From: Terriglobia bacterium
GTDB taxonomy: Bacteria; Acidobacteriota; Terriglobia; Terriglobales; Acidobacteriaceae
Assembly: GCA_020072645.1 (NCBI GenBank)
Contig: JAIQGK010000016.1
Coordinates: forward strand, 62,001 to 126,000
DNA length: 64,000 nt
Reading direction: 5' to 3'
Shown here: piece after piece, positions 1-64,000 of the stretch
How positions within the stretch are numbered: position 1 is the stretch's first letter
Layout of the letters: each line of letters opens with the position of its first letter
Translations under genes and position numbers: made by a program
The notes under the pieces: generated by a model
Database searches by the model: none
Told to the model about the DNA's origin: nothing
The model's input: the letters and a program-made list of their open reading frames with translations, nothing else

Positions 1-1
1 C

Positions 2-154
2 GCCGGGATATTTGAGCACTACTCGTTTCTGCTGCAGAGTATTGTCGATGATCCCGGACAGCAGCTTGCGCGACTCCCGCTATGCAACCGCTGGCGGGAA
101 GGCGATTGGAAATCAGTGCAATGTCGTGATCACGCGCAGAAGCTTCCCGCTTGA
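2..154 (+). pseudogene. Tail of an NRPS condensation domain, cut by the window edge
   Basis: Reading frame 2 on the plus strand runs open from the window edge to a TGA at 152-154. Its first 26 or so residues (FEHYSFLLQSIVDDPGQQLA and the LPL that follows) match the usual end of an NRPS condensation domain, where a helix ends in 'DP...L..LPL'. The rest, after LPLCNRW, does not continue into an adenylation domain and stops within 25 codons. It is therefore either the end of a protein that begins left of the window or the eroded remnant of an NRPS module. It suggests that the biosynthetic cluster extends, or once extended, further left. Only about 50 codons are visible. Confidence 0.4.
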
Positions 155-362
155 GATTGGTCTCATAATGGTCGTAAGCTGTTGAGCGATTCGATTCAGG
201 CCGAAAGCCGACCTGCTTCGTCCCAACCCGGCTCATCAGGAGCGAACGCCAGCTTCCCAGCAGCACGAAATAAGATGCCAAAATCGTAATCGGGCGAGAG
301 TCTTAGAGTACAACTTATGCGGCGGATGCGCTTATGCGCTGGTTCATGATGGTGAAGTATTC
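155..362. other. Non-coding gap, possible NRPS debris
   Basis: No open gene is seen here. The minus strand around 190-290 gives a short stretch (ILASYFVLLGSW) that loosely resembles the middle of a condensation domain, but stops interrupt it on both sides. It may be decayed NRPS sequence. Confidence 0.25.
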
Positions 363-677
363 CTAACCTGAAGCGGGCTTCTGTTGGCGGACGCTCTCAA
401 TGAGCACCGCGTGCTGGCTGATAGTAGGTTTCGAGAGAACTTCGGCGAGTGGAAGCTCGACCCCGAATTCACCAGCGATCCGGACAATGAGCTGTATGAC
501 CAGCAGGGAATGTGTGCCGCCAAGATCGGCTAGGCTATCGTTAATTCCAACGGTATCAACATCCAGTTTTAAAGTCTCAGCCCATATTACGGCCAGCGAT
601 TGTTCAACCTGATTGCGCGGCGCGCAATACGGAACGCGCCTGGTAGAGGGAGTAGCTGTGCTGATGGTATTGCTCAT
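363..677 (-). CDS. Stand-alone acyl/peptidyl carrier protein
   Basis: A 104-residue carrier protein (PP-binding fold) that would carry an acyl or aminoacyl group on a phosphopantetheine arm. The core from about residue 27 to 97 has the usual carrier pattern: 'VEQSLAVIWAETL', then 'VGINDSLADLGG', the serine, and 'LPLAEVLSKPTIS'. The attachment motif reads LGGTHSL, one residue longer than the normal LGGHSL or LGGDSL. The ATG at 677 is chosen because GAGG lies just upstream; a longer frame exists to 758 but would overlap the preceding gene. It starts 5 bases after the stop of the fused reductase/hydrolase gene, so the two are almost certainly one operon. The N-terminal 25 residues are a Ser/Thr-rich linker. 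The fold is clear; whether the altered motif is still phosphopantetheinylated is not. Confidence 0.85.
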   Translation of the reverse strand: MSNTISTATPSTRRVPYCAPRNQVEQSLAVIWAETLKLDVDTVGINDSLADLGGTHSLLVIQLIVRIAGEFGVELPLAEVLSKPTISQHAVLIESVRQQKPASG

Positions 678-681
678 AACC

Positions 682-2685
682 TCATGCTCTTTTTGAGAAC
701 TCTCCGGCATAAGCCGCCTGTTGTACCGGAGGCAGCTTACCGGAATTTTCCAACTCACTGAAAAACTCTTGAATCAGCCCACAAACCCTGCCGGATTGCT
801 CATAAAGACAGTAGTGCGTGGCGCCCCTCATCTCCACATAGCGCGAAGAAGGCAGGCTCTGTGCAAGATGGCGCGAAAGCGCCGGGGAGGCAATCTGGTC
901 ATACTCTCCTCCAATCAACAGCACCGGCACCTCCACTTTTGGCGCTTTGGGACCAACATCGCAGGAATAAAACTCAAGTACCTGGCGGGCATAGTTGAGC
1001 GTGCTCAACTCCGACTCAAAAGGTTTAAGCACCTCGGTCTGCAAGTCACGGCTCTTCAGCAATAGCACACGCGATGCCAGTTCTTTCCCATCCATCTCAG
1101 ATGGCGAAGGTATTTCAGAATCCACCGCGCTTTGCAGCAGTGCATTGCGGATGACAGAAGCCATAGTGGGGGAGCTATCGAGCGCGCGGAACAATCCTTC
1201 TAAATTATTCTCATATTCCGAAATGAGCGTACTCGGCGTAGTCGGGCATTTGTACGCCCCATTGAGAAGGACCATGGAAGCAACAGCTTCAGGCCGGCGC
1301 AGATAAAATTCAATCGCTACCTTCGGACCGGTACACCATGCAATCAGATGACAACTCTCTATGCCTTCATGGGAAAGAATGGCGTTGAGATCGTTTACCT
1401 GGTCAGCAATGGAGAAAGGATGAGGAGCGGAGCCGGTCCCCCTTGGCTCCCAGATGACAACTTTGTGCTCTTGCGAGAGCTCGCTCATGAGTCTGGACCA
1501 ATAGCGCAATCCCTGTCCCAGAGCGTTGATCATAACCACCGGAGTGCCATGGAAACCCGCCGTGAAGTAAGTCAGCTCGCCTTCATTGACATGCACAGTC
1601 GTGGGGCGCAATTCTGCGGACAACGCCGCGGCGCGCGCCAGGTCGCGGTCCATCTCCGCCGCTTGACGGCGTCGTATCTTCCTTAATTCCGCGATGGCAA
1701 ACTTCTCTTCCATAAAGCGGCTTTCCAGGGAGACGCATTCGCAGTCTTTCCGGAGCGGGCTTTCGGACGACGGCGCAAAGAACCTGCTGAGAGCTGCGAC
1801 CCGTTCGGCAAATAGCCGGTCAATGGCGTTCAGTTCATCCGGGTCATCCACGCTCATCAGATTGAGCTCATATGCTATGCCTGCCCATTCACATAATTGA
1901 TCGAAGGAAATATTTTTACGACTTGCAATCCGGTACGTTCGCCCGGTCGCACCTTCATCTGAGGAGATCCTCAATAACGTTCTTGCCACTTCCCGGACGT
2001 GTATCAGGTTCAAATGAGAATTGGCTGGCGCCGGGCAGCGAAGTGACTGGTATTCGAAATAGTCAAGATAACGTTCCTCAATTTCCCTTTTTAGCTGGTT
2101 AAGCTCCGCCAGAAAAAGAAGGAAAGGATGGCCTGTGGGCATCCGGGAGGATAGATACTCTCCCACAATCAATGGAATATGGAACAGTCTGAAGGGAAGC
2201 TGGCTGGACTGGAATTGTGCAGCCCGGGAACTTTCAAAATCATTCTGCTCTCCACGCCCCTGGTCCACAAATTGATTGTTCACAGCGCAAGGCGCGACAT
2301 AATTGAAATACTTAATAGGGGAGCTGCGCAAGGCTGACAGCAAACGAGCCAGGTGAGATTGCGCGTCTGGCCCGATGCGTGCAGACCGGACGGCAGGGGT
2401 AAACCAAACTTGTTGCGCGTCAAATTCCCTGATGGTCCGGGCCATGTCTGCCGGATCATCTGACTCGGCTGCAGTCACAATGAGATTGCCACAAGCTGCT
2501 TCGGCGGGCTCCTTCTGCATGGTTTCCTGCAGAATGCCACATACAAAATGCTGTATCTCTTCCTTGAGATGCGAATCTTCGCGCTTCAAGAGGATGCAGA
2601 CGGAGGTCGATGGTTGCAGCAGCGACTCTGCCGCCATGTAACTGTCGAGAATGAAATCTGACCCGGCAAAGAGAAGTCTCGGCAT
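682..2685 (-). CDS. Degenerate NAD(P)-reductase-like domain fused to alpha/beta hydrolase with Cys nucleophile
   Basis: A 667-residue two-part protein. Residues 1 to about 290 resemble the extended short-chain dehydrogenase/thioester reductase (male-sterility) fold: an opening 'LLFAG', a 'YFNYVAP' strand, and a 'LNLIHVREVARTLL' stretch like the substrate-side part of NRPS R domains. The glycine-rich NAD motif is not intact, so catalysis there is doubtful. Residues 370-660 are an alpha/beta hydrolase: oxyanion-side 'INALGQGLRYW', nucleophile elbow A-W-C451-T-G, acid in 'GGEYDQIASP', histidine in 'GATHYCLYE'. The nucleophile is Cys instead of the usual Ser, as in some acyl-transferring thioesterases. 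The ATG at 2685 has GGAG six bases upstream; an earlier in-frame GTG at 2697 is less likely. With no thioesterase on the NRPS proteins, this protein is a candidate for product release or transfer. The role is inferred. Confidence 0.7.
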   Translation of the reverse strand: MPRLLFAGSDFILDSYMAAESLLQPSTSVCILLKREDSHLKEEIQHFVCGILQETMQKEPAEAACGNLIVTAAESDDPADMARTIREFDAQQVWFTPAVRSARIGPDAQSHLARLLSALRSSPIKYFNYVAPCAVNNQFVDQGRGEQNDFESSRAAQFQSSQLPFRLFHIPLIVGEYLSSRMPTGHPFLLFLAELNQLKREIEERYLDYFEYQSLRCPAPANSHLNLIHVREVARTLLRISSDEGATGRTYRIASRKNISFDQLCEWAGIAYELNLMSVDDPDELNAIDRLFAERVAALSRFFAPSSESPLRKDCECVSLESRFMEEKFAIAELRKIRRRQAAEMDRDLARAAALSAELRPTTVHVNEGELTYFTAGFHGTPVVMINALGQGLRYWSRLMSELSQEHKVVIWEPRGTGSAPHPFSIADQVNDLNAILSHEGIESCHLIAWCTGPKVAIEFYLRRPEAVASMVLLNGAYKCPTTPSTLISEYENNLEGLFRALDSSPTMASVIRNALLQSAVDSEIPSPSEMDGKELASRVLLLKSRDLQTEVLKPFESELSTLNYARQVLEFYSCDVGPKAPKVEVPVLLIGGEYDQIASPALSRHLAQSLPSSRYVEMRGATHYCLYEQSGRVCGLIQEFFSELENSGKLPPVQQAAYAGEFSKRA

Positions 2686-2797
2686 TACACGCTCCACCCA
2701 CGCATCACAGCGGGCCGCCCAGCAGTATGAAAGGCAGGCTGGCCATGCGCAATACAGGGTTTCTGGAATTTAACTTCCGTAGCGAGTAACCACCCGT

Positions 2798-2822
2798 GGG
2801 TTAAACTGCAGATGGTTAACCC
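2798..2822. promoter_or_regulatory. Inverted repeat in the divergent promoter region
   Basis: GGGTTAA and TTAACCC are separated by 11 bases, about 110 bases upstream of the minus-strand hydrolase/carrier pair. The AT-rich 2686-3106 gap holds no gene and must contain the divergent promoters. This repeat could be an operator for the minus-strand genes; no regulator is known. Confidence 0.35.
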
Positions 2823-3019
2823 GTTCTAATGCTACTTACGTTCAAGCTTGATTATCAGGCTTGAGATCCGGTCCCTAGTATAAATACAGTTTTATCCAGT
2901 CAACGCTCGAAAGCCAAATTCAGTTTATATTAAGATCAGAACAACAGGATACTTACTGTGAAATGTTTAGTATTTTTGTGTTATTACATGGATTGAAAAT
3001 CCGAACAGACAACTATCGT

Positions 3020-3055
3020 GTTCCATAATGGAACTATTATTCCCGAAATGGGAAT
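3020..3055. promoter_or_regulatory. Double palindromic operator upstream of the FAAL-NRPS operon
   Basis: Two palindromes lie 4 bases apart: GTTCCA-TAA-TGGAAC at 3020-3034 and ATTCCC-GAAAT-GGGAAT at 3039-3055. Their centres are 20 bases apart, about two helical turns, and they sit 50-85 bases before the FAAL start. The first palindrome recurs with only its 3-base spacer changed at 18996-19010, at the other divergent region of the cluster. Paired dyads with this spacing are typical of activator or repressor dimers. No convincing -24/-12 (sigma-54) element is seen downstream, so the class of regulator is open. Confidence 0.6.
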
Positions 3056-3106
3056 TTCTTAGGTTATTGGAATAGTTTAAACTTACTAACGTGCGTAAGA
3101 ATTCAT

Positions 3107-5182
3107 ATGAGTGTCCTTGCAGGCAAAGATCTTCCATTCCATAACATCAGAAGCATTGTTGATCTATTGCGTCTGCGAGCGGAAGAGCAGCCGGAAGCCC
3201 TGGCGTACCGATTTCTCGCTTCTGGAGACGCGCAGGGGCCAACAGAAGAATGGAATTATGCTCATCTGGAGCGGTATGCCCGAAGTATAGCCGCCCATCT
3301 CCAGGCACTGGACGCAGTTCCCGGCGACCGCGCTCTGCTCCTTTACCCCGCAGGTCTGGAATTCATTGCCGCATTTCTGGGAAGTCTTTATGCCGGTGTG
3401 ATTGCCGTTCCCGCATATCCGCACCGCACTCTTTCACGGCTTGAGGGAATCGCGAAGAACGCAGAATGCCGTTTTGTCCTTACGAATTCGGCATTTCTCA
3501 AGCTGAGCCGATCACTGGAGCAACAAGCTCCAGCATTGAGAGCTGCGCAGTGGGTAGCCACTTCAGAAATCCTGAATGAGCCTGCGCCGGAGTGGACGCG
3601 TCCCAGCATCAGCGAGGAGACGCTGGCCTTTCTGCAATATACCTCCGGCTCCACGGGACAACCCAAGGGCGTAATGGTGAGCCATGGGAATGTGCTCCAC
3701 AATGAATCCCTTATCCAGAGAGGCTTTGCTACCGATTCCGCCATGCACGTGGTAGGGTGGCTGCCCCTTTACCATGACATGGGACTGATTGGCAACGTAC
3801 TGCAGCCATTATTTGCCGGGGCTTCTTGTACTTTCATGTCGCCAATGGCGTTCCTGCAGCGTCCTCTCCGCTGGCTGCGCGCAGTTTCGCAATTTCGCGG
3901 CACGGTGAGCGGAGGGCCCAATTTTGCTTTTGACTTGTGCGTGAGCAAGCTCGGTCCCGGCGAGCATCTGGACCTGAGCTCATGGAAAACCGCCTTTAAC
4001 GGATCGGAGCCGGTCCGCAAAGACACTTTGGATCGGTTCACGTCGGCCTTTGCGCCGTTCGGGTTCCGGCGAGAAGCATTTCTCTCCTGCTATGGATTGG
4101 CTGAGGCAACGCTTTTCGTCAGCGGAACAAGGCCCGGCGCGTCGCCGGAATCCAGGGCCTATGCCGCGGAAACCCTGGAGCGGAACCGGGCTGTTGAAAC
4201 TCCAGCCGCCGGAACCGGCAGCCGAACCCTGGTTTGTGCCGGAGAAAGCCAGCTGGAGATAAGCGTGCTGATTGTCGATCCGCAAAGCAGAGAGCGATGC
4301 GATGACGGAGAGATTGGCGAGATCTGGATTTCCGGCCCCAGCGTGGCCAAAGGCTACTGGAACCAGCCCGAGCAGACTTGTGACATTTTTGCGGCCCGTC
4401 TTGCCCATAGTGATGGAGATCGTTCATACCTGCGTACCGGCGATCTTGGGTTTATGGTGGGCGGCCAGCTTTTTGTGACGGGCCGTCTCAAGGACCTGAT
4501 TATCCTACAGGGCAGGAATTTCTATCCGCAGGATATTGAACTGACGGCGCAGATGGCCCACTCCGCTGTGAAGTCAGGCGCCTGCGTTGCCTTTTCCTCG
4601 GAATCCGGTGAGGAAGAAAGATTGATTGTTTTGGCCGAGGTCAGTCCGCAACACCCGGACCGACAACAGATTGTGCAGGCCATCCGCGCCGCCATTTTAG
4701 ACGAGTACGGCGTGCCTGTTCACATTGTAGGTCTTCTGCCGCCTCGTACAATTCCCAAAACCTCCAGCGGAAAGCTCCAGCGGCGCGGCTGTCAGAAAAG
4801 TTTTATCGCGGGCGAGCTGCCGGTTCTGGCGATTTCCTCCCTGGAACAACAAACTGTAACCCCGGTGGCGTACGTAGCGCCCAAGACCGAACTCGAGCAG
4901 CAGCTGGCGGCGATCTGGAGGCGCACCTTGGCGCTGGAGCGGGTGGGCATTGAAGACGATTTTTTCCAGATCGGGGGGCACTCAGTGCTGGCAACCCAGA
5001 TGCTGGCACAGGTCAGCGATGAAATAGGCGTGGAATTGCCCATTCGCCAACTGTTTGAAGCGCCAACCATCAAAAGGCTCGCGGAGATCATTACTAATTC
5101 CGGAGCCGCTACAGGATTGGGTAAGAAAAGCATTTCTCCAATCAAACGGCTGGCCCGTCCGGCAGCGGCATTGCGCGATTAG
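3107..5182 (+). CDS. Fatty acyl-AMP ligase with C-terminal carrier domain (FAAL-ACP)
   Basis: A 691-residue loading protein that would adenylate a free fatty acid with ATP and pass it to its own carrier domain, starting a lipopeptide. Residues 10-575 are an acyl-AMP ligase: P-loop-like 'YTSGSTGQPKGV', 'GWLPLYHDMGLIGN' and 'GGPNFAFDLC', all typical of FAALs rather than CoA ligases; the 'RTGDLGF' hinge region; and the C-terminal lysine in 'PKTSSGKLQRR'. Residues 590-665 are a carrier domain with 'DDFFQIGGHS' and attachment serine S626. It is first in a plus-strand operon; the NRPS starts 26 bases after its stop. Spacing upstream of the ATG shows only a weak ribosome site. Function of both domains is well supported; the chain length used is unknown. 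Confidence 0.9.
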   Translation: MSVLAGKDLPFHNIRSIVDLLRLRAEEQPEALAYRFLASGDAQGPTEEWNYAHLERYARSIAAHLQALDAVPGDRALLLYPAGLEFIAAFLGSLYAGVIAVPAYPHRTLSRLEGIAKNAECRFVLTNSAFLKLSRSLEQQAPALRAAQWVATSEILNEPAPEWTRPSISEETLAFLQYTSGSTGQPKGVMVSHGNVLHNESLIQRGFATDSAMHVVGWLPLYHDMGLIGNVLQPLFAGASCTFMSPMAFLQRPLRWLRAVSQFRGTVSGGPNFAFDLCVSKLGPGEHLDLSSWKTAFNGSEPVRKDTLDRFTSAFAPFGFRREAFLSCYGLAEATLFVSGTRPGASPESRAYAAETLERNRAVETPAAGTGSRTLVCAGESQLEISVLIVDPQSRERCDDGEIGEIWISGPSVAKGYWNQPEQTCDIFAARLAHSDGDRSYLRTGDLGFMVGGQLFVTGRLKDLIILQGRNFYPQDIELTAQMAHSAVKSGACVAFSSESGEEERLIVLAEVSPQHPDRQQIVQAIRAAILDEYGVPVHIVGLLPPRTIPKTSSGKLQRRGCQKSFIAGELPVLAISSLEQQTVTPVAYVAPKTELEQQLAAIWRRTLALERVGIEDDFFQIGGHSVLATQMLAQVSDEIGVELPIRQLFEAPTIKRLAEIITNSGAATGLGKKSISPIKRLARPAAALRD

Positions 5183-5208
5183 ATGATTCCTGTTCCAGGA
5201 GATTAGCC

Positions 5209-8200
5209 ATGGCAACCACTTCTACTTCCAATTCGTTAGCGCATGCTCCGCAGGAATCATCCCAAAGCTTTGCGTTTCCGGCTTCTTTTGCGCAACGCCG
5301 CTTGTGGTTTCTGGACCAGCTTGTTCCTGGTGATGTGTCTTATAACGTTTCGGGGGCGGTAGAAATTGAAGGTGAGATCAATACAGAAGCGCTGAAAAAA
5401 AGCCTGCAGGAGATCGTGCGCCGCCATGAATCTCTGCGAACGCTCTTTCGCGGCGAGCAGGGCGAATCGCAGCAGGTGATTTATGCGGACATGCCTCTGA
5501 GCATCGAAGTTGTGGACCTGCAGTCACTGCCAGAGCAGGAGCGGGCGACCAAAGCCGAACAACTCGCGCGGGAGAAAGCCAATGCTCCCTTTGATCTTAA
5601 GCGCGGACCGCTGTTCCGTGTGAGCCTGTTGCAGCTGGGAGAACAACATTACTGGCTGGTAGTGATGATGCACCACATCATTTCCGACGGCTGGTCGGTG
5701 GGCGTCCTGGTGCGCGAACTGGTTGACTTATATAGTGCGTTTGCGCAGGACATGCCGTCGCCATTGCCGGAATTGCCAATCCAGTACGTGGACTACACGG
5801 CCTGGCAGCAGGAGCAGTTGAGCGGTGAACGCCTGCAGGCCGAGGTTGACTACTGGAAGAATCAGCTGGAGGGATCTACCACACTGGAAATTGTGACAGA
5901 TCATCCCCGGGGCGCGCGCACGGCCAATAAGGGGGCGACGGAGAGAGTACAGATTGAGCCGGAACTGGCCCGGGACGTGAAGCTATTTGCCCAGGAGCAC
6001 GGCGCTACCTTGTACATGGTGCTGCTTGCAGCTTTTCAAACTCTTCTGCACAGGTACAGCGGGCAGACGGAGGTCCTTGTGGGCTCGCCGATCGCCGGAC
6101 GCACTCAGAAAGAGGCGCAACTGCTGATCGGATTTTTCGTCAACACTCTGGTGATGAAGGCGAATTTCGATCCCGGGATTACCTTTCGCCAGTTGCTCCG
6201 GCAGGTGAAAGAGACGACCCTCGGTGCCTATGCGCACCAGGAGCTGCCGTTCGAAAAGCTGGTGGAAGAACTCTCGCCAGACCGCAATTCAGGCAGAACG
6301 CCGTTTTTCCAGGCGGTGTTCGCCTTCCAGAATGCTCCCATGCCGGAACTGGAACTGGGCTCGGCCAAGCTTCGCATGCTTGAGCTGCCGAATGATACCG
6401 CCAAGTTTGAGATGACGATAGTGATGCAGGAGTTCGGCAACCTCATCAGGGGATCGCTGGAGTACAGCACGGATCTATATGAGGCGGCAACCATCTCCGC
6501 GCTATTGCGCCGCTACGTTTTCCTGCTGGAATCGCTGGTGCATGATCCGGACCGGCCGGTTTCGCAAGCGCCGCTGGTGGATGAGGAAGAGCGCTCCCGC
6601 CTGGCGCAGGGTTGGCGCTCAAAGGTCACGCGCACGCCTCTGGCCGCGCAGAAAACATGGGCTGAACTGATTGCCGAACATGCCCGCGACGAGAAGAAAG
6701 TTGCTCTGATCATTGGCGAAAACCAGATCACTTACCGGGACCTGAATCAGCGAGCTGGTGAAATTGCGGGGCAGTTGCAAGCCGGAGGAGTTCAGCCGGG
6801 CGCACGGGTGGCGGTTTGTACCGGCCAGACGGGGGAGATGGCCCTGGCGTTGTTAGGTGTTTTCAAAGCCGGAGCTGTGGCGGTGCCGGTGGATACTGAC
6901 GGGCCGACTGCGCGCATGGAATCAATCCTCAAAGATGCTGAGGCAGGCTGGGCGTTAACGGAAGGAAAGTTTGAGCCACAGCTTCGCCAGGCTGGACTGA
7001 AATGCATTGTCATTGCGAGCGGCAGCCCATCAGCTTCAGCCACGGCGCCAATCGAATCCAGAATCTGCAAACCAGAAGAGCCGGCGCTGCTGGTTTATCA
7101 ATCCGGTGGTTCAGGCCGTCCGGAAGGTGTGGTGGTTCCCCATCGCGGCCTGTTGCCGCGGACCTTTGCCTTAGAAGCAAAAATTCTGCCTGCGGACCTG
7201 GTCGGCCTCTGGCCGCAGCTGGCAACGGAAGAAAATGGAATCCTTGAGGTACTGCATTGCCTAGGGACGGGTGCAACCATCGTGCAACTGGATGCGGATG
7301 GAACTCCGCGCAAATGGGCTTCCACTATACGCGAGCAGAAGGTCGACGTGCTCTTTGCCCGCGGTCCGGAAATAGAGCGGCTGGCCAGAGAGTTCGGCAC
7401 CACGCTGAAAAATGTCAGATTCATCGTGTGCACCGACCGGGGCGCGGACGTGGCCCGGCTGGGAGAGAACCTGAAAGGGGAGATGCTCGACAAGGTGTAC
7501 CTCACCTACGGTCTGAATGAGACCTGCGGCTGGTGCGCTTTATATCCTCTTTCGCAGCGTAAAAAGGGGATCGCGGAGTACCTTGCCGCCGGCGTAAAGC
7601 TGGAGTTGCTGGATGCGGACATGAACCCGCAGCCGGAAGGCATTGTGGGTGAAATCTTTATTGGCGGAGAACACCTGGCGCTTGGGTACAACAACCTGGG
7701 TGGACGCACGAAAGAGGTTTTTTTAAGCGATGAGTATTCCAGCGAACGCGGGGCCTGCGTTTTCCGCAGCGGTGACATGGGGTGGCACGCGAACGATGGA
7801 ACGTTGCGGATGTTCGAACGCCGCGACGGAAGAGCATGGATTGCCGGGGTCCGAGTGGAGCCCGCAGAAGTGGAAGCGGCGCTCAAGAGTTTTGATGGCT
7901 TGCAGGATGCAGCCGTCCTGATTGGACAGAACGGCGTGTCGGCGTTTCTTGTGGCCGGGGAAAAGGCACCTGAAACAGACAAATTGGAAGCCTGGTTATT
8001 ACAAAAGGTCCCCAAGATTATGTTGCCGCGTACGGTGCATCTGGTGGAGCGCATTCCGAGGCTTGGGGAAGCAGAAGTGGACCGCCTGAAGCTGAAGGTG
8101 CTGGCGAAGCAGTTGGAAAAGGCCCGGGATGCGGCCGCGCCCTATGCTCCGCCGGAAAGCGATATTGAGCGGAAGCTGGTGGCCATTCTGGAAAAGACCC

Positions 8201-8460
8201 TGGGACTGGAGCGGGTGGGCATTCATGACGACTTCTTCCGCATAGGAGGACACTCCCTTTTGGCTACCCAGGTAGTGGCTCAAATCAGCCATGAACTCGG
8301 GGTAGAATTGCCCTTGCGCCGGCTTTTTGAAGCGCCCACCGTGGCCCAGTTGGCCCAGGCGATTACCGAGCTTTCCCATGCGGAAGCGCAAGTGGAAGCC
8401 ATCCCCCAAATCAAAAGAATTGCGCGCGTTCCGGTACAGCAGCAAACAATAGCAAAGTGA
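5209..8460 (+). CDS. NRPS module C-A-T with degenerate adenylation domain
   Basis: A 1083-residue single-module synthetase. Residues 20-460 are a condensation domain with an intact active site H155-H-I-I-S-D-G161; its neighbour suggests it joins the fatty acyl group of the FAAL carrier to an amino acid. Residues 480-965 have the adenylation fold but have lost key residues: the A3 loop reads QSGGSGRPEG, with E639 where Lys is expected; the A5 region reads TYGLNETCG; A8 reads RRDGRAWIAGVRVE; and A10 reads PRLGEAEVDR, with E956 replacing the catalytic lysine. The domain is also short between A3 and A5. Residues 985-1060 are a carrier with 'IGGHS' and attachment serine S1016. AGGAG lies before the ATG. 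The carrier is probably loaded in trans by the stand-alone A-T protein at 15793-17673. No thioesterase follows. Confidence 0.92.
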   Translation: MATTSTSNSLAHAPQESSQSFAFPASFAQRRLWFLDQLVPGDVSYNVSGAVEIEGEINTEALKKSLQEIVRRHESLRTLFRGEQGESQQVIYADMPLSIEVVDLQSLPEQERATKAEQLAREKANAPFDLKRGPLFRVSLLQLGEQHYWLVVMMHHIISDGWSVGVLVRELVDLYSAFAQDMPSPLPELPIQYVDYTAWQQEQLSGERLQAEVDYWKNQLEGSTTLEIVTDHPRGARTANKGATERVQIEPELARDVKLFAQEHGATLYMVLLAAFQTLLHRYSGQTEVLVGSPIAGRTQKEAQLLIGFFVNTLVMKANFDPGITFRQLLRQVKETTLGAYAHQELPFEKLVEELSPDRNSGRTPFFQAVFAFQNAPMPELELGSAKLRMLELPNDTAKFEMTIVMQEFGNLIRGSLEYSTDLYEAATISALLRRYVFLLESLVHDPDRPVSQAPLVDEEERSRLAQGWRSKVTRTPLAAQKTWAELIAEHARDEKKVALIIGENQITYRDLNQRAGEIAGQLQAGGVQPGARVAVCTGQTGEMALALLGVFKAGAVAVPVDTDGPTARMESILKDAEAGWALTEGKFEPQLRQAGLKCIVIASGSPSASATAPIESRICKPEEPALLVYQSGGSGRPEGVVVPHRGLLPRTFALEAKILPADLVGLWPQLATEENGILEVLHCLGTGATIVQLDADGTPRKWASTIREQKVDVLFARGPEIERLAREFGTTLKNVRFIVCTDRGADVARLGENLKGEMLDKVYLTYGLNETCGWCALYPLSQRKKGIAEYLAAGVKLELLDADMNPQPEGIVGEIFIGGEHLALGYNNLGGRTKEVFLSDEYSSERGACVFRSGDMGWHANDGTLRMFERRDGRAWIAGVRVEPAEVEAALKSFDGLQDAAVLIGQNGVSAFLVAGEKAPETDKLEAWLLQKVPKIMLPRTVHLVERIPRLGEAEVDRLKLKVLAKQLEKARDAAAPYAPPESDIERKLVAILEKTLGLERVGIHDDFFRIGGHSLLATQVVAQISHELGVELPLRRLFEAPTVAQLAQAITELSHAEAQVEAIPQIKRIARVPVQQQTIAK

Positions 8461-8481
8461 TACACGGGAGAACATAAAAAG

Positions 8482-11010
8482 ATGGAAACATTCTTTCAGG
8501 ATATTCGGCATGGGCTGCGGGTTTTCTTTCGGTCCCCACTGCTCATGATCACAATTGTGCTGACCTTGGGATTGGGGATTGGCGCCAATACCGCTATTTT
8601 CAGCCTTGTGAACGCCGTGATGCTGAGACCGCTGCCGGTAAAGAATCCCCAGGAATTGGTGGTGGTGGGAGATCCAGCCCTGGTGAAGTTGCGGGCCGAT
8701 GGCTCTCCGCCGCGAACCGATATCTATTCTTATCCGCTTTACCGGGATTTTCGTGATTCCCAGACAGTTTTCTCCGGGATGCTGGTCAGCGGCGAAGTAA
8801 ACCGGGTGAGGGTTGCAAAACCGGGCACAGGTACGCAGGCTATCCCGATCACCGATCAGGCATTGGCTTCCCTGGTCAGCGGGAACTATTTTTCAGTCCT
8901 TGGTGTGAACCCTTATTTGGGCAGGACGCTCACGCAGGAAGATGACGACGTTCCAGACGCGCATCCGCTTGCCGTGGTGAGCTACGGCTTCTGGACGGAA
9001 AAGCTGGGGCGCGATCCCGCAGCCATAGGAAGCACCCTGTTGCTGAATCGATATCCGTTTACTCTCATCGGCGTGGCCCAGCCCGGATTTTTTGGAGACA
9101 CCATTGGAGATCGCCAGGATATATGGGTGCCGGTAACCATGCAGGCGGCACTGCTTCCGGGCCGGCCCTGGCTTAAGAGCTATAGCGCTTCGTTCCTCCA
9201 CATTATCGCCCGTTTGAAGCCGGGCGTGACCATGAACCAGGCTGCGGCCAACATGAACCTGATCTTTCAACAACAGGTGGCAGGACCGTTGGCGGCAAAG
9301 TTTCCTGGGCTGGACCGGCAGGCGATTACCAATCTGCACGTCGAGGTTACAGAAGGATCACGAGGGTTCTCGCTTGTGCGGGGCAGATACAAGCAGCCGC
9401 TTTTCCTGCTTGTCGGCATTGTGGGGCTGGTGCTGCTCATCGCCTGCGTGAATGTTGCTAATCTGCTTCTCGTACGGGCCCTTGGCCGCCAAAAGGAGGT
9501 CGCGGTGCGTCTGGCGATCGGCGCGCCACGGATTCGCATCATCCGGCAGCTGCTGACCGAAAGCATTCTTCTGGCTTTGGCGGGTGGAGCGATGGGAATT
9601 GCTGTGGCTTACTGGGGAACCGGAGTGCTATTGCAGATGAGCCGCACTACCGGCACTGAAGCCACCATTGACCTTAATGTGCTGGGATTCACTCTTGGGG
9701 TTTCCTTGCTGACGGGAATCCTGTTTGGGATTGTGCCAGCGGTGCGCTCGCTCGATGTGGCGCTCACTTCCGCACTCAGAAGCAAAACCGAGGGAACGGG
9801 AAAGTTCCGCTACGGACCGTTCCACTGGAATTGGGGTAAAGTGCTGGCGACCGGACAGGTGGCTCTTTCCGTGGCAGTGCTGTTCGCGGCCAGCCTTCTG
9901 GTGCGCAGCATGCAGAAGCTGCGCGACGTAGACCTTGGATATAACCAGGAAAATCTCGTGCTGCTCCGCACCGATCCTCTTTCAGCCGGCTATAAAGCAT
10001 TTGAGCAACGGGTGAATTATGCCAATCAGATGGCCAGCCGTCTTGCAGGGCTGCCCGGCGTGCAAGCTGTCACATTTTCCAAAAACGGCCTGTTCTCCGG
10101 CAGCGATTCCAGTGACCAGATTAAAGTGGAAAACTTTATTCCCAGAAAGGACGCCGATCTGCAAGCCCCAACCGAGCGTGTGGGCGCTAACTATTTCAGC
10201 ATCCTGAAAATTCCGATGATCTCGGGCCGGGAGATTGGCGCGCAGGACCTGGAATCCACGCACAGAGTTGCTGTCATTAATGACGAGATGGCCCGTTTCT
10301 ATTTCGGGTCGAGCGATCCCATTGGCAGAAAAATTACCATTGATGATCCCACCTTAAAAAATCCCACCATGGAGATTGTGGGGGTGGCTGGGAATGCGCG
10401 CGACCAGGCCCTGCGCGGCAAAGTGCCGAGGCGCTTTTATGTGCCCCTGAGCCAATCGGAAGACCCGACTGGAGAATTGCATTTCATTCTTAAGACCTCC
10501 GGAAACCCCGAGCCAATAATCGAAATGGCGCGCAAGGAAATCAAGGGTTTTGACGCGAATATTCCCATCATCAGCACACGCACTTTGACGCTTGCGGTTG
10601 ATGAATCGATCAACGGTGAAATCCTGATCGCCAAGCTTTCTGGATTCTTCGGTATCGTTGCCTTGCTGTTGGCGTCAGTTGGTCTCTATGGCGTGATGTC
10701 CTATATCGTCACCAGAAAGACGCGTTCGGTAGGTGTGCGGATGGCCCTGGGAGCGCAACGCATCGATGTTTTGTTCATGGTTTTATGGGAAGCATTGACG
10801 CTCGTGGTCATTGGCATCGTCGTTGGCGTTCCGGTGGCGCTGGTTGCCGGCCATATGTTTTCTTCGATGCTGTTTGGTCTTTCCAGCACCGATCCGGCTG
10901 CGATGTCGATTGTGATCGCGTTATTGGGAACAGTGGCGCTGGTCGCGAGCTACATCCCGGCCCGCCGCGCCACCAGAGTGGATCCGATCATCGCACTGAG
11001 AGATGAATAG
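8482..11010 (+). CDS. ADOP-type ABC permease (MacB/FtsX family)
   Basis: An 842-residue inner-membrane permease with two FtsX/MacB permease halves and two MacB-type periplasmic domains on one chain and no ATPase of its own, the layout called acidobacterial duplicated orphan permease. Visible parts: the N-terminal 'FFQDIRHGLRVFFRSPL' signature, a first membrane helix near residue 30, helices around 310-430, a MacB-like periplasmic domain around 490-690, and C-terminal helices ending 'SYIPARRATRVDPIIAL'. It starts 22 bases after the NRPS stop and is followed by a cyclic-peptide-type exporter, so it is transcribed with the biosynthetic genes and may take part in export or self-protection. The second copy of this family in the window is at 57624-60092. 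Confidence 0.88.
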   Translation: METFFQDIRHGLRVFFRSPLLMITIVLTLGLGIGANTAIFSLVNAVMLRPLPVKNPQELVVVGDPALVKLRADGSPPRTDIYSYPLYRDFRDSQTVFSGMLVSGEVNRVRVAKPGTGTQAIPITDQALASLVSGNYFSVLGVNPYLGRTLTQEDDDVPDAHPLAVVSYGFWTEKLGRDPAAIGSTLLLNRYPFTLIGVAQPGFFGDTIGDRQDIWVPVTMQAALLPGRPWLKSYSASFLHIIARLKPGVTMNQAAANMNLIFQQQVAGPLAAKFPGLDRQAITNLHVEVTEGSRGFSLVRGRYKQPLFLLVGIVGLVLLIACVNVANLLLVRALGRQKEVAVRLAIGAPRIRIIRQLLTESILLALAGGAMGIAVAYWGTGVLLQMSRTTGTEATIDLNVLGFTLGVSLLTGILFGIVPAVRSLDVALTSALRSKTEGTGKFRYGPFHWNWGKVLATGQVALSVAVLFAASLLVRSMQKLRDVDLGYNQENLVLLRTDPLSAGYKAFEQRVNYANQMASRLAGLPGVQAVTFSKNGLFSGSDSSDQIKVENFIPRKDADLQAPTERVGANYFSILKIPMISGREIGAQDLESTHRVAVINDEMARFYFGSSDPIGRKITIDDPTLKNPTMEIVGVAGNARDQALRGKVPRRFYVPLSQSEDPTGELHFILKTSGNPEPIIEMARKEIKGFDANIPIISTRTLTLAVDESINGEILIAKLSGFFGIVALLLASVGLYGVMSYIVTRKTRSVGVRMALGAQRIDVLFMVLWEALTLVVIGIVVGVPVALVAGHMFSSMLFGLSSTDPAAMSIVIALLGTVALVASYIPARRATRVDPIIALRDE

Positions 11011-11079
11011 CATGCTCAACCTGGCTAAACAGCGAAGGGGCGGCGGAAGAGAGCGCCTGCCGGCCCCCAGGAGTTGCAG

Positions 11080-12753
11080 ATGGAGATTGTAAGGTTCTTT
11101 CTGAAGCACTCCCGCAAAGCTGTGGTGGCCAGTTTGGTAGCGGGCGTTTTCAGCGGCGCGTGCAATGCGGCGCTGCTCGCCGTGATCAACCTGTTACTGA
11201 AAAGAGACGGGAGCAGTGGTCCGCGGGTTGTGCTTGCGTTTGTGGGCCTCTGCCTTGTGCTGCCGCTTTCACGTTTTGTCTCAGAAGTTCTTCTGAATAA
11301 TCTTGGTCAGGACTCTCTTTATTCTCTCCGCATACAGATAAGCCGCCAGGCCCTGGCGGCGCCATTGCGTCACCTGGAGCAACTCGGGATACACCGGGTG
11401 CTGTCCGCTCTTACCGATGATCTGCCGGTCATTACCAACACGGCACAGGTCCTCCCGCTGGTGTGCCTGAACGCTACTGTGATAATCGGCTGTCTTTTGT
11501 ATATCGGACTGCTTTCATGGAAGGTGCTCTCCATCATTCTCCTATTCGTTTTTTTGGGAAGTGCCTGCTATCAGTTCCCGGTATTAAAGGCGCAGGGCAT
11601 TTTCCGCCGGGCCCGGAAAGATGGAGAGGCTCTGCTGAAGCATTTCCAGGCCCTGCTCTATGGGTCGAAAGAACTCAAACTGCACAAGGACCGCCGCGAT
11701 GCATTCTTCTCCAGCCTCCTTGATCGGACGGCATCATCTTTCCGTTCCCACTACAAGACGGCGATGATGATTTATACGGCGTCGGCAACGTGGGGGCAGA
11801 CGCTGGTGTTTATTGTGGTAGGTCTCGTCCTTATCGCGTTTCCTGCTTCTCGCGGACTGAGTCGTGACACCCTGACCGGGTGTACGCTCGCCCTGCTCTC
11901 TATGATGACACCCTTACAGGTCATCATGAACATGGCTCCCACCCTTGCCCGGGCCAACGTGGCCATCAGAAACGTGAAAGAGCTTGGGTTCCAGCTTTCT
12001 TCCCAGGTGGAAAACGAGGACGAGGCCGCTGGGGCCGCCAATGAACTCCGCGACTGGCAGGAATTGCGGTTCAAAGCAGTCACTCACTCCTACCGTCGTG
12101 AAGGCGAGCTGGAAAATTTTGTGCTCGGACCACTCGATGTTCATTTTTGCCGGGGTGAGCTGGTTTTCATTACCGGAGGGAACGGCAGCGGTAAAACTAC
12201 TTTCGTCAAACTGCTCACAGGCCTCTATTCCCCTGAGCAGGGTGAGATAACCATTGACGGAGAATTATCCGTCAATCACGCGCAGCAAAGGGAAAGATAT
12301 CGTGGATACTTCACCGCAGTCTTTTCTGACTTCTTTTTGTTCGATCAATTACTGGGATTGCCCGACGCGGCGGTGGCGAGCACCGCGGATGCCTATCTGC
12401 GACAACTGAAGCTGGCTCATAAAGTCAAAGTTGAGAACGGAACGCTTTCCACCACTGAGCTCTCGCAAGGACAACGTAAACGGCTGGCCCTGCTCACAGC
12501 CTATCTGGAAGACCGGCAGGTCTATGTGTTTGACGAATGGGCCGCCGACCAGGACCCATATTTTAAAGATATTTTCTACCTTCAGATTCTGCCGGAACTG
12601 AAGGCCAGAGGTAAAACCATATTCGTGATCAGCCACGACGATCGCTATTATCACGTGGCCGATCGAATTATTAAATTTGACGAAGGCCAGATTGTCAGTG
12701 ATCTCAAGGGAGAGGCCTCCCGCAGAGTTCATGTGGTGGCGGTAAACCAGTGA
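11080..12753 (+). CDS. Cyclic-peptide/siderophore-type ABC exporter, fused membrane and ATPase domains
   Basis: A 557-residue half-transporter of the SyrD/PvdE (cyclic peptide exporter) family. Residues 1-310 hold six predicted membrane helices; residues 320-540 are the ATPase with Walker A 'GGNGSGKTT', signature 'LSQGQRKRLAL', Walker B 'VYVFDEWAADQDP' and switch histidine in 'VISHDDRYY'. The family normally pumps NRPS products or their precursors across the inner membrane, and its place here, after the NRPS and the ADOP permease, fits export of the cluster's product. The ATG at 11080 is preferred to the TTG six bases earlier because AGGAG lies six bases upstream of it. Confidence 0.88.
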   Translation: MEIVRFFLKHSRKAVVASLVAGVFSGACNAALLAVINLLLKRDGSSGPRVVLAFVGLCLVLPLSRFVSEVLLNNLGQDSLYSLRIQISRQALAAPLRHLEQLGIHRVLSALTDDLPVITNTAQVLPLVCLNATVIIGCLLYIGLLSWKVLSIILLFVFLGSACYQFPVLKAQGIFRRARKDGEALLKHFQALLYGSKELKLHKDRRDAFFSSLLDRTASSFRSHYKTAMMIYTASATWGQTLVFIVVGLVLIAFPASRGLSRDTLTGCTLALLSMMTPLQVIMNMAPTLARANVAIRNVKELGFQLSSQVENEDEAAGAANELRDWQELRFKAVTHSYRREGELENFVLGPLDVHFCRGELVFITGGNGSGKTTFVKLLTGLYSPEQGEITIDGELSVNHAQQRERYRGYFTAVFSDFFLFDQLLGLPDAAVASTADAYLRQLKLAHKVKVENGTLSTTELSQGQRKRLALLTAYLEDRQVYVFDEWAADQDPYFKDIFYLQILPELKARGKTIFVISHDDRYYHVADRIIKFDEGQIVSDLKGEASRRVHVVAVNQ

Positions 12754-12809
12754 CAATGCCGGTGAAGCACTGAAATTCGGCTTTGGAGTTTAGAAAACAG
12801 GAGTAAGAG

Positions 12810-14426
12810 ATGAATCGAGAACCGCTTTATTTACGGCAAAATATCCAGGTTGAACCACTCGTAGACCATTGGTATGCGTGGCCTTATTTAATCCCGCCCG
12901 CAACTTATGCGCGGAACATGTGCGGACGGCACTTCAAGATCATGGATTCCTACATCGCAGCTCCTCAGGTGCATGCCGAAGCGGTCAAGAATCCCCGCAT
13001 GCTGGGAGGACCGTTTATTGACTATGGCGGCAAGAGGGCGGATGAGATCAAGGCACTGCGTGACAGGACAAAACAGGAACGCAGCAACCTGGTTGAACTT
13101 TCCGCGGCCATTGATCAGCTCAACACCATGCTACGCTCCAAAGCGAATGGCTTGTGGATGCATCCTTTATACAACGACGTTCCCGACGCCCTGCGCGGCT
13201 ACGTTGAGCTGGTCTATGACCTGAACAACAATCCCTCATTCCGGCTGATTGAGCCGCTGCTCTACAAAAGCGAGTACTACCATCCTGAGGCGCAGAGCTT
13301 AATGTTGTCGCCGATCCAAGAGGATGATCGGCCGTTTGTGCTGAGCACTCCCCGCCTGGAGACGCCCGGCAGCCTGCATTTGAAGATCCCCTTTGCCGAT
13401 CGCTCAATTGATGAACTTTTCCGCCTCAAGTTTTCTCCCAAGCCCATGAACAAGATCAGGGACATGGTCGATGTGCCTGCCGGCTCGGAAGCATTGTTTG
13501 AGTCATTCTTTACGCCCGAGCCGCCGCGCCCGTACAAACCTTATACCGGGAAAGGGATCCGCTGGCGCTACTTCGGGCATGCGTGCATTCTGGTTGAGAC
13601 CGGCGGCGTCAGCATGCTCTTCGATCCAGTCCTGAGCTATACCTATGAGAGCAAAATTTCACGGTACACCTATCTGGATTTGCCCGAGGTGATCGATTAC
13701 GTGCTGATCACGCACAATCATCAGGACCACGTCCTGTTTGAAACCCTCCTGCAGCTTCGCCACAAGATACGCCACATCGTGGTGCCGCGCGGCGGTGGTG
13801 GTCCTTTGCAGGACCCATCCCTGAAGCTGCTCCTTCAGAGTTGCGGATTCCCGTCAGTCATGGAATTGCAGGAGCTCGAAACGTTGCAATCCGACGAAAT
13901 GCAAATCATGGGCGTGCCATTCATGGGCGAGCATTGTGACCTGGATATCCGGACGAAAATGGCATATCTGGTTAAAACCTCCCGGAGTTCTCTGCTGTTT
14001 GCGGCTGACTCATGCAATATCGAGCCGGCGATTTATAAGAACATACAGCGTGAGGTCGGCGATCTGAATGCCTTGTTCCTGGGCATGGAATGCGATGGAG
14101 CCCCTCTCTCCTGGCTCTATGGTCCGCTGCTCAGCCGGCCTCTTGAGCGGGACCATGACCAGTCAAGACGGCTCTACGGATCGAATTTCGACCAGGCGCT
14201 GGACCTGGTGAAGCAGTTCCGCTGCCGTGAAGTGTATGTCTATGCCATGGGACAGGAGCCATGGCTCAATTATGTGATGAGCCTGAAGTACACCGAAGAA
14301 AGCCGTCCTATTATCGAGTCCAACAAGCTGCTGGATTATTGCAAGCGGCACGGAATCGTTGCGGAACGCCTCTTCGGCGAAAAAGAGATACTCATAGAAT
14401 CTGTTGCGGCTACTTCAGTCGCGTGA
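12810..14426 (+). CDS. CmlA-like di-iron beta-hydroxylase (metallo-beta-lactamase fold)
   Basis: A 538-residue protein with an N-terminal domain (residues 1-240) and a metallo-beta-lactamase fold (245-520). The metal motif is H302-N-H304-Q-D306-H307; further on, E374 in 'GEHCDLD' takes the place of the usual MBL histidine, and D400 lies in 'FAADSCN'. From memory, the chloramphenicol hydroxylase CmlA (532 residues) binds its two irons through H305, H307, D309, H310, E377 and D403, which is the same pattern shifted by three. CmlA hydroxylates the beta-carbon of an amino acid held on an NRPS carrier protein. A stand-alone A-T protein, the usual partner of such enzymes, is present at 15793-17673. 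'GAGTAAGAG' precedes the ATG. A simple lactonase is the alternative but fits the glutamate ligand and length less well. Confidence 0.75.
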   Translation: MNREPLYLRQNIQVEPLVDHWYAWPYLIPPATYARNMCGRHFKIMDSYIAAPQVHAEAVKNPRMLGGPFIDYGGKRADEIKALRDRTKQERSNLVELSAAIDQLNTMLRSKANGLWMHPLYNDVPDALRGYVELVYDLNNNPSFRLIEPLLYKSEYYHPEAQSLMLSPIQEDDRPFVLSTPRLETPGSLHLKIPFADRSIDELFRLKFSPKPMNKIRDMVDVPAGSEALFESFFTPEPPRPYKPYTGKGIRWRYFGHACILVETGGVSMLFDPVLSYTYESKISRYTYLDLPEVIDYVLITHNHQDHVLFETLLQLRHKIRHIVVPRGGGGPLQDPSLKLLLQSCGFPSVMELQELETLQSDEMQIMGVPFMGEHCDLDIRTKMAYLVKTSRSSLLFAADSCNIEPAIYKNIQREVGDLNALFLGMECDGAPLSWLYGPLLSRPLERDHDQSRRLYGSNFDQALDLVKQFRCREVYVYAMGQEPWLNYVMSLKYTEESRPIIESNKLLDYCKRHGIVAERLFGEKEILIESVAATSVA

Positions 14427-14467
14427 AGAAGATTCGGCGCCCGCTTTGGCGGGCGCCGAATCTTCTT
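14426..14467. terminator. Bidirectional intrinsic terminator
   Basis: A perfect 19-base-pair stem with a 4-base TTTG loop begins at the stop codon of the CmlA-like gene and lies 33 bases beyond the end of mtnD on the other strand. A-rich ends on both sides give short U tracts in either direction. It separates the two convergent operons of the cluster. Confidence 0.9.
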
Positions 14468-14499
14468 ATCACGATTCAAACGGCATTTCCAAAGACTGC

Positions 14500-15066
14500 T
14501 TAGCTGACAGTGGTCTGCGGCGGTATGTAGGTTGGACCAAAGCATACAGGCTGAAATTTGCGGTCCACACCACTTCCGGTGTAATGCGGTGTCCACCCGC
14601 CCACATCCTGGAACAGACGTATGGCGCGGATGCGGCGGTCCACGCATAAATTGAACCAATGCAGTGTTCCCCGTGGCACTCGAATCAGGTCGCCGGCGAC
14701 TACCTCAATGCCGACCACCGGTTTGCCTTGGGGATGAATGTGGAACAATCCCCGTCCAGCAACAATAAAACGCACCTCATCTTCATCATGGGTGTGCTCT
14801 ATATTGAATTTTGCGAGCATGGTTTCCAGGCCTGAGGTCTTGGGATTTACGTCGATGACATCGGCCGTAACATATCCGCCGCGGGCCTTTAATTGCTCGA
14901 TGTGCGGCGCATAAGCCTGCAAAACTTCCTCGGGCGAGGCGCCTTCTTCAATTTCCACATCCGTGTTCCACTGCTCGTAATCAATCCCGATACCGGCCAG
15001 ATATGAGGTGATTTCTGCGGGATCGGACAGTGTGCGATTTTCTTCTGGAATAGTAACAACAGCCAT
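14500..15066 (-). CDS. mtnD: Acireductone dioxygenase
   Basis: A 188-residue cupin enzyme of the methionine salvage pathway. It cleaves the acireductone 1,2-dihydroxy-3-keto-5-methylthiopentene with O2 to the 2-oxo acid of methionine plus formate (Fe form). The metal ligands are visible: H-x-H and E in '[11 protein letters not shown]', and the later histidine in 'GTLHWF'. Length matches the family (about 180). AGAGG precedes the ATG. It is the last gene of a minus-strand operon with mtnB 20 bases upstream, and the third salvage enzyme, mtnC, lies at 22257. All three sit inside an NRPS cluster, which is unusual; see findings. Confidence 0.92.
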
Positions 15067-15086
15067 CTTGCACCTCTTGCATAATG

Positions 15087-15776
15087 CTATGGTGAACGTT
15101 GTTCCCGCCCGAACGTGGTCCGGCCGAGAACTTCAAACAGGAACTCGAAAATTTCAACGTGACGTTTCGCCTCCTGCAGCGTTCGTCCCCAGGTATATAA
15201 GCCATGGCCGTGAAGCAGGATGCCATGGGCATTCGGGCTCTGGTTCAGCGTGGTTTCTACCAGGCCCGACAGTTGAACCATGTCTTGAGAGTTTTTGAGA
15301 ATAGGCACCCATTCCCGGTGCTCGTGGGTCTTGACGCCCTCGAGACCTTTCAGCATTTCATATCCTTCTATGCTAAGTCCGTTGCGCGAGACTTCGCGCT
15401 CGGAAAGGACCGTGGCCCAGATTGAATGAGTATGCAGGACCGCGCCCGCATTCTGTGCCCGCACAATAGCGAGATGAATGAGGTACTCAAAGGAAGGGCG
15501 CGACCGCCCAGTCAGTACCTCTCCTGCTTCATTGATTTCCAGGATGTCAGAAGGAGCAAGTGTACCTTTGTCCACCGAGGTAGGCGTAATGGCCAGCCGC
15601 CGCGGATCGCCGCTGAGCACGGCACTGAAGTTGCCTCCGGTGCCAAATACCCAGCCACGAGAGTAGAAATCCTTGCCGATGCCAGCCAGGGCAGATGAGA
15701 GTTCCTCGAACTCGTGGTCATTCTCCTGGCGGACCGTCAGGCCGGTATTGCCGCGACTTGATATTGGGAAGGCCAT
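15087..15776 (-). CDS. mtnB: Methylthioribulose-1-phosphate dehydratase
   Basis: A 229-residue class II aldolase-family enzyme that dehydrates 5-methylthioribulose 1-phosphate in methionine salvage. Typical parts are '[10 protein letters not shown]', the zinc-binding '[12 protein letters not shown]', and '[13 protein letters not shown]', which distinguishes MtnB from fuculose aldolases. Length is close to the family norm of 200-230. It starts 16 bases after the A-T NRPS stop and ends 20 bases before mtnD, so all are one transcript. No mtnA (isomerase) or mtnP (phosphorylase) is present in the window, so earlier steps must be encoded elsewhere or the enzymes act on a different substrate. Confidence 0.9.
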
Positions 15777-15792
15777 ACGTTCTGTCCAGAGT

Positions 15793-17673
15793 TTATTTAG
15801 ATTTCAACTCTTCTATACGTTTTGCAATCTGCGCCACCGTAGGACCAGCGAGAAAGTCGGCAATGGACAGACTGGTTTGAAGATTGACACAAAGCGGTAT
15901 CAGGACTTCTGTAAGCAAAAACGAGTTTCCGCCAATGTTAAAGAAGTTGTCATAGATGCCTACGCGATCCAGCTTCAGGGTCTGGGCGATAACCGAGGCA
16001 ACTTCCTTTTCGATGGCATTGCGCGGCTCTTCCGCTCCAATTTTAACCCCGGCGCCACCAGTATCGATCTCCAGAAGCGCGGAACGATCAATTTTGCCAT
16101 TCGGGTTCAGCGGCATATCCTCAACGCGGATAAATTCGCTGGGCACCATGTATTCCGGAAGCTTGTCCTTCAGAAAGGGGCGAAGTTCCTCTTCCAGCCT
16201 CTCCCGGGTTGTGTTCTTTTCCTTGGGCGACAGATAGGCAATTAATCGCTGGTCGCTTGGACCGTACCCTTTATTTAAAACCACCGCCTCCCTGACCACG
16301 GAATGCTGTCGCAGAGTGTTTTCAATGTCGCCAAGGTCGATGCGGTATCCGCGCAGCTTTACCTGATGATCGACCCTGCCGATAAACTCCAGATTCCAGT
16401 CCGGCAGAAATCTGCTCATATCGCCGGTGCGGTATAGCAGGGATCCGGGTTCGCTGCTGAAGGGGTTGGGGACGAACTTTTCCTCAGTCAGGGCAGGATC
16501 ATTAATATATCCTTTGCCTACGCCGTCTCCAGCTATGCATATTTCCCCCGGCTCGCCGAAGGCCACGGGCTTCAAATCGCTGTCGAGCAGATAGATCTGG
16601 GTATTGAAAACCGGCTTGCCTATCGGCACGGACGAAGTCACGTAACGGGCATAATCCTTGAGACGGTAAAACGAAGACACATCGCTGCACTCGGCTGCTC
16701 CGTACACGTTGGCCACTTCCGCACGACAATCGGTGGATTCAGCCCATTCCCGCAGGCGCGATGCCGAGATAGCTTCCCCGCCAAGGAACAATACCCGCAA
16801 CGAGTGCAATTTCTGGGCCGGCGACAGGAGCGGATTTTCAATCACCGGATAGAACGTGCTGGGAGCGCAATTCATCAGGGTGATCTGTTTCTTGTGGATA
16901 GTTGCGAGAATCAGCCCTGGATCGAATCTGCTGGAGGCGAGCAGATGCAGTTCCCCTCCGCGAATCAATGGCATAGCGATGCTTCTCTGGGTAATGTCAA
17001 AACTGAAGGAGCTAACCACCAGATTCCTGTCCGCGGTGGTTACATTGAATTCCGTAACAAACCAATGCATTAAATTGGTCCAGCCGCGATGGAATACGGC
17101 CGCAGCCTTGGCTTTGCCGGTAGATCCTGAAGTAAAAATCACATAGACCAGGCTATCCGGCGTTGCTTCGCTCACAGGACGAGTTTTGCTTTCAGCCGCA
17201 ATGGAGTCCTTCTGGCTGTCCAGAAAAATCATGGTTGCCTTGTTTTCGGGCAGCCTGTCAGCCAGATTTTGGTGGGTAAGCAGCACCTTAATCTCCACAT
17301 CGCTTACCATTGAGCTCAGACGCTTTGGTGGATATGCCGGATCCAGGGGAACATAAGCGCCCCCGGCTTTAAGTGTTCCCAGAAGGGACACAATCATATC
17401 TATAGAGCGCTCCATGCAGATGCCCACCAGGGTATTAGGGCCTACTCCCAGTTTTTGCAGATACCATGCAAGCTGGTTGGCCCTTTCATCCAGATCCTTG
17501 TAGCTGAGCTGCTGATCGCCATGAACCAGCGCGGTGGCGCCTGGATTTTCTGCCGCTCTTTCTTCAAAAAGCTGGTGAACACACTTGTCGCGGGGATAGT
17601 CTTTCTGTGTAGCATTCCATTCAGCCAGTGTCTGTTGCAGCTGCTCATGAGCACCGGTGGCTACTGTGGCCAT
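15793..17673 (-). CDS. Stand-alone NRPS adenylation-carrier (A-T) protein
   Basis: A 626-residue A-T didomain protein. The adenylation domain (about 25-530) is complete: A3 'FTSGSTGKAKAAAV', A4 'SFSFDITQRS', A5 'NVYGAAECSD', A7 'YRTGDM', A8 'GRVDHQVKLRGYRID', and catalytic lysine in A10 'NPNGKIDR'. It keeps Asp at the position that binds the amino group, so an alpha-amino acid is the likely substrate; the rest of the pocket cannot be matched to a known code by eye. The carrier (about 545-620) has 'FFNIGGNS' with attachment serine S584. It probably loads the amino acid for the degenerate C-A-T module at 5209 and presents it to the CmlA-like hydroxylase. GAGGAGAG stands before the ATG. The upstream neighbour is a SAM-dependent enzyme, 120 bases away. 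Confidence 0.92.
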   Translation of the reverse strand: MATVATGAHEQLQQTLAEWNATQKDYPRDKCVHQLFEERAAENPGATALVHGDQQLSYKDLDERANQLAWYLQKLGVGPNTLVGICMERSIDMIVSLLGTLKAGGAYVPLDPAYPPKRLSSMVSDVEIKVLLTHQNLADRLPENKATMIFLDSQKDSIAAESKTRPVSEATPDSLVYVIFTSGSTGKAKAAAVFHRGWTNLMHWFVTEFNVTTADRNLVVSSFSFDITQRSIAMPLIRGGELHLLASSRFDPGLILATIHKKQITLMNCAPSTFYPVIENPLLSPAQKLHSLRVLFLGGEAISASRLREWAESTDCRAEVANVYGAAECSDVSSFYRLKDYARYVTSSVPIGKPVFNTQIYLLDSDLKPVAFGEPGEICIAGDGVGKGYINDPALTEEKFVPNPFSSEPGSLLYRTGDMSRFLPDWNLEFIGRVDHQVKLRGYRIDLGDIENTLRQHSVVREAVVLNKGYGPSDQRLIAYLSPKEKNTTRERLEEELRPFLKDKLPEYMVPSEFIRVEDMPLNPNGKIDRSALLEIDTGGAGVKIGAEEPRNAIEKEVASVIAQTLKLDRVGIYDNFFNIGGNSFLLTEVLIPLCVNLQTSLSIADFLAGPTVAQIAKRIEELKSK

Positions 17674-17717
17674 ACTTCTCTCCTCATGGATTATTTTACA
17701 CGTTGGGAAAAGAGCGC

Positions 17718-17745
17718 GCCTGAAACACAGGATAGTGTTTCAGGC
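17718..17745 (-). other. Stem-loop between the SAM enzyme and A-T genes
   Basis: A perfect 11-base-pair stem, GCCTGAAACAC/GTGTTTCAGGC, with a 6-base loop. On the minus strand it is followed by GCGCTCTTTTCCC, a poor U tract. It could be a leaky terminator or an RNA-processing stem that sets different levels for the genes on each side. Confidence 0.45.
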
Positions 17746-17793
17746 GGCTTACTTTAAGCTGTATTACGCAGCATAGGAAGCTTGCGATCCTGC

Positions 17794-18729
17794 CTAGCTG
17801 TTTGTCGGCCGGGCTGCAACGATCTGGTACGAGTTCGTCGGGTTTACGCACTCGCCCGGCGTGGGAATCATTTTCAGGAATTTAAGATCGAATTTGGAAA
17901 ACAGCCCGCGAATCTCGTTCTCATCCACCAGCATATGCCGCGTATGGACCTCAGCGAACTGCTCGAACCTCTCAAGCAGATCTGACATTGACGTGCCAGT
18001 CTTCTCCAGGGTCTCCGCTTCGATCTGGGACAGGCTCCGGCTGCGTTCTGCATAACCGCGGCGCAATTCGGGGGTCGTGACGCCGCCGATCATGGCAGTG
18101 GTAACCACCGACCCGCCCGGCGCAAGGAGCTTCAGCCAACGCTCGGTAATCATTGGCTTATATTCACTCTTCAAAACAGTGAGGAACTCGTCGGTCACAA
18201 TCAGGTCAAAGCTGCCCAGCGGCATGGACGGGCTTGTGATCAGATTGTCCACAAAGCATTCAATTTTAAGGCCGTGCCGCTTGGCATACCATTCGCAAGC
18301 GGTCAGGGGCGTGGCGCAAATATCGTAGATTTTGATGGTCGGATTTGCCTTTGCCGTCTTGATCGCTTCATGCAGGGTCGCCAGCATCCCATAGTCTGCG
18401 CAGGCGGAAATAAGGACGTTGGCCGTTGGCTTCTTGCGCAGAATTGTACTTAGAGCATCATTGTAAAACTCATACCACGGTGGCACCGCAACCATATTCA
18501 GGAGACGTAAAAATTGCCAGGTGCCATGATACCAATCGCATGCGCCCGGAGCATCGGAGCCCTTATTGGTCTTGGCCCATTCTTCCATCCCGCCAACTTC
18601 TTTGTGCTTGCACTTTGTTCGAGACCAGTCCCACATCAGTGGCGCTGAATCAATCAATAAGCTACGAGTTTCGTCGTCCAATTTGTATAGGTCGGCTGGC
18701 TGTAATACTTGCATCTCGGCAGCTTGCAT
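17794..18729 (-). CDS. SAM-dependent class I methyltransferase-fold enzyme
   Basis: A 311-residue Rossmann-type SAM enzyme. The SAM site appears as 'NVLISACADYGML' (about residue 117), where the usual G-x-G-x-G is replaced by S-A-C-A-D-Y-G. It is followed by an acidic strand end in 'IYDICATPL' and 'FDLIVTDEFL', then 'LLAPGGSVV'. An unusual N-terminal part (1-105) contains 'CDWYHGTWQFLRLLN', which I do not recognise from ordinary O- or N-methyltransferases. It leads the minus-strand operon with the A-T NRPS, mtnB and mtnD; AAGGAG lies ten bases before the ATG. Methyl transfer is the default reading. The neighbouring methionine-salvage genes raise the alternative that it cleaves SAM at the aminobutyryl side and releases methylthioadenosine, as azetidine-2-carboxylate synthases of the VioH/AzeJ type do. 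That alternative is inference. Confidence 0.75.
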   Translation of the reverse strand: MQAAEMQVLQPADLYKLDDETRSLLIDSAPLMWDWSRTKCKHKEVGGMEEWAKTNKGSDAPGACDWYHGTWQFLRLLNMVAVPPWYEFYNDALSTILRKKPTANVLISACADYGMLATLHEAIKTAKANPTIKIYDICATPLTACEWYAKRHGLKIECFVDNLITSPSMPLGSFDLIVTDEFLTVLKSEYKPMITERWLKLLAPGGSVVTTAMIGGVTTPELRRGYAERSRSLSQIEAETLEKTGTSMSDLLERFEQFAEVHTRHMLVDENEIRGLFSKFDLKFLKMIPTPGECVNPTNSYQIVAARPTNS

Positions 18730-18958
18730 TAGTCGTAATCTCCTTGTATGAGGGTACCGTTCGTGAATTAATATCTTTTAACACTTCCTAATAGTTAGGT
18801 GAAAAAGATACCTTATGAGGGCTAGCTTCAATACCTCTTCTATCGCGTGTTCTAACTGTGATATAGATGAATTCTTGATTTATATAGCTTGGACGAACTC
18901 GATACTAGCATCGCCGTGATTAGTAGATCAATGTGAAGCAGGTTAAAATTTTTTGACA

Positions 18959-19010
18959 ATTCCCAAATTGAGAGATGGTTTCAAAATGGGAATTTGTTCC
19001 AAAATGGAAC
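18959..19010. promoter_or_regulatory. Palindromic operator region shared with 3020-3055
   Basis: GTTCCA-AAA-TGGAAC at 18996-19010 is the same dyad as at 3020-3034 with a different spacer. Next to it, GGGAAT (18988-18993) pairs with ATTCCC (18959-18964); read on the minus strand, the segment is a second, imperfect TTCCCATTTTGAAA site centred 17-18 bases from the first. The AT-rich 18730-19163 gap has no gene and separates the minus-strand SAM-enzyme operon from the plus-strand KAS III operon, so one regulator could drive both. Confidence 0.6.
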
Positions 19011-19163
19011 GTAACCGATACACAAAGCCTATGACCGAAAGGATAGCTGTTTATTCCGTTGTATAGGCTGAGGGGGGGCTTAGACGGGAAATTATCTGCT
19101 GTGTTACTCTCGAAACCGTACGACAATCCTTTATCTAAATTAGGGACCCAAAGCCGATCATAT

Positions 19164-20117
19164 ATGGAACCCATGGTTAAAAGCGCGAATCGTTTTTTGT
19201 CTGGTGTTGCCTATTCGGTTGGTACTCCCTGTCCAATAGAGAGCTTGAGGGAGAGCGAGGGAATATCGCCCGAGATACTGAATGATCTCAAGGGGAGGGG
19301 GCTGCGCAGTTTTTATCAGGACAGCCGCACCATCCCTGAGATGTGCATGAGCACGGCAGAAGAGACGCTGAAACTCGCGGGATTGAGGCCTGAGGAGATA
19401 GATTTGATCCTGCTTGCCACCTCGAATGCCGATTGGGTCAACACACTGGACGCCGAAACTGATTTGTTTTCAATATTTCGCAAAAGCGGTTTTATCCGGA
19501 CACGTTTGATTGGATTGTCATTGCAGGCATGCAGCGCGTTTGGTGAAGCGGCGCGGATTGCTGCTGACCTCACAGCAGGGCAAAATCCAGCCAAGAACGT
19601 CCTGGTGATTCTTTTTGGGCGCAAGGAGACGCCCAGCAGGTTGGGGCCGGCTGCCAGTACGGTCTATAGCGACGGCGCCGCTTCCTGCATTGTGTCAGCC
19701 GACAAAGGTAATTTTGAGATCTGTGCCAGTGAGAGTCTGTTCAATATTCATTTAGGCGCGATGGGACGTTTAGGGAACTTTGATCAATTTGTGGGGGGCG
19801 TCCAGGACATAACGGAGATCAGCCGAGGAGTACTTGAAAAAGCCGGCATTCAACCCGAGGATATTAGCGCTCTCTTTTGCACCAACGGCAGCCTGGTCCA
19901 CCTGCGGGTGATGGCGAATGCGGCGAAAGTGGCGCTAGACCGAGTTTACAGCGAGGATGTCGCCAGGTTCGCTCATGTGTATTCGTGTGACAACCTTATC
20001 AGCCTGAAGAATTATTCCAGTGAAAAGACGCTTGCGCCGGGCAGTTATTACCTGCTATTAGGATGGTCGCCTCATATCGTCAGTGCGGCCGTTCTCCGGT
20101 ATGTGGGGAATACATAG
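19164..20117 (+). CDS. KAS III-like (FabH family) condensing or acyl-transfer enzyme
   Basis: A 317-residue thiolase-fold protein related to 3-oxoacyl-ACP synthase III. The triad can be placed: C123 in 'LQACSAFGEA', H246 in 'TNGSLVHLRV' and N277 in 'SCDNLISL', with nearly the same spacing as Cys112-His244-Asn274 of E. coli FabH. The histidine motif lacks the 'HQAN' of housekeeping FabH, so this is a specialised paralogue; such enzymes in biosynthetic clusters can make C-C bonds or transfer acyl groups to form esters. The start is uncertain: ATG at 19164 or 19173 rather than the far upstream TTG at 19059. It heads the right-hand plus-strand gene group after the shared operator. Confidence 0.82.
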   Translation: MEPMVKSANRFLSGVAYSVGTPCPIESLRESEGISPEILNDLKGRGLRSFYQDSRTIPEMCMSTAEETLKLAGLRPEEIDLILLATSNADWVNTLDAETDLFSIFRKSGFIRTRLIGLSLQACSAFGEAARIAADLTAGQNPAKNVLVILFGRKETPSRLGPAASTVYSDGAASCIVSADKGNFEICASESLFNIHLGAMGRLGNFDQFVGGVQDITEISRGVLEKAGIQPEDISALFCTNGSLVHLRVMANAAKVALDRVYSEDVARFAHVYSCDNLISLKNYSSEKTLAPGSYYLLLGWSPHIVSAAVLRYVGNT

Positions 20118-20173
20118 ATAATGCAAGCATAGGGGTTTTCTGGAGTAGATCTCATGCCCGGGCGGAAAGAGTC

Positions 20174-21196
20174 ATGATGAGCTCTGAATTGATACTTGAT
20201 CGTAAAGTAAAGGAGTTCCTGCGCTTACTGGCAGTGCAGGACGGCCCGCATCTTTATGAGGTTCCGCTGGATATTGCTCGTGCCATGGCGGTCATCGGGC
20301 AGCTGCGTTTTCCCGTGCCCAGAATCGAAGCAGACGTGGAAGACAGGGAAATTGAAATTGGAAGCCAGGGCCGCCTCAGAATTCGCATTGTCCGCCCTGT
20401 AGGAAGCCGTGGAAAGCTGCCGGGCATCATGTATTTTCATGGCGGCGGCTGGGTAGTCAATGATCGAGACACCCATGACCGCCTGGTCCGTGAGATTGCT
20501 TACGGATCTGAAGCTGCGGTTGTCTTTGTGGAGTACTCACGCTCACCTGAAGCGCGTTACCCCACAGCTATTGAAGAGGCATATGCGGCCACCTGCTGGG
20601 TTGCGCAACACGGGGCAAGCATTGGCGTTGATCCGGAAAGGATCGCGGTGATGGGAGACAGCGCCGGCGGCAATATGGCAACCGTGGTTACCTTGCTGGC
20701 AAGGCAACGTGGCGGACCAAAAATCCTGGCGCAAGTGCTCTTTTACCCCACCACGGATTGCAATTTTGAAACTTTGTCTTACCAGCAGTTTGGGAAGGAT
20801 TACTTCCTGACGCGGGAGGACATGCAATGGTTCTGGAATGAATATGCTCCCGATCCGAATGTGCGATTGGAGCCTACCGCGTCGCCGTTAAGGGCTTCCC
20901 TGGAGCACCTTAAAGGGCTTCCGCGCGCATTGATCATCACCGGTGAGTGCGACGTGGTTCGGGATGAAGGTGAAGCATATGCGCGGCAGCTTGCGCGCGC
21001 GGGAGTGGAGGTCACTGCCACGCGATATCTGGGGATGATTCACGGATTCACATTTCTGAATGTCTTTGCCGATCTGCCCGCGGCCAAAGCTGCGATTGCT
21101 CAGGCCACAGGGATGTTGCGAAGCATCTTCGCAGTTTCAGCAACGGAGACAATGAGGTCGAACACGGAATTGGCTTCTGTTATCAAAGCAGGTTGA
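20174..21196 (+). CDS. Alpha/beta hydrolase, hormone-sensitive-lipase family
   Basis: A 340-residue esterase/lipase-like enzyme. The HSL-family oxyanion motif 'HGGGW', the nucleophile motif G-D-S163-A-G-G, the acid in 'GECDVVRDEG' and histidine in 'GMIHGF' are all present. There is no signal peptide, so it is cytoplasmic. The ATG at 20174 is preferred because GGAAAGAG lies just upstream and an earlier start would overlap the KAS III-like gene. Its place after that gene suggests a role in releasing or trimming an acyl intermediate, but general esterase activity is as likely. Confidence 0.85.
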   Translation: MMSSELILDRKVKEFLRLLAVQDGPHLYEVPLDIARAMAVIGQLRFPVPRIEADVEDREIEIGSQGRLRIRIVRPVGSRGKLPGIMYFHGGGWVVNDRDTHDRLVREIAYGSEAAVVFVEYSRSPEARYPTAIEEAYAATCWVAQHGASIGVDPERIAVMGDSAGGNMATVVTLLARQRGGPKILAQVLFYPTTDCNFETLSYQQFGKDYFLTREDMQWFWNEYAPDPNVRLEPTASPLRASLEHLKGLPRALIITGECDVVRDEGEAYARQLARAGVEVTATRYLGMIHGFTFLNVFADLPAAKAAIAQATGMLRSIFAVSATETMRSNTELASVIKAG

Positions 21197-21348
21197 GTCC
21201 TGCCATAGCTGATGGACCCACTCCCCGCAAACGCGCTGGTTGAGGCGGCGATCACGATTTATGATATACGTGTCAAAGCAGTAGCAAACTGCGGATGCGT
21301 GATAAAAGCAGCTTTAGCTCCCATTCTGAAAATGTTCTGGAGGTTATT

Positions 21349-21720
21349 GTGAGTTCTCAAACCAGCTACTCCATTAATTTGGATGCGAAATTCGGAAACC
21401 TGGAGAAGATAGATATCAACGCCCTTGTGAATGCCTGCAAAGAGCCCTGGTTTAACCAGACGCTCTGCCGGGTGAATGATTGTGTCGTGAGGCTGGGTGT
21501 GGTGCACGGTGAGTTCCACTGGCATAAGCACGATGAGGAAGACGAGTTCTTCTATGTGGTGCAAGGAAGATTCTTCATTGATTTGCAGGACCGCAGTGTA
21601 GAGCTTCTCCCCAACCAAGGCTTCACTGTGCCCAAAGGAGTTATCCATAAGACCAGGGCGCCGGAGCGCACGGTCATATTGATGATTGAAGGCGCAGGCG
21701 TTAAACCTACGGGCGACTAA
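21349..21720 (+). CDS. Small cupin-domain protein
   Basis: A 123-residue single-domain cupin. The first cupin motif 'HWHKHDEEDEFFYVVQG' gives H-x-H and a Glu as metal ligands; the second appears as 'VPKGVIHKTRAP'. Start: GTG at 21349 with GGAGG five bases upstream; a longer ATG frame from 21295 lacks such a site. Small cupins of this kind act as isomerases, dioxygenases or tailoring enzymes, and no specific reaction can be assigned. It sits in the right-hand arm of the cluster, 49 bases before the YbaK gene. Confidence 0.8.
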   Translation: MSSQTSYSINLDAKFGNLEKIDINALVNACKEPWFNQTLCRVNDCVVRLGVVHGEFHWHKHDEEDEFFYVVQGRFFIDLQDRSVELLPNQGFTVPKGVIHKTRAPERTVILMIEGAGVKPTGD

Positions 21721-21768
21721 ACGTTTAAGTCCACAAAATTGGGCGAACATTCAAGGACGGAAGAACGA

Positions 21769-22260
21769 ATGTCACAGGAAACGTATGAGCGTTTAATCGC
21801 TCTTTTAGATCAACACAAAGCGCAGTACCGGCTAATCGATCATCCGGCTGAAGGGCGCACCGAGCTTGTGAGCCCGATGCGAGGCAACCGGCTGGAACAG
21901 GCGGCAAAATGCATCGTGATCATGGCCAAGCTGGGCAGGAAAACCACCAAATACATCCTGGGCGTTGTGGCTGGAGATGCCCGGGTCAATTTAAATGCCG
22001 TGAAATCATTGCTAGGAGGGACATATATATCCTTTGCCTCTCCTGACATTGCAGAGAAGCTCTCAGGCAGTGTAGTGGGAACGGTCCTGCCATTCTCATT
22101 TACGCCGGAAATGGAGCTCATTGTCGATCCTGGGCTTCTAGTGAACGAGGAAATCTTTTTCAACGCAGCGCGCCTTGACCGATCCATGGCGTTGCGTACG
22201 AGTGATTATCTGGCCATTACACAACCCCGCATCGAAAAGATTGCCGCCTCGGCCGAATGA
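21769..22260 (+). CDS. YbaK/ProX-type aminoacyl-tRNA editing protein
   Basis: A 163-residue free-standing editing domain of the YbaK/INS family, which removes wrongly attached amino acids, chiefly from tRNA-Pro (Cys, Ala or analogues). The lysine expected in the active site lies in 'VIMAKLGRKTTKYILGVV', with 'VAGDARVNLNAVKSLLG' and the 'GTVLPFSFTPEMELIVD' strand after it. The ATG at 21769 has GGAAG upstream. Its stop overlaps the start of mtnC (ATGA at 22257-22260), so the two are translated together. Inside a cluster this could be a self-protection gene if the product or an intermediate is a proline-like amino acid; that is inference. Confidence 0.82.
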   Translation: MSQETYERLIALLDQHKAQYRLIDHPAEGRTELVSPMRGNRLEQAAKCIVIMAKLGRKTTKYILGVVAGDARVNLNAVKSLLGGTYISFASPDIAEKLSGSVVGTVLPFSFTPEMELIVDPGLLVNEEIFFNAARLDRSMALRTSDYLAITQPRIEKIAASAE

Positions 22261-23066
22261 GCAAACCATTAACAGCGAACGATCATGGAAGCGCGGTCAA
22301 GCCTCAGCAAACCGGAAATGAGCCTGAGATGGTCCCAGCGAAGCTGACGCAGATCATTCTTTTGGATGTGGAAGGAACAACCGCGCCTATCAGCTTCGTC
22401 TACGAGAAGCTCTTTCCTTACGCTCGTAAGAATATCCGGTCCTACCTGATGCAACACGGCGAGCAGCCTGAGATCAAAGATGCCCTGGTGCGACTGCAGG
22501 AAGAAAATTTGCAGGATTTGAAAGACGGCGCGCCGGGCTTTGGCCGGAACCAGGGAGATGGGAAGTACATCGACTCTGCCGTGGCCTATTGCCTCTGGCT
22601 TATGGACCGTGACCGCAAGACAACCCCATTGAAAACTCTCCAGGGCCATATCTGGAGGGAAGGTTTCGCAAGCCACGAACTGCAAAGCGAGGTTTTCGCC
22701 GATGTGCCCGAATGTTTTGCCGCCTGGCGCAAACAGGGCAGGCGAATCGCAATCTATTCGTCGGGAAGCGTGGCTGCGCAAAAGATGGTCTTTGAGAACA
22801 CGCCGTTTGGCAATCTAACGCCTCAAATCGAAGCTTTCTTCGATACCAATGTGGGTCCCAAAAAAAGTGCGAACAGCTATACCCGGATCATCAAGGAGCT
22901 TCGGGCCAATCCGGCAGACGTCCTTTTTGTCTCTGATGTGCCCGACGAACTGGACGCTGCCGTCGCCGCTGGAATGTCGGTGGCGCTGGCCGTCAGGCCA
23001 GGCAACACGCAGTACCCCAATGCTCCCAACTATCCTGTAGTGAGTTCGCTGCACGATCTCCGCTAG
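22257..23066 (+). CDS. mtnC: Enolase-phosphatase E1 (2,3-diketo-5-methylthiopentyl-1-P)
   Basis: A 269-residue HAD-superfamily enzyme of methionine salvage. It enolises and dephosphorylates the diketo phosphate to the acireductone used by MtnD. Visible motifs: I 'LLDVEGTTAPISFV', II 'IYSSGSVAAQK', the lysine of III in 'NVGPKKSANSY', and IV 'LFVSDVPDELDAA'. About 30 extra hydrophilic residues at the N-terminus make it longer than the usual 230. It overlaps the YbaK gene by 4 bases. Together with mtnB and mtnD it completes three consecutive steps of the pathway within the cluster. Confidence 0.93.
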   Translation: MSKPLTANDHGSAVKPQQTGNEPEMVPAKLTQIILLDVEGTTAPISFVYEKLFPYARKNIRSYLMQHGEQPEIKDALVRLQEENLQDLKDGAPGFGRNQGDGKYIDSAVAYCLWLMDRDRKTTPLKTLQGHIWREGFASHELQSEVFADVPECFAAWRKQGRRIAIYSSGSVAAQKMVFENTPFGNLTPQIEAFFDTNVGPKKSANSYTRIIKELRANPADVLFVSDVPDELDAAVAAGMSVALAVRPGNTQYPNAPNYPVVSSLHDLR

Positions 23067-23137
23067 CCGTGTGTTTATACCGGGAATTGCCCCAGGAAAA
23101 ATATATCTTCACGGGAACTCGGAATCACTGCTCTTTC

Positions 23138-23166
23138 TTGACGCTAGCAAGAACACTTGGGATACT
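23138..23166 (+). promoter_or_regulatory. Sigma-70-type promoter of the phosphotriesterase-like gene
   Basis: TTGACG at 23138 and GATACT at 23161 are 17 bases apart, close to the consensus, about 33 bases before the chosen ATG. It suggests that the phosphotriesterase gene is transcribed separately from the cluster. Confidence 0.6.
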
Positions 23167-23198
23167 TTTCTTCCGTAACCCAAAGGAATTTTTCCACT

Positions 23199-24176
23199 AT
23201 GGCACAAGTGCAAACGGTCCGCGGGGCCATTGATACGTCGCAGCTCGGCACCACACTGATGCACGAGCACGTGTTCGTGCTGGATACCGAGATACTCCAG
23301 AATTATCCGGAAGAGTGGGGACGTGAAGAGCAGCGCGTTGCCGATGCCATAACGCGGCTGAACGAACTCAAGGCCAAAGGCGTGGACACGATCGTCGACC
23401 TTACGGTGATTGGGCTGGGACGCTATCTCCCCAGGATCAAGCAGATTGCGCATCAGACAAAAATTAACATCATCGTTGCAACCGGAATTTATACCTATCA
23501 CGATGCGCCGCTCTACTTTCATTTTCGCGGGCCGGGCACGGTTCTGGGTGGTCCAGAGCTGATCGTGGACATGTTTGTGCGCGACATCAATGAAGGAATC
23601 GCCGATACCGGAGTGAAAGCCGGAATTTTGAAATGCGCTACCGACGAACCGGGTGTGACCAAGGACGTGGAGCGGATTCTGCGCGCCACCGCACAGGCAC
23701 ACCGAAAAACCGGCGTGCCGATTTCTACTCATACACATGCCGGAAAGCGCGTGGGGCTTGACCAGCAAAGAATTTTTCGCGAAGAAGGCGTCGATCTCTC
23801 TCGCGTAGTGATTGGCCACTCCGGAGACACAACCGATCTGGGCTATCTGGAAGAACTTGTTGGCAACGGCTCATACATCGGCATGGACCGCTTTGGCATT
23901 GATACGATTTTGTCTTTTGAAGACCGCGTCAATACCGTGGCGGCCATGTGCAAGCGCGGCCATGCGGAAAAAATGGTGCTCTCGCACGACGCGGCGTGTT
24001 ACAACCACTGGCTGCCGGAACGTCCGTTGTCCACGATGCTGCCGCGATGGAACTATCTACACATCCATAATGATGTAATTCCCGCGCTGAAGCAGAAGGG
24101 CGTCACCCACGAGCAGTTGCAGACCATGCTGGTCACGAATCCACGAAAGATCTTTGATCAGCAGGGCGCTTATTGA
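23199..24176 (+). CDS. Phosphotriesterase-family metal hydrolase (lactonase-like)
   Basis: A 325-residue amidohydrolase of the phosphotriesterase-like family. Metal ligands appear as H-x-H in 'LMHEHVF', the bridging lysine in 'GVKAGILKCATDE', histidines in 'PISTHTHAG' and 'VVIGHSGD', and the Asp in 'VLSHDAA'. Family members hydrolyse lactones or phosphotriesters. The start at 23199 (MAQVQTVRG) matches the usual N-terminus; an upstream in-frame start at 23157 would fall within the promoter. It has its own promoter and is probably outside the cluster. Confidence 0.88.
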   Translation: MAQVQTVRGAIDTSQLGTTLMHEHVFVLDTEILQNYPEEWGREEQRVADAITRLNELKAKGVDTIVDLTVIGLGRYLPRIKQIAHQTKINIIVATGIYTYHDAPLYFHFRGPGTVLGGPELIVDMFVRDINEGIADTGVKAGILKCATDEPGVTKDVERILRATAQAHRKTGVPISTHTHAGKRVGLDQQRIFREEGVDLSRVVIGHSGDTTDLGYLEELVGNGSYIGMDRFGIDTILSFEDRVNTVAAMCKRGHAEKMVLSHDAACYNHWLPERPLSTMLPRWNYLHIHNDVIPALKQKGVTHEQLQTMLVTNPRKIFDQQGAY

Positions 24177-24203
24177 ACCGGTCTCAAAAAGTTCCAGGTT
24201 TTC

Positions 24204-24428
24204 TCAGGCCGCAAGCGGATCATCTTTCTTCTGGTTCTGATTTTCCTTCTGCCGCTCGCCGGGATCCTCCACCCCAGAAAGCGAAGAGCGTGCTTTCTGG
24301 GGGCCCCGGTCCTGGTCAACTTCCATTTCCGGCTCTTTCGATTCCGGATCAATGCCGTGTGAGGGATTTTCCTTTTCCGGCTTCTTCTTGTCTTCGTTGC
24401 GTTCTTGCTGGTCGGTTGGTTGCTTCAT
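24204..24428 (-). CDS. Hypothetical small hydrophilic protein
   Basis: A 74-residue, highly charged protein rich in Lys, Glu, Asp, Gln and Pro, with no hydrophobic core and probably disordered. Composition is protein-like rather than random, but the start has no clear ribosome site and it lies opposite nothing conserved. No family recognised. Confidence 0.4.
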   Translation of the reverse strand: MKQPTDQQERNEDKKKPEKENPSHGIDPESKEPEMEVDQDRGPQKARSSLSGVEDPGERQKENQNQKKDDPLAA

Positions 24429-24539
24429 GGTGGTTGGATGGCGAATATGTTTCGTATGTCGCCTCTTCTCTTGGCCGCAAACCGCCTGAGTTCCCCGCAA
24501 CTTTTTTCGCCCGCGGTGTTTATAGATATATAACGCTCT

Positions 24540-24652
24540 GATTTTTTATCTGAGCTGTGGTGGGGAAGGGTTCCTGAGGGGTAAACGGAATCTTTCACTG
24601 CGGAAGTGCGATGCGAGAAGCGGCTACGGGTGATCCCGTGGCCGCTTTTTTC
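24540..24652 (+). ncRNA. Structured leader or small RNA ending in an intrinsic terminator
   Basis: After a TATATAA-rich stretch near 24528, the region forms short hairpins (GGAA/TTCC near 24568, CACT/AGTG near 24597) and ends in a strong terminator: AGCGGCTACGGG pairs with CCCGTGGCCGCT (24619-24646) followed by T6. It ends 16 bases before the ATG of the 2Fe-2S gene, which has no Shine-Dalgarno sequence. This is either an attenuator for that gene or an independent small RNA. Confidence 0.35.
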
Positions 24653-24667
24653 CTTTAAAATCAAAAC

Positions 24668-25003
24668 ATGTCCAACGCGGGGCCACTGTTTCGTCCGTAT
24701 GACAAGCTGGTAAAGATCACGCTGGGAGAAAAGCAGTTTGAAGTCCCAGACGGCAATATGCTGCTGCGCGCGCTGCAATTTCTCTCTCCTGAAGATATCT
24801 CTTACGGAAAGTTCTGCTGGAATGAGGAGTGCCAGTATTGCCGCGTGAATTACGATCTTGGGCCGGGCACGCAGAACCGCACCGCAATCTCATGCAAGCT
24901 GATGGTGCAGGATGGTATGCGCGTGACGGAAGTGGCGCAGGAGATCAAGTATTGCCTGCGCAAGCTGGGACTCAACCTAAAAGTGAAAGAGACGAAAAGT
25001 TGA
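24668..25003 (+). CDS. Small 2Fe-2S ferredoxin-like protein
   Basis: A 111-residue protein with the beta-grasp start of plant-type ferredoxins ('VKITLGEKQFEVPDG') and four cysteines arranged as 'FCWNEECQYC' plus a later 'SCKLMV', able to hold a 2Fe-2S cluster. A further cysteine occurs in 'IKYCLRKLG'. Likely a small electron carrier or redox sensor in the cytoplasm. Preceded by the terminator at 24619-24652. A fragment of its last 22 codons is repeated at 29711-29773. Confidence 0.7.
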   Translation: MSNAGPLFRPYDKLVKITLGEKQFEVPDGNMLLRALQFLSPEDISYGKFCWNEECQYCRVNYDLGPGTQNRTAISCKLMVQDGMRVTEVAQEIKYCLRKLGLNLKVKETKS

Positions 25004-25073
25004 AAACGCGCCGCCACGCTGACTTACCGCTTCTGCTAAACCGAAAAGCTTGTGGTTCATGTCAACGCTAAAT

Positions 25074-25580
25074 TTAAAGACGTCTTATCGCTGTGATGGA
25101 CGCTAAGCGGTAATTCATGCGCTCATAGAACGCACCGGCACGCGCGTTTGCGGCTTGATATTCCAAGGCAGCGAATTCCGCGCCGTGTTGGCGACCCCAA
25201 TCCTCAGCCGCTCGCAGCAGTTGCCCGCCAATGCCATGATTCTGATGTTCGCGCTTTACAGCGATCTCCGAAATGAGGCAGTAGATCATTTGCCGGTGCA
25301 TGGCATCCATTGGTTGATATAGCCGGACATCTATGAATCCAACGATTTCAGCCCTGAGCTCTGCGACAAGCGTGATGCTTTCTGCGCGTCCCTGCGCCGG
25401 ATGCTGTCGTCCTTCTTTGTAACGTGCCGCTATGGTTTCAACCTCAGGTACAAAATACAGCTCAGGATCAAGACTGGCATGGTGTTCAGCGCTCTCAAGA
25501 AATGCGCGGATGATTCCGTCAGCATCTTCTGCCACAGCCCGACGAATAATCGCCGCCGGCGTTGAGGCTTCATTGGTCAT
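25074..25580 (-). CDS. GNAT-family N-acetyltransferase
   Basis: A 168-residue acetyltransferase. The acetyl-CoA binding motif A is visible in 'SEIAVKREHQNHGIGGQLL', followed by 'AEDWGRQHGAEFAALEYQAANARAGAFYERMNYR', typical of the C-terminal half. Substrate unknown. The ATG at 25580 overlaps the stop of the VOC gene (ATGA), so it is the last gene of a four-gene minus-strand operon (DoxX, HAD, VOC, GNAT). Confidence 0.88.
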   Translation of the reverse strand: MTNEASTPAAIIRRAVAEDADGIIRAFLESAEHHASLDPELYFVPEVETIAARYKEGRQHPAQGRAESITLVAELRAEIVGFIDVRLYQPMDAMHRQMIYCLISEIAVKREHQNHGIGGQLLRAAEDWGRQHGAEFAALEYQAANARAGAFYERMNYRLASITAIRRL

Positions 25581-26086
25581 CGCTTTACGGTTACTGGCCC
25601 GCAGCGCTCGTTCCATTCCGAGAGAGATACGGCGCCGATATCCGGTACCGGTTCGTGATCGATTCTGGCAATAAATTCCAATAAGTGGCCGTCAACATCT
25701 TGGAAGTAGATGGAAGCGGCAGGCATCCAGCCGAACACGCTCGGCTCATCGGTAATTTCACCAAAGAAGTTTCTCAGTTCGATTTTCTTCCTCTTGATGT
25801 TTTGGATTACGCCATTCATATCTTCCAGGCCCACAGCAAATGCAATGTGCTGCATTCGCACGATGTTGCTCGTTACATCCACAACCCACGGTGGCGCTTC
25901 CCATAAGCCCAGCATTGTGTTTTGGTCCTTTCCGATCCAATAAAACGCAGCGCGTCGCGCACGTTCATGGCGGCCCAATTCCAGACCGAGGACATCCTCA
26001 TAGAACCTCATGGACCTTTCCAGATCCAGGACGTGTAGATGCGCTTCGAAGAGTCCGCGCAGGGATGTTGCCGGTATTTTGCTCAT
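25577..26086 (-). CDS. VOC-family (glyoxalase/dioxygenase fold) protein
   Basis: A 169-residue protein with two beta-alpha-beta-beta-beta units. The first begins 'LFEAHLHVLDLERSMRFYEDVLGL', the second 'RMQHIAFAV', and it ends with the metal-site strand 'YFQDVDGHLLEFIAR'. The His and Glu ligands are in place, so it probably binds a divalent metal. Members act on glyoxals, antibiotics or aromatic diols; the substrate is not predictable. AAAGG lies before the chosen ATG at 26086. It lies 10 bases after the HAD gene. Confidence 0.85.
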   Translation of the reverse strand: MSKIPATSLRGLFEAHLHVLDLERSMRFYEDVLGLELGRHERARRAAFYWIGKDQNTMLGLWEAPPWVVDVTSNIVRMQHIAFAVGLEDMNGVIQNIKRKKIELRNFFGEITDEPSVFGWMPAASIYFQDVDGHLLEFIARIDHEPVPDIGAVSLSEWNERCGPVTVKR

Positions 26087-26096
26087 GAATAACCTT

Positions 26097-26879
26097 TTAC
26101 CCCGAAGTTGCGTTCGTGTGCAGGAATTGCACAAAGTCCAGCAAGCTCCCACCGGAGGCGTCGGGAACTGCGCCGAGCTCCTCGGTCGGCAGCTTCAATC
26201 GATTGACCCAGAACGTTGGGTACCCAAACAACTTGGCGCCTGCCGCGTCCCATCCGGCGAATGCCGCGAATAGGATCTGGTCGCGTTGAAGTCCCAGGGA
26301 TTCAATGCCCAATTGATAAGCGCGCGGATCAGGCTTGAACGTTCTTGCCTGATCGGTGCTGATAACCTCTTCAAATATGCCGGCTAAACCGGCGCTTCTA
26401 ATGTTGGCCTGAAGCATGTGCGGCGTGAGGTTCGAAAGGAGTGCCAGCCTGAGCCCCGATTTCTTGATGGCGCTGATGGCCGGCGATACGTCGGGCCAGG
26501 CTTTCAAATTTAGATAACCGCTCATCAGTTTTTCGCGCTTTTCAGCGCCCAGGTCCAGTCTTAGTTTATTGGCGGCGAAGACGAGAGCATCCTCTGTAAC
26601 TTGCCAGAAGTCCGCATATCGTTGTGCGACTGCGCGTAGCCACGTGTATTCGAACTGGCGCGTGCGCCACTCGTCGCTCAGCGCCATACCATTTCCGGGA
26701 AAAAGCTCCTCTGCCCGGGCGAAGACCGGCCTGGGATCAAAGATCGGGAACGCATCAAACGCAATGGCCTTGATCTTTGTTTTTGCAGCCTGGTCTCTAC
26801 CTGGATCACCGGACCGCGGCCCTAAAGCACAGGAGGCCAGGCCGGCGGCTGTGAGAGCCACAAACTCTCTTCGATTCAT
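26097..26879 (-). CDS. HAD-family (haloacid dehalogenase type II-like) protein with Tat/lipoprotein signal
   Basis: A 260-residue HAD hydrolase. Motif I is 'AIAFDAFPIFDP', motif II 'ALLSNLTPHML', motif III lysine in 'ARTFKPDPRAYQLG', and the last motif 'FAAFAGWDAAGAK', as in L-2-haloacid dehalogenases. Unusually, it begins with twin arginines (MNRREF), a short hydrophobic stretch and a lipobox-like L-A-S-C, which suggests Tat export and lipid anchoring of a normally cytoplasmic enzyme. It overlaps the DoxX gene by 4 bases (ATGA). Confidence 0.85.
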   Translation of the reverse strand: MNRREFVALTAAGLASCALGPRSGDPGRDQAAKTKIKAIAFDAFPIFDPRPVFARAEELFPGNGMALSDEWRTRQFEYTWLRAVAQRYADFWQVTEDALVFAANKLRLDLGAEKREKLMSGYLNLKAWPDVSPAISAIKKSGLRLALLSNLTPHMLQANIRSAGLAGIFEEVISTDQARTFKPDPRAYQLGIESLGLQRDQILFAAFAGWDAAGAKLFGYPTFWVNRLKLPTEELGAVPDASGGSLLDFVQFLHTNATSG

Positions 26880-27382
26880 AGGGCCCTCTTCTCATGAGTT
26901 GTGTCTAAGCCGGGTCTGTTAGCCTTGTTCCTCCCGAGGAATGCATCAACCGCTAGCGGTCCTGGCCCACCCAAAACCAACGCTACAAGAGCAGCGAGAT
27001 ATAAGAGATTGCATTCATAACCTGGAGGACCGAACTGGGCTCCCGTCTGCGTTACGGCAATCAATTTGATCGAGCTAAACCCGTACGGCAGATGGACGGT
27101 GAAAATTGCAACCAACAGAATCACCGCCAACGGTACGCTGAAAATTGTCACGAATGCGCCCGTTCCAATGGCTATGCCACCCAACAACTCGCTGAGTATT
27201 GTGACCCACGCCATCAGGTGAGGGGCAGGAACGCCAAGTGATTGCAATATGCCGGCAAATGAGCCGGGCCCCCTGGACAGCTTGGCAATGCCGTGAACTG
27301 CGAATCCGTATCCCACAATCAGGCGCAGCAGTAATGGCGCCCAACGCGCAAGACGCCACCTGTTTGACTGCTCAAACTGCAT
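26876..27382 (-). CDS. DoxX-family membrane protein
   Basis: A 168-residue inner-membrane protein with about four helices. The DoxX signature appears as 'LLLRLIVGYGFAVHGIAKL' near the start and 'ELLGGIAIGTGAF' in the second helix. Members act in redox or quinol-linked processes, mostly undefined. First gene of the DoxX-HAD-VOC-GNAT operon; it overlaps the HAD start. Confidence 0.85.
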   Translation of the reverse strand: MQFEQSNRWRLARWAPLLLRLIVGYGFAVHGIAKLSRGPGSFAGILQSLGVPAPHLMAWVTILSELLGGIAIGTGAFVTIFSVPLAVILLVAIFTVHLPYGFSSIKLIAVTQTGAQFGPPGYECNLLYLAALVALVLGGPGPLAVDAFLGRNKANRPGLDTTHEKRAL

Positions 27383-27409
27383 TCAAGACCTCCGTAAGAT
27401 CCGTAAATA

Positions 27410-27835
27410 TTAGCGTTCAAACAACTCAATCGTCTTTTGACGGTTATTGATCCGAATGCTGGCGAAGTTTGAGAGCACATCCTGCCCCAGCACTCCATCA
27501 GCTACCTTCAAAAGGGAATTACCAGTGAGGTCTGCTTTAATCACGAGAAGCAAAAATAAAGCGCTCCCCAACCTCAGGCTGCTTCTCTCCTTGACGTACG
27601 CATAACTACGCTGCCAAACGAGCATTTGTTGTTCGCGTGAGACCTGCGGGAAATTGATCATTGTCTGCTCTGCGCCGGTGTCAAAAACTAATGTCCGATC
27701 CTTACCGTCTATAGCCACAGTCACGAGAATCATCGAGTTCCGAGTGCGATAATGAAGAATATTGCTGGGCTGCTCGTGCGTTGAGGCAAATGCCGGTAGA
27801 ACAGAGCCGATCAGCAAAACCGTTAAAAAGCGCAT
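27410..27835 (-). CDS. Secreted retropepsin-like aspartyl protease domain protein
   Basis: A 141-residue protein with an N-terminal signal peptide (cleavage after 'PAFAS') and one retropepsin-like domain. The active-site motif is V-F-D-T-G-A, and 'VADGVLGQDVLSNF' matches the usual 'GILGxDxL' near the C-terminus. A single domain of this size would have to dimerise to work. Probably periplasmic. Own start ATG at 27835; no operon partner is clear. Confidence 0.78.
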   Translation of the reverse strand: MRFLTVLLIGSVLPAFASTHEQPSNILHYRTRNSMILVTVAIDGKDRTLVFDTGAEQTMINFPQVSREQQMLVWQRSYAYVKERSSLRLGSALFLLLVIKADLTGNSLLKVADGVLGQDVLSNFASIRINNRQKTIELFER

Positions 27836-27963
27836 GCGCAGAATCTCTCCGCAGCCTTTTGGCTGCTACTACAACATCGTGTGAGGTTCTCTGGGACGGC
27901 CTCAAGACTTAAACCAGCGCAGCCAGGAAGCCGTCCGTAGTCACCGCAGAACACCATTGCGAA

Positions 27964-28209
27964 TCAGCCGAATATTCCGTAGCCCGGGTAATTGTCATCC
28001 TGTTTCTGTTGGTCGCTCTTTTTTTTCATGTGCTTGTCTTTCTTTGTCTTTTTCGCGCAATGCTCGTCATCGGTTGTTTGAGATACACTCGCAGCCGGAG
28101 CAGGGCAAGCGGTCGCTTTTTCGTCTTTGCATGGCGCATTCGCACCAAATGCCAGGATGGAATTTGTCAGCATGGCTAAAGCAAAAATCCGAATGAACAA
28201 AGGTCTCAT
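27964..28209 (-). CDS. Hypothetical exported Cys/Lys-rich small protein
   Basis: An 81-residue protein with a signal peptide (cleavage near 'FGANA') and a mature part with three cysteines, a run of Lys/Asp/Gln, and a C-terminal 'NYPGYGIFG'. AAGGAG lies eight bases before the ATG, which makes it a convincing gene. No family recognised; it may be a periplasmic metal-binding or structural peptide. Confidence 0.65.
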   Translation of the reverse strand: MRPLFIRIFALAMLTNSILAFGANAPCKDEKATACPAPAASVSQTTDDEHCAKKTKKDKHMKKKSDQQKQDDNYPGYGIFG

Positions 28210-28379
28210 CGTATTTACTCCTTGAACGGGGCAGGGAATCCTGCCTCTGTTCATTGAGAATCCCTGCAACGCCTGCTTTATTCCAACCAGGGGACCTAAA
28301 AAATATTTTTGTGTGAGGGATGAAAATCAGGTGCGGGAGGCTTATAGCGTAAGGAGCCCTTCAGGACCCGAGTCGTGGT

Positions 28380-28952
28380 GTGAACGGAAATGATTTAATG
28401 GAGCTTGATGACGTCAAATTTGTCCGCGGCACGAGTTTAACAATGCCAAAGGACTGGACATTTGAATTTGAGGCTGTCGCTCTTCCGCACGCAGGAGGCC
28501 TGCTTCGCTACGCGCTACATCTCGAAGGAGAGAAGGCGAGAGCTGAAGATCTGGTCCAGGAGACGCTTCTTTCTGCATGGCGCCATTTCCATCAGTTCGA
28601 ACAAGGCACCAATTGCAAGGCTTGGTTGTTCCGAATTTTGAAGAACCTGCATTCCAAGCAAATGCGGCGAATGATCCGTAAACCGGAAGTGTCTCTCGAA
28701 GAGAACGCACCGCGGCTCGCCGCACCGGAGCGGATTTCCGCCAATCAGCAGGTGCGGGACGCATTTGCACGGCTCATTCCCGAGCACCAGGAGGTGCTGC
28801 AACTTGCGGCCGTTGAGGGCCTTGGAATCCGTGAAATGGCGGACGTGCTTCAGGTTCCTCAAGGGACCGTGATGTCACGTTTGAGCCGGGCGCGGGCCAG
28901 CCTTCGCAGCGTATTGCAGACACGCGCATTTGTCCGGAAGGAAGGCTTATGA
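28380..28952 (+). CDS. ECF-family RNA polymerase sigma factor
   Basis: A sigma-70 family factor of at most 190 residues. Region 2 is visible in '[20 protein letters not shown]' and '[19 protein letters not shown]'; region 4 in '[41 protein letters not shown]', the helix-turn-helix that binds -35. The start may be GTG 28380 or ATG 28398; the latter has GGAAA nearby. Its stop overlaps the start of an anti-sigma factor, so activity is controlled by that partner, and target genes are not evident. Confidence 0.9.
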
Positions 28953-29704
28953 ATTGCGAAAGTGTTCAAGACTTGCTGCCACTTTACCTTTCAGGGGAGC
29001 TAACCGGAGAAGGATTGGCTGCCGTGCAGCATCACATCAAAGCATGTGAGGCTTGCGCGCAGTCGGCAATTGCAGATCGCCAACTGGACGACATGTTACG
29101 GACAGCAATGCTGGAACATAGCCCGGACGTTTCAGCCGTCCTTCAGCGGGTCCATGGAGAGATGGCGAGTTCCGGGTGGAAGAGAATGCTGCATGTTCGT
29201 TCATTGCGCTTTGCTGCATTGGCCGCAATGGTTGTTCTGGTGGCTGTTCTCGGCGTCTCAAGCTTTCGGGCGCATCAGGTGCAAAGAACAATAGCCCTGG
29301 CTGCAGCTAGTGATCACTACAGCGACCTGGTGCTGTTGCGACATCCTGATTGGGCCTACCAGCCTGAGGATGTTGCCCGGTTCATGCTGGAAGAATTTTC
29401 ACGGCAGGATTTGCTCGCTGCGATTACGCCCAAGGGAGCCGTGTTTGAAAAGGTCCGCTTGTGTAACCTGGGCGGAGCGCAGTATGCGCATTTCGTTTTC
29501 AGAACCGGACCGACCGAGACATCCGTTTTTCTGATTCCAAACGGCCAAGCCACAAACAGACATGATTCAATTCATTTGGCTGATGCCGGCCACGGTTTAG
29601 AGGCTTCGGGCTTCTCTTCTACACATATGAGCGGAGTGGTTGTCGGCAACAGGGGGCAAGTGCAGACGCAGGAGATCGCGAACCGACTGGGAGGAGTGTT
29701 CTAA
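28949..29704 (+). CDS. Membrane anti-sigma factor with zinc-finger domain
   Basis: A 251-residue single-pass membrane protein. Residues 3-40 form a zf-HC2 (anti-sigma zinc finger) with H-x3-C-x2-C in '[13 protein letters not shown]'; a membrane helix lies at about 88-107 ('[17 protein letters not shown]'); the remaining 140 residues are outside the cytoplasm and match no sensor domain I know. It overlaps the sigma factor by 4 bases and would hold it inactive until a signal arrives. Confidence 0.85.
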
Positions 29705-29710
29705 GAAGAA

Positions 29711-29773
29711 GCAGGAGATCAAGTATTGCCTGCGGAAGCTGGGCTCAATCTGAAGGTGAAAGAGACGCAGTGA
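29711..29773 (+). pseudogene. Duplicated 3' fragment of the 2Fe-2S protein gene
   Basis: These 63 bases repeat the last codons and stop of the ferredoxin-like gene (24937-25003) with about eight differences. The part matches 'QEIKYCLRK' and 'KVKET'. One deletion breaks the frame. It lies directly after the anti-sigma gene stop and marks an old duplication or transposition. Confidence 0.7.
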
Positions 29774-30317
29774 TCACGGCTGAAACCCAGAAAACCCCAA
29801 ACAAAATCAAAGCACCCCGGCAGCAAAGAAGCTACACACCAGAAGTTTTTGTGTTGAAAGCTGGTGAAACGCGAGGCTTTGACAGCTACAAATCTGGCTG
29901 CAGCCGCCATTCATGCCAGCGCGCCCGCTTTCGAATCGCAGTCGATTCAAGGCGTTTAGATGACTCGTCGGAGGTAGACCCTCTGGGTTTGCATCAGATG
30001 CTCGGGCACACATCGGCAAATTGCAGGCTTGATCCTTTCTTCAATTTTACGGGGAGTTTAGAAAGTTCTTATGTAGAGGCAAAGATACAGTACAAAGCCT
30101 GGTACTCGAGATTAGGGCAAACATACAAGCATGACTTTGTAGAAACCATGTTGATCAAGCGATGTTAGAGTGCAAAATACTGCACATAGCTTAAGACAAT
30201 CTAGCTATAAACTACCGTTACGATGAGATCTGTATCTAATATTGAAAACTTAGCAATCTAGGAGAAGAATGACGGGCTGCTATTCAATTAGGCTTTGCCA
30301 GACACGAGGGGGGAGTT
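29774..30317. other. Gap without a supported gene
   Basis: A frame of 132 codons is open here on the plus strand (29770-30168) but has no ribosome site, no recognisable domain and a random-looking composition, so it is not called. AT content rises toward 30318, where the promoter of the next gene must lie. Confidence 0.4.
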
Positions 30318-31100
30318 ATGGTAAAAAAGCCGCACAATCCAGCACTGATCGATGCAGCAATGATGGATGGTCACAATAATCTTCGATTTCCAGGACCGGG
30401 CATCGACATAATCCACCACGAGGTTGCAGTAAACCTATTTCAAGTCGTGGACGGGGAAGAAGTTCTCCTTGAGACACTCAACTTTCAAGGACGCATGCTG
30501 ATCGAAAGAGGAAAGGCTTATACAAATTCAAACGGATTCCGTCAGATCGATTTTATTGCCCTGGCGTGGACAGCCACCGCGTGGTCCAAGTCCCTGAAAC
30601 AGGATATCTTGTATATTCTGTCCCAAGACGTGGAGCAGCCGATCAGTAATATCATTGCAGAAACAAAAGGAAAGGACTTTCCCGCCACCATCCAGTTTGA
30701 TCTGATTTTTGACGTGCGGGTAAACAATAAGACCATCATCACTCAACATAAGGGGCGGCCCAAGGGACACAAGTTTCTTACTATTCCACCTGCGGTCGAT
30801 ACCCGGACCGAGTTGTCGCCGACGGTATCGCTCTTCGGTACGGACGACATCATGGACGTTGGAGTCGCAGCAAACGAGAAGGGCGAGGTGATATTCAGGC
30901 ACAATCCATCGAAATCCTTCTTTAGAGATGAGGGTGGCATGGTCCAATTGAGGGTGTTACCCATTGACTGCCACGACAAGGCTGGAAGCACGCTGGTGTC
31001 CTTTGCCGAAATAAGTTTACCAAGCCAGCTTAAACAGGTGCCAAGGCACCTTTTCAACCAGGTTCCTGTCCTCCAAAACAACAGACTTAAGAAGGGGTGA
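30318..31100 (+). CDS. Conserved-looking hypothetical protein
   Basis: A 260-residue soluble protein of unknown function. It has no signal peptide or membrane segment. Alternating hydrophobic strands ('HEVAVNLFQVVDGEEVLLETLNF', 'IDFIALAWTATAW', 'IQFDLIFDVRV') suggest a beta-rich fold. GGGGGGAG directly before the ATG is a strong ribosome site. Base composition is lower in GC than neighbouring core genes, and the next gene, a P450, stands apart too, so both may have been acquired. Confidence 0.65.
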   Translation: MVKKPHNPALIDAAMMDGHNNLRFPGPGIDIIHHEVAVNLFQVVDGEEVLLETLNFQGRMLIERGKAYTNSNGFRQIDFIALAWTATAWSKSLKQDILYILSQDVEQPISNIIAETKGKDFPATIQFDLIFDVRVNNKTIITQHKGRPKGHKFLTIPPAVDTRTELSPTVSLFGTDDIMDVGVAANEKGEVIFRHNPSKSFFRDEGGMVQLRVLPIDCHDKAGSTLVSFAEISLPSQLKQVPRHLFNQVPVLQNNRLKKG

Positions 31101-31396
31101 CTGAACTTGCCCTAAGTTGGGTTGAGACCCATAGCGAGATATTCGGCCAAAGCTGCAGAGGTGACAACACGACTGATCTCGCGCATTGTCCCGCCCGAGG
31201 CCATGCTTGGTGACATCTGGCGGTGGATGGGTTCGTGGTGGTAACCGTAACGTCGTCACGGATGTCTTGCGCCAGTGTGACGCGCGTGATGCTCGCACCG
31301 ACGAACAGTTGGTTTAACGGGAAAACCGGTTCGTGTCCGGGTTCTTGAACCCCGCGAGTCTGCACCGTTAACCAGGGGAACACCTCGACAAGCCGA
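31101..31396. other. Gap before the P450 gene
   Basis: About 300 bases with no supported gene on either strand and no clear promoter. Long shadow frames on the minus strand have no ribosome site. Confidence 0.4.
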
Positions 31397-32860
31397 ATGC
31401 TCGTAACCATCGGCATGATGACAAAAGACTGCCAACCCTCAATCGGTGGGACACAGCCGGCGTCGCCCGGACAAGTTCCCCTCTGCTCCGCGAACCCACC
31501 AGGACCGCGCGGCCTGCCTCTCCTCGGCAGTCTTCTAGATGTCAAGCGAGATCGCCTGGGCTTTCTGGCCACACTGAGGGAAGAGTTCGGAGACATCGTT
31601 ATGTTCCGCATGGGTCATAAACCCGTGTACTTTATAAATTGCCCAGACGGTGTCAGACGGGTTTTACGTGATAACCATCGCAATTATAAGAAGGGCGTGG
31701 GACTTACTCATGCTAAACAGCTCATCGGGGATGGGCTCCTAACTAGCGAAGGTGCGCTGTGGCAACGTCAGCGACGGATGGCCCGATCGGCCTTTGAGCA
31801 AGGTGCCGTGTGCGCCTATGCACCGGCGGTAAACGCAGCCGTCCAAGCGATGTGTGTTCGGTGGGACGCATCGCGGGAGCGTAATACCGGCATAAGGATC
31901 TTTTCTGAAATGTCGCGACTTACGTTGGACATCCTAGTCAGATGCCTTGGCGGTGCTGACTTTGCGTATCGAGCCGAGACGGTTGAGACGGCATTCCGCG
32001 TCGCCACTGAGCATGCGATGCATCGTATGACAGCTTTATTCGAGTGCACGGCGCGATTGCCTACGCCACGGAACCGGCGCTTTGTGAGAGCATTGCGTGA
32101 TTTGGAGGAAGTCGTCCATGGTCTAATCGCCAACCGGCGATGCTCCAGCGACAAGCCGCCTGATTTGCTTTCGACGCTACTTCGCGCACGTGATGAAAAC
32201 GGGGCGGAAATGGGCGACAGGCAGATCCGCGACGAGATAATGACTATTCTGCTCGCCGGTCATGAGACGACGGCATGTACCCTGGGGTGGTTTTGGTATT
32301 TGCTCGCAAAGAACCCGGACACAAGAAGGAAAGTGAGAGAAGAATGTGACCTCACCGGGCCAGGATGCCCGGTCGTCGCCGATCTTTCCAAATGTACCTA
32401 CACGAATCTTGCGCTACGAGAGACCATGCGCCTCTACCCCGCCGTATGGCTTATACCGAGGAAGTCGATTGAAGCGGATGTCGTTGCGAAATTCGTGATT
32501 CCGGCACGCTCCGATGTAATAATTAGCCCATACGTCTTGCACCGGCATCCGATGCACTGGCACCGGCCTGATGAGTTTGCGCCAGAACGTTTTCAGCCCA
32601 CGGTAGCCGAGAGGCGTGATCCGCATGTTTACATCCCATTCGGTATAGGACCGCGGGCGTGCGTCGGGCAAAGTATGGGTCTGCTTGAGGCACAACTGAT
32701 CATCCTATCGGTGACGCGGAAGTATCGGCTCACTCTCGAGGACGACTGTAGAATCGAGCCGATTCCCCAGCTAACCCTTCGTCCTGCAACTGACTTGATA
32801 ATGGGATTGGAACTTGAAGAGCCTCAAGACGGTTCGATGAAGTCGTCGCCCAAGGCGTAA
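31397..32860 (+). CDS. Cytochrome P450
   Basis: A 487-residue soluble P450 mono-oxygenase. The I-helix oxygen motif is A-G-H-E-T-T, the K-helix E-x-x-R is in 'ALRETMRLYP', the PERF-like motif is 'PDEFAPERFQP', and the haem-binding loop is F-G-I-G-P-R-A-C-V-G with the axial Cys. The 'PPGPRGLPLLGSLLDV' start resembles CYP102/CYP4-like fatty-acid hydroxylases and bacterial homologues. No ferredoxin or reductase lies beside it. No good ribosome site is seen, so the start (31397, or ATG at 31415/31418) is uncertain. Substrate unknown. Confidence 0.9.
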   Translation: MLVTIGMMTKDCQPSIGGTQPASPGQVPLCSANPPGPRGLPLLGSLLDVKRDRLGFLATLREEFGDIVMFRMGHKPVYFINCPDGVRRVLRDNHRNYKKGVGLTHAKQLIGDGLLTSEGALWQRQRRMARSAFEQGAVCAYAPAVNAAVQAMCVRWDASRERNTGIRIFSEMSRLTLDILVRCLGGADFAYRAETVETAFRVATEHAMHRMTALFECTARLPTPRNRRFVRALRDLEEVVHGLIANRRCSSDKPPDLLSTLLRARDENGAEMGDRQIRDEIMTILLAGHETTACTLGWFWYLLAKNPDTRRKVREECDLTGPGCPVVADLSKCTYTNLALRETMRLYPAVWLIPRKSIEADVVAKFVIPARSDVIISPYVLHRHPMHWHRPDEFAPERFQPTVAERRDPHVYIPFGIGPRACVGQSMGLLEAQLIILSVTRKYRLTLEDDCRIEPIPQLTLRPATDLIMGLELEEPQDGSMKSSPKA

Positions 32861-33301
32861 GAAATCGATTCGCATCGTGGAGGCCTCGCGTTGCATCACT
32901 CGTATCAAGCAAGCAATAGTCAGTGACTCCATTCCACGGTTCAGCATCGTAGCCACCAACGGGAACCGCAAGCCTTACCAGCGAGCGGTCAGAAATTGGT
33001 CATCCGGCAGTGTTTTGCTTTCTCAACTGGACTTCGATCTTGTGGTTCAAGCGTTGAGATTCCTAGTCACGTCGCAATTTAACACGAGGCCATCCGAAAA
33101 TCAGCTTATTCATGAAGCAATTACTATCAGAACATTTTTGGCTTGGATGTAGAAACAGGCGAGTTCTATAAAGTTCAATAGGCTTTTGACTCTGGTTCGG
33201 GACCAGGTTCTTTACCCGGCGCATCTCACGGAACCCTTTGAATTCGTGTGCCATAAAATTTTGTAACGATAGGGACCTCTCGGCTGCGCTCGGGGCAAAA
33301 A
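32861..33301. other. Gap without a supported gene
   Basis: Nothing convincing in either strand; short frames lack ribosome sites. It separates the P450 from the convergent end of the Tol-Pal operon. Confidence 0.4.
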
Positions 33302-34201
33302 TTAGCGGTGGCTGGGCGAGGGGCGGGCAGGTTTTTTGGAGGCCCCGCCGGCGGCCCCCAGCTTTGTAAGACGGTCCCGGGCCTGCAAGGCCTCCGGGCT
33401 TTTTGGATAGCGGCTGATCAGGCTGCGCAACTCCTGCACTCCAGCATCGCGCTGGCCAAGCTCCAACAAAGCATAAGCTTTTTTCAACTGGGCTGCGGCG
33501 GTTTTGTTGCCTCCGGGATATTGGTCCAAAACTTTGTTATACGCCTGCACGGCGCCGGCATAGTTTCCCTGGCGATAAGATATTTCTCCGAGGTAAAACT
33601 GCGCGTTGCCAGCGAGATCTGTATTGCCATAGACCTGCAGATACTGCGCGAACTCCTGTGATGCCAGATCGTTTTTGTTGGCGTTGTAATCGCGCAGGCC
33701 ATCGTTATAAAGCTGGTCTGCGGGCGGAGCCTGCGGCACATTGTTGGCCGCGCCACTGGGACCGCCGGGCTGCGAGCCTGAGGGCGGAGCGGTAATATTT
33801 TGCTGCGCCGTCTGCATATCGTCGAGCTGCTTGCTCACTTTGGCGAGACGCGCTTTCAATTCGTCCACGGCATCATGCAGTGCCTGCACCTGCCCGGAAA
33901 TCTGGTCGACCTTGCTGCCCGCGTCGGTGGTCTGCTGTCCCAGCGTTCTCTGCAGATTCTGGACAGCCGATCCCATCTTGTTCACGTTATCAGTCTGCTG
34001 TGTGAGCAGATCTTTCATCACGCCCATGCGCTCATCGAACGACTGCTGCATGCGAGACATATTGTCTTGCATGAGCTGGAGCTGCGTCTGGATCTGGATA
34101 AGCTGTGATTTGGTGTCCGCGGCGGAAGCAGTGTGGCTGGCGCACAGTGCAAACAGCAGCACAGCCAGCACAACGGCGAAACTTTGTTTCTTCATAGGCA
34201 T
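33302..34201 (-). CDS. cpoB: Tol-Pal system protein CpoB/YbgF-like
   Basis: A 299-residue periplasmic protein. A signal peptide (cleavage after 'ASHTASA') is followed by a long coiled coil (30-145), a Pro/Gly linker, and a C-terminal TPR block (165-285) with 'YNDGLRDYNANKNDLASQEF' and 'GEISYRQGNYAGAVQAYNKVL'. In E. coli CpoB links outer-membrane constriction by Tol-Pal to septal peptidoglycan synthesis. It is the last gene of the minus-strand tol operon, 170 bases after pal. AAAGAG precedes the start. Confidence 0.85.
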   Translation of the reverse strand: MPMKKQSFAVVLAVLLFALCASHTASAADTKSQLIQIQTQLQLMQDNMSRMQQSFDERMGVMKDLLTQQTDNVNKMGSAVQNLQRTLGQQTTDAGSKVDQISGQVQALHDAVDELKARLAKVSKQLDDMQTAQQNITAPPSGSQPGGPSGAANNVPQAPPADQLYNDGLRDYNANKNDLASQEFAQYLQVYGNTDLAGNAQFYLGEISYRQGNYAGAVQAYNKVLDQYPGGNKTAAAQLKKAYALLELGQRDAGVQELRSLISRYPKSPEALQARDRLTKLGAAGGASKKPARPSPSHR

Positions 34202-34341
34202 TTAACTCTTTAGATGCAGAATAGCTGGTTGATCCTGCAAAGATTTTTCTTTTTCTCGTGACGAGGAATCGCGTCCTCTAAGTGTGCACCGGAATCAGGG
34301 CTTGCGGAAACCAAACCTTGGGCGCGAACCAAACTTGATAA

Positions 34342-34377
34342 GCCGGACGAGCTTTGGCCCGTCCGGCCCTTTTGTTT
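34342..34377. terminator. GC-rich stem-loop between pal and cpoB
   Basis: GCCGGACG pairs with CGTCCGGC across a 10-base loop. Only the plus-strand side has a T tract (CCTTTTGTTT), yet both flanking genes are on the minus strand, where it would act as a weak terminator or a processing stem that lowers cpoB expression. Confidence 0.4.
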
Positions 34378-35107
34378 AGTGTAACAGTGAGAAATGATCC
34401 CGGCGATTTTTCTGCCAGCAATCTTCATTCTGCTCAGTGCATTGCGGTTTTTCCTTGCCATAGCTGATGGTCTTGAGCGCGTCAGCACTAATGCCGTCGC
34501 GAATCAGCGCCTGCTTGGCCGAGTCAGCGCGGCGCTCACCCAGCGCCAGATTGTACTCGGTGGAACCGCGGTCGTCGCAGTTGCCTTCAATCTGGACCTT
34601 CCAGCCCTTCTGCTTGATGATCTGTGCCGCCTGTGCCAATGCCTGTTGTGCGTCGGGACGCAGATCAGCCTTGTCATAATCGAAGTAAATATCCTTTACC
34701 ATCTGGGCAAAAAGCTGATCGTCAGTGACGGTCGGCGTTGGCGCGGGCGTTGGTGTAGGCGTCGCTTTCGGAGTCACTGAAACCTGCGCCGTGGCTTCCT
34801 GCGTTCCCGCAGCGCCCTTCGCGGTCAGATGGTAGGTAGTAGTTTGCGTCGGAGAGACGGTTTGTGATCCGCTGGGATCAACCTTGTTGCCATCAAGAGC
34901 AACATCAGTTGCGTTCTCCGTGCTCCAGGTTAGGGTTGAAGACTGCCCAGCTTCAATGGAAGTCGGGTTGGCAGAAAGTGTGGCGCTTACTGCTTTAGGC
35001 GGCGGTGGCGGTGGCGGCGCAGGCTGTTTCTTTTTACATCCGCTTGCCACCATCAAAAAAGCCAGCACCCCCAGGACGACGATCCGATTGCTCTTGCTCT
35101 TGTTCAC
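34376..35107 (-). CDS. pal: Peptidoglycan-associated lipoprotein Pal, with extra Ig-like domain
   Basis: A 243-residue outer-membrane lipoprotein. The lipobox is 'VASGC', then a proline run, an Ig-like domain (residues 40-115, 'SANPTSIEAGQSSTLTWS'), a Thr/Pro linker, and an OmpA-C domain (130-240) with 'IYFDYDKADLRP', 'IEGNCDDRGSTEYNLALGERRA' that binds peptidoglycan. The Ig-like insertion makes it longer than E. coli Pal (173). It anchors the outer membrane and couples to TolB and TolA during division. Operon order tolQ-tolR-tolA-tolB-pal-cpoB supports the name. Confidence 0.92.
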   Translation of the reverse strand: MNKSKSNRIVVLGVLAFLMVASGCKKKQPAPPPPPPPKAVSATLSANPTSIEAGQSSTLTWSTENATDVALDGNKVDPSGSQTVSPTQTTTYHLTAKGAAGTQEATAQVSVTPKATPTPTPAPTPTVTDDQLFAQMVKDIYFDYDKADLRPDAQQALAQAAQIIKQKGWKVQIEGNCDDRGSTEYNLALGERRADSAKQALIRDGISADALKTISYGKEKPQCTEQNEDCWQKNRRDHFSLLH

Positions 35108-35147
35108 CTCATGTCCTCCAAAAAGTAATGCAATTTTCTTATAATGC

Positions 35148-36503
35148 CTATTTAAAGCTCCAATTGGGCTGGCTATTGCGGCCCTGACGCGTCAACTGCT
35201 GCAAGTGCGTGCCGTCCGCCAGAACGCTCCAGATCTGTTCATTGCCCGTGCGGTTAGACTGGAACACAATGTGCCGCCCATCCGGAGACCATGACGGAAA
35301 ATCATTGCGCCCGCCATCGTGGGTCAATTGTATGATCTGTCGTGATGCGATATCCATAAGATAAATGTCCGAGCCGCCCAGCACTCCGGGGCCGTAATTG
35401 CGTACCCAGGCAAACGCCAGCAGCAATCCATTGGGCGACCACGCTGGCGAAACAGCATAGCCCTGGTCGGTCATTCTTTGCACGTTACTACCGTCCGCGT
35501 CCATCACGTATATTTGCGGCAATCCGGTGCGTCCACTTACCCAGGCAATCTGGCCATTCGTTTTGGGATTGAACACCGGCGACACATCGCCTTTGCCGGT
35601 GCTCAGCCTGCGTGCGCCTGCGCCATTCGCGTCCGCGACAAATATCTCTGACAGCCCGCTATGAATGGTGGATGCAAAAGCGATTTTAGTTCCATCTGAG
35701 GCCCATGCGGGAGAAAAATTATCGCCTGCATTCCGTGGGAACGCCACGGTGCGGCCCAGTTCCAGCGAATACATCATGATCTGCCATGAGTCTTTCGCCA
35801 GACCGCTGAATGCCAGCCGCGATCCATCCGGTGAAATCCTTGGTGACAGCGCTATTGACCCCAGCTTGGTAATTTGTTTTTGATTCGCCCCGTCATAATC
35901 TATCGACCAGATTTCCTTGTTTCCGCTGCGCGTGCTCACAAAATAAATCTGGCTCTCTGCGATCCCCGCAATGCCGCTGCCCAGGCGCGCAATAATCTCA
36001 TCCGCAAAGCGGTGCGCGATCGTCCGCGCCATGTCCGGCGTTGCATCTTCTTTATATTGCTTGCCCAGGATCTGCGGCGCGCCGGGATTCTTCACGTCAT
36101 ACAGCCAGCCCTGGACGTCGACTTTCCCGTTGTTCACGCCCAGGTTGCCGAACGTAAGCACTCCGGCGTTCGGCGGCGGATCTCCCCACGCTTTCGCTTG
36201 CAATTCCGCCGGCTGCCCTGGTGTTTGCGACGGATAAAAACTCTTCGCCACCATGTCAAAAATTCCGGCATTATCCAGATCATTCCACAGCACCTGGTTA
36301 AACACCGTGTTCAGCGGCGCGGTCTGCGGATCGCCGTTCGCGGCCTTAAAATCCGGCGCGGCCAGCCGCGGACGTTCCTGGCCCATGTTCAGTTCAATCT
36401 TGATTCGGTCCTGAGCGGTCGCGCTCAAAAAGCTGCCGAGCAACATCAAACTGAGAAGCAGTAAGCTCGATTTTCCCGTACCAGTTCTTTTTTCTTTAAC
36501 CAT
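35148..36503 (-). CDS. tolB: Tol-Pal system beta-propeller protein TolB
   Basis: A 451-residue periplasmic protein with a signal peptide (cleavage after 'FLSATA'), an N-terminal domain (30-180) and a six-bladed propeller whose blades repeat 'SPRISPDGSRLAFSG', 'SPAWASDGTKIAFAS', 'SPAWSPNGLLLAFAW' and 'FPSWSPDGRHIVFQS'. TolB binds Pal and relays TolA movements. It starts 8 bases after the tolA stop. Confidence 0.95.
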   Translation of the reverse strand: MVKEKRTGTGKSSLLLLSLMLLGSFLSATAQDRIKIELNMGQERPRLAAPDFKAANGDPQTAPLNTVFNQVLWNDLDNAGIFDMVAKSFYPSQTPGQPAELQAKAWGDPPPNAGVLTFGNLGVNNGKVDVQGWLYDVKNPGAPQILGKQYKEDATPDMARTIAHRFADEIIARLGSGIAGIAESQIYFVSTRSGNKEIWSIDYDGANQKQITKLGSIALSPRISPDGSRLAFSGLAKDSWQIMMYSLELGRTVAFPRNAGDNFSPAWASDGTKIAFASTIHSGLSEIFVADANGAGARRLSTGKGDVSPVFNPKTNGQIAWVSGRTGLPQIYVMDADGSNVQRMTDQGYAVSPAWSPNGLLLAFAWVRNYGPGVLGGSDIYLMDIASRQIIQLTHDGGRNDFPSWSPDGRHIVFQSNRTGNEQIWSVLADGTHLQQLTRQGRNSQPNWSFK

Positions 36504-36511
36504 GAATTCGC

Positions 36512-37300
36512 CTATTTCGGAGGATAGTCAAACCAGAAATCTACAGTCACGCTGTTGCCTTCCGGCAATTTGCCAAAACTATCAATGCGCTGGATCGCCC
36601 TCATAGCAGACTGGTCCAGTGAAGGCACGCCGCTCGACTGCGCCAGATGCACGTTTGCCGGGCTGCCATCGCGCGTAATGTCAAATTCTATAAACGCGCG
36701 ATGCGGCGCTTTAATGCGCGGATCAATCTCATACGTCAGCCAGTTGGCTTGCACCCTGCGCTTCACGCCGTCAACATACCAGCCATATTTGCCGCCAAAG
36801 TCGGCATTTTGGAAGCTGAATCCGCCTTTGTAATTCGCGGTCGTGACTGAGCCAAACGGCCCGCTCACCGGCCCGCCTTCGCCATAAGGCACAGCGGTCT
36901 CAGGCGTCGGCACCGGCCTCGGAGGCTGCGTCACATGCGCCTGCTGCACCGGCTTTTCAATCTTCTGAGGCTTAACTTTTCCCTGGATCGGCACTGCATC
37001 GTCCGGAGGCTTCTCCACCGGCTTGGCCTGCGGCTGCGTCTGCGTTACGCCCTTGCTCTCATTCGCCACGATGTTGTCTGACTGCTCCGCCTTCGGAATC
37101 GGAATCGACGCGCTCACCAGTTGTGCCGTCACGGCGTCGCCCTCCTTGATGCCCCAGTCATTGGCCGTGCTGTGCTGTTGCGCCACGTAGCCCCACACAG
37201 CAATGGACAAAACCAGCAGTCCGTGGAATCCCACGGAGAGAAGCACTGGCTTCTTCCATTCCTCGCGTTCATAAAACAGGTTGGCCCTGACGTATGCCAT
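36512..37300 (-). CDS. tolA: TolA/TonB-type energy transducer
   Basis: A 262-residue inner-membrane protein with one N-terminal helix (about 18-40), a Pro/Lys-rich periplasmic spacer (80-150) and a C-terminal TonB/TolA domain ('DGVKRRVQANWL', 'AFIEFDITRDGSPANVHLAQSSGVPSLDQSAMRAIQRI'). It passes energy from TolQR to Pal/TolB. The C-terminal domain is closer to TonB than to E. coli TolA, but position in the operon favours the Tol role. Confidence 0.88.
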   Translation of the reverse strand: MAYVRANLFYEREEWKKPVLLSVGFHGLLVLSIAVWGYVAQQHSTANDWGIKEGDAVTAQLVSASIPIPKAEQSDNIVANESKGVTQTQPQAKPVEKPPDDAVPIQGKVKPQKIEKPVQQAHVTQPPRPVPTPETAVPYGEGGPVSGPFGSVTTANYKGGFSFQNADFGGKYGWYVDGVKRRVQANWLTYEIDPRIKAPHRAFIEFDITRDGSPANVHLAQSSGVPSLDQSAMRAIQRIDSFGKLPEGNSVTVDFWFDYPPK

Positions 37301-37385
37301 GTTTAGAAATTAGTAATCAGCAATTAGCAACTAGCGCTTAACCAAGAACGTTCCACGTCCCACTTTTTGCCCGACCGTCGTTTTG

Positions 37386-37478
37386 AACTTGTCCCCAAAT
37401 CCGCGTTTATCCGTGTTCATCCGCGGTAAGGTTTTGCCTTCCCGATCTGCGTTAATCTGCGCTGATCTGCGGCAAAAC
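37386..37478. repeat. Short-period intergenic repeat (tctgcg/atccgcg type)
   Basis: Between tolR and tolA the sequence repeats variants of 'CGCGTTTATCCGTGTTCATC' and 'ATCTGCGTTAATCTGCGCTG' with an 11-base period. The same kind of sequence occurs at 40360-40430. It codes for nothing and splits the tol operon by about 180 bases. Confidence 0.6.
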
Positions 37479-37900
37479 TATTTCTTCCCCGGTTGTATCG
37501 GCTCGGTCACAATGCTCACGTTCGTGATGCCCGCGGATTTCACCGCGCTCATCACCGTGGCAAACGCGCCAAAAGCCACGTTCTCATCGGCCCGCACATA
37601 CACTGCCTGTCCCCGTGGATCACGAAACTTTTTGCGCAGCGCGTCGCCAATTTCGTCAAGGCGCACGTGATCGCTGTTCAGGTAAACTTCCTGCCCTTTG
37701 GTAATGGTAATCACCAGGCGCTCCTCGGAAATTTCCTTCACCACTTTTGTCTTGGGAACTGAAACTTCAATGCCGGACTGCAGCACCGGCGCGGTGACCA
37801 TAAAGATGATCAGCAGCACCAGCACCACGTCCACAAACGGCGTCACGTTGATTTCAGAAAGCGACGTTTCCGTGCGCCCGCTCTTGGTGGTAAATGCCAT
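37478..37900 (-). CDS. tolR: ExbD/TolR family protein
   Basis: A 140-residue protein with one membrane helix (about 20-42) carrying the proton-channel aspartate in 'NVTPFVDVVLVLLIIFMVT', and a periplasmic domain ending 'AVKSAGITNVSIVTEP'. It forms the proton-driven motor with TolQ. Its start overlaps the tolQ stop by one base. Confidence 0.93.
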   Translation of the reverse strand: MAFTTKSGRTETSLSEINVTPFVDVVLVLLIIFMVTAPVLQSGIEVSVPKTKVVKEISEERLVITITKGQEVYLNSDHVRLDEIGDALRKKFRDPRGQAVYVRADENVAFGAFATVMSAVKSAGITNVSIVTEPIQPGKK

Positions 37901-38676
37901 CAGCGTACTCCCGTTGTGACCCCGGTGGTGCGCTCAATAAAGTTCATGATCTCCATGGTGAAATCGTCCATGCGCGCCCCAAATTCGCGCATGCTGTGCG
38001 TGAACTGGTTATAGAAGATCACGGCCGGAATGGCGGCAAACAGTCCTGCCGCGGTGGTGATCAGCGCCTCTGAAATTCCCGGCGCAACCGCGCGCAGCGT
38101 AGCGGAGCCCTCGCTGCCCAGGCCGTTGAACGCGTCAATAATGCCCCACACCGTGCCAAACAGTCCGATAAATGGTGCCACGGCGCCGGTCGTCGCCAGC
38201 CAGGGCAGCTTGCGTTCCAGCCGCGTCAGCTCCTCAGAAGAAGCAATCTGCGCCGCCCTCTGCACAGCATTAATATTGCCATCGCCCTGCCGCCGAAACT
38301 CGTCATAAGCGTTGTCAAAGACGGCCACTAGCGGGCTGGGCTTGAACTGCTCAGAGACGGCGGCAATGTCCTGCAGGCGCTGCGCCTTGCGGAACGCCCG
38401 CAAAAAGCGTCCGCTCTGTGCGCGCGCCCGCTTGATGGCGCCCCACTTGGTAAGAATGATGGACCATGACAAGATGCTGAATATCAGCAGGATAATAAGG
38501 ACCACCTGCGCCACGGCCCCGGTCTGCCGTATCAGGTTAAAAATCTCTCCGCCAACAAACGACGCCAAAATGGGAGCCAGGACAGGTGCTGCGCCGGGCG
38601 CGACGCCGGACCCAGGAATGCTAGCAACTACTCCGCCGGCGATGGACGCGAACAGGGGGAATTGTAGATTTATCAT
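37900..38676 (-). CDS. tolQ: MotA/TolQ/ExbB proton channel protein
   Basis: A 258-residue protein with three membrane segments (about 50-75, 155-180, 200-225) and the family signature 'IGLFGTVWGIIDAFNGLG'. It has a longer N-terminus than E. coli TolQ, rich in Gly, Ala and Pro. First gene of the tol operon. Confidence 0.93.
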   Translation of the reverse strand: MINLQFPLFASIAGGVVASIPGSGVAPGAAPVLAPILASFVGGEIFNLIRQTGAVAQVVLIILLIFSILSWSIILTKWGAIKRARAQSGRFLRAFRKAQRLQDIAAVSEQFKPSPLVAVFDNAYDEFRRQGDGNINAVQRAAQIASSEELTRLERKLPWLATTGAVAPFIGLFGTVWGIIDAFNGLGSEGSATLRAVAPGISEALITTAAGLFAAIPAVIFYNQFTHSMREFGARMDDFTMEIMNFIERTTGVTTGVR

Positions 38677-38912
38677 TGCAAAGTCAACCGCCTCTATCAG
38701 TTAACTCTTGACCGTAACACCTGCGGCTGCTCACGTCAAACGGGTGAATACATTGGCTAAACAGGGTTAGATATGGGTTAGAACCCGGTGGGATGGGGAA
38801 TGTTTCACGGGAACAGCTTGCTGGTTAGTTCCTTTTCAGTTTCTGGAATCCATGGCTTGTCTTCCTCTAAACTGGGTTATACTCTGCCAACTTTGCTCCA
38901 AACGGGGAACGT

Positions 38913-39773
38913 ATGGCCGCCACAGTCCAGGGAAGCGCTACCGCTGTAAAACAAGAGGAATCTTCAACATGTCCAACATGCGGTGAAACCATCACGCAGG
39001 AATTCTGCCCTGCCTGCGGTGAGCATAGTTTTGATCGGAACACTTTCTCCTTCAAACATTTTGCTCAGCACTTCGTGCATGAGCTGTTCGAAATGGACTC
39101 CAGGGCCTTGCGAACCTTTCGTTACCTGCTCACCAAGCCGGGGTTTGTTACCGCCGAATATCTCGCCGGCAAGAGATCCAGGTATGTAAATCCCCTTCGG
39201 CTCTTTTTGTTTACCTTTGCCTTGATGATGTTGGTGTTATTGTTTCATTCTCCCTTCGACCTTCGGCCTGCGATGGCCGGTGACCAGACGGGGGTTATGC
39301 ATAGGTTTGTCGCGAAGATGGCGGCCCAGAAAGGTGTTTCAGAAGAGGTCCTTCTTGATCGCGTGAATGAACGCATTGTTTTTTATTATGAACGGGCAGA
39401 GCTCATCAATGTGCTGGCGATGACTTGCCTGCTCGCGGTCCTCTACCGTAAGCAGAAGTGGTATTTCGCCGAGCATGCCGTCACAGCTCTTTATTTCTTG
39501 TCATTTACATTCCTGCTGACCATTGTGAAATGGCCATTCTGGATGGCCGCAGGTGCGCCTATCCGGGGTTTCTGGGAGAATCTCCTGACACTACTCTTTC
39601 TTGCCATCAGTCTTCCGTACTTGTGGGTGACCTTACGGAAGCTCCATGGTGAGGGTAAACGGAAAACCACGGTCAAGACGCTTGTGGCCTACGGCGGGAC
39701 TCAGCTTGCGATTATCGTGACCACCACGATCAGCGTCGTGCTCGCCTTGTTACAGACCCGCTTTGGGCATTAG
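38913..39773 (+). CDS. DUF3667 membrane protein with zinc ribbon
   Basis: A 286-residue protein. An N-terminal zinc ribbon (C-P-T-C-G ... C-P-A-C-G, residues 20-36) precedes the DUF3667 core 'FSFKHFAQHFVHELFEMDSRALRTFRYLLTKPG' and 'YLAGKRSRYVNPLRLFLF', then four or five membrane helices. Function unknown; frequent in Acidobacteriota and Bacteroidota. GGGGA lies before the ATG. Confidence 0.88.
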   Translation: MAATVQGSATAVKQEESSTCPTCGETITQEFCPACGEHSFDRNTFSFKHFAQHFVHELFEMDSRALRTFRYLLTKPGFVTAEYLAGKRSRYVNPLRLFLFTFALMMLVLLFHSPFDLRPAMAGDQTGVMHRFVAKMAAQKGVSEEVLLDRVNERIVFYYERAELINVLAMTCLLAVLYRKQKWYFAEHAVTALYFLSFTFLLTIVKWPFWMAAGAPIRGFWENLLTLLFLAISLPYLWVTLRKLHGEGKRKTTVKTLVAYGGTQLAIIVTTTISVVLALLQTRFGH

Positions 39774-39822
39774 ATCATTGATATTTCCAAATCGCACCCG
39801 CGAATCCAGGGCACGGTCGCGT

Positions 39823-39951
39823 TTAGTGTGCGCGCAATCCTGCAAGATATGCCTCTCGTAAAGTATGAAAAGCAAAGATCAGCGCAGCAATAATCCCAAG
39901 GACCAACAACCAAAAAACTGGTTTGGTCTTCATCGTCGTTTTCCAGTCCAT
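39823..39951 (-). CDS. Small single-pass membrane protein (42 residues)
   Basis: A 42-codon frame on the minus strand, convergent with the DUF3667 gene. It has a basic start (MDWKTTMKTKP), one strong hydrophobic helix 'VFWLLVLGIIAALIFAF' (about 12-28) and a polar tail (HTLREAYLAGLRAH). GGAG lies eight bases before the ATG, a near-ideal site. Length and topology are those of small bitopic membrane proteins. No name is recognised. Confidence 0.6.
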   Translation of the reverse strand: MDWKTTMKTKPVFWLLVLGIIAALIFAFHTLREAYLAGLRAH

Positions 39952-40467
39952 TAGGTAATCTCCGTGGGAGCACCAAAGATCGTAGCATATATTCATCGCT
40001 CCTCATCGTCCCCGCTTCTTTGTTCGTACTGGATTTTTGTCGCATGGCAAATACAAGCGAGGGGCAAAGAGCAAACTAGAAATGATAGATGCCTATGTTC
40101 CTTCCTGCATAAGACTGCATGAAAGAAGTTCCGGCATATTACGCGTTCGCAGGCGTTCAAATTGTTAAAAGATAGGTTGGGTAAATCACTTCTTCACATC
40201 ATTCCTTACCACTTGGCTACGCAGCATCACGAACTGGACTTTTTCCAGCAACGTAACGTCAGTCAGGGGATCGTCGGGCGAGGGGCCTCAAGAAGACAAG
40301 AGTGTTAAGAACGTTCGTCGCGAATCTCGCAAATGAGACGAACAAATCACCAAACCAATTCGCGTCTTTCGCGTCCATTCGCGGCTAAAAGGTTTTATCT
40401 GCGTCTATCTGCGCAAATCTGCGGCCTCTGCCCCGTTCCCCGCATCGATTCGGCTGGGTAACTCCCC
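39952..40467. other. Gap with a short-period repeat at 40360-40430
   Basis: No gene is supported. Near the right end is a second copy of the tctgcg/attcgcg repeat type seen at 37386, here as 'TTCGCGTCCATTCGCGGCT' and 'ATCTGCGTCTATCTGCGC'. Confidence 0.5.
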
Positions 40468-41295
40468 TCACTCCCTTCTCCTTCCCCAAACCCTCAACGT
40501 GCTCAACTCAATCACCTCCACCGGACACTCCGGCCAGTTATGCACCCAGCAAACAATCAGGTCGCACCCGCTGGGCAGGTGGCCGTGACGCAGGAAATTC
40601 CGGCTCTCTTTTTCAAACTCAATCTTCACTAGCTGCCAGCGTTGATCGTCGATCTTCCGCATTGCCTCGCAATCGGGAAACGGCTCCTGGATTCGCATCA
40701 CCACAAAACCAAGGTCCCATGACACCATGCCGAACAGGTACACCACTCCCATCTCGTTGGACGGGCCAAAAGCCATGCCCATGTCCATCATCGGCGGCCC
40801 GTAAACCGGACGGTCGGTCAGAATCTTGCCCGTTCCCGGCGGCCCACCGGTCGTCATGGAGGTCGAAGTTGCCAGCCACGTCCCCTCGCCGGTCGCCTTC
40901 GCTATGTCCAGCACGTCAGCCCACTCGCCGGGTAGGCGCGCGTGCCGTTCCGCATACGCTACCATGGCTTGCGGCACCTGACGCCATCCCTTGAATCGGC
41001 TCACCAGCGGCTTGGAACTATATGCGCTCTCTCGCTCGTACTCAAAAATCGTGGGCAGCTTTCCTGTTTTGCGCACCACTCCCGCCCAGTCTTCAAACAA
41101 ATCTTCCAGCGGCGTCGGCGCGCCCCGCGGAGGCTCCATGCCGCATGCCCGCACCGCCATTCCGTAATTGCCAAACAATTTGCGGATCGTGCGCGTGGAT
41201 ACGTGCACTCGTTCGGTTAACTCACCCAGACTTGGCGTGCGCCCCAGTTCCTGTGCGCACTTACGGATAGCAGCGATGATCTCTTCCTTTTGCAC
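40468..41295 (-). CDS. Homing-endonuclease-associated-repeat (HEAR) protein
   Basis: A 275-residue soluble protein. Residues 1-60 form a helix-turn-helix-like repeat, 'IIAAIRKCAQELGRTPSLGELTERVHVSTRTIRKLFGNYGMAVRACG', the pattern called homing endonuclease associated repeat; a second shorter copy follows ('FEDWAGVVRKTGKLPTIFEYE'). No nuclease motif is seen. The C-terminal half (130-275) is unassigned. GTG start at 41295 with GAGGTG upstream. An intrinsic terminator lies directly before this gene (41310-41338). Confidence 0.7.
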   Translation of the reverse strand: MQKEEIIAAIRKCAQELGRTPSLGELTERVHVSTRTIRKLFGNYGMAVRACGMEPPRGAPTPLEDLFEDWAGVVRKTGKLPTIFEYERESAYSSKPLVSRFKGWRQVPQAMVAYAERHARLPGEWADVLDIAKATGEGTWLATSTSMTTGGPPGTGKILTDRPVYGPPMMDMGMAFGPSNEMGVVYLFGMVSWDLGFVVMRIQEPFPDCEAMRKIDDQRWQLVKIEFEKESRNFLRHGHLPSGCDLIVCWVHNWPECPVEVIELSTLRVWGRRRE

Positions 41296-41309
41296 AATTC
41301 ACCTCGCAT

Positions 41310-41338
41310 AAAAAAGGCCACCCGTTTTTGGGTGGCCC
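41310..41338 (-). terminator. Terminator hairpin directly upstream of the HEAR gene
   Basis: On the minus strand GGCCACCC pairs with GGGTGGCC (8 base pairs, 6-base loop) and is followed by T6. It ends about 15 bases before the HEAR start and only a few bases before its ribosome site. Since no gene lies upstream on that strand, it may be an attenuator in the HEAR leader. Confidence 0.65.
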
Positions 41339-41355
41339 GATTCAGAATTTGTTTT

Positions 41356-42178
41356 GCTCGAACTCTCTTGTCCCGCGATACAAGTGTCAGGGCACGGCTT
41401 CAGCCGTGCCGTAAGCGATCAAAATGATTGGGCTTTAGCCCCTGAGATAAAAACGCAGATTGGCCCCGTGTCATGCGGCGTGAGCCAGAATGCCTGGAGA
41501 ATTATTCTCTGGGAGATGCTTGCGGCGCGAAGGAAGCCCTCGCCCGGGTCCTGCCTTGCTTGAAGTTCTTTAGGGATCAGATCGATGAACGCAGCTCAAA
41601 CACAAAAGCTAATTCCAAATCAATAATTGCTCAAACCCTCTCGTCCCGCGATGCAAGTGTCAGGGCACGGCTTCAGCCGTGCCGTAAGCGATTCAAAATG
41701 ATTGGGCTTTAGCCCCTGAGATAAAAACGCAGATTGGCCCATGTCATGCGGCGTGAGCCAGAATGCCTGGAGAATTCCATTCTCTGGAAATGCTTGCGGC
41801 GCGAAGGAAGCCCTCGCCTGGGTCCTGCCTTGCTTGAAGTTCTTTAGGGTCTAGATCGATGAACGCAGCTCAGACACAAAAGTTAATTCCAAATCAGTAA
41901 TTGCTCGAACCTTCTTGTCCCGCGATACAAGTGTCAGGGCACGGCTTCAGCCGTGCCGTAAGCGATTCAAAATGATTGGGCTTTAGCCCCTGAGATAAAA
42001 ACGCAGATTGGCCCCGTGTCATGCGGCGTGAGCCAGAATGCCTGGAGAATTATTCTCTGGAAATGCTTGCGGCGCGAAGGAGTCCTCGCCCGGGTCTTGC
42101 CTTGCTTGAAGTTCTTTAGGGGCTAGATCGATGAACGCAGCTCAAACACAAAAGCCAATTGCCAACTGCTAATTGCTT
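41356..42178. repeat. Three tandem copies of a 273-bp repeat
   Basis: Copies start at 41356, 41629 and 41903 and are about 95% identical by eye. Each holds two palindromes, GGCACGGCTTCAGCCGTGCC and GGGCTTTAGCCC, and a conserved 3' part ending 'AACGCAGCTCAAACACAAAA'. Short open frames inside are artefacts. Confidence 0.9.
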
Positions 42179-42334
42179 ATCTGCTTTTTCGCGTCGCCCT
42201 CTCCCCCTCGACATGCCATCCCGAATCCCGAGGTCGAGCCTTTGGTGAGACCGCAGCGGGTGAGGGATCGGCTCCGCTGCCGCCTCGCGTGAGCCAAGAA
42301 TGACTAGTGGTTTTAGTCTTGGAAACGCGACTGA

Positions 42335-42442
42335 GCGAAGGAAGCCATCGCTGCGTCTTCCCTTGCTTGAAATTTTTCAGGGATCAGATCGATGAACGCA
42401 GCTCAAACACAAAGGCTAATTGCCAGTTGCTAATTGCTAGCT
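42335..42442. repeat. Partial fourth copy of the 273-bp repeat
   Basis: This matches only the 3' half of the unit (GAAGGAAGCC ... GCTCAAACACAAA ... GCTAATTGC) and is more diverged. No gene lies between it and fabZ. Confidence 0.75.
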
Positions 42443-42766
42443 GCTTCTTCGCACACTCCCGCGACCTATCCGGTGGCGATGTGTTGCGCAAGAATGCAGC
42501 CCTTTTCAGGGACACACTCTAGTCCACGGAGGCCGCGGTAACTGGGACCCAAACGGTAGGCCACAGACCACAGAGTTGCAGGCCTTTTTGGGTTTCCCCG
42601 CGCAATTGAGTGTTTGCCCAACTGCGGTCATTTCCGGCGCCGCTCCCGTCAATGTCACCCTCACTTTAGACGAAAATGAAACGAAAGTCAAATACTATTT
42701 TTTATCTTTGCGCCGCCAGATTTTGATCTGGCCGTCTCAGCGGTTTCAACCAGACGGCAAATCCTC

Positions 42767-42772
42767 TATAAT
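42767..42772 (+). promoter_or_regulatory. Probable -10 box for fabZ
   Basis: A perfect TATAAT 13 bases before the fabZ ATG, with a poor -35 (TTTCAA) 17 bases upstream. If used, the leader is only a few bases long, which fits the lack of a clear ribosome site. Confidence 0.4.
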
Positions 42773-42784
42773 TCGCGCTTCAGA

Positions 42785-43333
42785 ATGAGTGAAACCACAA
42801 ACCTGAACGCCACAGAAGCCTCGGCTCCCGCAGCCCCCTCAGGCGCTATGGACATCAACCAGATCCAGGCAATCCTGCCTCATCGCTACCCGTTTCTGCT
42901 GATTGACCGGGTACTGGAAATAGAGCGCAAGAAGCGGATTGTGGCCATCAAGAATGTGACCATCAATGAGCCATTTTTTGCCGGCCATTTCCCCGGCTTC
43001 CCCATCATGCCCGGCGTGCTGATCGTGGAAGCCATGGCCCAGGCCGGCGGCGCCATGCTGCTTAAAGAAGTTGAAGACCGCAGCGATAAATTGATTGTCT
43101 TCACCGGCATAGAGAAGGCGCGCTTTCGCCGTCCAGTGGTGCCGGGCGACCAGCTTCGGATTGAGGTGGTGATGCTGAGCTGGAAAGAAGGCGCGTCACG
43201 CATTGCCGTACGCATGGAAGGCAAGGCGTTTGTGAATGGCAAAGTAGTCTGTGATGGCACCGTAAGCGCGCAACTGGTATCGCTCAAGCGCGGGCAGACA
43301 GGCACGGAATCTCCGGCTGAAGCAACAGAATGA
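42785..43333 (+). CDS. fabZ: 3-hydroxyacyl-ACP dehydratase FabZ
   Basis: A 182-residue hot-dog-fold dehydratase of fatty acid synthesis. Catalytic His is in 'FFAGHFPGFPIMPG' and Glu in 'VLIVEAMAQAGG'; 'ILPHRYPFLLIDRVLE' is the family start. A 22-residue Ala/Pro/Ser extension precedes it. It overlaps lpxA by 4 bases, so acyl-chain and lipid A synthesis are coupled. Confidence 0.96.
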   Translation: MSETTNLNATEASAPAAPSGAMDINQIQAILPHRYPFLLIDRVLEIERKKRIVAIKNVTINEPFFAGHFPGFPIMPGVLIVEAMAQAGGAMLLKEVEDRSDKLIVFTGIEKARFRRPVVPGDQLRIEVVMLSWKEGASRIAVRMEGKAFVNGKVVCDGTVSAQLVSLKRGQTGTESPAEATE

Positions 43334-44103
43334 CCCATCCCACAGCATTGATAGATTCCCAGGCGCAGGTGCATTCAACCTGCACGATAGGGCCGTATTG
43401 CGTGGTGGGCGCGGGCGTGGAACTGGGTGAGCAGTGCGAACTGATGTCGCACGTGGCTATCCATGGGCCAACGAAGATTGGCTCGCAGAACCGATTCTTT
43501 TCTTTCTGCGCGATTGGTGGCGAGCCGCAGGACCTGACTTATAAAGGTGAAGAAACCCGGCTGGAAATCGGCAACCACAACGTTTTCCGTGAATACGTAA
43601 CCGTCAATCGGGGCACAACCAAGGGTGGCGGCTTGACGAAGATCGGCAGTCATACGCTGTTGATGGCGTATGCACATGTGGGCCATGACTCCGTGATTGG
43701 CGATCATGCCATGCTGGTAAATGCTGCCACGCTCGCCGGACACGTCACCGTGGAAGAGTGGGCTGTCGTGGGCGCGCTGTGTGCAGTGCATCAATTCACC
43801 AGGATCGGGGCGCACTCTTACATTGGCGGAGGCACCATTATTACCAAGGACGTGCTGCCCTTTGCCAAGTGCGCCACGCCGCGCGAAGTGAAAACTTATG
43901 GCCTGAATTCAGTGGGGTTGCAACGCCGGGGGTTCAGTGAAGAGCGCATTCAAAAGATCCATCATGCGTTTCGAGTGTTGCTGAACTCCAAGCTGAACAC
44001 CTCGCAGGCGGTGGAGAAATTGAGGTCGGAAGCTGATCGCAGCGAAGACGTGGATATGCTGATTCGATTTATAGAAGACTCAGAACGCGGCGTTATCAAA
44101 TAA
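43330..44103 (+). CDS. lpxA: UDP-N-acetylglucosamine acyltransferase LpxA
   Basis: A 257-residue left-handed beta-helix enzyme, first step of lipid A synthesis. Hexapeptide repeats run from residue 4 to 185 ('HSTCTIGPYCVVGAGVELG'); the catalytic His is in 'MAYAHVGHDSVIGD', and the C-terminal helices start at 'GLNSVGLQRRGFS'. Usual length 255-262. Confidence 0.96.
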   Translation: MTHPTALIDSQAQVHSTCTIGPYCVVGAGVELGEQCELMSHVAIHGPTKIGSQNRFFSFCAIGGEPQDLTYKGEETRLEIGNHNVFREYVTVNRGTTKGGGLTKIGSHTLLMAYAHVGHDSVIGDHAMLVNAATLAGHVTVEEWAVVGALCAVHQFTRIGAHSYIGGGTIITKDVLPFAKCATPREVKTYGLNSVGLQRRGFSEERIQKIHHAFRVLLNSKLNTSQAVEKLRSEADRSEDVDMLIRFIEDSERGVIK

Positions 44104-44114
44104 GAAAAAGACTT

Positions 44115-44471
44115 TCAGGCTGCCCGTACTGACCCGCCCTTTGTGGCTGGATTGGGTTCATTCGTAAGTCCAGTATCGGGCTCCATTGTCAGCCGCAGTT
44201 CCGCCGGTGCAGATTTTGCAGATGGGGCCTCTTCCGGCGCAGATGCTTCACGCTTCTCCGATACAACATTTTCTTCAGCGCCACGCATTAAAGCATCGGC
44301 ATAACCTAAATAATGGCGGACGTAGCTTTGCTCTTCAGGGCTCAAATCAGGGTCCACGCGGTCCATCAAGACCTCGTTCTCTGACGTCATGCCGGGGATT
44401 TTGTATCGGCCATGGCGCTTCTTGAACGGGACAAGGTTCTTGCTTCTGAGCTGGTCTGGAATTATCCGCAT
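44115..44471 (-). CDS. Hypothetical protein
   Basis: A 118-residue soluble protein, convergent with lpxA. The first half is structured-looking ('RIIPDQLRSKNLVPFKKRHGRYKI', then 'DPDLSPEEQSYVRHYLGYADALMRGAEE'); the second half is Ala/Pro/Ser/Glu-rich and probably disordered. AGAGAG lies before the ATG at 44471. No family recognised. Confidence 0.6.
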   Translation of the reverse strand: MRIIPDQLRSKNLVPFKKRHGRYKIPGMTSENEVLMDRVDPDLSPEEQSYVRHYLGYADALMRGAEENVVSEKREASAPEEAPSAKSAPAELRLTMEPDTGLTNEPNPATKGGSVRAA

Positions 44472-44556
44472 GTTTACTCTCTGGTTATGATGCTGGCAGC
44501 GCGGGTTAGGTGAGCTTACTACTGAAGAATTAAAGGCAATTGATACACTGATCCAA

Positions 44557-45408
44557 ATGATTGAGGGCCAAAAACTCGGGCTCATTGCAGGAAATGGCAG
44601 TTTTCCTTTGCTGCTGCTGGATGCGGCCCGCGCTCAGGGCGCTCAGGTAGTGGTGGCCGCCATCAAGGAAGAAACTTCTCCTCTCATTGAGAGCCGCGGC
44701 GCCGCCACGGTTCACTGGATGTCACTGGGCGAGTTGAGCAAGCTGATTGACTTCTTCAAGCGTGAAGGCGTGAGCACCGCGATCATGGCCGGCCAGGTCA
44801 AGCACAAGCAGATATTCTCCTCCATACGGCCGGACTGGCGGCTGGCCAAGGTGCTTTTGTCCCTGGGCACGCGCAACACGGACTCTTTGATCGGCGCGGT
44901 AGCCAAGGTGCTGGAAGATGAAGGCATTCACCTGATCAGTTCCACCTCCTATCTTGAGCCACTGCTGGCGCGACCGGGAGTACTCACGCGCCGCCAGCCA
45001 AGTGAAGCCGAGCAGAAAGATATCGAGTATGGCCGACAGGTGGCGCGCCAACTGGCCCAGTACGATATTGGCCAGACAGTCGTAATTGCGCAGGCTGCCT
45101 GCGTGGCCCTGGAAGCGATGGAAGGCACCGACGCGACGATCATCCGGGCCGGCGAGCTGATGAAGAGCGCTGCTGTGGACGGCGACTCCATGCTAAGCCG
45201 TAAGCTGACCGTCGTAAAAGTCGCCAAGCCAAATCAGGACATGCGCTTTGACGTGCCGGTGATCGGATTGAAAACGATTGAGACCATGGCGCAAGTCGGC
45301 GCAACGTGCCTGGCGATCGATGCAGGGAAGTGCCTCTTCTTGGATGGAGAGAAGATCGTTCAGGCGGCGGATGAGGCGGGGATCGCGGTGGCGGCTGGAG
45401 AAGGTTGA
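44557..45408 (+). CDS. lpxI: UDP-2,3-diacylglucosamine pyrophosphatase LpxI
   Basis: A 283-residue LpxI-family (formerly DUF1009) enzyme that hydrolyses UDP-2,3-diacylglucosamine to lipid X, replacing LpxH. Family patterns: 'KLGLIAGNGSFPLLLLDAARAQG', 'IMAGQVKHKQIF', 'RNTDSLIGAVAKVLEDEGI', and the C-terminal catalytic part 'DMRFDVPVIGLKTIE'. Separated from fabZ-lpxA by one minus-strand gene. Confidence 0.94.
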   Translation: MIEGQKLGLIAGNGSFPLLLLDAARAQGAQVVVAAIKEETSPLIESRGAATVHWMSLGELSKLIDFFKREGVSTAIMAGQVKHKQIFSSIRPDWRLAKVLLSLGTRNTDSLIGAVAKVLEDEGIHLISSTSYLEPLLARPGVLTRRQPSEAEQKDIEYGRQVARQLAQYDIGQTVVIAQAACVALEAMEGTDATIIRAGELMKSAAVDGDSMLSRKLTVVKVAKPNQDMRFDVPVIGLKTIETMAQVGATCLAIDAGKCLFLDGEKIVQAADEAGIAVAAGEG

Positions 45409-45540
45409 TTCACCGCAAAGGCTCTGGCCTGTAGATAGCCGACAAATGCTGTTAAGGACAAAATGCTTATCTCTGTCGTCCTGAGGCTTTGTTGCGGGCT
45501 TTGGGGCTGGCATCAGCGATAGTCTAGCGACACCTCAGGC

Positions 45541-46263
45541 TCAAGAACTTTTATTTTGCGACGATTTGTTATTTCGATAGCGTCGCCATGCTGCACGTGA
45601 AAAAGAAGCAATTTCTATGCACATTTTCATAAACCCTTGTGGCTTGTCTTTTTTCTTGGCAGCAGGTGGCGAACTTTTCTTTGCGGTAGTGGTGCCAACT
45701 GATAACGTAGGGACATTAGTTCCCGATTCCGACACGGAAGGGGTATTTGCCTTTTGTGCCGGGTTGAGTACGGTTGTCAGCTTCGAGGCTAGGCGTGAAT
45801 TGAGTTTGTTTGGATCTATATGGCCCGCGGAGATGGCATTTTGTAATGACATCTCCACATCCGATTGAAAGAATGGCACTCTCCTAGCCTCATCAAAGAT
45901 AGCGATAACAAGCAAAAGAGCCTTCTTCGCTGACAATTCGACAATATCGCGGTGCCAGCGATTAGCGTCGCGGTCCGCTGTATTGCCATTTGTCGGTGTC
46001 ATCTTTAGCCCAAGATTTGCGACGACCGTCTCATCGAATACTAGGAAATAGAAAGTCGTGATCATTTCATGGGTGCCAGCCAGCGCGGTCATTACGCGTT
46101 TCAGATTGGAATCGTCTGGCTCGATACTCCATACTGATAGCTTGTTCTCATTGATGCGTAAGTCTTGCAGGCAGTCGCCAGGAACGTCGCCCATTTCGAG
46201 ATATGGCGGTCGTGGGCCCTTTAACCAACGCTCTCTTTTGATTTTGACGAGCAGGCGCGACAC
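45541..46263 (-). CDS. Unknown protein, third gene of a three-gene cassette
   Basis: A 240-residue protein with no recognised domain. Residues 1-170 look globular ('MTALAGTHEMITTFYFLVFDE', 'IVELSAKKALLLVIAIFDEARR'); from about 175 it is Ser/Thr/Lys-rich and ends in a basic stretch (KKKDKP, WRRYRNNK), suggesting nucleic-acid or membrane contact. It lies 15 bases after the HEAT-like gene and is co-transcribed with it. Confidence 0.6.
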   Translation of the reverse strand: MSRLLVKIKRERWLKGPRPPYLEMGDVPGDCLQDLRINENKLSVWSIEPDDSNLKRVMTALAGTHEMITTFYFLVFDETVVANLGLKMTPTNGNTADRDANRWHRDIVELSAKKALLLVIAIFDEARRVPFFQSDVEMSLQNAISAGHIDPNKLNSRLASKLTTVLNPAQKANTPSVSESGTNVPTLSVGTTTAKKSSPPAAKKKDKPQGFMKMCIEIASFSRAAWRRYRNNKSSQNKSS

Positions 46264-46278
46264 GCTTCTTTCTCTAGT

Positions 46279-47265
46279 CTATCGAGAGAGCCATTCAATG
46301 AGAGTGAGCATATCTGCTCGCAACTCATCGGATGTCTCTCTATCGAGCGCCTTTCTGAGATAGGGCAGTGAACTGGTATCCCGAAGCGATGCCAGGCCTA
46401 CAATTGCGCCATCTCGAATCGCAGGGGCAGAGGAAAACAGGCCATTGGCTAGAAGGAGTACCCGAGATTCCCGAGGCAATGCTTGAGTTTGTCCCAGCCA
46501 TCTCATAGCCTCACCCCATACAGAGGGCGCGAGATTCTCAGCTTCAAGCAAGCGTGTAAGAATTTTGCTTGCGCTATCACGATTAGAAATGGCGAGCATT
46601 TCCAACTCCCTCGCAAAATCGCTTTCTACACCATCCTCAAAATATTCGTCGCTGTTTCGTTGGAACGCTGCTTCGAATTTTGTCTCTACACGCGGATTCA
46701 CTGTCAGAGCAGTGCTGCTTATTGCTTTAGCCTGAGGAAGAGCATTGAGATAGCCCGTCAGGTTTCCGAAAGAGGTTTCAGCGGGCTCCTGAAACAGTTG
46801 GTCGCCCAAGTAGGACATGTGGGTTTTTCCTGACCCATACCCAAAACTTAGTGTAGCGGGCTTCCAACCCGATGGGCTTCCGAACAAGGTTTCAACGGAT
46901 TCCTGACGTAATCCGGCATTCAGGCAGAACAATTGTGTTTTTCCTGAACCATGCTCAAGGTTTAGTACGGACGGCTCCCAACCTGTTCGTAAACTAAGTG
47001 TTGTTTGTGCTATTGCTTCTTCAAACTCGCCGCCGTAAAACAAAGGAGCATTATCTATCGAGTTAGGTAGGGCGCCGATAACCGCATATACCTGTTTCGT
47101 GTTGGAAAATGCGACATTTGTTTTCGCCGCCATTCCTGTATCGATCAATGTAACTCTATCTACCCCTGAAACATTGCCACAGTATGTTTCATTGTAAGGG
47201 AATCTGTCTGACCAAAGATAGGCTTTGAGACCATCAGGAAGTCCCGCAGTCGTTGAAGTACTCAT
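46279..47265 (-). CDS. Unknown protein with internal repeat and HEAT-like C-terminus
   Basis: A 328-residue protein. Two imperfect 38-residue repeats occupy about 94-132 and 132-170, each with 'GW-P' and H/Y-G-S-G-K-T; the G-S-G-K-T lacks the upstream Gly of a P-loop, so it is not a clear ATP site. Residues 225-328 are helical and HEAT-like ('SAPAIRDGAIVGLASLRDTS', 'LPYLRKALD'). Its start overlaps the stop of the gene before it (47262-47265). Function unknown. Confidence 0.65.
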   Translation of the reverse strand: MSTSTTAGLPDGLKAYLWSDRFPYNETYCGNVSGVDRVTLIDTGMAAKTNVAFSNTKQVYAVIGALPNSIDNAPLFYGGEFEEAIAQTTLSLRTGWEPSVLNLEHGSGKTQLFCLNAGLRQESVETLFGSPSGWKPATLSFGYGSGKTHMSYLGDQLFQEPAETSFGNLTGYLNALPQAKAISSTALTVNPRVETKFEAAFQRNSDEYFEDGVESDFARELEMLAISNRDSASKILTRLLEAENLAPSVWGEAMRWLGQTQALPRESRVLLLANGLFSSAPAIRDGAIVGLASLRDTSSLPYLRKALDRETSDELRADMLTLIEWLSR

Positions 47266-48017
47266 AGCCTATCTCCATTGGACACCAAGTTGGACGTTAA
47301 GTCCCGCAGTTCCATGAGAAGCTTGGTTAAATTCGCGTGGTCAAACGGGGATATGTTCGCCCCATCCGTATTCACATCCAACTCCATACGACAGGTAAAT
47401 AATCTGGGACCGCCGTATTGTTGAAAAGCTACCTTGGCCAAATCCAATCTGACGCCAACAAACATTGTTGCTGTCCACTTGCCAAGTCGATTGATTTTTA
47501 ATCCTGGAACGATCTTGGATTGTGTCGGTCGATTGATCTGGTAAAGAATATCCTCAGAATTGTGGGTGTCAATCTGAACAGCAGGAAGCAACTTTGACAA
47601 GAGAGTATAGGCCTCAACTCTATCGTTCGCTGGTTGGTGAACAGTTGCGCCATAGCCTAAGCGAATGATTGGTGGGGCGGACGCTAACCACTTGAGCATC
47701 AATTCGCTAAATGTCGATGTCGTTTCTGCAAATCGACCAACGAACCTAAGCTCGTTCTCCTGTTGCGGGATGAGAAGCCAATCGACGCGCCCTGGCTGGA
47801 TGGACAGAACCAAATTTCCTTCACCACATGGACCAGTATCTTGCGACTCACCTCGACCTGGTTTTGAAGTCCTCGACTCAGGCTCTGCTCCGGTCAGTTC
47901 TGCCCACCAATTCTGTTGAGCAATGGTCTCCGCAGGGGCGAGGAACGCGGTTAGGCGAAGAGACTCAGTGCTGAGGGTCTGAGTTCCTTCAATAGTGCTA
48001 GCTTGCTGTTGTTGCAT
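47262..48017 (-). CDS. Unknown beta-rich protein, possibly TIGR04255-like
   Basis: A 251-residue protein, first of the cassette. Its composition and ending ('LFTCRMELDVNTDGANISPF' then a helical tail) recall the sporadic TIGR04255 family, but I cannot confirm this. Two starts are possible: ATG at 48017 (MQQQQAS) or 48104; neither has a good ribosome site. Lower in GC than the core genes on both sides. Confidence 0.55.
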   Translation of the reverse strand: MQQQQASTIEGTQTLSTESLRLTAFLAPAETIAQQNWWAELTGAEPESRTSKPGRGESQDTGPCGEGNLVLSIQPGRVDWLLIPQQENELRFVGRFAETTSTFSELMLKWLASAPPIIRLGYGATVHQPANDRVEAYTLLSKLLPAVQIDTHNSEDILYQINRPTQSKIVPGLKINRLGKWTATMFVGVRLDLAKVAFQQYGGPRLFTCRMELDVNTDGANISPFDHANLTKLLMELRDLTSNLVSNGDRL

Positions 48018-48296
48018 GTGTGAAGGGTGTGCTTTATAAGGCGCGAACGACGTTATTATCTCACATTTTGATAACAAAATAAATGAATACGAGTCGCTGG
48101 GCATGCCGTTGGTAACAATCCAAATACAATCCGTTTCGCCCGTTTAACATCGACCACCCGCATAAAGCTGCGATTCTCTGATGGCTAACTCATTGAATTT
48201 ACGGTTTTAGTTGAGTTCGAGTCCCACCCGCCAAGCATTCTCTGGGTTCCTTCGCTGCTAAATTTATGAGCGAATTTGCAATCGAGCGACACCAGC

Positions 48297-48491
48297 TCAA
48301 GCGTCTTTGCTCTTGACGTCCTTGGCCGGCTTAGCTGGGCGAGGACGTTTTTCTTCAGCGTTTTTGGGGCTGACCACATGCTTCTCAAAGTCATGCGCGA
48401 CTGAAGGATTCAGGTTGCCGCCAATTGTGTTGGGAACTTTGGGAATGTTTTTGCCGGACGTTTCGTTGCGCTGCTGCGTACGGATAGGCAT
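48297..48491 (-). CDS. Hypothetical small basic protein
   Basis: A 64-residue hydrophilic protein ending in a Lys/Pro/Arg-rich tail. TGGAA precedes the ATG. No family is recognised; the frame is short, so the call is tentative. The gap 48018-48296 holds no gene but has a tRNA-like 3' fragment near 48211-48233. Confidence 0.4.
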   Translation of the reverse strand: MPIRTQQRNETSGKNIPKVPNTIGGNLNPSVAHDFEKHVVSPKNAEEKRPRPAKPAKDVKSKDA

Positions 48492-48705
48492 TTCCAGAAT
48501 TTTGCTCTCCCCGTGCGGGTTTGGGCTTTTCTCTCACATTTCCTGGCCGGACTGCCGCCCCGCTGGAGAAACGATCCTGGGCCCTTTGTGCTCTGCCATA
48601 CGCCACCTCCCACTGAATGTGAGATGGCGAAGTCTGCTGCCGGGTGGCGTCAAAATCGAGAGCTGACGCCAACCCGGCACAAACTGCATTGCGCAACGTG
48701 CGTTT

Positions 48706-50788
48706 TTACCAGACGCGGCACGCGTTTTCAAGCACCAGAGGCTTGCCTTTGGCGCAACCGAACGCCTTGGCGAACTCCGGCATGTTCGCGATGGTGTTAT
48801 TGACCCGGTACTTGGGAATCGAGTGAGGATTGGTGAGGACCGCGGTGCGCATGATTTCCGGCCGCAACTGGCTGCACCAGTTATTGGCGAACGAGAGGAA
48901 GAAGCGCTGCACTTCCGTCAGGCCGTCGTCGCCCTTGGTTTCAAGCGTTTTTCCCTGCTGCTTCAGGTCATTCTCCAGCGCGATCAGGGCCAGGTAGAGT
49001 CCCCCATTGTCCGCGGTGTCTTCACCCTGGGTAAGCAGCCCATTCTGCTTCACGCCGGCTTCAGGAATTTCCTGGGTGTATTCGTCGGAAATGCACTTGC
49101 CCCGTTCGTCATAGTTCTTGGCGTCTTCGGCAGTCCACCAGTTCGTGCAGGTTGCCTTTATCGTCAAACTTGCGGCCCTGGTCGTCAAAGCCGTGCGTGA
49201 TTTCATGGCCAATCACCGAGCCTTCAGCGCCAAAGTTTGTAGCGTCGTCCGCATTCGCGTTGAAGAAAGGCGGCTGCAGGATTCCGGCGGGGAAGTTGAT
49301 GGTGTTGAACTGCGGATCGTAGTAAGCATTGATCGTGGGCGGCGTCATGGTCCAGTCATAGCGGTCAATCGGCTTGCCGATTTTTTGCAGCCAGCGGTTG
49401 TATTCAAACGCTGTGGCACGATGCACGTTTTCCAGATAATTATCCGGCTTAATTTCCAGGGCCGAGTAGTCGCGCCATTTGTCGGGATAGCCGACTTTAT
49501 CCAGGATGCCATGGAGTTTGGCGCTGGCCTGCTTCTTGGTGGCACCGGTCATCCAGTTCACGTTGGTGATGTCCTGGTCCAGGGCGCCCTCAATCGCTTT
49601 TACAATGCGCAGCACGCGTTCTTTGCTGTCCGGAGGAAAGGCGCGGGCAACATAGGCCTGGCCCAGCGCTTCACCCAGCGCGTTGTCCGTGGAGTGTACG
49701 CAACGCCGCCAGCGTGGCGAAAGCTCCGGTGTGCCAGTGAGCGTGTGCGCGAAGAAGTTAAAATTTTCATTCACGAATGCCTTGCCCATATAAGGCGCGG
49801 ATTCGTGTGCCAGTTGCCATTTGAGATACGCTTTCCAATGAGCGAGAGGATGCTGCTGAATGGCATGCTCAAGGCCCTTGAAGAAATCCGGCGAGGTCAC
49901 CAGAAACGTCTGCTGTGCGGGAGCGTGCACCAGCGTGAGATAGCGCTGAAAATCGAATGAGGGAGTTAACTTCTGAAGCTCCGCCAGCGTCATCTTGTTG
50001 TTAATATTTTTGGGATCGCGGCGTTTCACCACGTCCATGGCGGCATTGGCCAGTTCGGTTTCAATCTGCATTACCACGGCGGCGTCAGCGGTGGCCTGTG
50101 ATTGGGACTCGCCACTGAGCTTGAGCATGTTGGCTATGTGCGCCAGGTATTGCTTGCGGATCTCCTGGGACTTGGCATCGTCTTTGGAATAAAACTCGCG
50201 TCCGGGCAGTGAGAAGCCGCCCTGGTCAAACTGCGCGACCGTCTTTTGCGCGTCGTCATAATCCTGAATGGCGGACAAGCCGAACAATGGCGCGAAAGTC
50301 GCGTTATCATCGACTGCCCAGGCGCTTCCAATGGTGGAGTGCTGGTGGGCGATCTGGTCAGCCAACTGCGATTTCTGCTTGAGATCGTCAATGCGCTTCA
50401 ACTCCGCCTGAAAGGCCTTGGCGGAAGAGCTTTCGACTGCAGTCTCATCCATGCAACTGGTCCAGTAATCGCCTATCTTCTGTTCCACGGCTGTGCGGCC
50501 CTGTTTTTTGGCTGCGGCTGCTTCCAGCGCCTGGCGCAGCACCGTCTCATTCCATTGCTGCAGCGGGCCCGCAACGCCCCAGCCTGCGCGGTCAGGAGGA
50601 ATGGGGTTGGCGGCAAAAAATTTGCTGCAGGTGTACTGGTAAAAATCCGTGCAGGGATCGATCTGCGGATTTACCTGGTCCGCGCTCAAATGCTCAAGCT
50701 TGGGCAGCTCTTCTGATGAAGCGCTTTTCTGCTGGGAAAAAGCAAATGTTGAGAGGCACAAGAAAACCACGAGAAACAAGCGACGCAT
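48706..50788 (-). pseudogene. M13-family (neprilysin-like) metallopeptidase with a frameshift
   Basis: A periplasmic zinc peptidase of about 690 residues in two frames. The upstream frame (start 50788) has a signal peptide and the full N-terminal domain and reaches H-E-I-T-H in 'VIGHEITHGFDDQGRKFDD'. Near 49142 one extra base (CACGAACTGG instead of CACGACTGG) shifts the frame. The other frame continues seamlessly with 'WWTAEDAKNYDERGKC', the third zinc ligand Glu in 'GEDTADNGG' and the family's C-terminal C-R-V-W. Both sides are otherwise intact, so the shift is recent or a sequencing error. Confidence 0.85.
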
Positions 50789-50905
50789 TCAAAATCCTCC
50801 TGGGATAAAGCGCAGACGGGGTTATCTATCAAAAATGTCTATGTGATCAGACGCATAAACACGGAAATGGTGGGCAAAAAAGTCAATCAACATGCTTGTT
50901 GCCGC

Positions 50906-52333
50906 TTACTTTCCAGCCTTGGCTTTGGCCTGCTGGTCCCTGCGATGGCTGGCCCACCGCTCTTTGGTGACCTGGTGGCTGCGGCCCAGGGCCAGAGCGT
51001 CCGCGGGAACGTTTTTTGTGATGGTTGAACCCGCGCCCACGTAAGCTCCTTGCCCAATACGAACGGGCGCCACCAGGGTGGAGTCGCTGCCGATGAAAGC
51101 GCCTTCTTCAATCACGGTCATGTGTTTGTTGACGCCATCGAAATTGCAAGTAATAGTGCCCGCGCCCACGTTCACGTCTGCGCCGATATCCGAGTCGCCG
51201 AGATAACTGAGGTGGTTGGCTTTGGTGCCGCGTCCCAGGCGGGTCTTTTTTATTTCGACAAAATTGCCCACATGCGCGCCCTCACCGATCTCGCTTCCAG
51301 GACGCACATGGGTGTACGGACCAAGCTGCGCTCCCGCGGCAATGGTGGATTGATCAATGATGCAGCCGGGACGAAGCAGCACATTGTCAGCAATCTGCGA
51401 ATCGCTGATGACGCTGTAAGAGCGTATGCGGCAGTCCGAGCCAATGCGCGTGCGGCCTAGAATCTGCACGAAAGGCTCAAGAATTGTGTCCGCGCCGATT
51501 TCAACGTCATTATCGATCGTGCAGGTTTCCGGCCGATAAATGCTGACGCCCGCGGCCATCAGATCAGCGCATTTGCGCCTGCGCATGGTCGCATCCAGAG
51601 ATGACAGCTCCGCCAGAGTGTTTGCGCCCAGGACTTCAGCAGCATCGGAGGCTTTAAGAGCTAGCACGGTGGCCTTGCTTTTTACCAGCAGCGCAGCCAT
51701 ATCTGTGAGGTAAAGCTCGTGATGCGCGTTGTTCGTGCTGAGGCGATCAATATTGGCAAATAGCGGCTTGGTGGCAAAAGCGTAAATGCCGGAATTGATC
51801 TCACGTTCTTTCTGCTGAGATTTGGTCAGAGCCTTCTGCTCCACGATGGCTTTCACACGATCACTGGAGCCGGCGCGAATCACACGACCATAGCCAAAGG
51901 GATCGGGAGGCTCAGCGGTAAGAATCGTCATGGCAGCTTTTTTGCCGAGATGGAAATCGCGCAACTGAGCAATGGTCTCAGGACGGATCAAAGGCACGTC
52001 ACCGGAGAGCACGAGGATGTTCTGGTATGAGGACACCTGTTCGCGAGCGCACATGACGGCGTGACCGGTGCCGCGCTGTTCAGCCTGCAAGACAAACTGA
52101 ACGCCCAAGGGAGCAACAGCCGCGCGCACCTTTTCAGCCTGATGGCCGACGATGACAAAAATGTGCTGGGCGGGAACGATCTGCTGCGCAGCCTTGATTA
52201 CATGCGCCAGAAGAGGCTGGCCGGCGATTTCATGCAGGACTTTGGCGCGGCTGGATTTGAGCCGCGTACCTTTCCCCGCTGCCATGATTACTATGGCGAA
52301 ATCAGGATTACCGTTGTTTTTCACGTTAGGCAT
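50906..52333 (-). CDS. glmU: Bifunctional UDP-GlcNAc pyrophosphorylase / GlcN-1-P acetyltransferase
   Basis: A 475-residue enzyme that makes UDP-GlcNAc for peptidoglycan and LPS. N-terminal uridyltransferase: 'IVIMAAGKGTRLKS' and 'GTGHAVMCA', 'LSGDVPL'. C-terminal left-handed beta-helix with acetyltransferase sites 'RPGSEIGEGAHVGNFVEIKK', 'NHLSYLGDSDIG' and 'GAGTITCNFDG'. ATG at 52333 is used; a TTG precedes it. It follows yvcK by 7 bases. Confidence 0.97.
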   Translation of the reverse strand: MPNVKNNGNPDFAIVIMAAGKGTRLKSSRAKVLHEIAGQPLLAHVIKAAQQIVPAQHIFVIVGHQAEKVRAAVAPLGVQFVLQAEQRGTGHAVMCAREQVSSYQNILVLSGDVPLIRPETIAQLRDFHLGKKAAMTILTAEPPDPFGYGRVIRAGSSDRVKAIVEQKALTKSQQKEREINSGIYAFATKPLFANIDRLSTNNAHHELYLTDMAALLVKSKATVLALKASDAAEVLGANTLAELSSLDATMRRRKCADLMAAGVSIYRPETCTIDNDVEIGADTILEPFVQILGRTRIGSDCRIRSYSVISDSQIADNVLLRPGCIIDQSTIAAGAQLGPYTHVRPGSEIGEGAHVGNFVEIKKTRLGRGTKANHLSYLGDSDIGADVNVGAGTITCNFDGVNKHMTVIEEGAFIGSDSTLVAPVRIGQGAYVGAGSTITKNVPADALALGRSHQVTKERWASHRRDQQAKAKAGK

Positions 52334-52340
52334 CAAGCCA

Positions 52341-53402
52341 TCATCTTAAAGCCTGCCGGGCCAGTTCGGGGGAGCGACGGGCGGAATATGCCAGCCGCAC
52401 CAGTTCCTGGCATAGGCGGTCAGTGGCGTGACGGGCAAAATGGCTTTCCATGATGAAGTTGCCGGGAATGCACTTGACGCCGAGCGCCTCAATGGCAGGA
52501 ATATCAGCTTCCACCTGCTCGGCATGCTCTTCCGCATAGCGCTCTCTCATGCTCGCTGAAACAGGGACCGTATTTACCAGGGCGTAATCAAAAATCCTGC
52601 TCGGGGAGTGATCATAAATGGCCCGGATGTGGTCAGAGGCTTTCATGTGCAAGCTTTCATTGGCTTCCGTCATCAGGTTGCAGATGAAGACCTTGACGGC
52701 GGGCGAGGCCGCGATAGCTTGAGGAATGCCGCGAACCAGAAGATTCGTGACCAGGCTGGTGAAGAGCGAGCCCGGGCCCATGGTGATGACGTCGGCAGCG
52801 GCGATGGCCGCCAATGCCTGCGGCAAAGGCTCAGGATTGGCCGGCACAATCTGCAGTTCAACGATCCGGCGCTGGCTGGCATTGATATTTGTCTCACCCA
52901 GCACCTGCGAACCGTCGTCCATAATGGCTTTGAGCTGCACATTGGCCGAGGTGGCAGGGAGGATGTGTCCGCGGGTGGCCAGGATTTCCGAAGCCTGCTG
53001 AACGGCCACGGCAAAGTCACCCGTCATGGCCGTGAGCGCGGCCAGAAACAGGTTGCCGAAGTTATGTCCTTCAAGGTCGCCAGGACTGGAGAAGCGAAAC
53101 TGAAACAGCTTGGAGAGAAAGTTCTCGTCTTCAGAGAGCGCGACAAGGCAGTTGCGGACATCGCCGGGCGGCAGCATGCCCAGCTCACGACGCAGCCGTC
53201 CACTGGAGCCGCCATCATCACTTACGGTGACCAGTCCGGTGAGATCTGATATGTAGGGCCCGTCGGGAGCAACTTCGCCGGTGCGCACTGTGTATTGCTT
53301 AAGGCCTTTGAGCAAGGTGGAAAGGCCGGTGCCGCCGCCGATGGCGACAACACGAATCCCGCGAGCTGAGCGGCCACGATTCTGCTCTGCTGGCGGCGGC
53401 AT
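52341..53402 (-). CDS. yvcK: YvcK/CofD-family gluconeogenesis factor
   Basis: A 353-residue cytoplasmic protein that binds UDP-sugars in Bacillus and controls cell-wall precursor supply. Family patterns: 'VVAIGGGTGLSTLLKGLK', 'VTVSDDGGSSGRLRRELG', 'PPGDVRNCLVAL', 'GHNFGNLFLAALT' and 'MGPGSLFTSLVTNLLV'. Position next to glmU fits its UDP-GlcNAc link. Confidence 0.95.
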   Translation of the reverse strand: MPPPAEQNRGRSARGIRVVAIGGGTGLSTLLKGLKQYTVRTGEVAPDGPYISDLTGLVTVSDDGGSSGRLRRELGMLPPGDVRNCLVALSEDENFLSKLFQFRFSSPGDLEGHNFGNLFLAALTAMTGDFAVAVQQASEILATRGHILPATSANVQLKAIMDDGSQVLGETNINASQRRIVELQIVPANPEPLPQALAAIAAADVITMGPGSLFTSLVTNLLVRGIPQAIAASPAVKVFICNLMTEANESLHMKASDHIRAIYDHSPSRIFDYALVNTVPVSASMRERYAEEHAEQVEADIPAIEALGVKCIPGNFIMESHFARHATDRLCQELVRLAYSARRSPELARQALR

Positions 53403-53412
53403 GCGCGTTGCG

Positions 53413-54066
53413 CTAGCGCTTCCTTTGGTCGAAGTTGGAAGACGGAAGGTCAGTAGGCTCAGGGTAGAGCAATTCAGTAAAGCGGGGATCGTCAGCCATA
53501 TTCTGGAAATCCGAATCGTTCCGGGCCTGGAAACGGTTCTGCGGATTCAGCCGGATGGATTCGCCCAGATTCTTGAGCGAGCTTTCAACCTGGCCGGTCA
53601 GGCAATCCACCACGGCCATACCGTAATAAGCAAAGTCCGCCTTGGGATTGCTCTTGAGGATCTTCTCCATATGGGTGCGGGCCTGATCAAACTGGCCTCC
53701 ATTCAGGAGAGAAACAGCGTAATCAAAGTGCTCCTCATGCGTCTTAAAAGTGGTGGCTGCCCCGGCCAGTTGCTGATTGCAGAGGTTCAGATGGACGCGG
53801 GCGCGATCCATCAGTTCGCGGTTACCGGCTGCGAGGATCTTCTCCAGCAGGGTCTTGGCTTTCTCGAATTTGTGCTCCTGCATGGCCTTGACGGCAGCCT
53901 CATAATTTTGCACAGCCTGTGCAAAACCAGGGTCTTCCCTGAACGTCGGCTTTTGCGGCGGAGCAGGTGGTTTCTTGCCAGCCATGGTCTTTCTAGTCCT
54001 AATGGGTTTTGATTTCAATGGTTTAGCAGGCAAACGCTTAACGTTACCTGCCAGTTTCTTCTTCAT
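53413..54066 (-). CDS. TPR-repeat protein
   Basis: A 217-residue cytoplasmic protein. A Lys/Pro-rich start (residues 1-45) precedes TPR-like helices ('FAQAVQNYEAAVKAMQEHKFEKAKTLLEKIL', 'FDYAVSLLNGGQFDQARTHMEKILKSNPKADFAYYGMAVVDC'). It ends with a proline-rich tail. First gene of the yvcK-glmU operon by spacing (10 bases). A second possible start is the ATG at residue 28. Partner unknown. Confidence 0.8.
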   Translation of the reverse strand: MKKKLAGNVKRLPAKPLKSKPIRTRKTMAGKKPPAPPQKPTFREDPGFAQAVQNYEAAVKAMQEHKFEKAKTLLEKILAAGNRELMDRARVHLNLCNQQLAGAATTFKTHEEHFDYAVSLLNGGQFDQARTHMEKILKSNPKADFAYYGMAVVDCLTGQVESSLKNLGESIRLNPQNRFQARNDSDFQNMADDPRFTELLYPEPTDLPSSNFDQRKR

Positions 54067-54224
54067 TCTATTGTTTCCTTGCGGCTCAGGTCAGAATAGC
54101 AATGAAAACGCGCTGTGGAAATCAGAAGAACCAGCTATTCCACAACGACAGAGCCGCTCAGGGGTGCAGCCCTTTATACGCAGAAAAAACGCATGCGTCA
54201 ACTGCACCAAATAGTATGCAAATG

Positions 54225-54674
54225 TTAGTTTACCGGCTCCGGATTTTGAAGATCCAGCAACTTATAGTCACCCCGCATAATGCCATCACGAATCATCTTA
54301 GCCGACCAGCCTTTTTTGGACTGGCGATAAGAATAAAGCGATTCCTGCATGCAAGTGCCACAACTCGCGCCATGCGTACCCTCAAAGCAGCTGCGCAGGC
54401 TGGCGTGGCCATGGTTGCGGTCGCAATAGCAATAACAAGGCATCTGATACAGGACCGAACCCACCTTGGCAGCGGCTTTATATGAAGCCACCTGCGCAGG
54501 GGCGATCATGCCCTGGTCCGCAAGCTGCTTTTGTGTGAGCACGGGCGGCAGAGTCGTACCGGCCTTGGGAGGCGCGGGATGGAACGCCGGAACTTCAGCG
54601 GCCTGGTTCACAAACTGGGCGTGCGTCATGCCGGCGGCAAGAAGGACAGTGAGGACACTTAAAAAATGCTTCAT
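54225..54674 (-). CDS. CYCXC-family exported protein
   Basis: A 149-residue protein with a signal peptide (after 'AAGMTHA') and the Cys-rich core 'MPCYCYCDRNHGHASLRSCF' and 'HGASCGTCMQE', which matches the CYCXC (PCYCGC) family of putative lipoproteins. Such spacing of Cys and His suggests metal binding. Here there is no lipobox, so it is probably periplasmic. Confidence 0.8.
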   Translation of the reverse strand: MKHFLSVLTVLLAAGMTHAQFVNQAAEVPAFHPAPPKAGTTLPPVLTQKQLADQGMIAPAQVASYKAAAKVGSVLYQMPCYCYCDRNHGHASLRSCFEGTHGASCGTCMQESLYSYRQSKKGWSAKMIRDGIMRGDYKLLDLQNPEPVN

Positions 54675-54773
54675 ATCGATGCTATTTTACTCCAGAATAG
54701 GAGCTACTGAAATAGATACCAGCAATCCTGGAACTACGTATAATCAGGTAATCAGGAAACGGAGCCACCTTAA

Positions 54774-55349
54774 GTGGAGACGCCACAGCAGGAAACAGTC
54801 CAGGTACAGACGGAGCAGCCAGCGCCGGAATCCAGTGGTCTGCGAACTTTACGCACCTGGATGCGGGACCTGTTCTTTTCCGTGCTGGTTTCATTCTTCA
54901 TCATCCTGTTTGTGTATCAGCCTGTAAAAGTAGAAGGCGGCAGCATGGAGCCGGGCCTGGAAGACCAGGAGCGCATCTTTATCAACAAACTGGTGTACCG
55001 ACTGGAGAGCATTGAACGCGGCGACATTATCGTGTTCCGCTATCCACGCGATACGCGCAAGAGTTTTATCAAACGCGTGATCGGGCTGCCCGGCGACCAC
55101 ATCAAAATAGCTTACGGACATGTCTACGTGAATGATGAACAGCTCTCAGAGCCTTATGTGCCTTCAGACTACCTGGATGCCCGCTCCTATTCAGACATTG
55201 TGGTGCCCGGCAATTCCTACTTTGTGCTGGGCGACCATCGATCCATGTCCAATGACAGCCGCGATTTTGGCCCGGTAATGCGAAGCTACATCTACGGCAA
55301 AGCCGTCTTTGGCTATTGGCCCATGGAGAAGCTGGGAATACTGCACTGA
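54774..55349 (+). CDS. lepB: Signal peptidase I
   Basis: A 191-residue inner-membrane serine protease that removes signal peptides. One membrane helix (about 31-52); catalytic Ser in 'VEGGSMEPGL', Lys in 'RKSFIKRVIGLPGD', and box E 'FVLGDHRSMSNDSRDFG'. Start is GTG at 54774. The next gene begins 6 bases after its stop. Confidence 0.95.
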   Translation: METPQQETVQVQTEQPAPESSGLRTLRTWMRDLFFSVLVSFFIILFVYQPVKVEGGSMEPGLEDQERIFINKLVYRLESIERGDIIVFRYPRDTRKSFIKRVIGLPGDHIKIAYGHVYVNDEQLSEPYVPSDYLDARSYSDIVVPGNSYFVLGDHRSMSNDSRDFGPVMRSYIYGKAVFGYWPMEKLGILH

Positions 55350-55355
55350 TCGATA

Positions 55356-55874
55356 ATGTTTAAAAAGCTACAGGTCTCATTGATTTGCAAGTTTGCCCGC
55401 AAGCGCCTGGGCAAAGATATTGCTCCGCTCGGAACAATCGCCACGCACCCTGACGTGCTGATTCCTTACACTAAGTTCAGCATGGCGCTGGAGAAAACCA
55501 ACCTGGTTCCAGCCAAGCTGAAAGTGCTGGGCCAGATCCGCGCGGCCAAGCTGGTGGAATGTCCTTTTTGAATCGACATTAACTCTGCCGGTGGCAGACG
55601 CGCAGGCTTGAGTGACGATCAGATCCGCAACCTGAACTGGTACGCGGAAAGTAACCTTTTTTCTCCCGACGAAAAACTGGTGCTGGAGCTGGCGGACGCC
55701 ATTACAGCGACACCAGCGAAGGTGACTCCTGAACTGCGCCAGCGGCTGCAACAGCGGTTTTCAACTCCGCAACTGGTGGAACTGGCCGCGGCCATTGCGT
55801 GGGAGAATTATCGGGCGCGATCAAATCGGGTGTTTGGATTTGGGAGTGAGGGGTTTTATAAAACGAAACCCTGA
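55356..55874 (+). CDS. AhpD/carboxymuconolactone-decarboxylase-like selenoprotein (C-x-x-U)
   Basis: An AhpD-fold protein of 172 residues if the in-frame TGA at 55569-55571 is read as selenocysteine (residue 72). The codons before give 'AAKLVECPF' and those after 'IDINSAGGRRAGLSDDQ', so the TGA falls exactly on the second cysteine of the family's C-x-x-C redox motif. The frame stays open for another 101 codons with normal family sequence ('LELADAITATPAKVTPEL'). A hairpin typical of bacterial SECIS follows (55584-55598). The gene would encode a thiol-dependent peroxidase or redox protein. Alternative: a nonsense mutation in an ordinary Cys gene. Co-transcribed with lepB. Confidence 0.8.
55584..55598 (+). 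promoter_or_regulatory. Putative bacterial SECIS hairpin
   Basis: TCTGCC and GGCAGA form a perfect 6-base-pair stem with a GGT loop. The loop begins 18 bases after the TGA, within the 16-37 range described for bacterial SECIS, and starts with G as SelB requires. It overlaps codons of a conserved part, so it could also be chance. Confidence 0.6.
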
Positions 55875-56055
55875 AGCATCATTGTTGCGTTAACGCAGCC
55901 CATGTGGAGAAAACTCTCAGACCCTGTTCCACTCCGACTAGCCAGTCGCGAACGACAGATTTCGCCAGACTAATGGAATCTTCTTATTCCAGAGCTGAGG
56001 CAGAGCAGGTCCCTCGATTTTGTGTCGACGTTGCTGTGAATCAGAGCGGCTGCGA

Positions 56056-56565
56056 TTATTTGGGCTTGGAGGCGTTCGAGGTAGATTCTTGTGGCACAGG
56101 CACTCTTGCCTGTGCGATTTTCTGCATCCAAACCCATTTGTATTGGCCGGGCCGCTTAGCAAGTCCAGCATTAATCGGATTGGCAAAAATGTACTCCAAC
56201 TTGTCCTGAAACTCTCCAGCACGCATGATTCTGTCAAATGATTCATCCTGCCAGAGCTGACCACGTCTATTCAGCAATTTATTGATGTTGCGTGCTGAAA
56301 CTCCTTTGATCCCTTTCATGATCTCAGCAAGAGAAAACGGATAACCATTCTCGTCTTCCAGCGCAGTAAAGAGAAGATGAATGTGGGTTGGCATGATCAC
56401 ACATGCGTGCAATTCAATTTTTCTTCCATTCTCAAAAAGACAATGCCGCAGAGCAATTGATCGCGCAGCCGGAGGCAGATACGGATATGTCCAGACGCGG
56501 AAAGTCACAAAGTAGGTTGCATTGAACGCTTCGATGTGCGGCAGGTTTCTTTTATAGCGGTGCAT
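56056..56565 (-). CDS. REP-associated tyrosine transposase (RAYT, Y1_Tnp family)
   Basis: A 169-residue HUH single-strand transposase. The HUH motif is in 'CVIMPTHIHLLFT', and the catalytic Tyr in 'KLEYIFANPINAGL'. 'YKRNLPHIEAFNATYFVTFRVW' is the typical start. REP-like palindromes lie at its 3' end and upstream. RAYTs are thought to spread REP sequences. Confidence 0.9.
   Translation of the reverse strand: MHRYKRNLPHIEAFNATYFVTFRVWTYPYLPPAARSIALRHCLFENGRKIELHACVIMPTHIHLLFTALEDENGYPFSLAEIMKGIKGVSARNINKLLNRRGQLWQDESFDRIMRAGEFQDKLEYIFANPINAGLAKRPGQYKWVWMQKIAQARVPVPQESTSNASKPK
56091..56116. repeat. REP-like palindrome at the end of the RAYT gene
   Basis: GTGGCACAGGCACTCTTGCC continues to TGTGCG; arms GGCACAGGCA/TGCCTGTGC form a hairpin. 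The same sequence recurs inverted at 56656-56679. Confidence 0.75.
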
Positions 56566-56604
56566 CTTCGGTGTCTGGGTGCTTCATTTCTTGGGCCCTA
56601 ATTA

Positions 56605-56679
56605 GTGGCACAGACACTCCTGTCTGTGCCTAAATATCCTGCTACAGGAAACGGTCACAGGCAAGAGTGCCTGTGCCAC
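56605..56679. repeat. REP-like pair upstream of the RAYT gene
   Basis: Two palindromes: GGCACAGACA/TGTCTGTGCC at 56605-56630 and CACAGGCA/TGCCTGTG at 56656-56679, the second being the inverted copy of the element at 56091. Together they form a pair like a BIME. Confidence 0.75.
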
Positions 56680-56902
56680 AAAATCATAGAGCAGGTCCCT
56701 CTGGTCCTATGAGTCTGCTGAAGAAAGCGCGGCCTCCTGACGGATCCTCTGGGATGACTGTCGTTGATTTTGGATTTATGCTCTTCGCGGCGAGAATCTC
56801 GTCGAGCGCCTCTCCACAAATAGCTACCCCCAAGCAGCAGCCCTCGATTGTCGCCAAACCTGCGCAGCATCGAATGAATCCAATCAGTCAAGGATTTACC
56901 AT

Positions 56903-57619
56903 ATGCGCGCCAGCAACCTTGCACTAGCTCAGCCTCGCTCCAGAACAATTCATCGAGAACAAATTTCACCGGAAGCCAGGCGTTGCCGCAAAAAATTTCT
57001 GCGCTTCTTTCCAGGCGGTTTCGAGGATGAAACGTATCTCGCGTGGGAACGCGATTACAAATGGAATGCCAATCGCGAATGGGACCGCATGCTGAATCAG
57101 GCTGTTTACTCAGCATTGCTGCGCGAAGGCAATTATGCTGAGGTCGCGTTGCGCGCGGTAAGGATTGAAGCGCGGACAAACCTGATTTTTTCATTCGAGA
57201 AGATGGCGCTGCGCGATGCCGTAAAATCGGACGCGGGTGCGCGCATGTTTGCCATCGGGCTGTATGACTTTCTCCACGGCAAGGGAAAGATGCAGGAGCG
57301 GTTTGAGCGATGGTGCGATGTGGTGGCGAGGCTGCCACGCAAGCAGACGCGCGTCTTAACGTGGCCCATTGTGACCGTATTCGGTTTTCTGGCGCAGCCC
57401 GAAAAGCACATCTTCCTTAAGCCCAACGTCACGCGAACCGCTGCCCGTGAATATGGCTTTCCGTTTCATTATCAGTCGCGGCCGGAATGGAAGACCTATG
57501 CGAGCTGTCTGGATTTTGTCGCTACAGTGCGGGACGATGTTGCGGACCTTGGCCCGCGGGACATGATCGACTTGCAGTCATTTATCTGGGTGCAGGGATC
57601 AAGCGAATATGACGAGTAG
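56903..57619 (+). CDS. Hypothetical protein
   Basis: A 238-residue soluble protein of unknown function. It is rich in Arg and Trp, with 'ETYLAWERDYKWNANREWDRML' and 'MFAIGLYDFLHGKGKMQERFERWCDVVARL', and a C-terminal part 'SFIWVQGSSEYDE'. The pattern looks conserved, not random, and the frame ends 5 bases before the stop of the convergent ADOP gene. No ribosome site is obvious. Confidence 0.65.
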   Translation: MRASNLALAQPRSRTIHREQISPEARRCRKKFLRFFPGGFEDETYLAWERDYKWNANREWDRMLNQAVYSALLREGNYAEVALRAVRIEARTNLIFSFEKMALRDAVKSDAGARMFAIGLYDFLHGKGKMQERFERWCDVVARLPRKQTRVLTWPIVTVFGFLAQPEKHIFLKPNVTRTAAREYGFPFHYQSRPEWKTYASCLDFVATVRDDVADLGPRDMIDLQSFIWVQGSSEYDE

Positions 57620-57623
57620 CTGT

Positions 57624-60092
57624 TTAACTGCAACGCAGGCAAACCATGGGATCGATGCGCGTCGCGCGGCGCGCTGGGATATAGCTGGCAACCATGGCAA
57701 CGATCGTCAGGAGCACGGCAACTAAAATGAACGTGAGCGGGTCAGTTGGTTTCACGCCGTAGAGAAGACCGCTGATAAGATGACCGAAAGCGAACGCGGC
57801 GACCATGCCGATTGCCACGCCGGTAAGAGCCAGCGTCATGCCCTGCTTCACCACCAGCCTGAGCACGGTGGGCTGCGTGGCGCCAAGCGCCATGCGGATG
57901 CCGATTTCCCGCGTGCCTTGATTCACAAGATAGGCCATGACCCCGTAAATGCCGATTGTGGCGAGAACCAGCGCGAAAGCCGCAAACAACGCCAATAAAA
58001 CAGCGGTGAAGCGCCGTCGTGCAAGAGAGTCCGCGACGCGCTGGTCCATGGTGACAACGTTGTAAAGCGGAAGATCGTGGTCCACTTCATGCAGTTCATG
58101 GTTTATAGCGGACGTGAGAGATGCGGGATCAGTGGTTGTGCGCACCACCAGATTTAGCAATCGGCTGATGTACTGGCCGTGCGGCATATAAAACGCAAGG
58201 CGTGAATCAGAATCCAGCGTTTCTTGTTTGATGCGGCCAACCACGCCAATCACGGTGGCCCAGACCGGCGGGGCCTTCAGGTCTGTGAAACTGATGCGCT
58301 TGCCCAGGGGGTCTTGATTGGGCCAGAGCTGACTGGCCATGAATTCATCCACTATCACAACACGCGGTTTGTCCATGGTGTCTTCATCGTTAAAGTAACG
58401 CCCCTTGAGCAGCGGAATCTGCATGGTTTCAAAATAATGGCCGGCGACAACGCGCTCATCGGCATTGATAAATTTTTCCCCCGGCGGAGGCACGCGTCCT
58501 TCCACGATAATAGGCCCCCACGCGAGCATACCGCTCAGAGGCAGGGAAGATACAGCACCGGCGGAGGTCACGCCCGGCAGGTGCTCCAGGTTGTCCAGAA
58601 ATCGGATACAGGTGTCGTGATTTGCTTTTTGATCTTTGTACTTGTCGCCGCTCAGCGCCAGCTCCACCGTCAAGACATTGGAAGGATTAAATCCGGGATC
58701 GACAAGTTGCAGCAGGATAAAGCTGCGGAGCAGCAGTCCGGCCACAATGAGCACCACCACGGAGATGGACAATTCAGCAATGACCAGGATCCGGCGCAGA
58801 TTGTTGCCGCGTCCCCACATCGCGCTTGCGCCTGCCGAACCGCGTTCAGAATCCTTGAGCCTGGCGAGCATATCAACACGCGTCATCCGCAACGCCGGAG
58901 CAAGGCCAAAGAGAATACCCGATGCCACCGAGATGAAGAGGGTAAACAACAGCGCGTCACCGCGAATCCCGATCTCATCCAGGCGCGGGACGCTTTTGGG
59001 GCCAAGCACATGCGTCCAATGAATGCTCATAAACGCAAAAAGCACGCCGAGCGCGCCGCCGCAAAGCGCAAGCAGCATGCTTTCCGTCAGCAACTGGCGC
59101 ATCACGTGACGCGTGGTCGCACCCATGGCCGTGCGGATCGCGATTTCTCTTTGCCGTCCTACGGCGCGTGAAAGCAAAAGGTTGGCAACATTCACGCATG
59201 CAATCAGCAGCACGCATCCAACAGCCGCCAGCAATAGCCACAAAGTATGGCGTACATTGCCCACAACCTGTTCCAGCAGCGGCAGAATAATGAACGTGAG
59301 CCCCCCATTGGGTGGATAGACGTCCGGATGGTCCTGGCGAAGGCGGGCCGTGATGGTGTTCATCTCGGCGCGTGCTTCCTCAAGAGTCACGCCGGGTTTG
59401 AGCTTGGCAACAACGTTGTAACCCTCATACCCGCGGTCCGTGGCAAAAGTGGGAAACTGCGGCATGGGAAGAAACAGGTCGGAATGCTCCGCGGAATCCA
59501 GTGTTGGCAGGACCTCTCGCGGAAGAGAGAAGTCCTTCGGCAAGACCCCGACAATCTCATACTGGTGAGTGTTAATAATGATGTGCCTGCCCACCATGTG
59601 GGGATCTAGTCCGTACCGGCGCGCCCATATTCCATAACCAAGAATCGCAACGTTGGGGCCGCCATAGAGGTCATCATCCGGATTAAAAAGCCGGCCCTGG
59701 ATGGGACGCACGCCAAACATCGGCAGCAGGTTGCTGCTCACACGGATCACACCCACTCGTTCCGGTTCGCCATCGCCGGTAATGTTGTAATTGCCGCCCA
59801 CGGCCACGGCCACCTGCTCAAACACGTGGTTGTTGTTCTTGATGTCAAGATACTGCGCGGTGGAAAACCAGTCTTGCGGGATTCCCAGCCCTGGCGACGA
59901 GTTCCACAGAATCACCAGGCGGTCAGCATCTTTATACGGCAGGGGACGAAGGAGCAACGCGCTGGTAATGCTGAAAATGGTCGTCGTGGCGCCTATGCCA
60001 ATGGCCAATGACAAAATGGCAGCCGCGATAAATGCCGGACTCTTGCCAAAGGCCCTTAAAGCGTATCGGAGATCACGTGCCAGGTTGGACAT
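57624..60092 (-). CDS. ADOP-type ABC permease (MacB/FtsX family)
   Basis: An 822-residue permease with the same two-half layout as the one at 8482: 'LARDLRYALRAFGKSPAF' start, MacB-like periplasmic domains, 'LLIACVNVANLLLSRAVGRQREIAIRTAMGA' helices, and 'SYIPARRATRIDPM' near the end. No ATPase gene adjoins it. Member of a large paralogous family in Acidobacteriota; role unknown. Confidence 0.9.
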   Translation of the reverse strand: MSNLARDLRYALRAFGKSPAFIAAAILSLAIGIGATTTIFSITSALLLRPLPYKDADRLVILWNSSPGLGIPQDWFSTAQYLDIKNNNHVFEQVAVAVGGNYNITGDGEPERVGVIRVSSNLLPMFGVRPIQGRLFNPDDDLYGGPNVAILGYGIWARRYGLDPHMVGRHIIINTHQYEIVGVLPKDFSLPREVLPTLDSAEHSDLFLPMPQFPTFATDRGYEGYNVVAKLKPGVTLEEARAEMNTITARLRQDHPDVYPPNGGLTFIILPLLEQVVGNVRHTLWLLLAAVGCVLLIACVNVANLLLSRAVGRQREIAIRTAMGATTRHVMRQLLTESMLLALCGGALGVLFAFMSIHWTHVLGPKSVPRLDEIGIRGDALLFTLFISVASGILFGLAPALRMTRVDMLARLKDSERGSAGASAMWGRGNNLRRILVIAELSISVVVLIVAGLLLRSFILLQLVDPGFNPSNVLTVELALSGDKYKDQKANHDTCIRFLDNLEHLPGVTSAGAVSSLPLSGMLAWGPIIVEGRVPPPGEKFINADERVVAGHYFETMQIPLLKGRYFNDEDTMDKPRVVIVDEFMASQLWPNQDPLGKRISFTDLKAPPVWATVIGVVGRIKQETLDSDSRLAFYMPHGQYISRLLNLVVRTTTDPASLTSAINHELHEVDHDLPLYNVVTMDQRVADSLARRRFTAVLLALFAAFALVLATIGIYGVMAYLVNQGTREIGIRMALGATQPTVLRLVVKQGMTLALTGVAIGMVAAFAFGHLISGLLYGVKPTDPLTFILVAVLLTIVAMVASYIPARRATRIDPMVCLRCS

Positions 60093-60497
60093 TGCGGAAA
60101 GTTATCGTAACATGACTTCCGCCCGATTCCCCATCCCCCAGGATTCTAAAGTACTTAAGTAATTAAGTGCCTGGGGAATGCTCGTGCGCCACCGCCCTCG
60201 GTCGTGGGCGGATTGTGGCGAAGGCATGCCTGAGTACTTACATGCATTGGTTGCTTCCCGCAGCTTCTGTTCTTTGTTTTGCCCGGCCCCTGTGGAATAA
60301 GTAACGAACCACCAACTTCATTGAGCGCTGCTTCGTGGAAGTCCGGAGCCGCACCCGGCCTATGGTCTGGTTCGTCAACGCGGGGAGCGGGGACCGAATT
60401 CTTTACTCCATTCTCCAGAGATTCAACCTGAAATGGAAAAATCGCGCTCTCCAAATGTTTTACACAGACAGCTTGATCACCCAGATACGGGTGATGT
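60093..60497. other. Gap before tRNA-Met
   Basis: No gene is supported. A CCCCAGG/CCTGGGG inverted repeat with a 26-base middle lies near 60139-60178. Confidence 0.4.
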
Positions 60498-60527
60498 TTG
60501 ACATCGGAAATCGAACGACTTTACAAT
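60498..60527 (+). promoter_or_regulatory. Sigma-70 promoter of tRNA-Met
   Basis: A perfect TTGACA at 60498 and TACAAT at 60522 are 18 bases apart, about 62 bases before the tRNA. Confidence 0.7.
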
Positions 60528-60589
60528 CAAATCTGCTGCCGACGCCAGGTCGCGCAGCTTGTTTTTTGTCCCGTTTCCCCTCACCTTTT

Positions 60590-60666
60590 GGCGGTGTAGC
60601 TCAGGTGGTTAGAGCGACGGTCTCATAATCCGTAGGTCGTAGGTTCGAGTCCTACCGCCGCCACCA
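60590..60666 (+). tRNA. tRNA-Met (anticodon CAT), elongator type
   Basis: Full cloverleaf: acceptor GGCGGTG/CGCCGCC, D arm GCTC...GAGC, anticodon loop CTCATAA, T arm with GTTCGAGTC, and an encoded CCA (60664-60666). The 5' end does not look like an initiator tRNA. A U-U mismatch at 31-39 is the only flaw. Confidence 0.93.
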
Positions 60667-60984
60667 AAGAATATGACTCCAATTTTTCATCCGTCGCTCG
60701 GTGAGCGCGCGTGGTGAGCGCCGTATTGCGCGAACCCGGCGCGAGGGCGCAGCCCCTCAGAAAAAAGCCCCGACGGTCTCATAATCCGTAGGTCGTAGGT
60801 TCGAGTCCTACCGCCGCCACCAAAGAATATGACTCCAATTTTCATCCGTCGCTCGGGTGAGCGCCTGGGGTGAGCGCCGTATTGCGCGAACCCAGCACGA
60901 GGGGCGTAGCCCCTCAGAAAAAAGCCCCGACGGTCTCATAATCCGTAGGTCGTAGGTTCGAGTCCTACCGCCACCACCAAAGAA
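60616..60984 (+). repeat. Tandem repeat of the tRNA-Met 3' half, period about 157 bases
   Basis: Starting from the anticodon arm of the tRNA (60616), the 3' half plus about 100 bases of flank is repeated at 60772 and 60929. The copies lack the 5' half of the tRNA. The third is cut soon after the CCA. Confidence 0.9.
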
Positions 60985-61127
60985 TTTTTGGCTTTCCTTG
61001 CGTCCAGATGTAGGTCTGGTGACGCTTTATTGTGCCCATCCAGCTGCTTACGATTTTTCACCAGCAGCTTTCGATCTTGCCCCATTCAGCTCTGGATTCG
61101 CGGCACAATAGTTCTGGAGGGAAAATT

Positions 61128-61352
61128 ATGGCCAATATCACTCAGCCAAACCGCACTGATAAAGAAAACGAAAATTACTCATTCCGCTGCGCCGACGCCG
61201 GCTTTACCGGATGTTCCTGGGAAGCGAAAGGCTCCAGTCCGGATGAAGTACTGCGCAAAGCGGAGCAGCATGGCCGCGAGCAGCACAACCTGACGTCAAT
61301 TGATGACGAAACTCGCGACAAAGTACGCAGCAAGATCCGTCACGCCGCCTGA
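61128..61352 (+). CDS. DUF1059 family small protein
   Basis: A 74-residue protein with 'YSFRCADAGFTGCSWEAKG' and 'HGREQHNLTSIDDE', as in DUF1059; the Cys and His could bind a metal. GGAGGG lies six bases before the ATG at 61128. Function unknown. Followed by a terminator. Confidence 0.85.
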   Translation: MANITQPNRTDKENENYSFRCADAGFTGCSWEAKGSSPDEVLRKAEQHGREQHNLTSIDDETRDKVRSKIRHAA

Positions 61353-61411
61353 TAACCCATCGGCGTGAAATGCCACTCGAAGTCTCATGTCCTCGCAACC
61401 CTTCTCGTCTC

Positions 61412-61439
61412 GGCGGGCCTCGTCAGCCCGCCTTTTTTT
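61412..61439 (+). terminator. Intrinsic terminator after the DUF1059 gene
   Basis: GGCGGGC and GCCCGCC form a 7-base-pair stem with a 7-base loop, followed by T7. Confidence 0.9.
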
Positions 61440-61563
61440 GCATGACCATCCGGGACGAGTTCGAGCCGCAAGCGCAAAAATGAGAACGTAAACGCGACCA
61501 GACCGAGCTTTTGTCTTTAGGCGAGGGAAGACCGCAGCGGTTCAAAACTTTCGGCATATAAGA

Positions 61564-61640
61564 CAAGTGTCAGGGCACGACTTTAGTCGTGCCGTCAAGC
61601 TTTCAGATTGATTGGGCTTTAGCCACTGAAAACACAACCG
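61564..61640. repeat. Diverged copy of the 41356 repeat palindromes
   Basis: 'CAAGTGTCAGGGCACG' followed by GACTTTAGTC and the GGGCTTTAGCC element match the 5' part of the 273-bp unit, with compensating changes that keep the stem. The rest of 61440-61882 holds no gene. Confidence 0.7.
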
Positions 61641-61882
61641 TCTCGGGCTTGACCCGGCATATGCGCCCTCAAGCGGTGTGAGCGCAGCGACATCCTTAAT
61701 CTTTTTAAGACGAAGGGGCGAGGCCGGATTGCGCGCCGAGCCGCCTGAGACAGAAGCCTATAGAAGCCTATAGAGGACAATCCAAGCGATACTCATGGCG
61801 GTGTGAAGCGCAGCGAGACAATGATCGGCTACAATCAAATGTTTTGCCGGGAACTTCCCCTAGCAGAGCTGAATCTCGACCC

Positions 61883-63064
61883 ATGCTGCGCTACTTTACT
61901 GCCGGAGAATCGCACGGAGAGGGCCTTGTGGCTTTCCTGTCCGGTGTGCCCGCAGGTCTGGGCATTGATCTGGCATTTCTCAACCGTGAACTCTGGCGTC
62001 GTCAGCAGGGCTTTGGCCGCGGCGGACGCATGAAGATTGAGACCGATAAGGCCCACATTCTCTCCGGTGTGCGTCACGGCAAGACGATTGGTTCGCCGAT
62101 TTCCATTCTGCTGGAGAATAAAGACTGGGCAAACTGGGAAGAGTCGCTGCCGGTGGAGTCCGGCGATCCTGATAAGCACAAGCGCGTCGCATCTCCGCGT
62201 CCCGGACACGCCGATCTTGCCGGCGCTCTGAAGTACAATTTTCCTGAAGCTCGATACATTTTGGAACGCGCTTCCGCTCGCGAATCCGCAGCGCGCGTCG
62301 CCATTGGCGCAATCGCCAAACTCCTATTGCGCGAGCTTGGCATGGAAGTGCTCAGCCACGTGATCGCCGTAGGCAAGGCCACTCTGGCGAACGCCGAAGT
62401 GCCATGGGAAAAACTTCAGGAGCTGCATGCCAAGCCGGAAGTTCTGCTGAACTGCGCAGATGCCGATTCCGAGCAGCGCATGAAAGCTGAAGTCGATCAC
62501 GCGCTGCGCACCGGAGACTCCATCGGCGGAGTCTTTGAGGTCGTCGCGCACAACGTACCTCCGGGCCTCGGTACCTTTGCCCAGTGGGACGAGCGCCTCG
62601 ACGGCAGGCTGGCCATGTCCGTAATGTCATTGCAGGCAGTAAAAGCCGTCGAGATCGGCACAGGCGTTGAGTCGGCGCTTTCATTCGGCTCTGCCGTCCA
62701 TGATGAAATTGGATACAACAAAAGCAGCGATGCGCACTTTACCGGCTTCACTCGCGCATCCAATCACGCGGGCGGAATTGAGGGCGGCATCTCCAACGGG
62801 CAAGACATTCTGGTGCGCGGCTATCTCAAGCCGATTTCAACTTTGCGGCGTCCGCTGGGCTCGGTGGATTTTGCCACGCGTGAGCCGGTCAAAGCCGCGT
62901 ATGAGCGCTCCGATGTCTGCGTGGTCCCGGCTGCCGGCGTTGCCGCTGAGGCCATGGTGGCGCTCACCCTGGCGCGCTGCGCGCTGGAAAAGTTTGGCGG
63001 CGATTCCATCGTCGAAACGCGGCGAAATTTTGCCGGCTATCAACAACAATTGCGGGAGTTCTAG
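61883..63064 (+). CDS. aroC: Chorismate synthase
   Basis: A 393-residue enzyme that makes chorismate from EPSP in the shikimate pathway and needs reduced FMN. Signatures: 'GESHGEGLVAFLSGVPAGL', 'RASARESAARVAIGAIAKLLL' and 'SNHAGGIEGGISNGQDI'. The start at 61883 (MLRYFTAGESHG) is the standard one; the frame upstream is open but unconserved. Confidence 0.97.
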   Translation: MLRYFTAGESHGEGLVAFLSGVPAGLGIDLAFLNRELWRRQQGFGRGGRMKIETDKAHILSGVRHGKTIGSPISILLENKDWANWEESLPVESGDPDKHKRVASPRPGHADLAGALKYNFPEARYILERASARESAARVAIGAIAKLLLRELGMEVLSHVIAVGKATLANAEVPWEKLQELHAKPEVLLNCADADSEQRMKAEVDHALRTGDSIGGVFEVVAHNVPPGLGTFAQWDERLDGRLAMSVMSLQAVKAVEIGTGVESALSFGSAVHDEIGYNKSSDAHFTGFTRASNHAGGIEGGISNGQDILVRGYLKPISTLRRPLGSVDFATREPVKAAYERSDVCVVPAAGVAAEAMVALTLARCALEKFGGDSIVETRRNFAGYQQQLREF

Positions 63065-63072
63065 CAGAACGA

Positions 63073-63585
63073 ATGATTTATCCAATCGTAGTCTATGGTG
63101 ATCCGGTGCTGGAAAGGCCTGCTGAACCGGTCACAGAATTTAATGCTGAGCTGAAGAAGCTGGTCGATGACATGTTTGAATCCATGTACGCGGCACACGG
63201 TGTTGGGCTGGCGGCGCCGCAGATTGGCATTGGCAAGCGCATCGCCGTCATTGACACCACATTCAAAGAAGATCCCAACGCCAAACTCGTTCTGGTGAAT
63301 CCGGAAGTTATTGGCCGTGAAGGCAAGCAGAACGGACAGGAAGGCTGCCTGAGCCTGCCTGATTTCCGTGAGAACGTCACGCGAGCCAACATCGTGACTG
63401 TCCGCGCGCAGGATGTAGAAGGGAACTGGTTTGAAAAGACCGGCGACGATCTGCTTGCCCGCGCCTTCCTGCATGAAATTGATCATCTGAATGGCAGGCT
63501 GTTTATCAGCCACGTGAGCGCGCTCAAGCGTGACCTGATCAAGCGCAAAATCAAAAAGCTGGTGCGCGCCGGCGAGTGGGCATGA
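63073..63585 (+). CDS. def: Peptide deformylase
   Basis: A 170-residue metalloenzyme that removes the N-formyl group from new proteins. Motifs: 'GVGLAAPQIG', 'EGCLSLP' and 'HEIDHL' with the metal ligands Cys, His, His. It starts 8 bases after aroC and overlaps fmt by 4 bases, the usual def-fmt pairing. Confidence 0.97.
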   Translation: MIYPIVVYGDPVLERPAEPVTEFNAELKKLVDDMFESMYAAHGVGLAAPQIGIGKRIAVIDTTFKEDPNAKLVLVNPEVIGREGKQNGQEGCLSLPDFRENVTRANIVTVRAQDVEGNWFEKTGDDLLARAFLHEIDHLNGRLFISHVSALKRDLIKRKIKKLVRAGEWA

Positions 63586-64000
63586 AGCTGGTTTTTTGCG
63601 GCACGCCGATGTTTGCCGTGCCGTCACTCGAGCGCCTGCACGCCGCCGGGTTCGAGATCCAACTTGTCGTCACGCAGCCCGACCGACCGCAGGGTCGTGG
63701 CATGGCGATGACCGCCCCGCCGGTCAAGCAGTCGGCTTTGAAGTTTGGTCTTCCGGTGATTCAGCCGGAAAAAATCAAGAAGAACGAAGAATTTCGCTCG
63801 CAGCTTGAGGCCTTGCAGCCCGACGCAATCATCGTCGTCGGCTACGGCAGAATCATTCCCCCGTGGATGCTGGAGCTGCCGCGCTACGGCAACATCAACG
63901 TGCATGCGTCTTTGCTGCCGAAGTACCGCGGAGCAGCGCCGGTGCAATGGGCCATCGCGCAGGGAGAAACCGTTTCCGGCGTCACCACCATGCTGTTGAA
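63582..64000 (+). CDS. fmt: Methionyl-tRNA formyltransferase (cut by window end)
   Basis: The first 139 residues of Fmt, which formylates initiator Met-tRNA. 'KLVFCGTPMFAVPSLERL' is the start, 'DAIIVVGYGRIIP' and the catalytic-loop region 'NVHASLLPKYRGAAPVQWAI' follow. The rest lies beyond position 64000. Confidence 0.95.
   Translation, partial: MKLVFCGTPMFAVPSLERLHAAGFEIQLVVTQPDRPQGRGMAMTAPPVKQSALKFGLPVIQPEKIKKNEEFRSQLEALQPDAIIVVGYGRIIPPWMLELPRYGNINVHASLLPKYRGAAPVQWAIAQGETVSGVTTMLL

What the first reader, a model, noticed from the sequence alone, without database searches (positions are those of the whole stretch)
15087..23066. Possible SAM-cleaving amino acid pathway with built-in methionine salvage and tRNA editing
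Seen: a SAM-binding enzyme with a non-standard SAM loop (17794-18729), mtnB and mtnD in its operon, and mtnC overlapping a YbaK-type tRNA-Pro editing gene (21769-23066), all within an NRPS cluster. Known: azetidine-2-carboxylate synthases (VioH/AzeJ type) are methyltransferase-fold enzymes that turn SAM into a proline analogue plus methylthioadenosine; that analogue is mischarged onto tRNA-Pro; YbaK/ProX proteins clear mischarged tRNA-Pro; MtnB/C/D recycle methylthioadenosine carbon to methionine. Inference: the cluster makes an azetidine or related SAM-derived amino acid, recycles the by-product and protects itself. I do not know of a described cluster combining all three. mtnA and mtnP are absent from the window.
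Basis: partly seen in the sequence, partly recalled or inferred. Interest (0 to 1): 0.85.

Follow-up and report, generated by a model that had tools for sequence, protein, structure and literature searches.

The report
Gene cluster recycling its SAM waste
A bacterium carries its only copies of three methionine-recycling genes inside a natural-product gene cluster, next to a SAM-binding enzyme of an unstudied family, which suggests that the cluster recycles the by-product of its own chemistry; the azetidine product first proposed is not supported.

Summary
The genes are real. mtnD, mtnB, an NRPS A-PCP gene and a methyltransferase-fold SAM enzyme lie on one strand; a KAS III-like gene, hydrolase, cupin, YbaK-family gene and mtnC lie on the other. 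mtnB, mtnC and mtnD are the genome's only matches over cut-off. mtnC occurs in 37 of 396 sampled genomes of the phylum; 17 of 19 other loci have mtnB and mtnD beside it. Here the set is split around the biosynthetic genes, with most near-invariant residues kept. mtnA lies elsewhere.

The azetidine reading fails several tests. AzeJ/VioH structures were not among the matches shown; AzeJ's GxxxG loop is missing; the A-domain code is not proline-like; human ProXp-ala does not clear Aze-tRNA-Pro (PMC5741666).

Best reading (0.45): the SAM enzyme, from a family with three invariant cysteines, modifies an amino acid and releases methylthioadenosine, which MtnB/C/D recycle. Weak support: genomes of its closer relatives have mtnC more often than expected, though mtn genes were not found near those relatives. 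An ordinary methyltransferase remains possible.

The parts
14500..15066 (-). mtnD, acireductone dioxygenase
   Evidence: PF03079 95.8 bits, cut-off 27; only match in the genome; 47 of 47 near-invariant residues kept
15087..15776 (-). mtnB, methylthioribulose-1-phosphate dehydratase
   Evidence: TIGR03328 202.1 bits, cut-off 137.05; only match over cut-off in the genome, 5 weaker ones below it; 34 of 37 near-invariant residues kept
15793..17673 (-). A-PCP didomain that loads an amino acid; code DIRNFGVDVK
   Evidence: PF00501 287.7 bits and PF00550 30.3 bits; code from alignment
17794..18729 (-). SAM enzyme, class I methyltransferase-like fold without GxGxG, three invariant cysteines
19059..20117 (+). 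KAS III-like protein, proposed shuttle of the aminoacyl group between carrier proteins (true start may lie further in)
   Evidence: PF08541 31 bits, cut-off 26.6; 55% identical to one beside the second A-PCP; shuttle role by comparison with AzsD/Tri13 (PMC10445470 passages)
20174..21196 (+). alpha/beta hydrolase of the HSL type (start not certain)
   Evidence: PF07859 251.7 bits
21295..21720 (+). small cupin protein, also near the Microbispora SAM enzyme (37%)
   Evidence: PF07883 40.3 bits
21769..22260 (+). YbaK-family (tRNA_edit) protein, substrate unknown
   Evidence: PF04073 61.6 bits, cut-off 25.5; TIGR00011 42.2 bits, under its cut-off 153.25
22257..23066 (+). mtnC, enolase-phosphatase (acireductone synthase)
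   Evidence: TIGR01691 229 bits, cut-off 128.1; only match in the genome; 45 of 48 near-invariant residues kept
12810..14426 (+). CmlA-type diiron hydroxylase beside the module
   Evidence: PF18456 307.8 bits
5209..8460 (+). NRPS C-A-T whose A domain has lost key residues
   Evidence: domains; residues
3107..5182 (+). AMP-binding enzyme with carrier domain, fatty acyl-AMP ligase-like by my reading
   Evidence: PF00501 235.3, PF23024 45.2, PF00550 55.1 bits
11074..12753 (+). ABC transporter with fused membrane domain, exporter-like
   Evidence: PF00005 85.7, PF00664 30.6 bits

Best explanation
This is the amino-acid-tailoring module of an NRPS-type cluster with its own methylthioadenosine (MTA) recycling. 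The A-PCP protein loads an amino acid; the CmlA-type enzyme, and perhaps the cupin, oxidises it; the SAM enzyme uses SAM in a way that breaks the C-gamma-S bond (aminocarboxypropyl transfer or a cyclisation), so that MTA and not S-adenosylhomocysteine is released; the KAS III-like protein moves the finished residue to the C-A-T protein, whose own A domain is degenerate. Host enzymes up to MtnA turn MTA into methylthioribulose phosphate, and the cluster's MtnB, MtnC and MtnD carry it on to ketomethylthiobutyrate. Shown: presence, arrangement, retained residues and single-copy state of the mtn genes; lost A-domain residues; a methyltransferase-like fold (predicted). Inferred: that MTA is the by-product, the shuttle, and the identity of the substrate.
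For: Only mtnB/C/D matches over cut-off in the genome and all inside this module, split and interleaved with A-PCP, SAM and KAS III genes, while 17 of 19 other loci have mtnB and mtnD beside mtnC; 34 of 37, 45 of 48 and 47 of 47 near-invariant residues kept; mtnA elsewhere in the genome. Genomes of closer SAM-enzyme relatives carry mtnC in 4 of 5 cases, P = 0.0047 from group base rates. The sister A-PCP cluster on C3 has the same A code, a PhpK-like radical SAM protein just before the A-PCP and a class II aldolase after it, as if each cluster carried an enzyme for its own SAM by-product. Degenerate A domain in the C-A-T protein fits loading in trans.
Against: No mtn gene was found near any SAM-enzyme relative in 15 stretches searched, so the pairing rests on one genome. 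G631 has a relative and no mtnC, as have the genomes of the distant relatives L014 and L015 and G483. The co-occurrence test was framed afterwards and ignores relatedness; the base rate in the family of G397/G398 is 41 of 119. MtnB and MtnC keep slightly fewer near-invariant residues than the median of the others (0.92 against 0.97, 0.94 against 1.00). No reaction was tested.
Confidence: 0.45

Rival explanations
1. The SAM enzyme is an ordinary methyltransferase acting on a carrier-bound or free amino acid, with SAH as by-product. The mtn genes are the cell's general MTA salvage (for MTA from other sources) that came in with, or landed in, this cluster.
For: The nearest solved sequences and folds are plain methyltransferases. 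In relatives of the SAM enzyme the mtn genes were not found nearby. Ordinary mtn clusters exist in other genomes of the phylum.
Against: The Gly-rich loop is missing and three cysteines are invariant. The three mtn genes are split over both strands of one biosynthetic module, which mere landing of the usual linked set would not give.
Confidence: 0.3
2. One reading: the enzyme makes azetidine-2-carboxylate from SAM, MtnB/C/D recycle MTA and the YbaK-like protein clears Aze-tRNA-Pro.
For: Same general fold class; the spacing of Tyr67, Asp136, Phe182, Arg223 and Tyr226 resembles that of AzeJ Tyr18, Asp85, Phe134, Arg172 and Tyr175 (my count; no alignment to AzeJ was possible). The YbaK-like gene is a third tRNA_edit domain in the genome.
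Against: AzeJ/VioH structures not among matches shown; no GxxxG; A-PCP code not proline-like and the other NRPS A domain in the window degenerate; human ProXp-ala does not act on Aze-tRNA-Pro (PMC5741666, passages).
Confidence: 0.1
3. MtnB/C/D are biosynthetic here: they turn a methylthioribulose- or deoxyribulose-type phosphate into a keto acid that becomes a building block, rather than recycling waste.
For: MtnB can act as a promiscuous aldolase on 5-deoxyribulose 1-phosphate (PMC8102628, passages). A PLP aminotransferase lies upstream (L010 602-1867). The genes share the module with the A-PCP.
Against: Most near-invariant residues are kept, so there is little sign of a changed substrate. 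mtnC and mtnD have one match each in the genome, both here, so the sister cluster on C3 with the same A code does without them. The aminotransferase is under the methionine aminotransferase cut-off (294 against 420 bits).
Confidence: 0.13

Closest known systems
AZE synthases AzeJ and VioH (azetidomonamide and vioprolide clusters; PMC11794875: Introduction, Results parts 1 and 2 of 3, context methods and data availability read)
   Same: class I methyltransferase-like fold without the usual GxGxG, in an NRPS setting
   Different: no sequence match found; no GxxxG loop; three invariant cysteines; A-domain code not proline-like
Bacterial methionine salvage pathway MtnA-B-C-D (as described in PMC8102628, passages)
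   Same: intact MtnB, MtnC and MtnD; MtnA in the genome
   Different: split over both strands inside a biosynthetic module and the only copies; elsewhere mostly linked to each other
5'-deoxyadenosine salvage / DHAP shunt (PMC8102628, passages)
   Same: idea of recycling a SAM-enzyme by-product; a class II aldolase beside a radical SAM gene in the C3 cluster
   Different: in the passages read the salvage genes are not part of an NRPS cluster
Azaserine and triacsin pathways (AzsD/Tri13 KAS III-like shuttles; PMC10445470, passages)
   Same: KAS III-like protein beside carrier proteins; hydrazine-type gene set upstream of the window
   Different: no mtn genes in the gene table passage seen; different NRPS layout
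YbaK/ProX trans-editing proteins
   Same: PF04073 domain
   Different: under the YbaK_EbsC equivalog cut-off; 20% identical to the genome's other stand-alone copy

Membership tests
AZE synthase (AzeJ/VioH) | detectable sequence homology to AzeJ or VioH | tested here: not met
   8RYD-8RYG not among 15 hits at E<=1, 32 at E<=10, or the best 60 of 75 at E<=10; presence of these entries in the held copy was not checked separately
AZE synthase (AzeJ/VioH) | GxxxG motif at strand 1 | tested here: not met
   loop reads SACADYG
AZE synthase (AzeJ/VioH) | active-site residues Tyr18, Phe134, Asn139, Arg172, Tyr175, Tyr176 | tested here: inconclusive
   spacing of five residues similar, no alignment to AzeJ possible
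AZE synthase (AzeJ/VioH) | SAM turned into azetidine-2-carboxylate and MTA | not testable with these tools
   needs an enzyme assay
Class I SAM methyltransferase fold | seven-stranded Rossmann-like fold | tested here: met
   AlphaFold model pLDDT 77, pTM 0.80; top 50 fold matches mostly methyltransferases
Class I SAM methyltransferase fold | Pfam methyltransferase cut-off | tested here: not met
   PF13649 21.1 bits, cut-off 27
Methionine salvage pathway | MtnB, MtnC and MtnD over curated cut-offs | tested here: met
Methionine salvage pathway | MtnA present | tested here: met
   TIGR00512 448.8 bits on contig C1
Methionine salvage pathway | MtnP or MtnN/MtnK present | not tested
   no search made
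YbaK Cys-tRNA(Pro) deacylase | Pfam tRNA_edit domain | tested here: met
   PF04073 61.6 bits, cut-off 25.5
YbaK Cys-tRNA(Pro) deacylase | NCBIfam equivalog cut-off TIGR00011 | tested here: not met
   42.2 bits, cut-off 153.25
Hydrazine synthetase pathway (upstream set) | N-monooxygenase, DAO-type oxidase, MetRS-like protein and a cupin | tested here: inconclusive
   first three together at L010 2170-6592; the small cupin of the window lies far off and its link is not shown

The most novel reading that the evidence does not exclude
The SAM enzyme founds a new class of MTA-releasing SAM enzymes: a class I methyltransferase-like fold without the Gly-rich loop, with three invariant cysteines and a CxxYHxxW motif (perhaps a metal or Fe-S site), which breaks the C-gamma-S bond of SAM to put an aminocarboxypropyl group on, or make a ring for, a carrier-bound amino acid. 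Clusters built on this A-PCP module carry salvage matched to their SAM chemistry: MtnB/C/D for MTA here, a class II aldolase for 5'-deoxyadenosine in the sister cluster on contig C3.
Probability: 0.15. Interest if true: 0.85.

Novelty: new variant of a known kind. Interest (0 to 1): 0.5.

Why it matters
Salvage of SAM by-products is normally treated as general housekeeping. A cluster that carries its own matched salvage enzymes would give genome miners a clue to the SAM chemistry inside it: mtn genes would flag enzymes that cut the C-gamma-S bond instead of transferring methyl. It also singles out an unstudied SAM-fold family with invariant cysteines, 64% identical between this genome and a Microbispora, which can be assayed directly.

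Tried and rejected
AzeJ/VioH membership: rejected as a family claim after phmmer, two profile searches (60 of 75 rows seen in the latter) and a fold search (50 of 1811 rows seen). VIA-align was not available.

MetRS-like gene upstream (L010 4886-6592) as a methionine-related clue or self-resistance: set aside, because beside it lie an N-monooxygenase and a DAO-type oxidase, a set that matches published hydrazine synthetase pathways (passages). It lies about 27 kb from the SAM enzyme gene.

Riboswitch control: no Rfam match at gathering score in window 1-30000. Foreign base composition: G+C 0.50-0.58 in 2 kb steps over window 1-40000, nothing striking. Promoter scan: 7 found, 7.4 expected.

Co-occurrence tests: Fisher 0.0022 (4 of 6 SAM-family genomes have mtnC, 30 of 249 overall) and 0.0085 (2 of 2, 37 of 396 overall). 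The first mixes in a distant subfamily (G483, G497, G499, G501) and the second counts this genome itself, so I do not lean on them. One search uses five genomes (G396, G397, G398, G175, G631) and leaves out G000, G399, G400, G483, G497, G499 and G501. All are post hoc and ignore relatedness.

Plasmid search with the SAM enzyme: no match. Literature: search listings; sections or passages only were read.
Full report
WHAT IS THERE. The window is part of contig C16 of a 6.4 Mb genome. Its phylum is that of the record titled 'Acidobacteria bacterium' behind L013: family members of that genome, G398, show the same mtnC places as 'same phylum' genomes (for example C16:28515-29201). Between 14500 and 23066 lie two divergent gene groups. 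Minus strand: SAM enzyme 17794-18729, A-PCP 15793-17673, mtnB 15087-15776, mtnD 14500-15066. Plus strand: KAS III-like 19059-20117, hydrolase to 21196, cupin 21295-21720, YbaK-family 21769-22260, mtnC 22257-23066. A CmlA-type hydroxylase (12810-14426, PF18456 307.8 bits) lies beside them. Further upstream lie an ABC exporter-like gene, a C-A-T NRPS protein and an AMP-binding/carrier protein, and a stand-alone condensation-type ORF that crosses the window start (named from sequence).

THE MTN GENES. MtnB, MtnC and MtnD pass their cut-offs and are the only matches over cut-off in the genome (mtnB has five weaker matches below it). MtnA lies on C1, with no other mtn gene recognised within 1.5 kb. 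Against 21, 27 and 22 other copies (identical ones counted once, from both phyla sampled) MtnB, MtnC and MtnD keep 34 of 37, 45 of 48 and 47 of 47 near-invariant residues; the medians of the others are 0.97, 1.00 and 0.98. mtnC occurs in 37 of 396 sampled genomes of the phylum, this one included. Of the 19 other loci returned, 17 have both mtnB and mtnD within about 1.5 kb; L045 has neither and L048 lacks mtnB. Here the set is split over both strands around the A-PCP, SAM and KAS III genes. Of the same-family genomes printed, 2 of at least 22 have mtnC: this one and G171, whose set is an ordinary cluster. So the salvage genes are not a family-wide housekeeping trait and their placement is unusual, though they may still serve the whole cell.

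THE SAM ENZYME. It has no GxGxG loop and falls under the Pfam cut-off; the model is a class I methyltransferase-like fold (pLDDT 77, pTM 0.80, six-sequence alignment). Relatives: L011 (Microbispora) 64%, L012 52%, L013 51%, L014 29%, L015 30%; G175 34% over residues 62-223; G631, a longer protein, 166.9 bits; and weaker ones in G483, G497, G499 and G501. In 12 aligned sequences 20 columns are invariant, among them Cys40, Cys64, Tyr67, His68, Trp71, Arg75, Asp112, Asp136, Cys138 and Asp180. The G175 protein was left out of that alignment; by eye it shows the same Cys, CxxYH-like and DCC pattern. Three invariant cysteines are odd for this fold; a metal site is my speculation.

NOT AN AZEJ HOMOLOGUE BY THESE TESTS. 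The AZE synthase structures 8RYD-8RYG (PMC11794875) are not among 15 hits at E<=1, 32 hits at E<=10 with profile A1, the best 60 of 75 at E<=10 with profile A2, or the 50 fold matches shown of 1811. I did not check separately that these entries are in the held copies. AzeJ's GxxxG loop is absent. The spacing of Tyr67, Asp136, Phe182, Arg223 and Tyr226 (69, 46, 41, 3) does resemble that of AzeJ Tyr18, Asp85, Phe134, Arg172 and Tyr175 (67, 49, 38, 3; my count). This may follow from the shared fold, but it keeps SAM cyclisation open. The A-PCP code is DIRNFGVDVK, the same in a second A-PCP of this genome (C3, 61% identical) and DIRHFGVDIK in Microbispora. It is not proline-like; Arg at 239 with Asn/His at 278 recalls aminoadipate codes (codes from memory, not tested). 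The A domain of the C-A-T protein lacks Asp235 and the A10 lysine, so that protein probably receives its residue from the A-PCP through the KAS III-like protein, as AzsD and Tri13 move acyl groups between carriers (PMC10445470, passages).

THE YBAK-LIKE GENE. It is a PF04073 protein far below the YbaK_EbsC equivalog cut-off and one of three such domains in the genome; the others are a stand-alone copy on C5 and one in a 597-aa ProRS-like frame on C19. Identity to the C5 copy is 20%. Human ProXp-ala does not clear Aze-tRNA-Pro (PMC5741666, passages). A protective role is possible; the substrate is unknown.

THE LINK TO MTA. Genomes with closer relatives of the SAM enzyme carry mtnC in 4 of 5 cases, this genome left out: G396, G397, G398 and G175 yes, G631 no. 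Group base rates are 30 of 249, 41 of 119 and 37 of 396, which gives P = 0.0047. The clade boundary was chosen afterwards, the genomes of the distant relatives L014 and L015 lack mtnC, and relatedness is not modelled, so this is a hint only. In 15 stretches around the relatives, none of mtnB, mtnC, mtnD, YbaK, the MetRS-like protein or the N-monooxygenase was found at E<=1e-4. A second hint is internal. The C3 cluster has the same A code, a KAS III-like protein (55%), a PhpK-like B12 radical SAM protein 11 bases before the A-PCP (TIGR04479 564.1 bits, under its cut-off of 600) and a class II aldolase about 440 bases after it, whose best PDB matches are L-fuculose-phosphate aldolases, 6btd among them. 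Class II aldolases can take part in disposal of 5'-deoxyadenosine, a by-product of radical SAM enzymes (PMC8102628, passages). So each A-PCP cluster of this genome may pair a SAM enzyme with an enzyme for its by-product. That the C3 aldolase does this is not shown.

MODULE CONSERVATION. The Microbispora locus shares the SAM enzyme, an A domain with nearly the same code, a separate carrier-type ORF, an iron-type hydroxylase (PhyH instead of CmlA), an aminotransferase and a cupin (37%). The mtn, YbaK and hydrazine-type genes were not found in the stretches read on either side (L011, L077, L078). This argues that the SAM enzyme works with the A-PCP and oxidase part, and that mtn and YbaK are additions in this genome.

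VERDICT. A cluster with built-in MTA recycling is plausible and untested (0.45). The azetidine product and tRNA-Pro editing are not supported (0.10). Paper searches for such a combination (open-licence PMC text only) showed none.

Noticed in passing
L010 2170-6592 (G000:C16, upstream of the window): N-monooxygenase (PF13434 340.5 bits), DAO-type oxidase and MetRS-like protein in a row, the set known from hydrazine (N-N bond) pathways such as s56-p1 and azaserine; no fused cupin seen.
   Followed up: partly
L023 and L024 (G000:C3:430001-462000): A second cluster with an A-PCP of identical code, a KAS III-like protein, a PhpK-like B12 radical SAM protein, a class II aldolase and a large NRPS frame of at least 4032 aa.
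   Followed up: partly
window 5209-8460: The C-A-T protein's A domain lacks Asp235 and the A10 lysine, so it is probably inactive and loaded in trans.
   Followed up: partly
L011 12084-13484; L012 8501-9790 and 11908-13299; L013 11287-12687: Sodium/hydrogen-exchanger family genes (PF00999) lie close to the SAM enzyme in these three relatives; none was recognised by me around the window's copy.
   Followed up: no
L014 9128-9922 and 10007-10780; L074 8853-10432; L076 9020-10599: Distant relatives of the SAM enzyme lie directly after a second methyltransferase gene; the one in L014 (PF08241 75.4 bits) looks like CmoM (from memory).
   Followed up: no
L071 10864-12336: In G631 the relative forms the C-terminal part of a 490-aa protein with an N-terminal extension that hardly matches Pfam (DUF5753 19.7 bits, under its cut-off).
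   Followed up: no
window 17717-17746: A 12-pair hairpin lies between the SAM enzyme and A-PCP genes, followed by a T-rich stretch on the minus strand; could be an attenuator or chance.
   Followed up: no
window 23157-24176 and 31397-32860: A phosphotriesterase-family gene (PF02126 392.9 bits) just after mtnC and a cytochrome P450 (PF00067 288.1 bits) further on; membership of the cluster not known.
   Followed up: no
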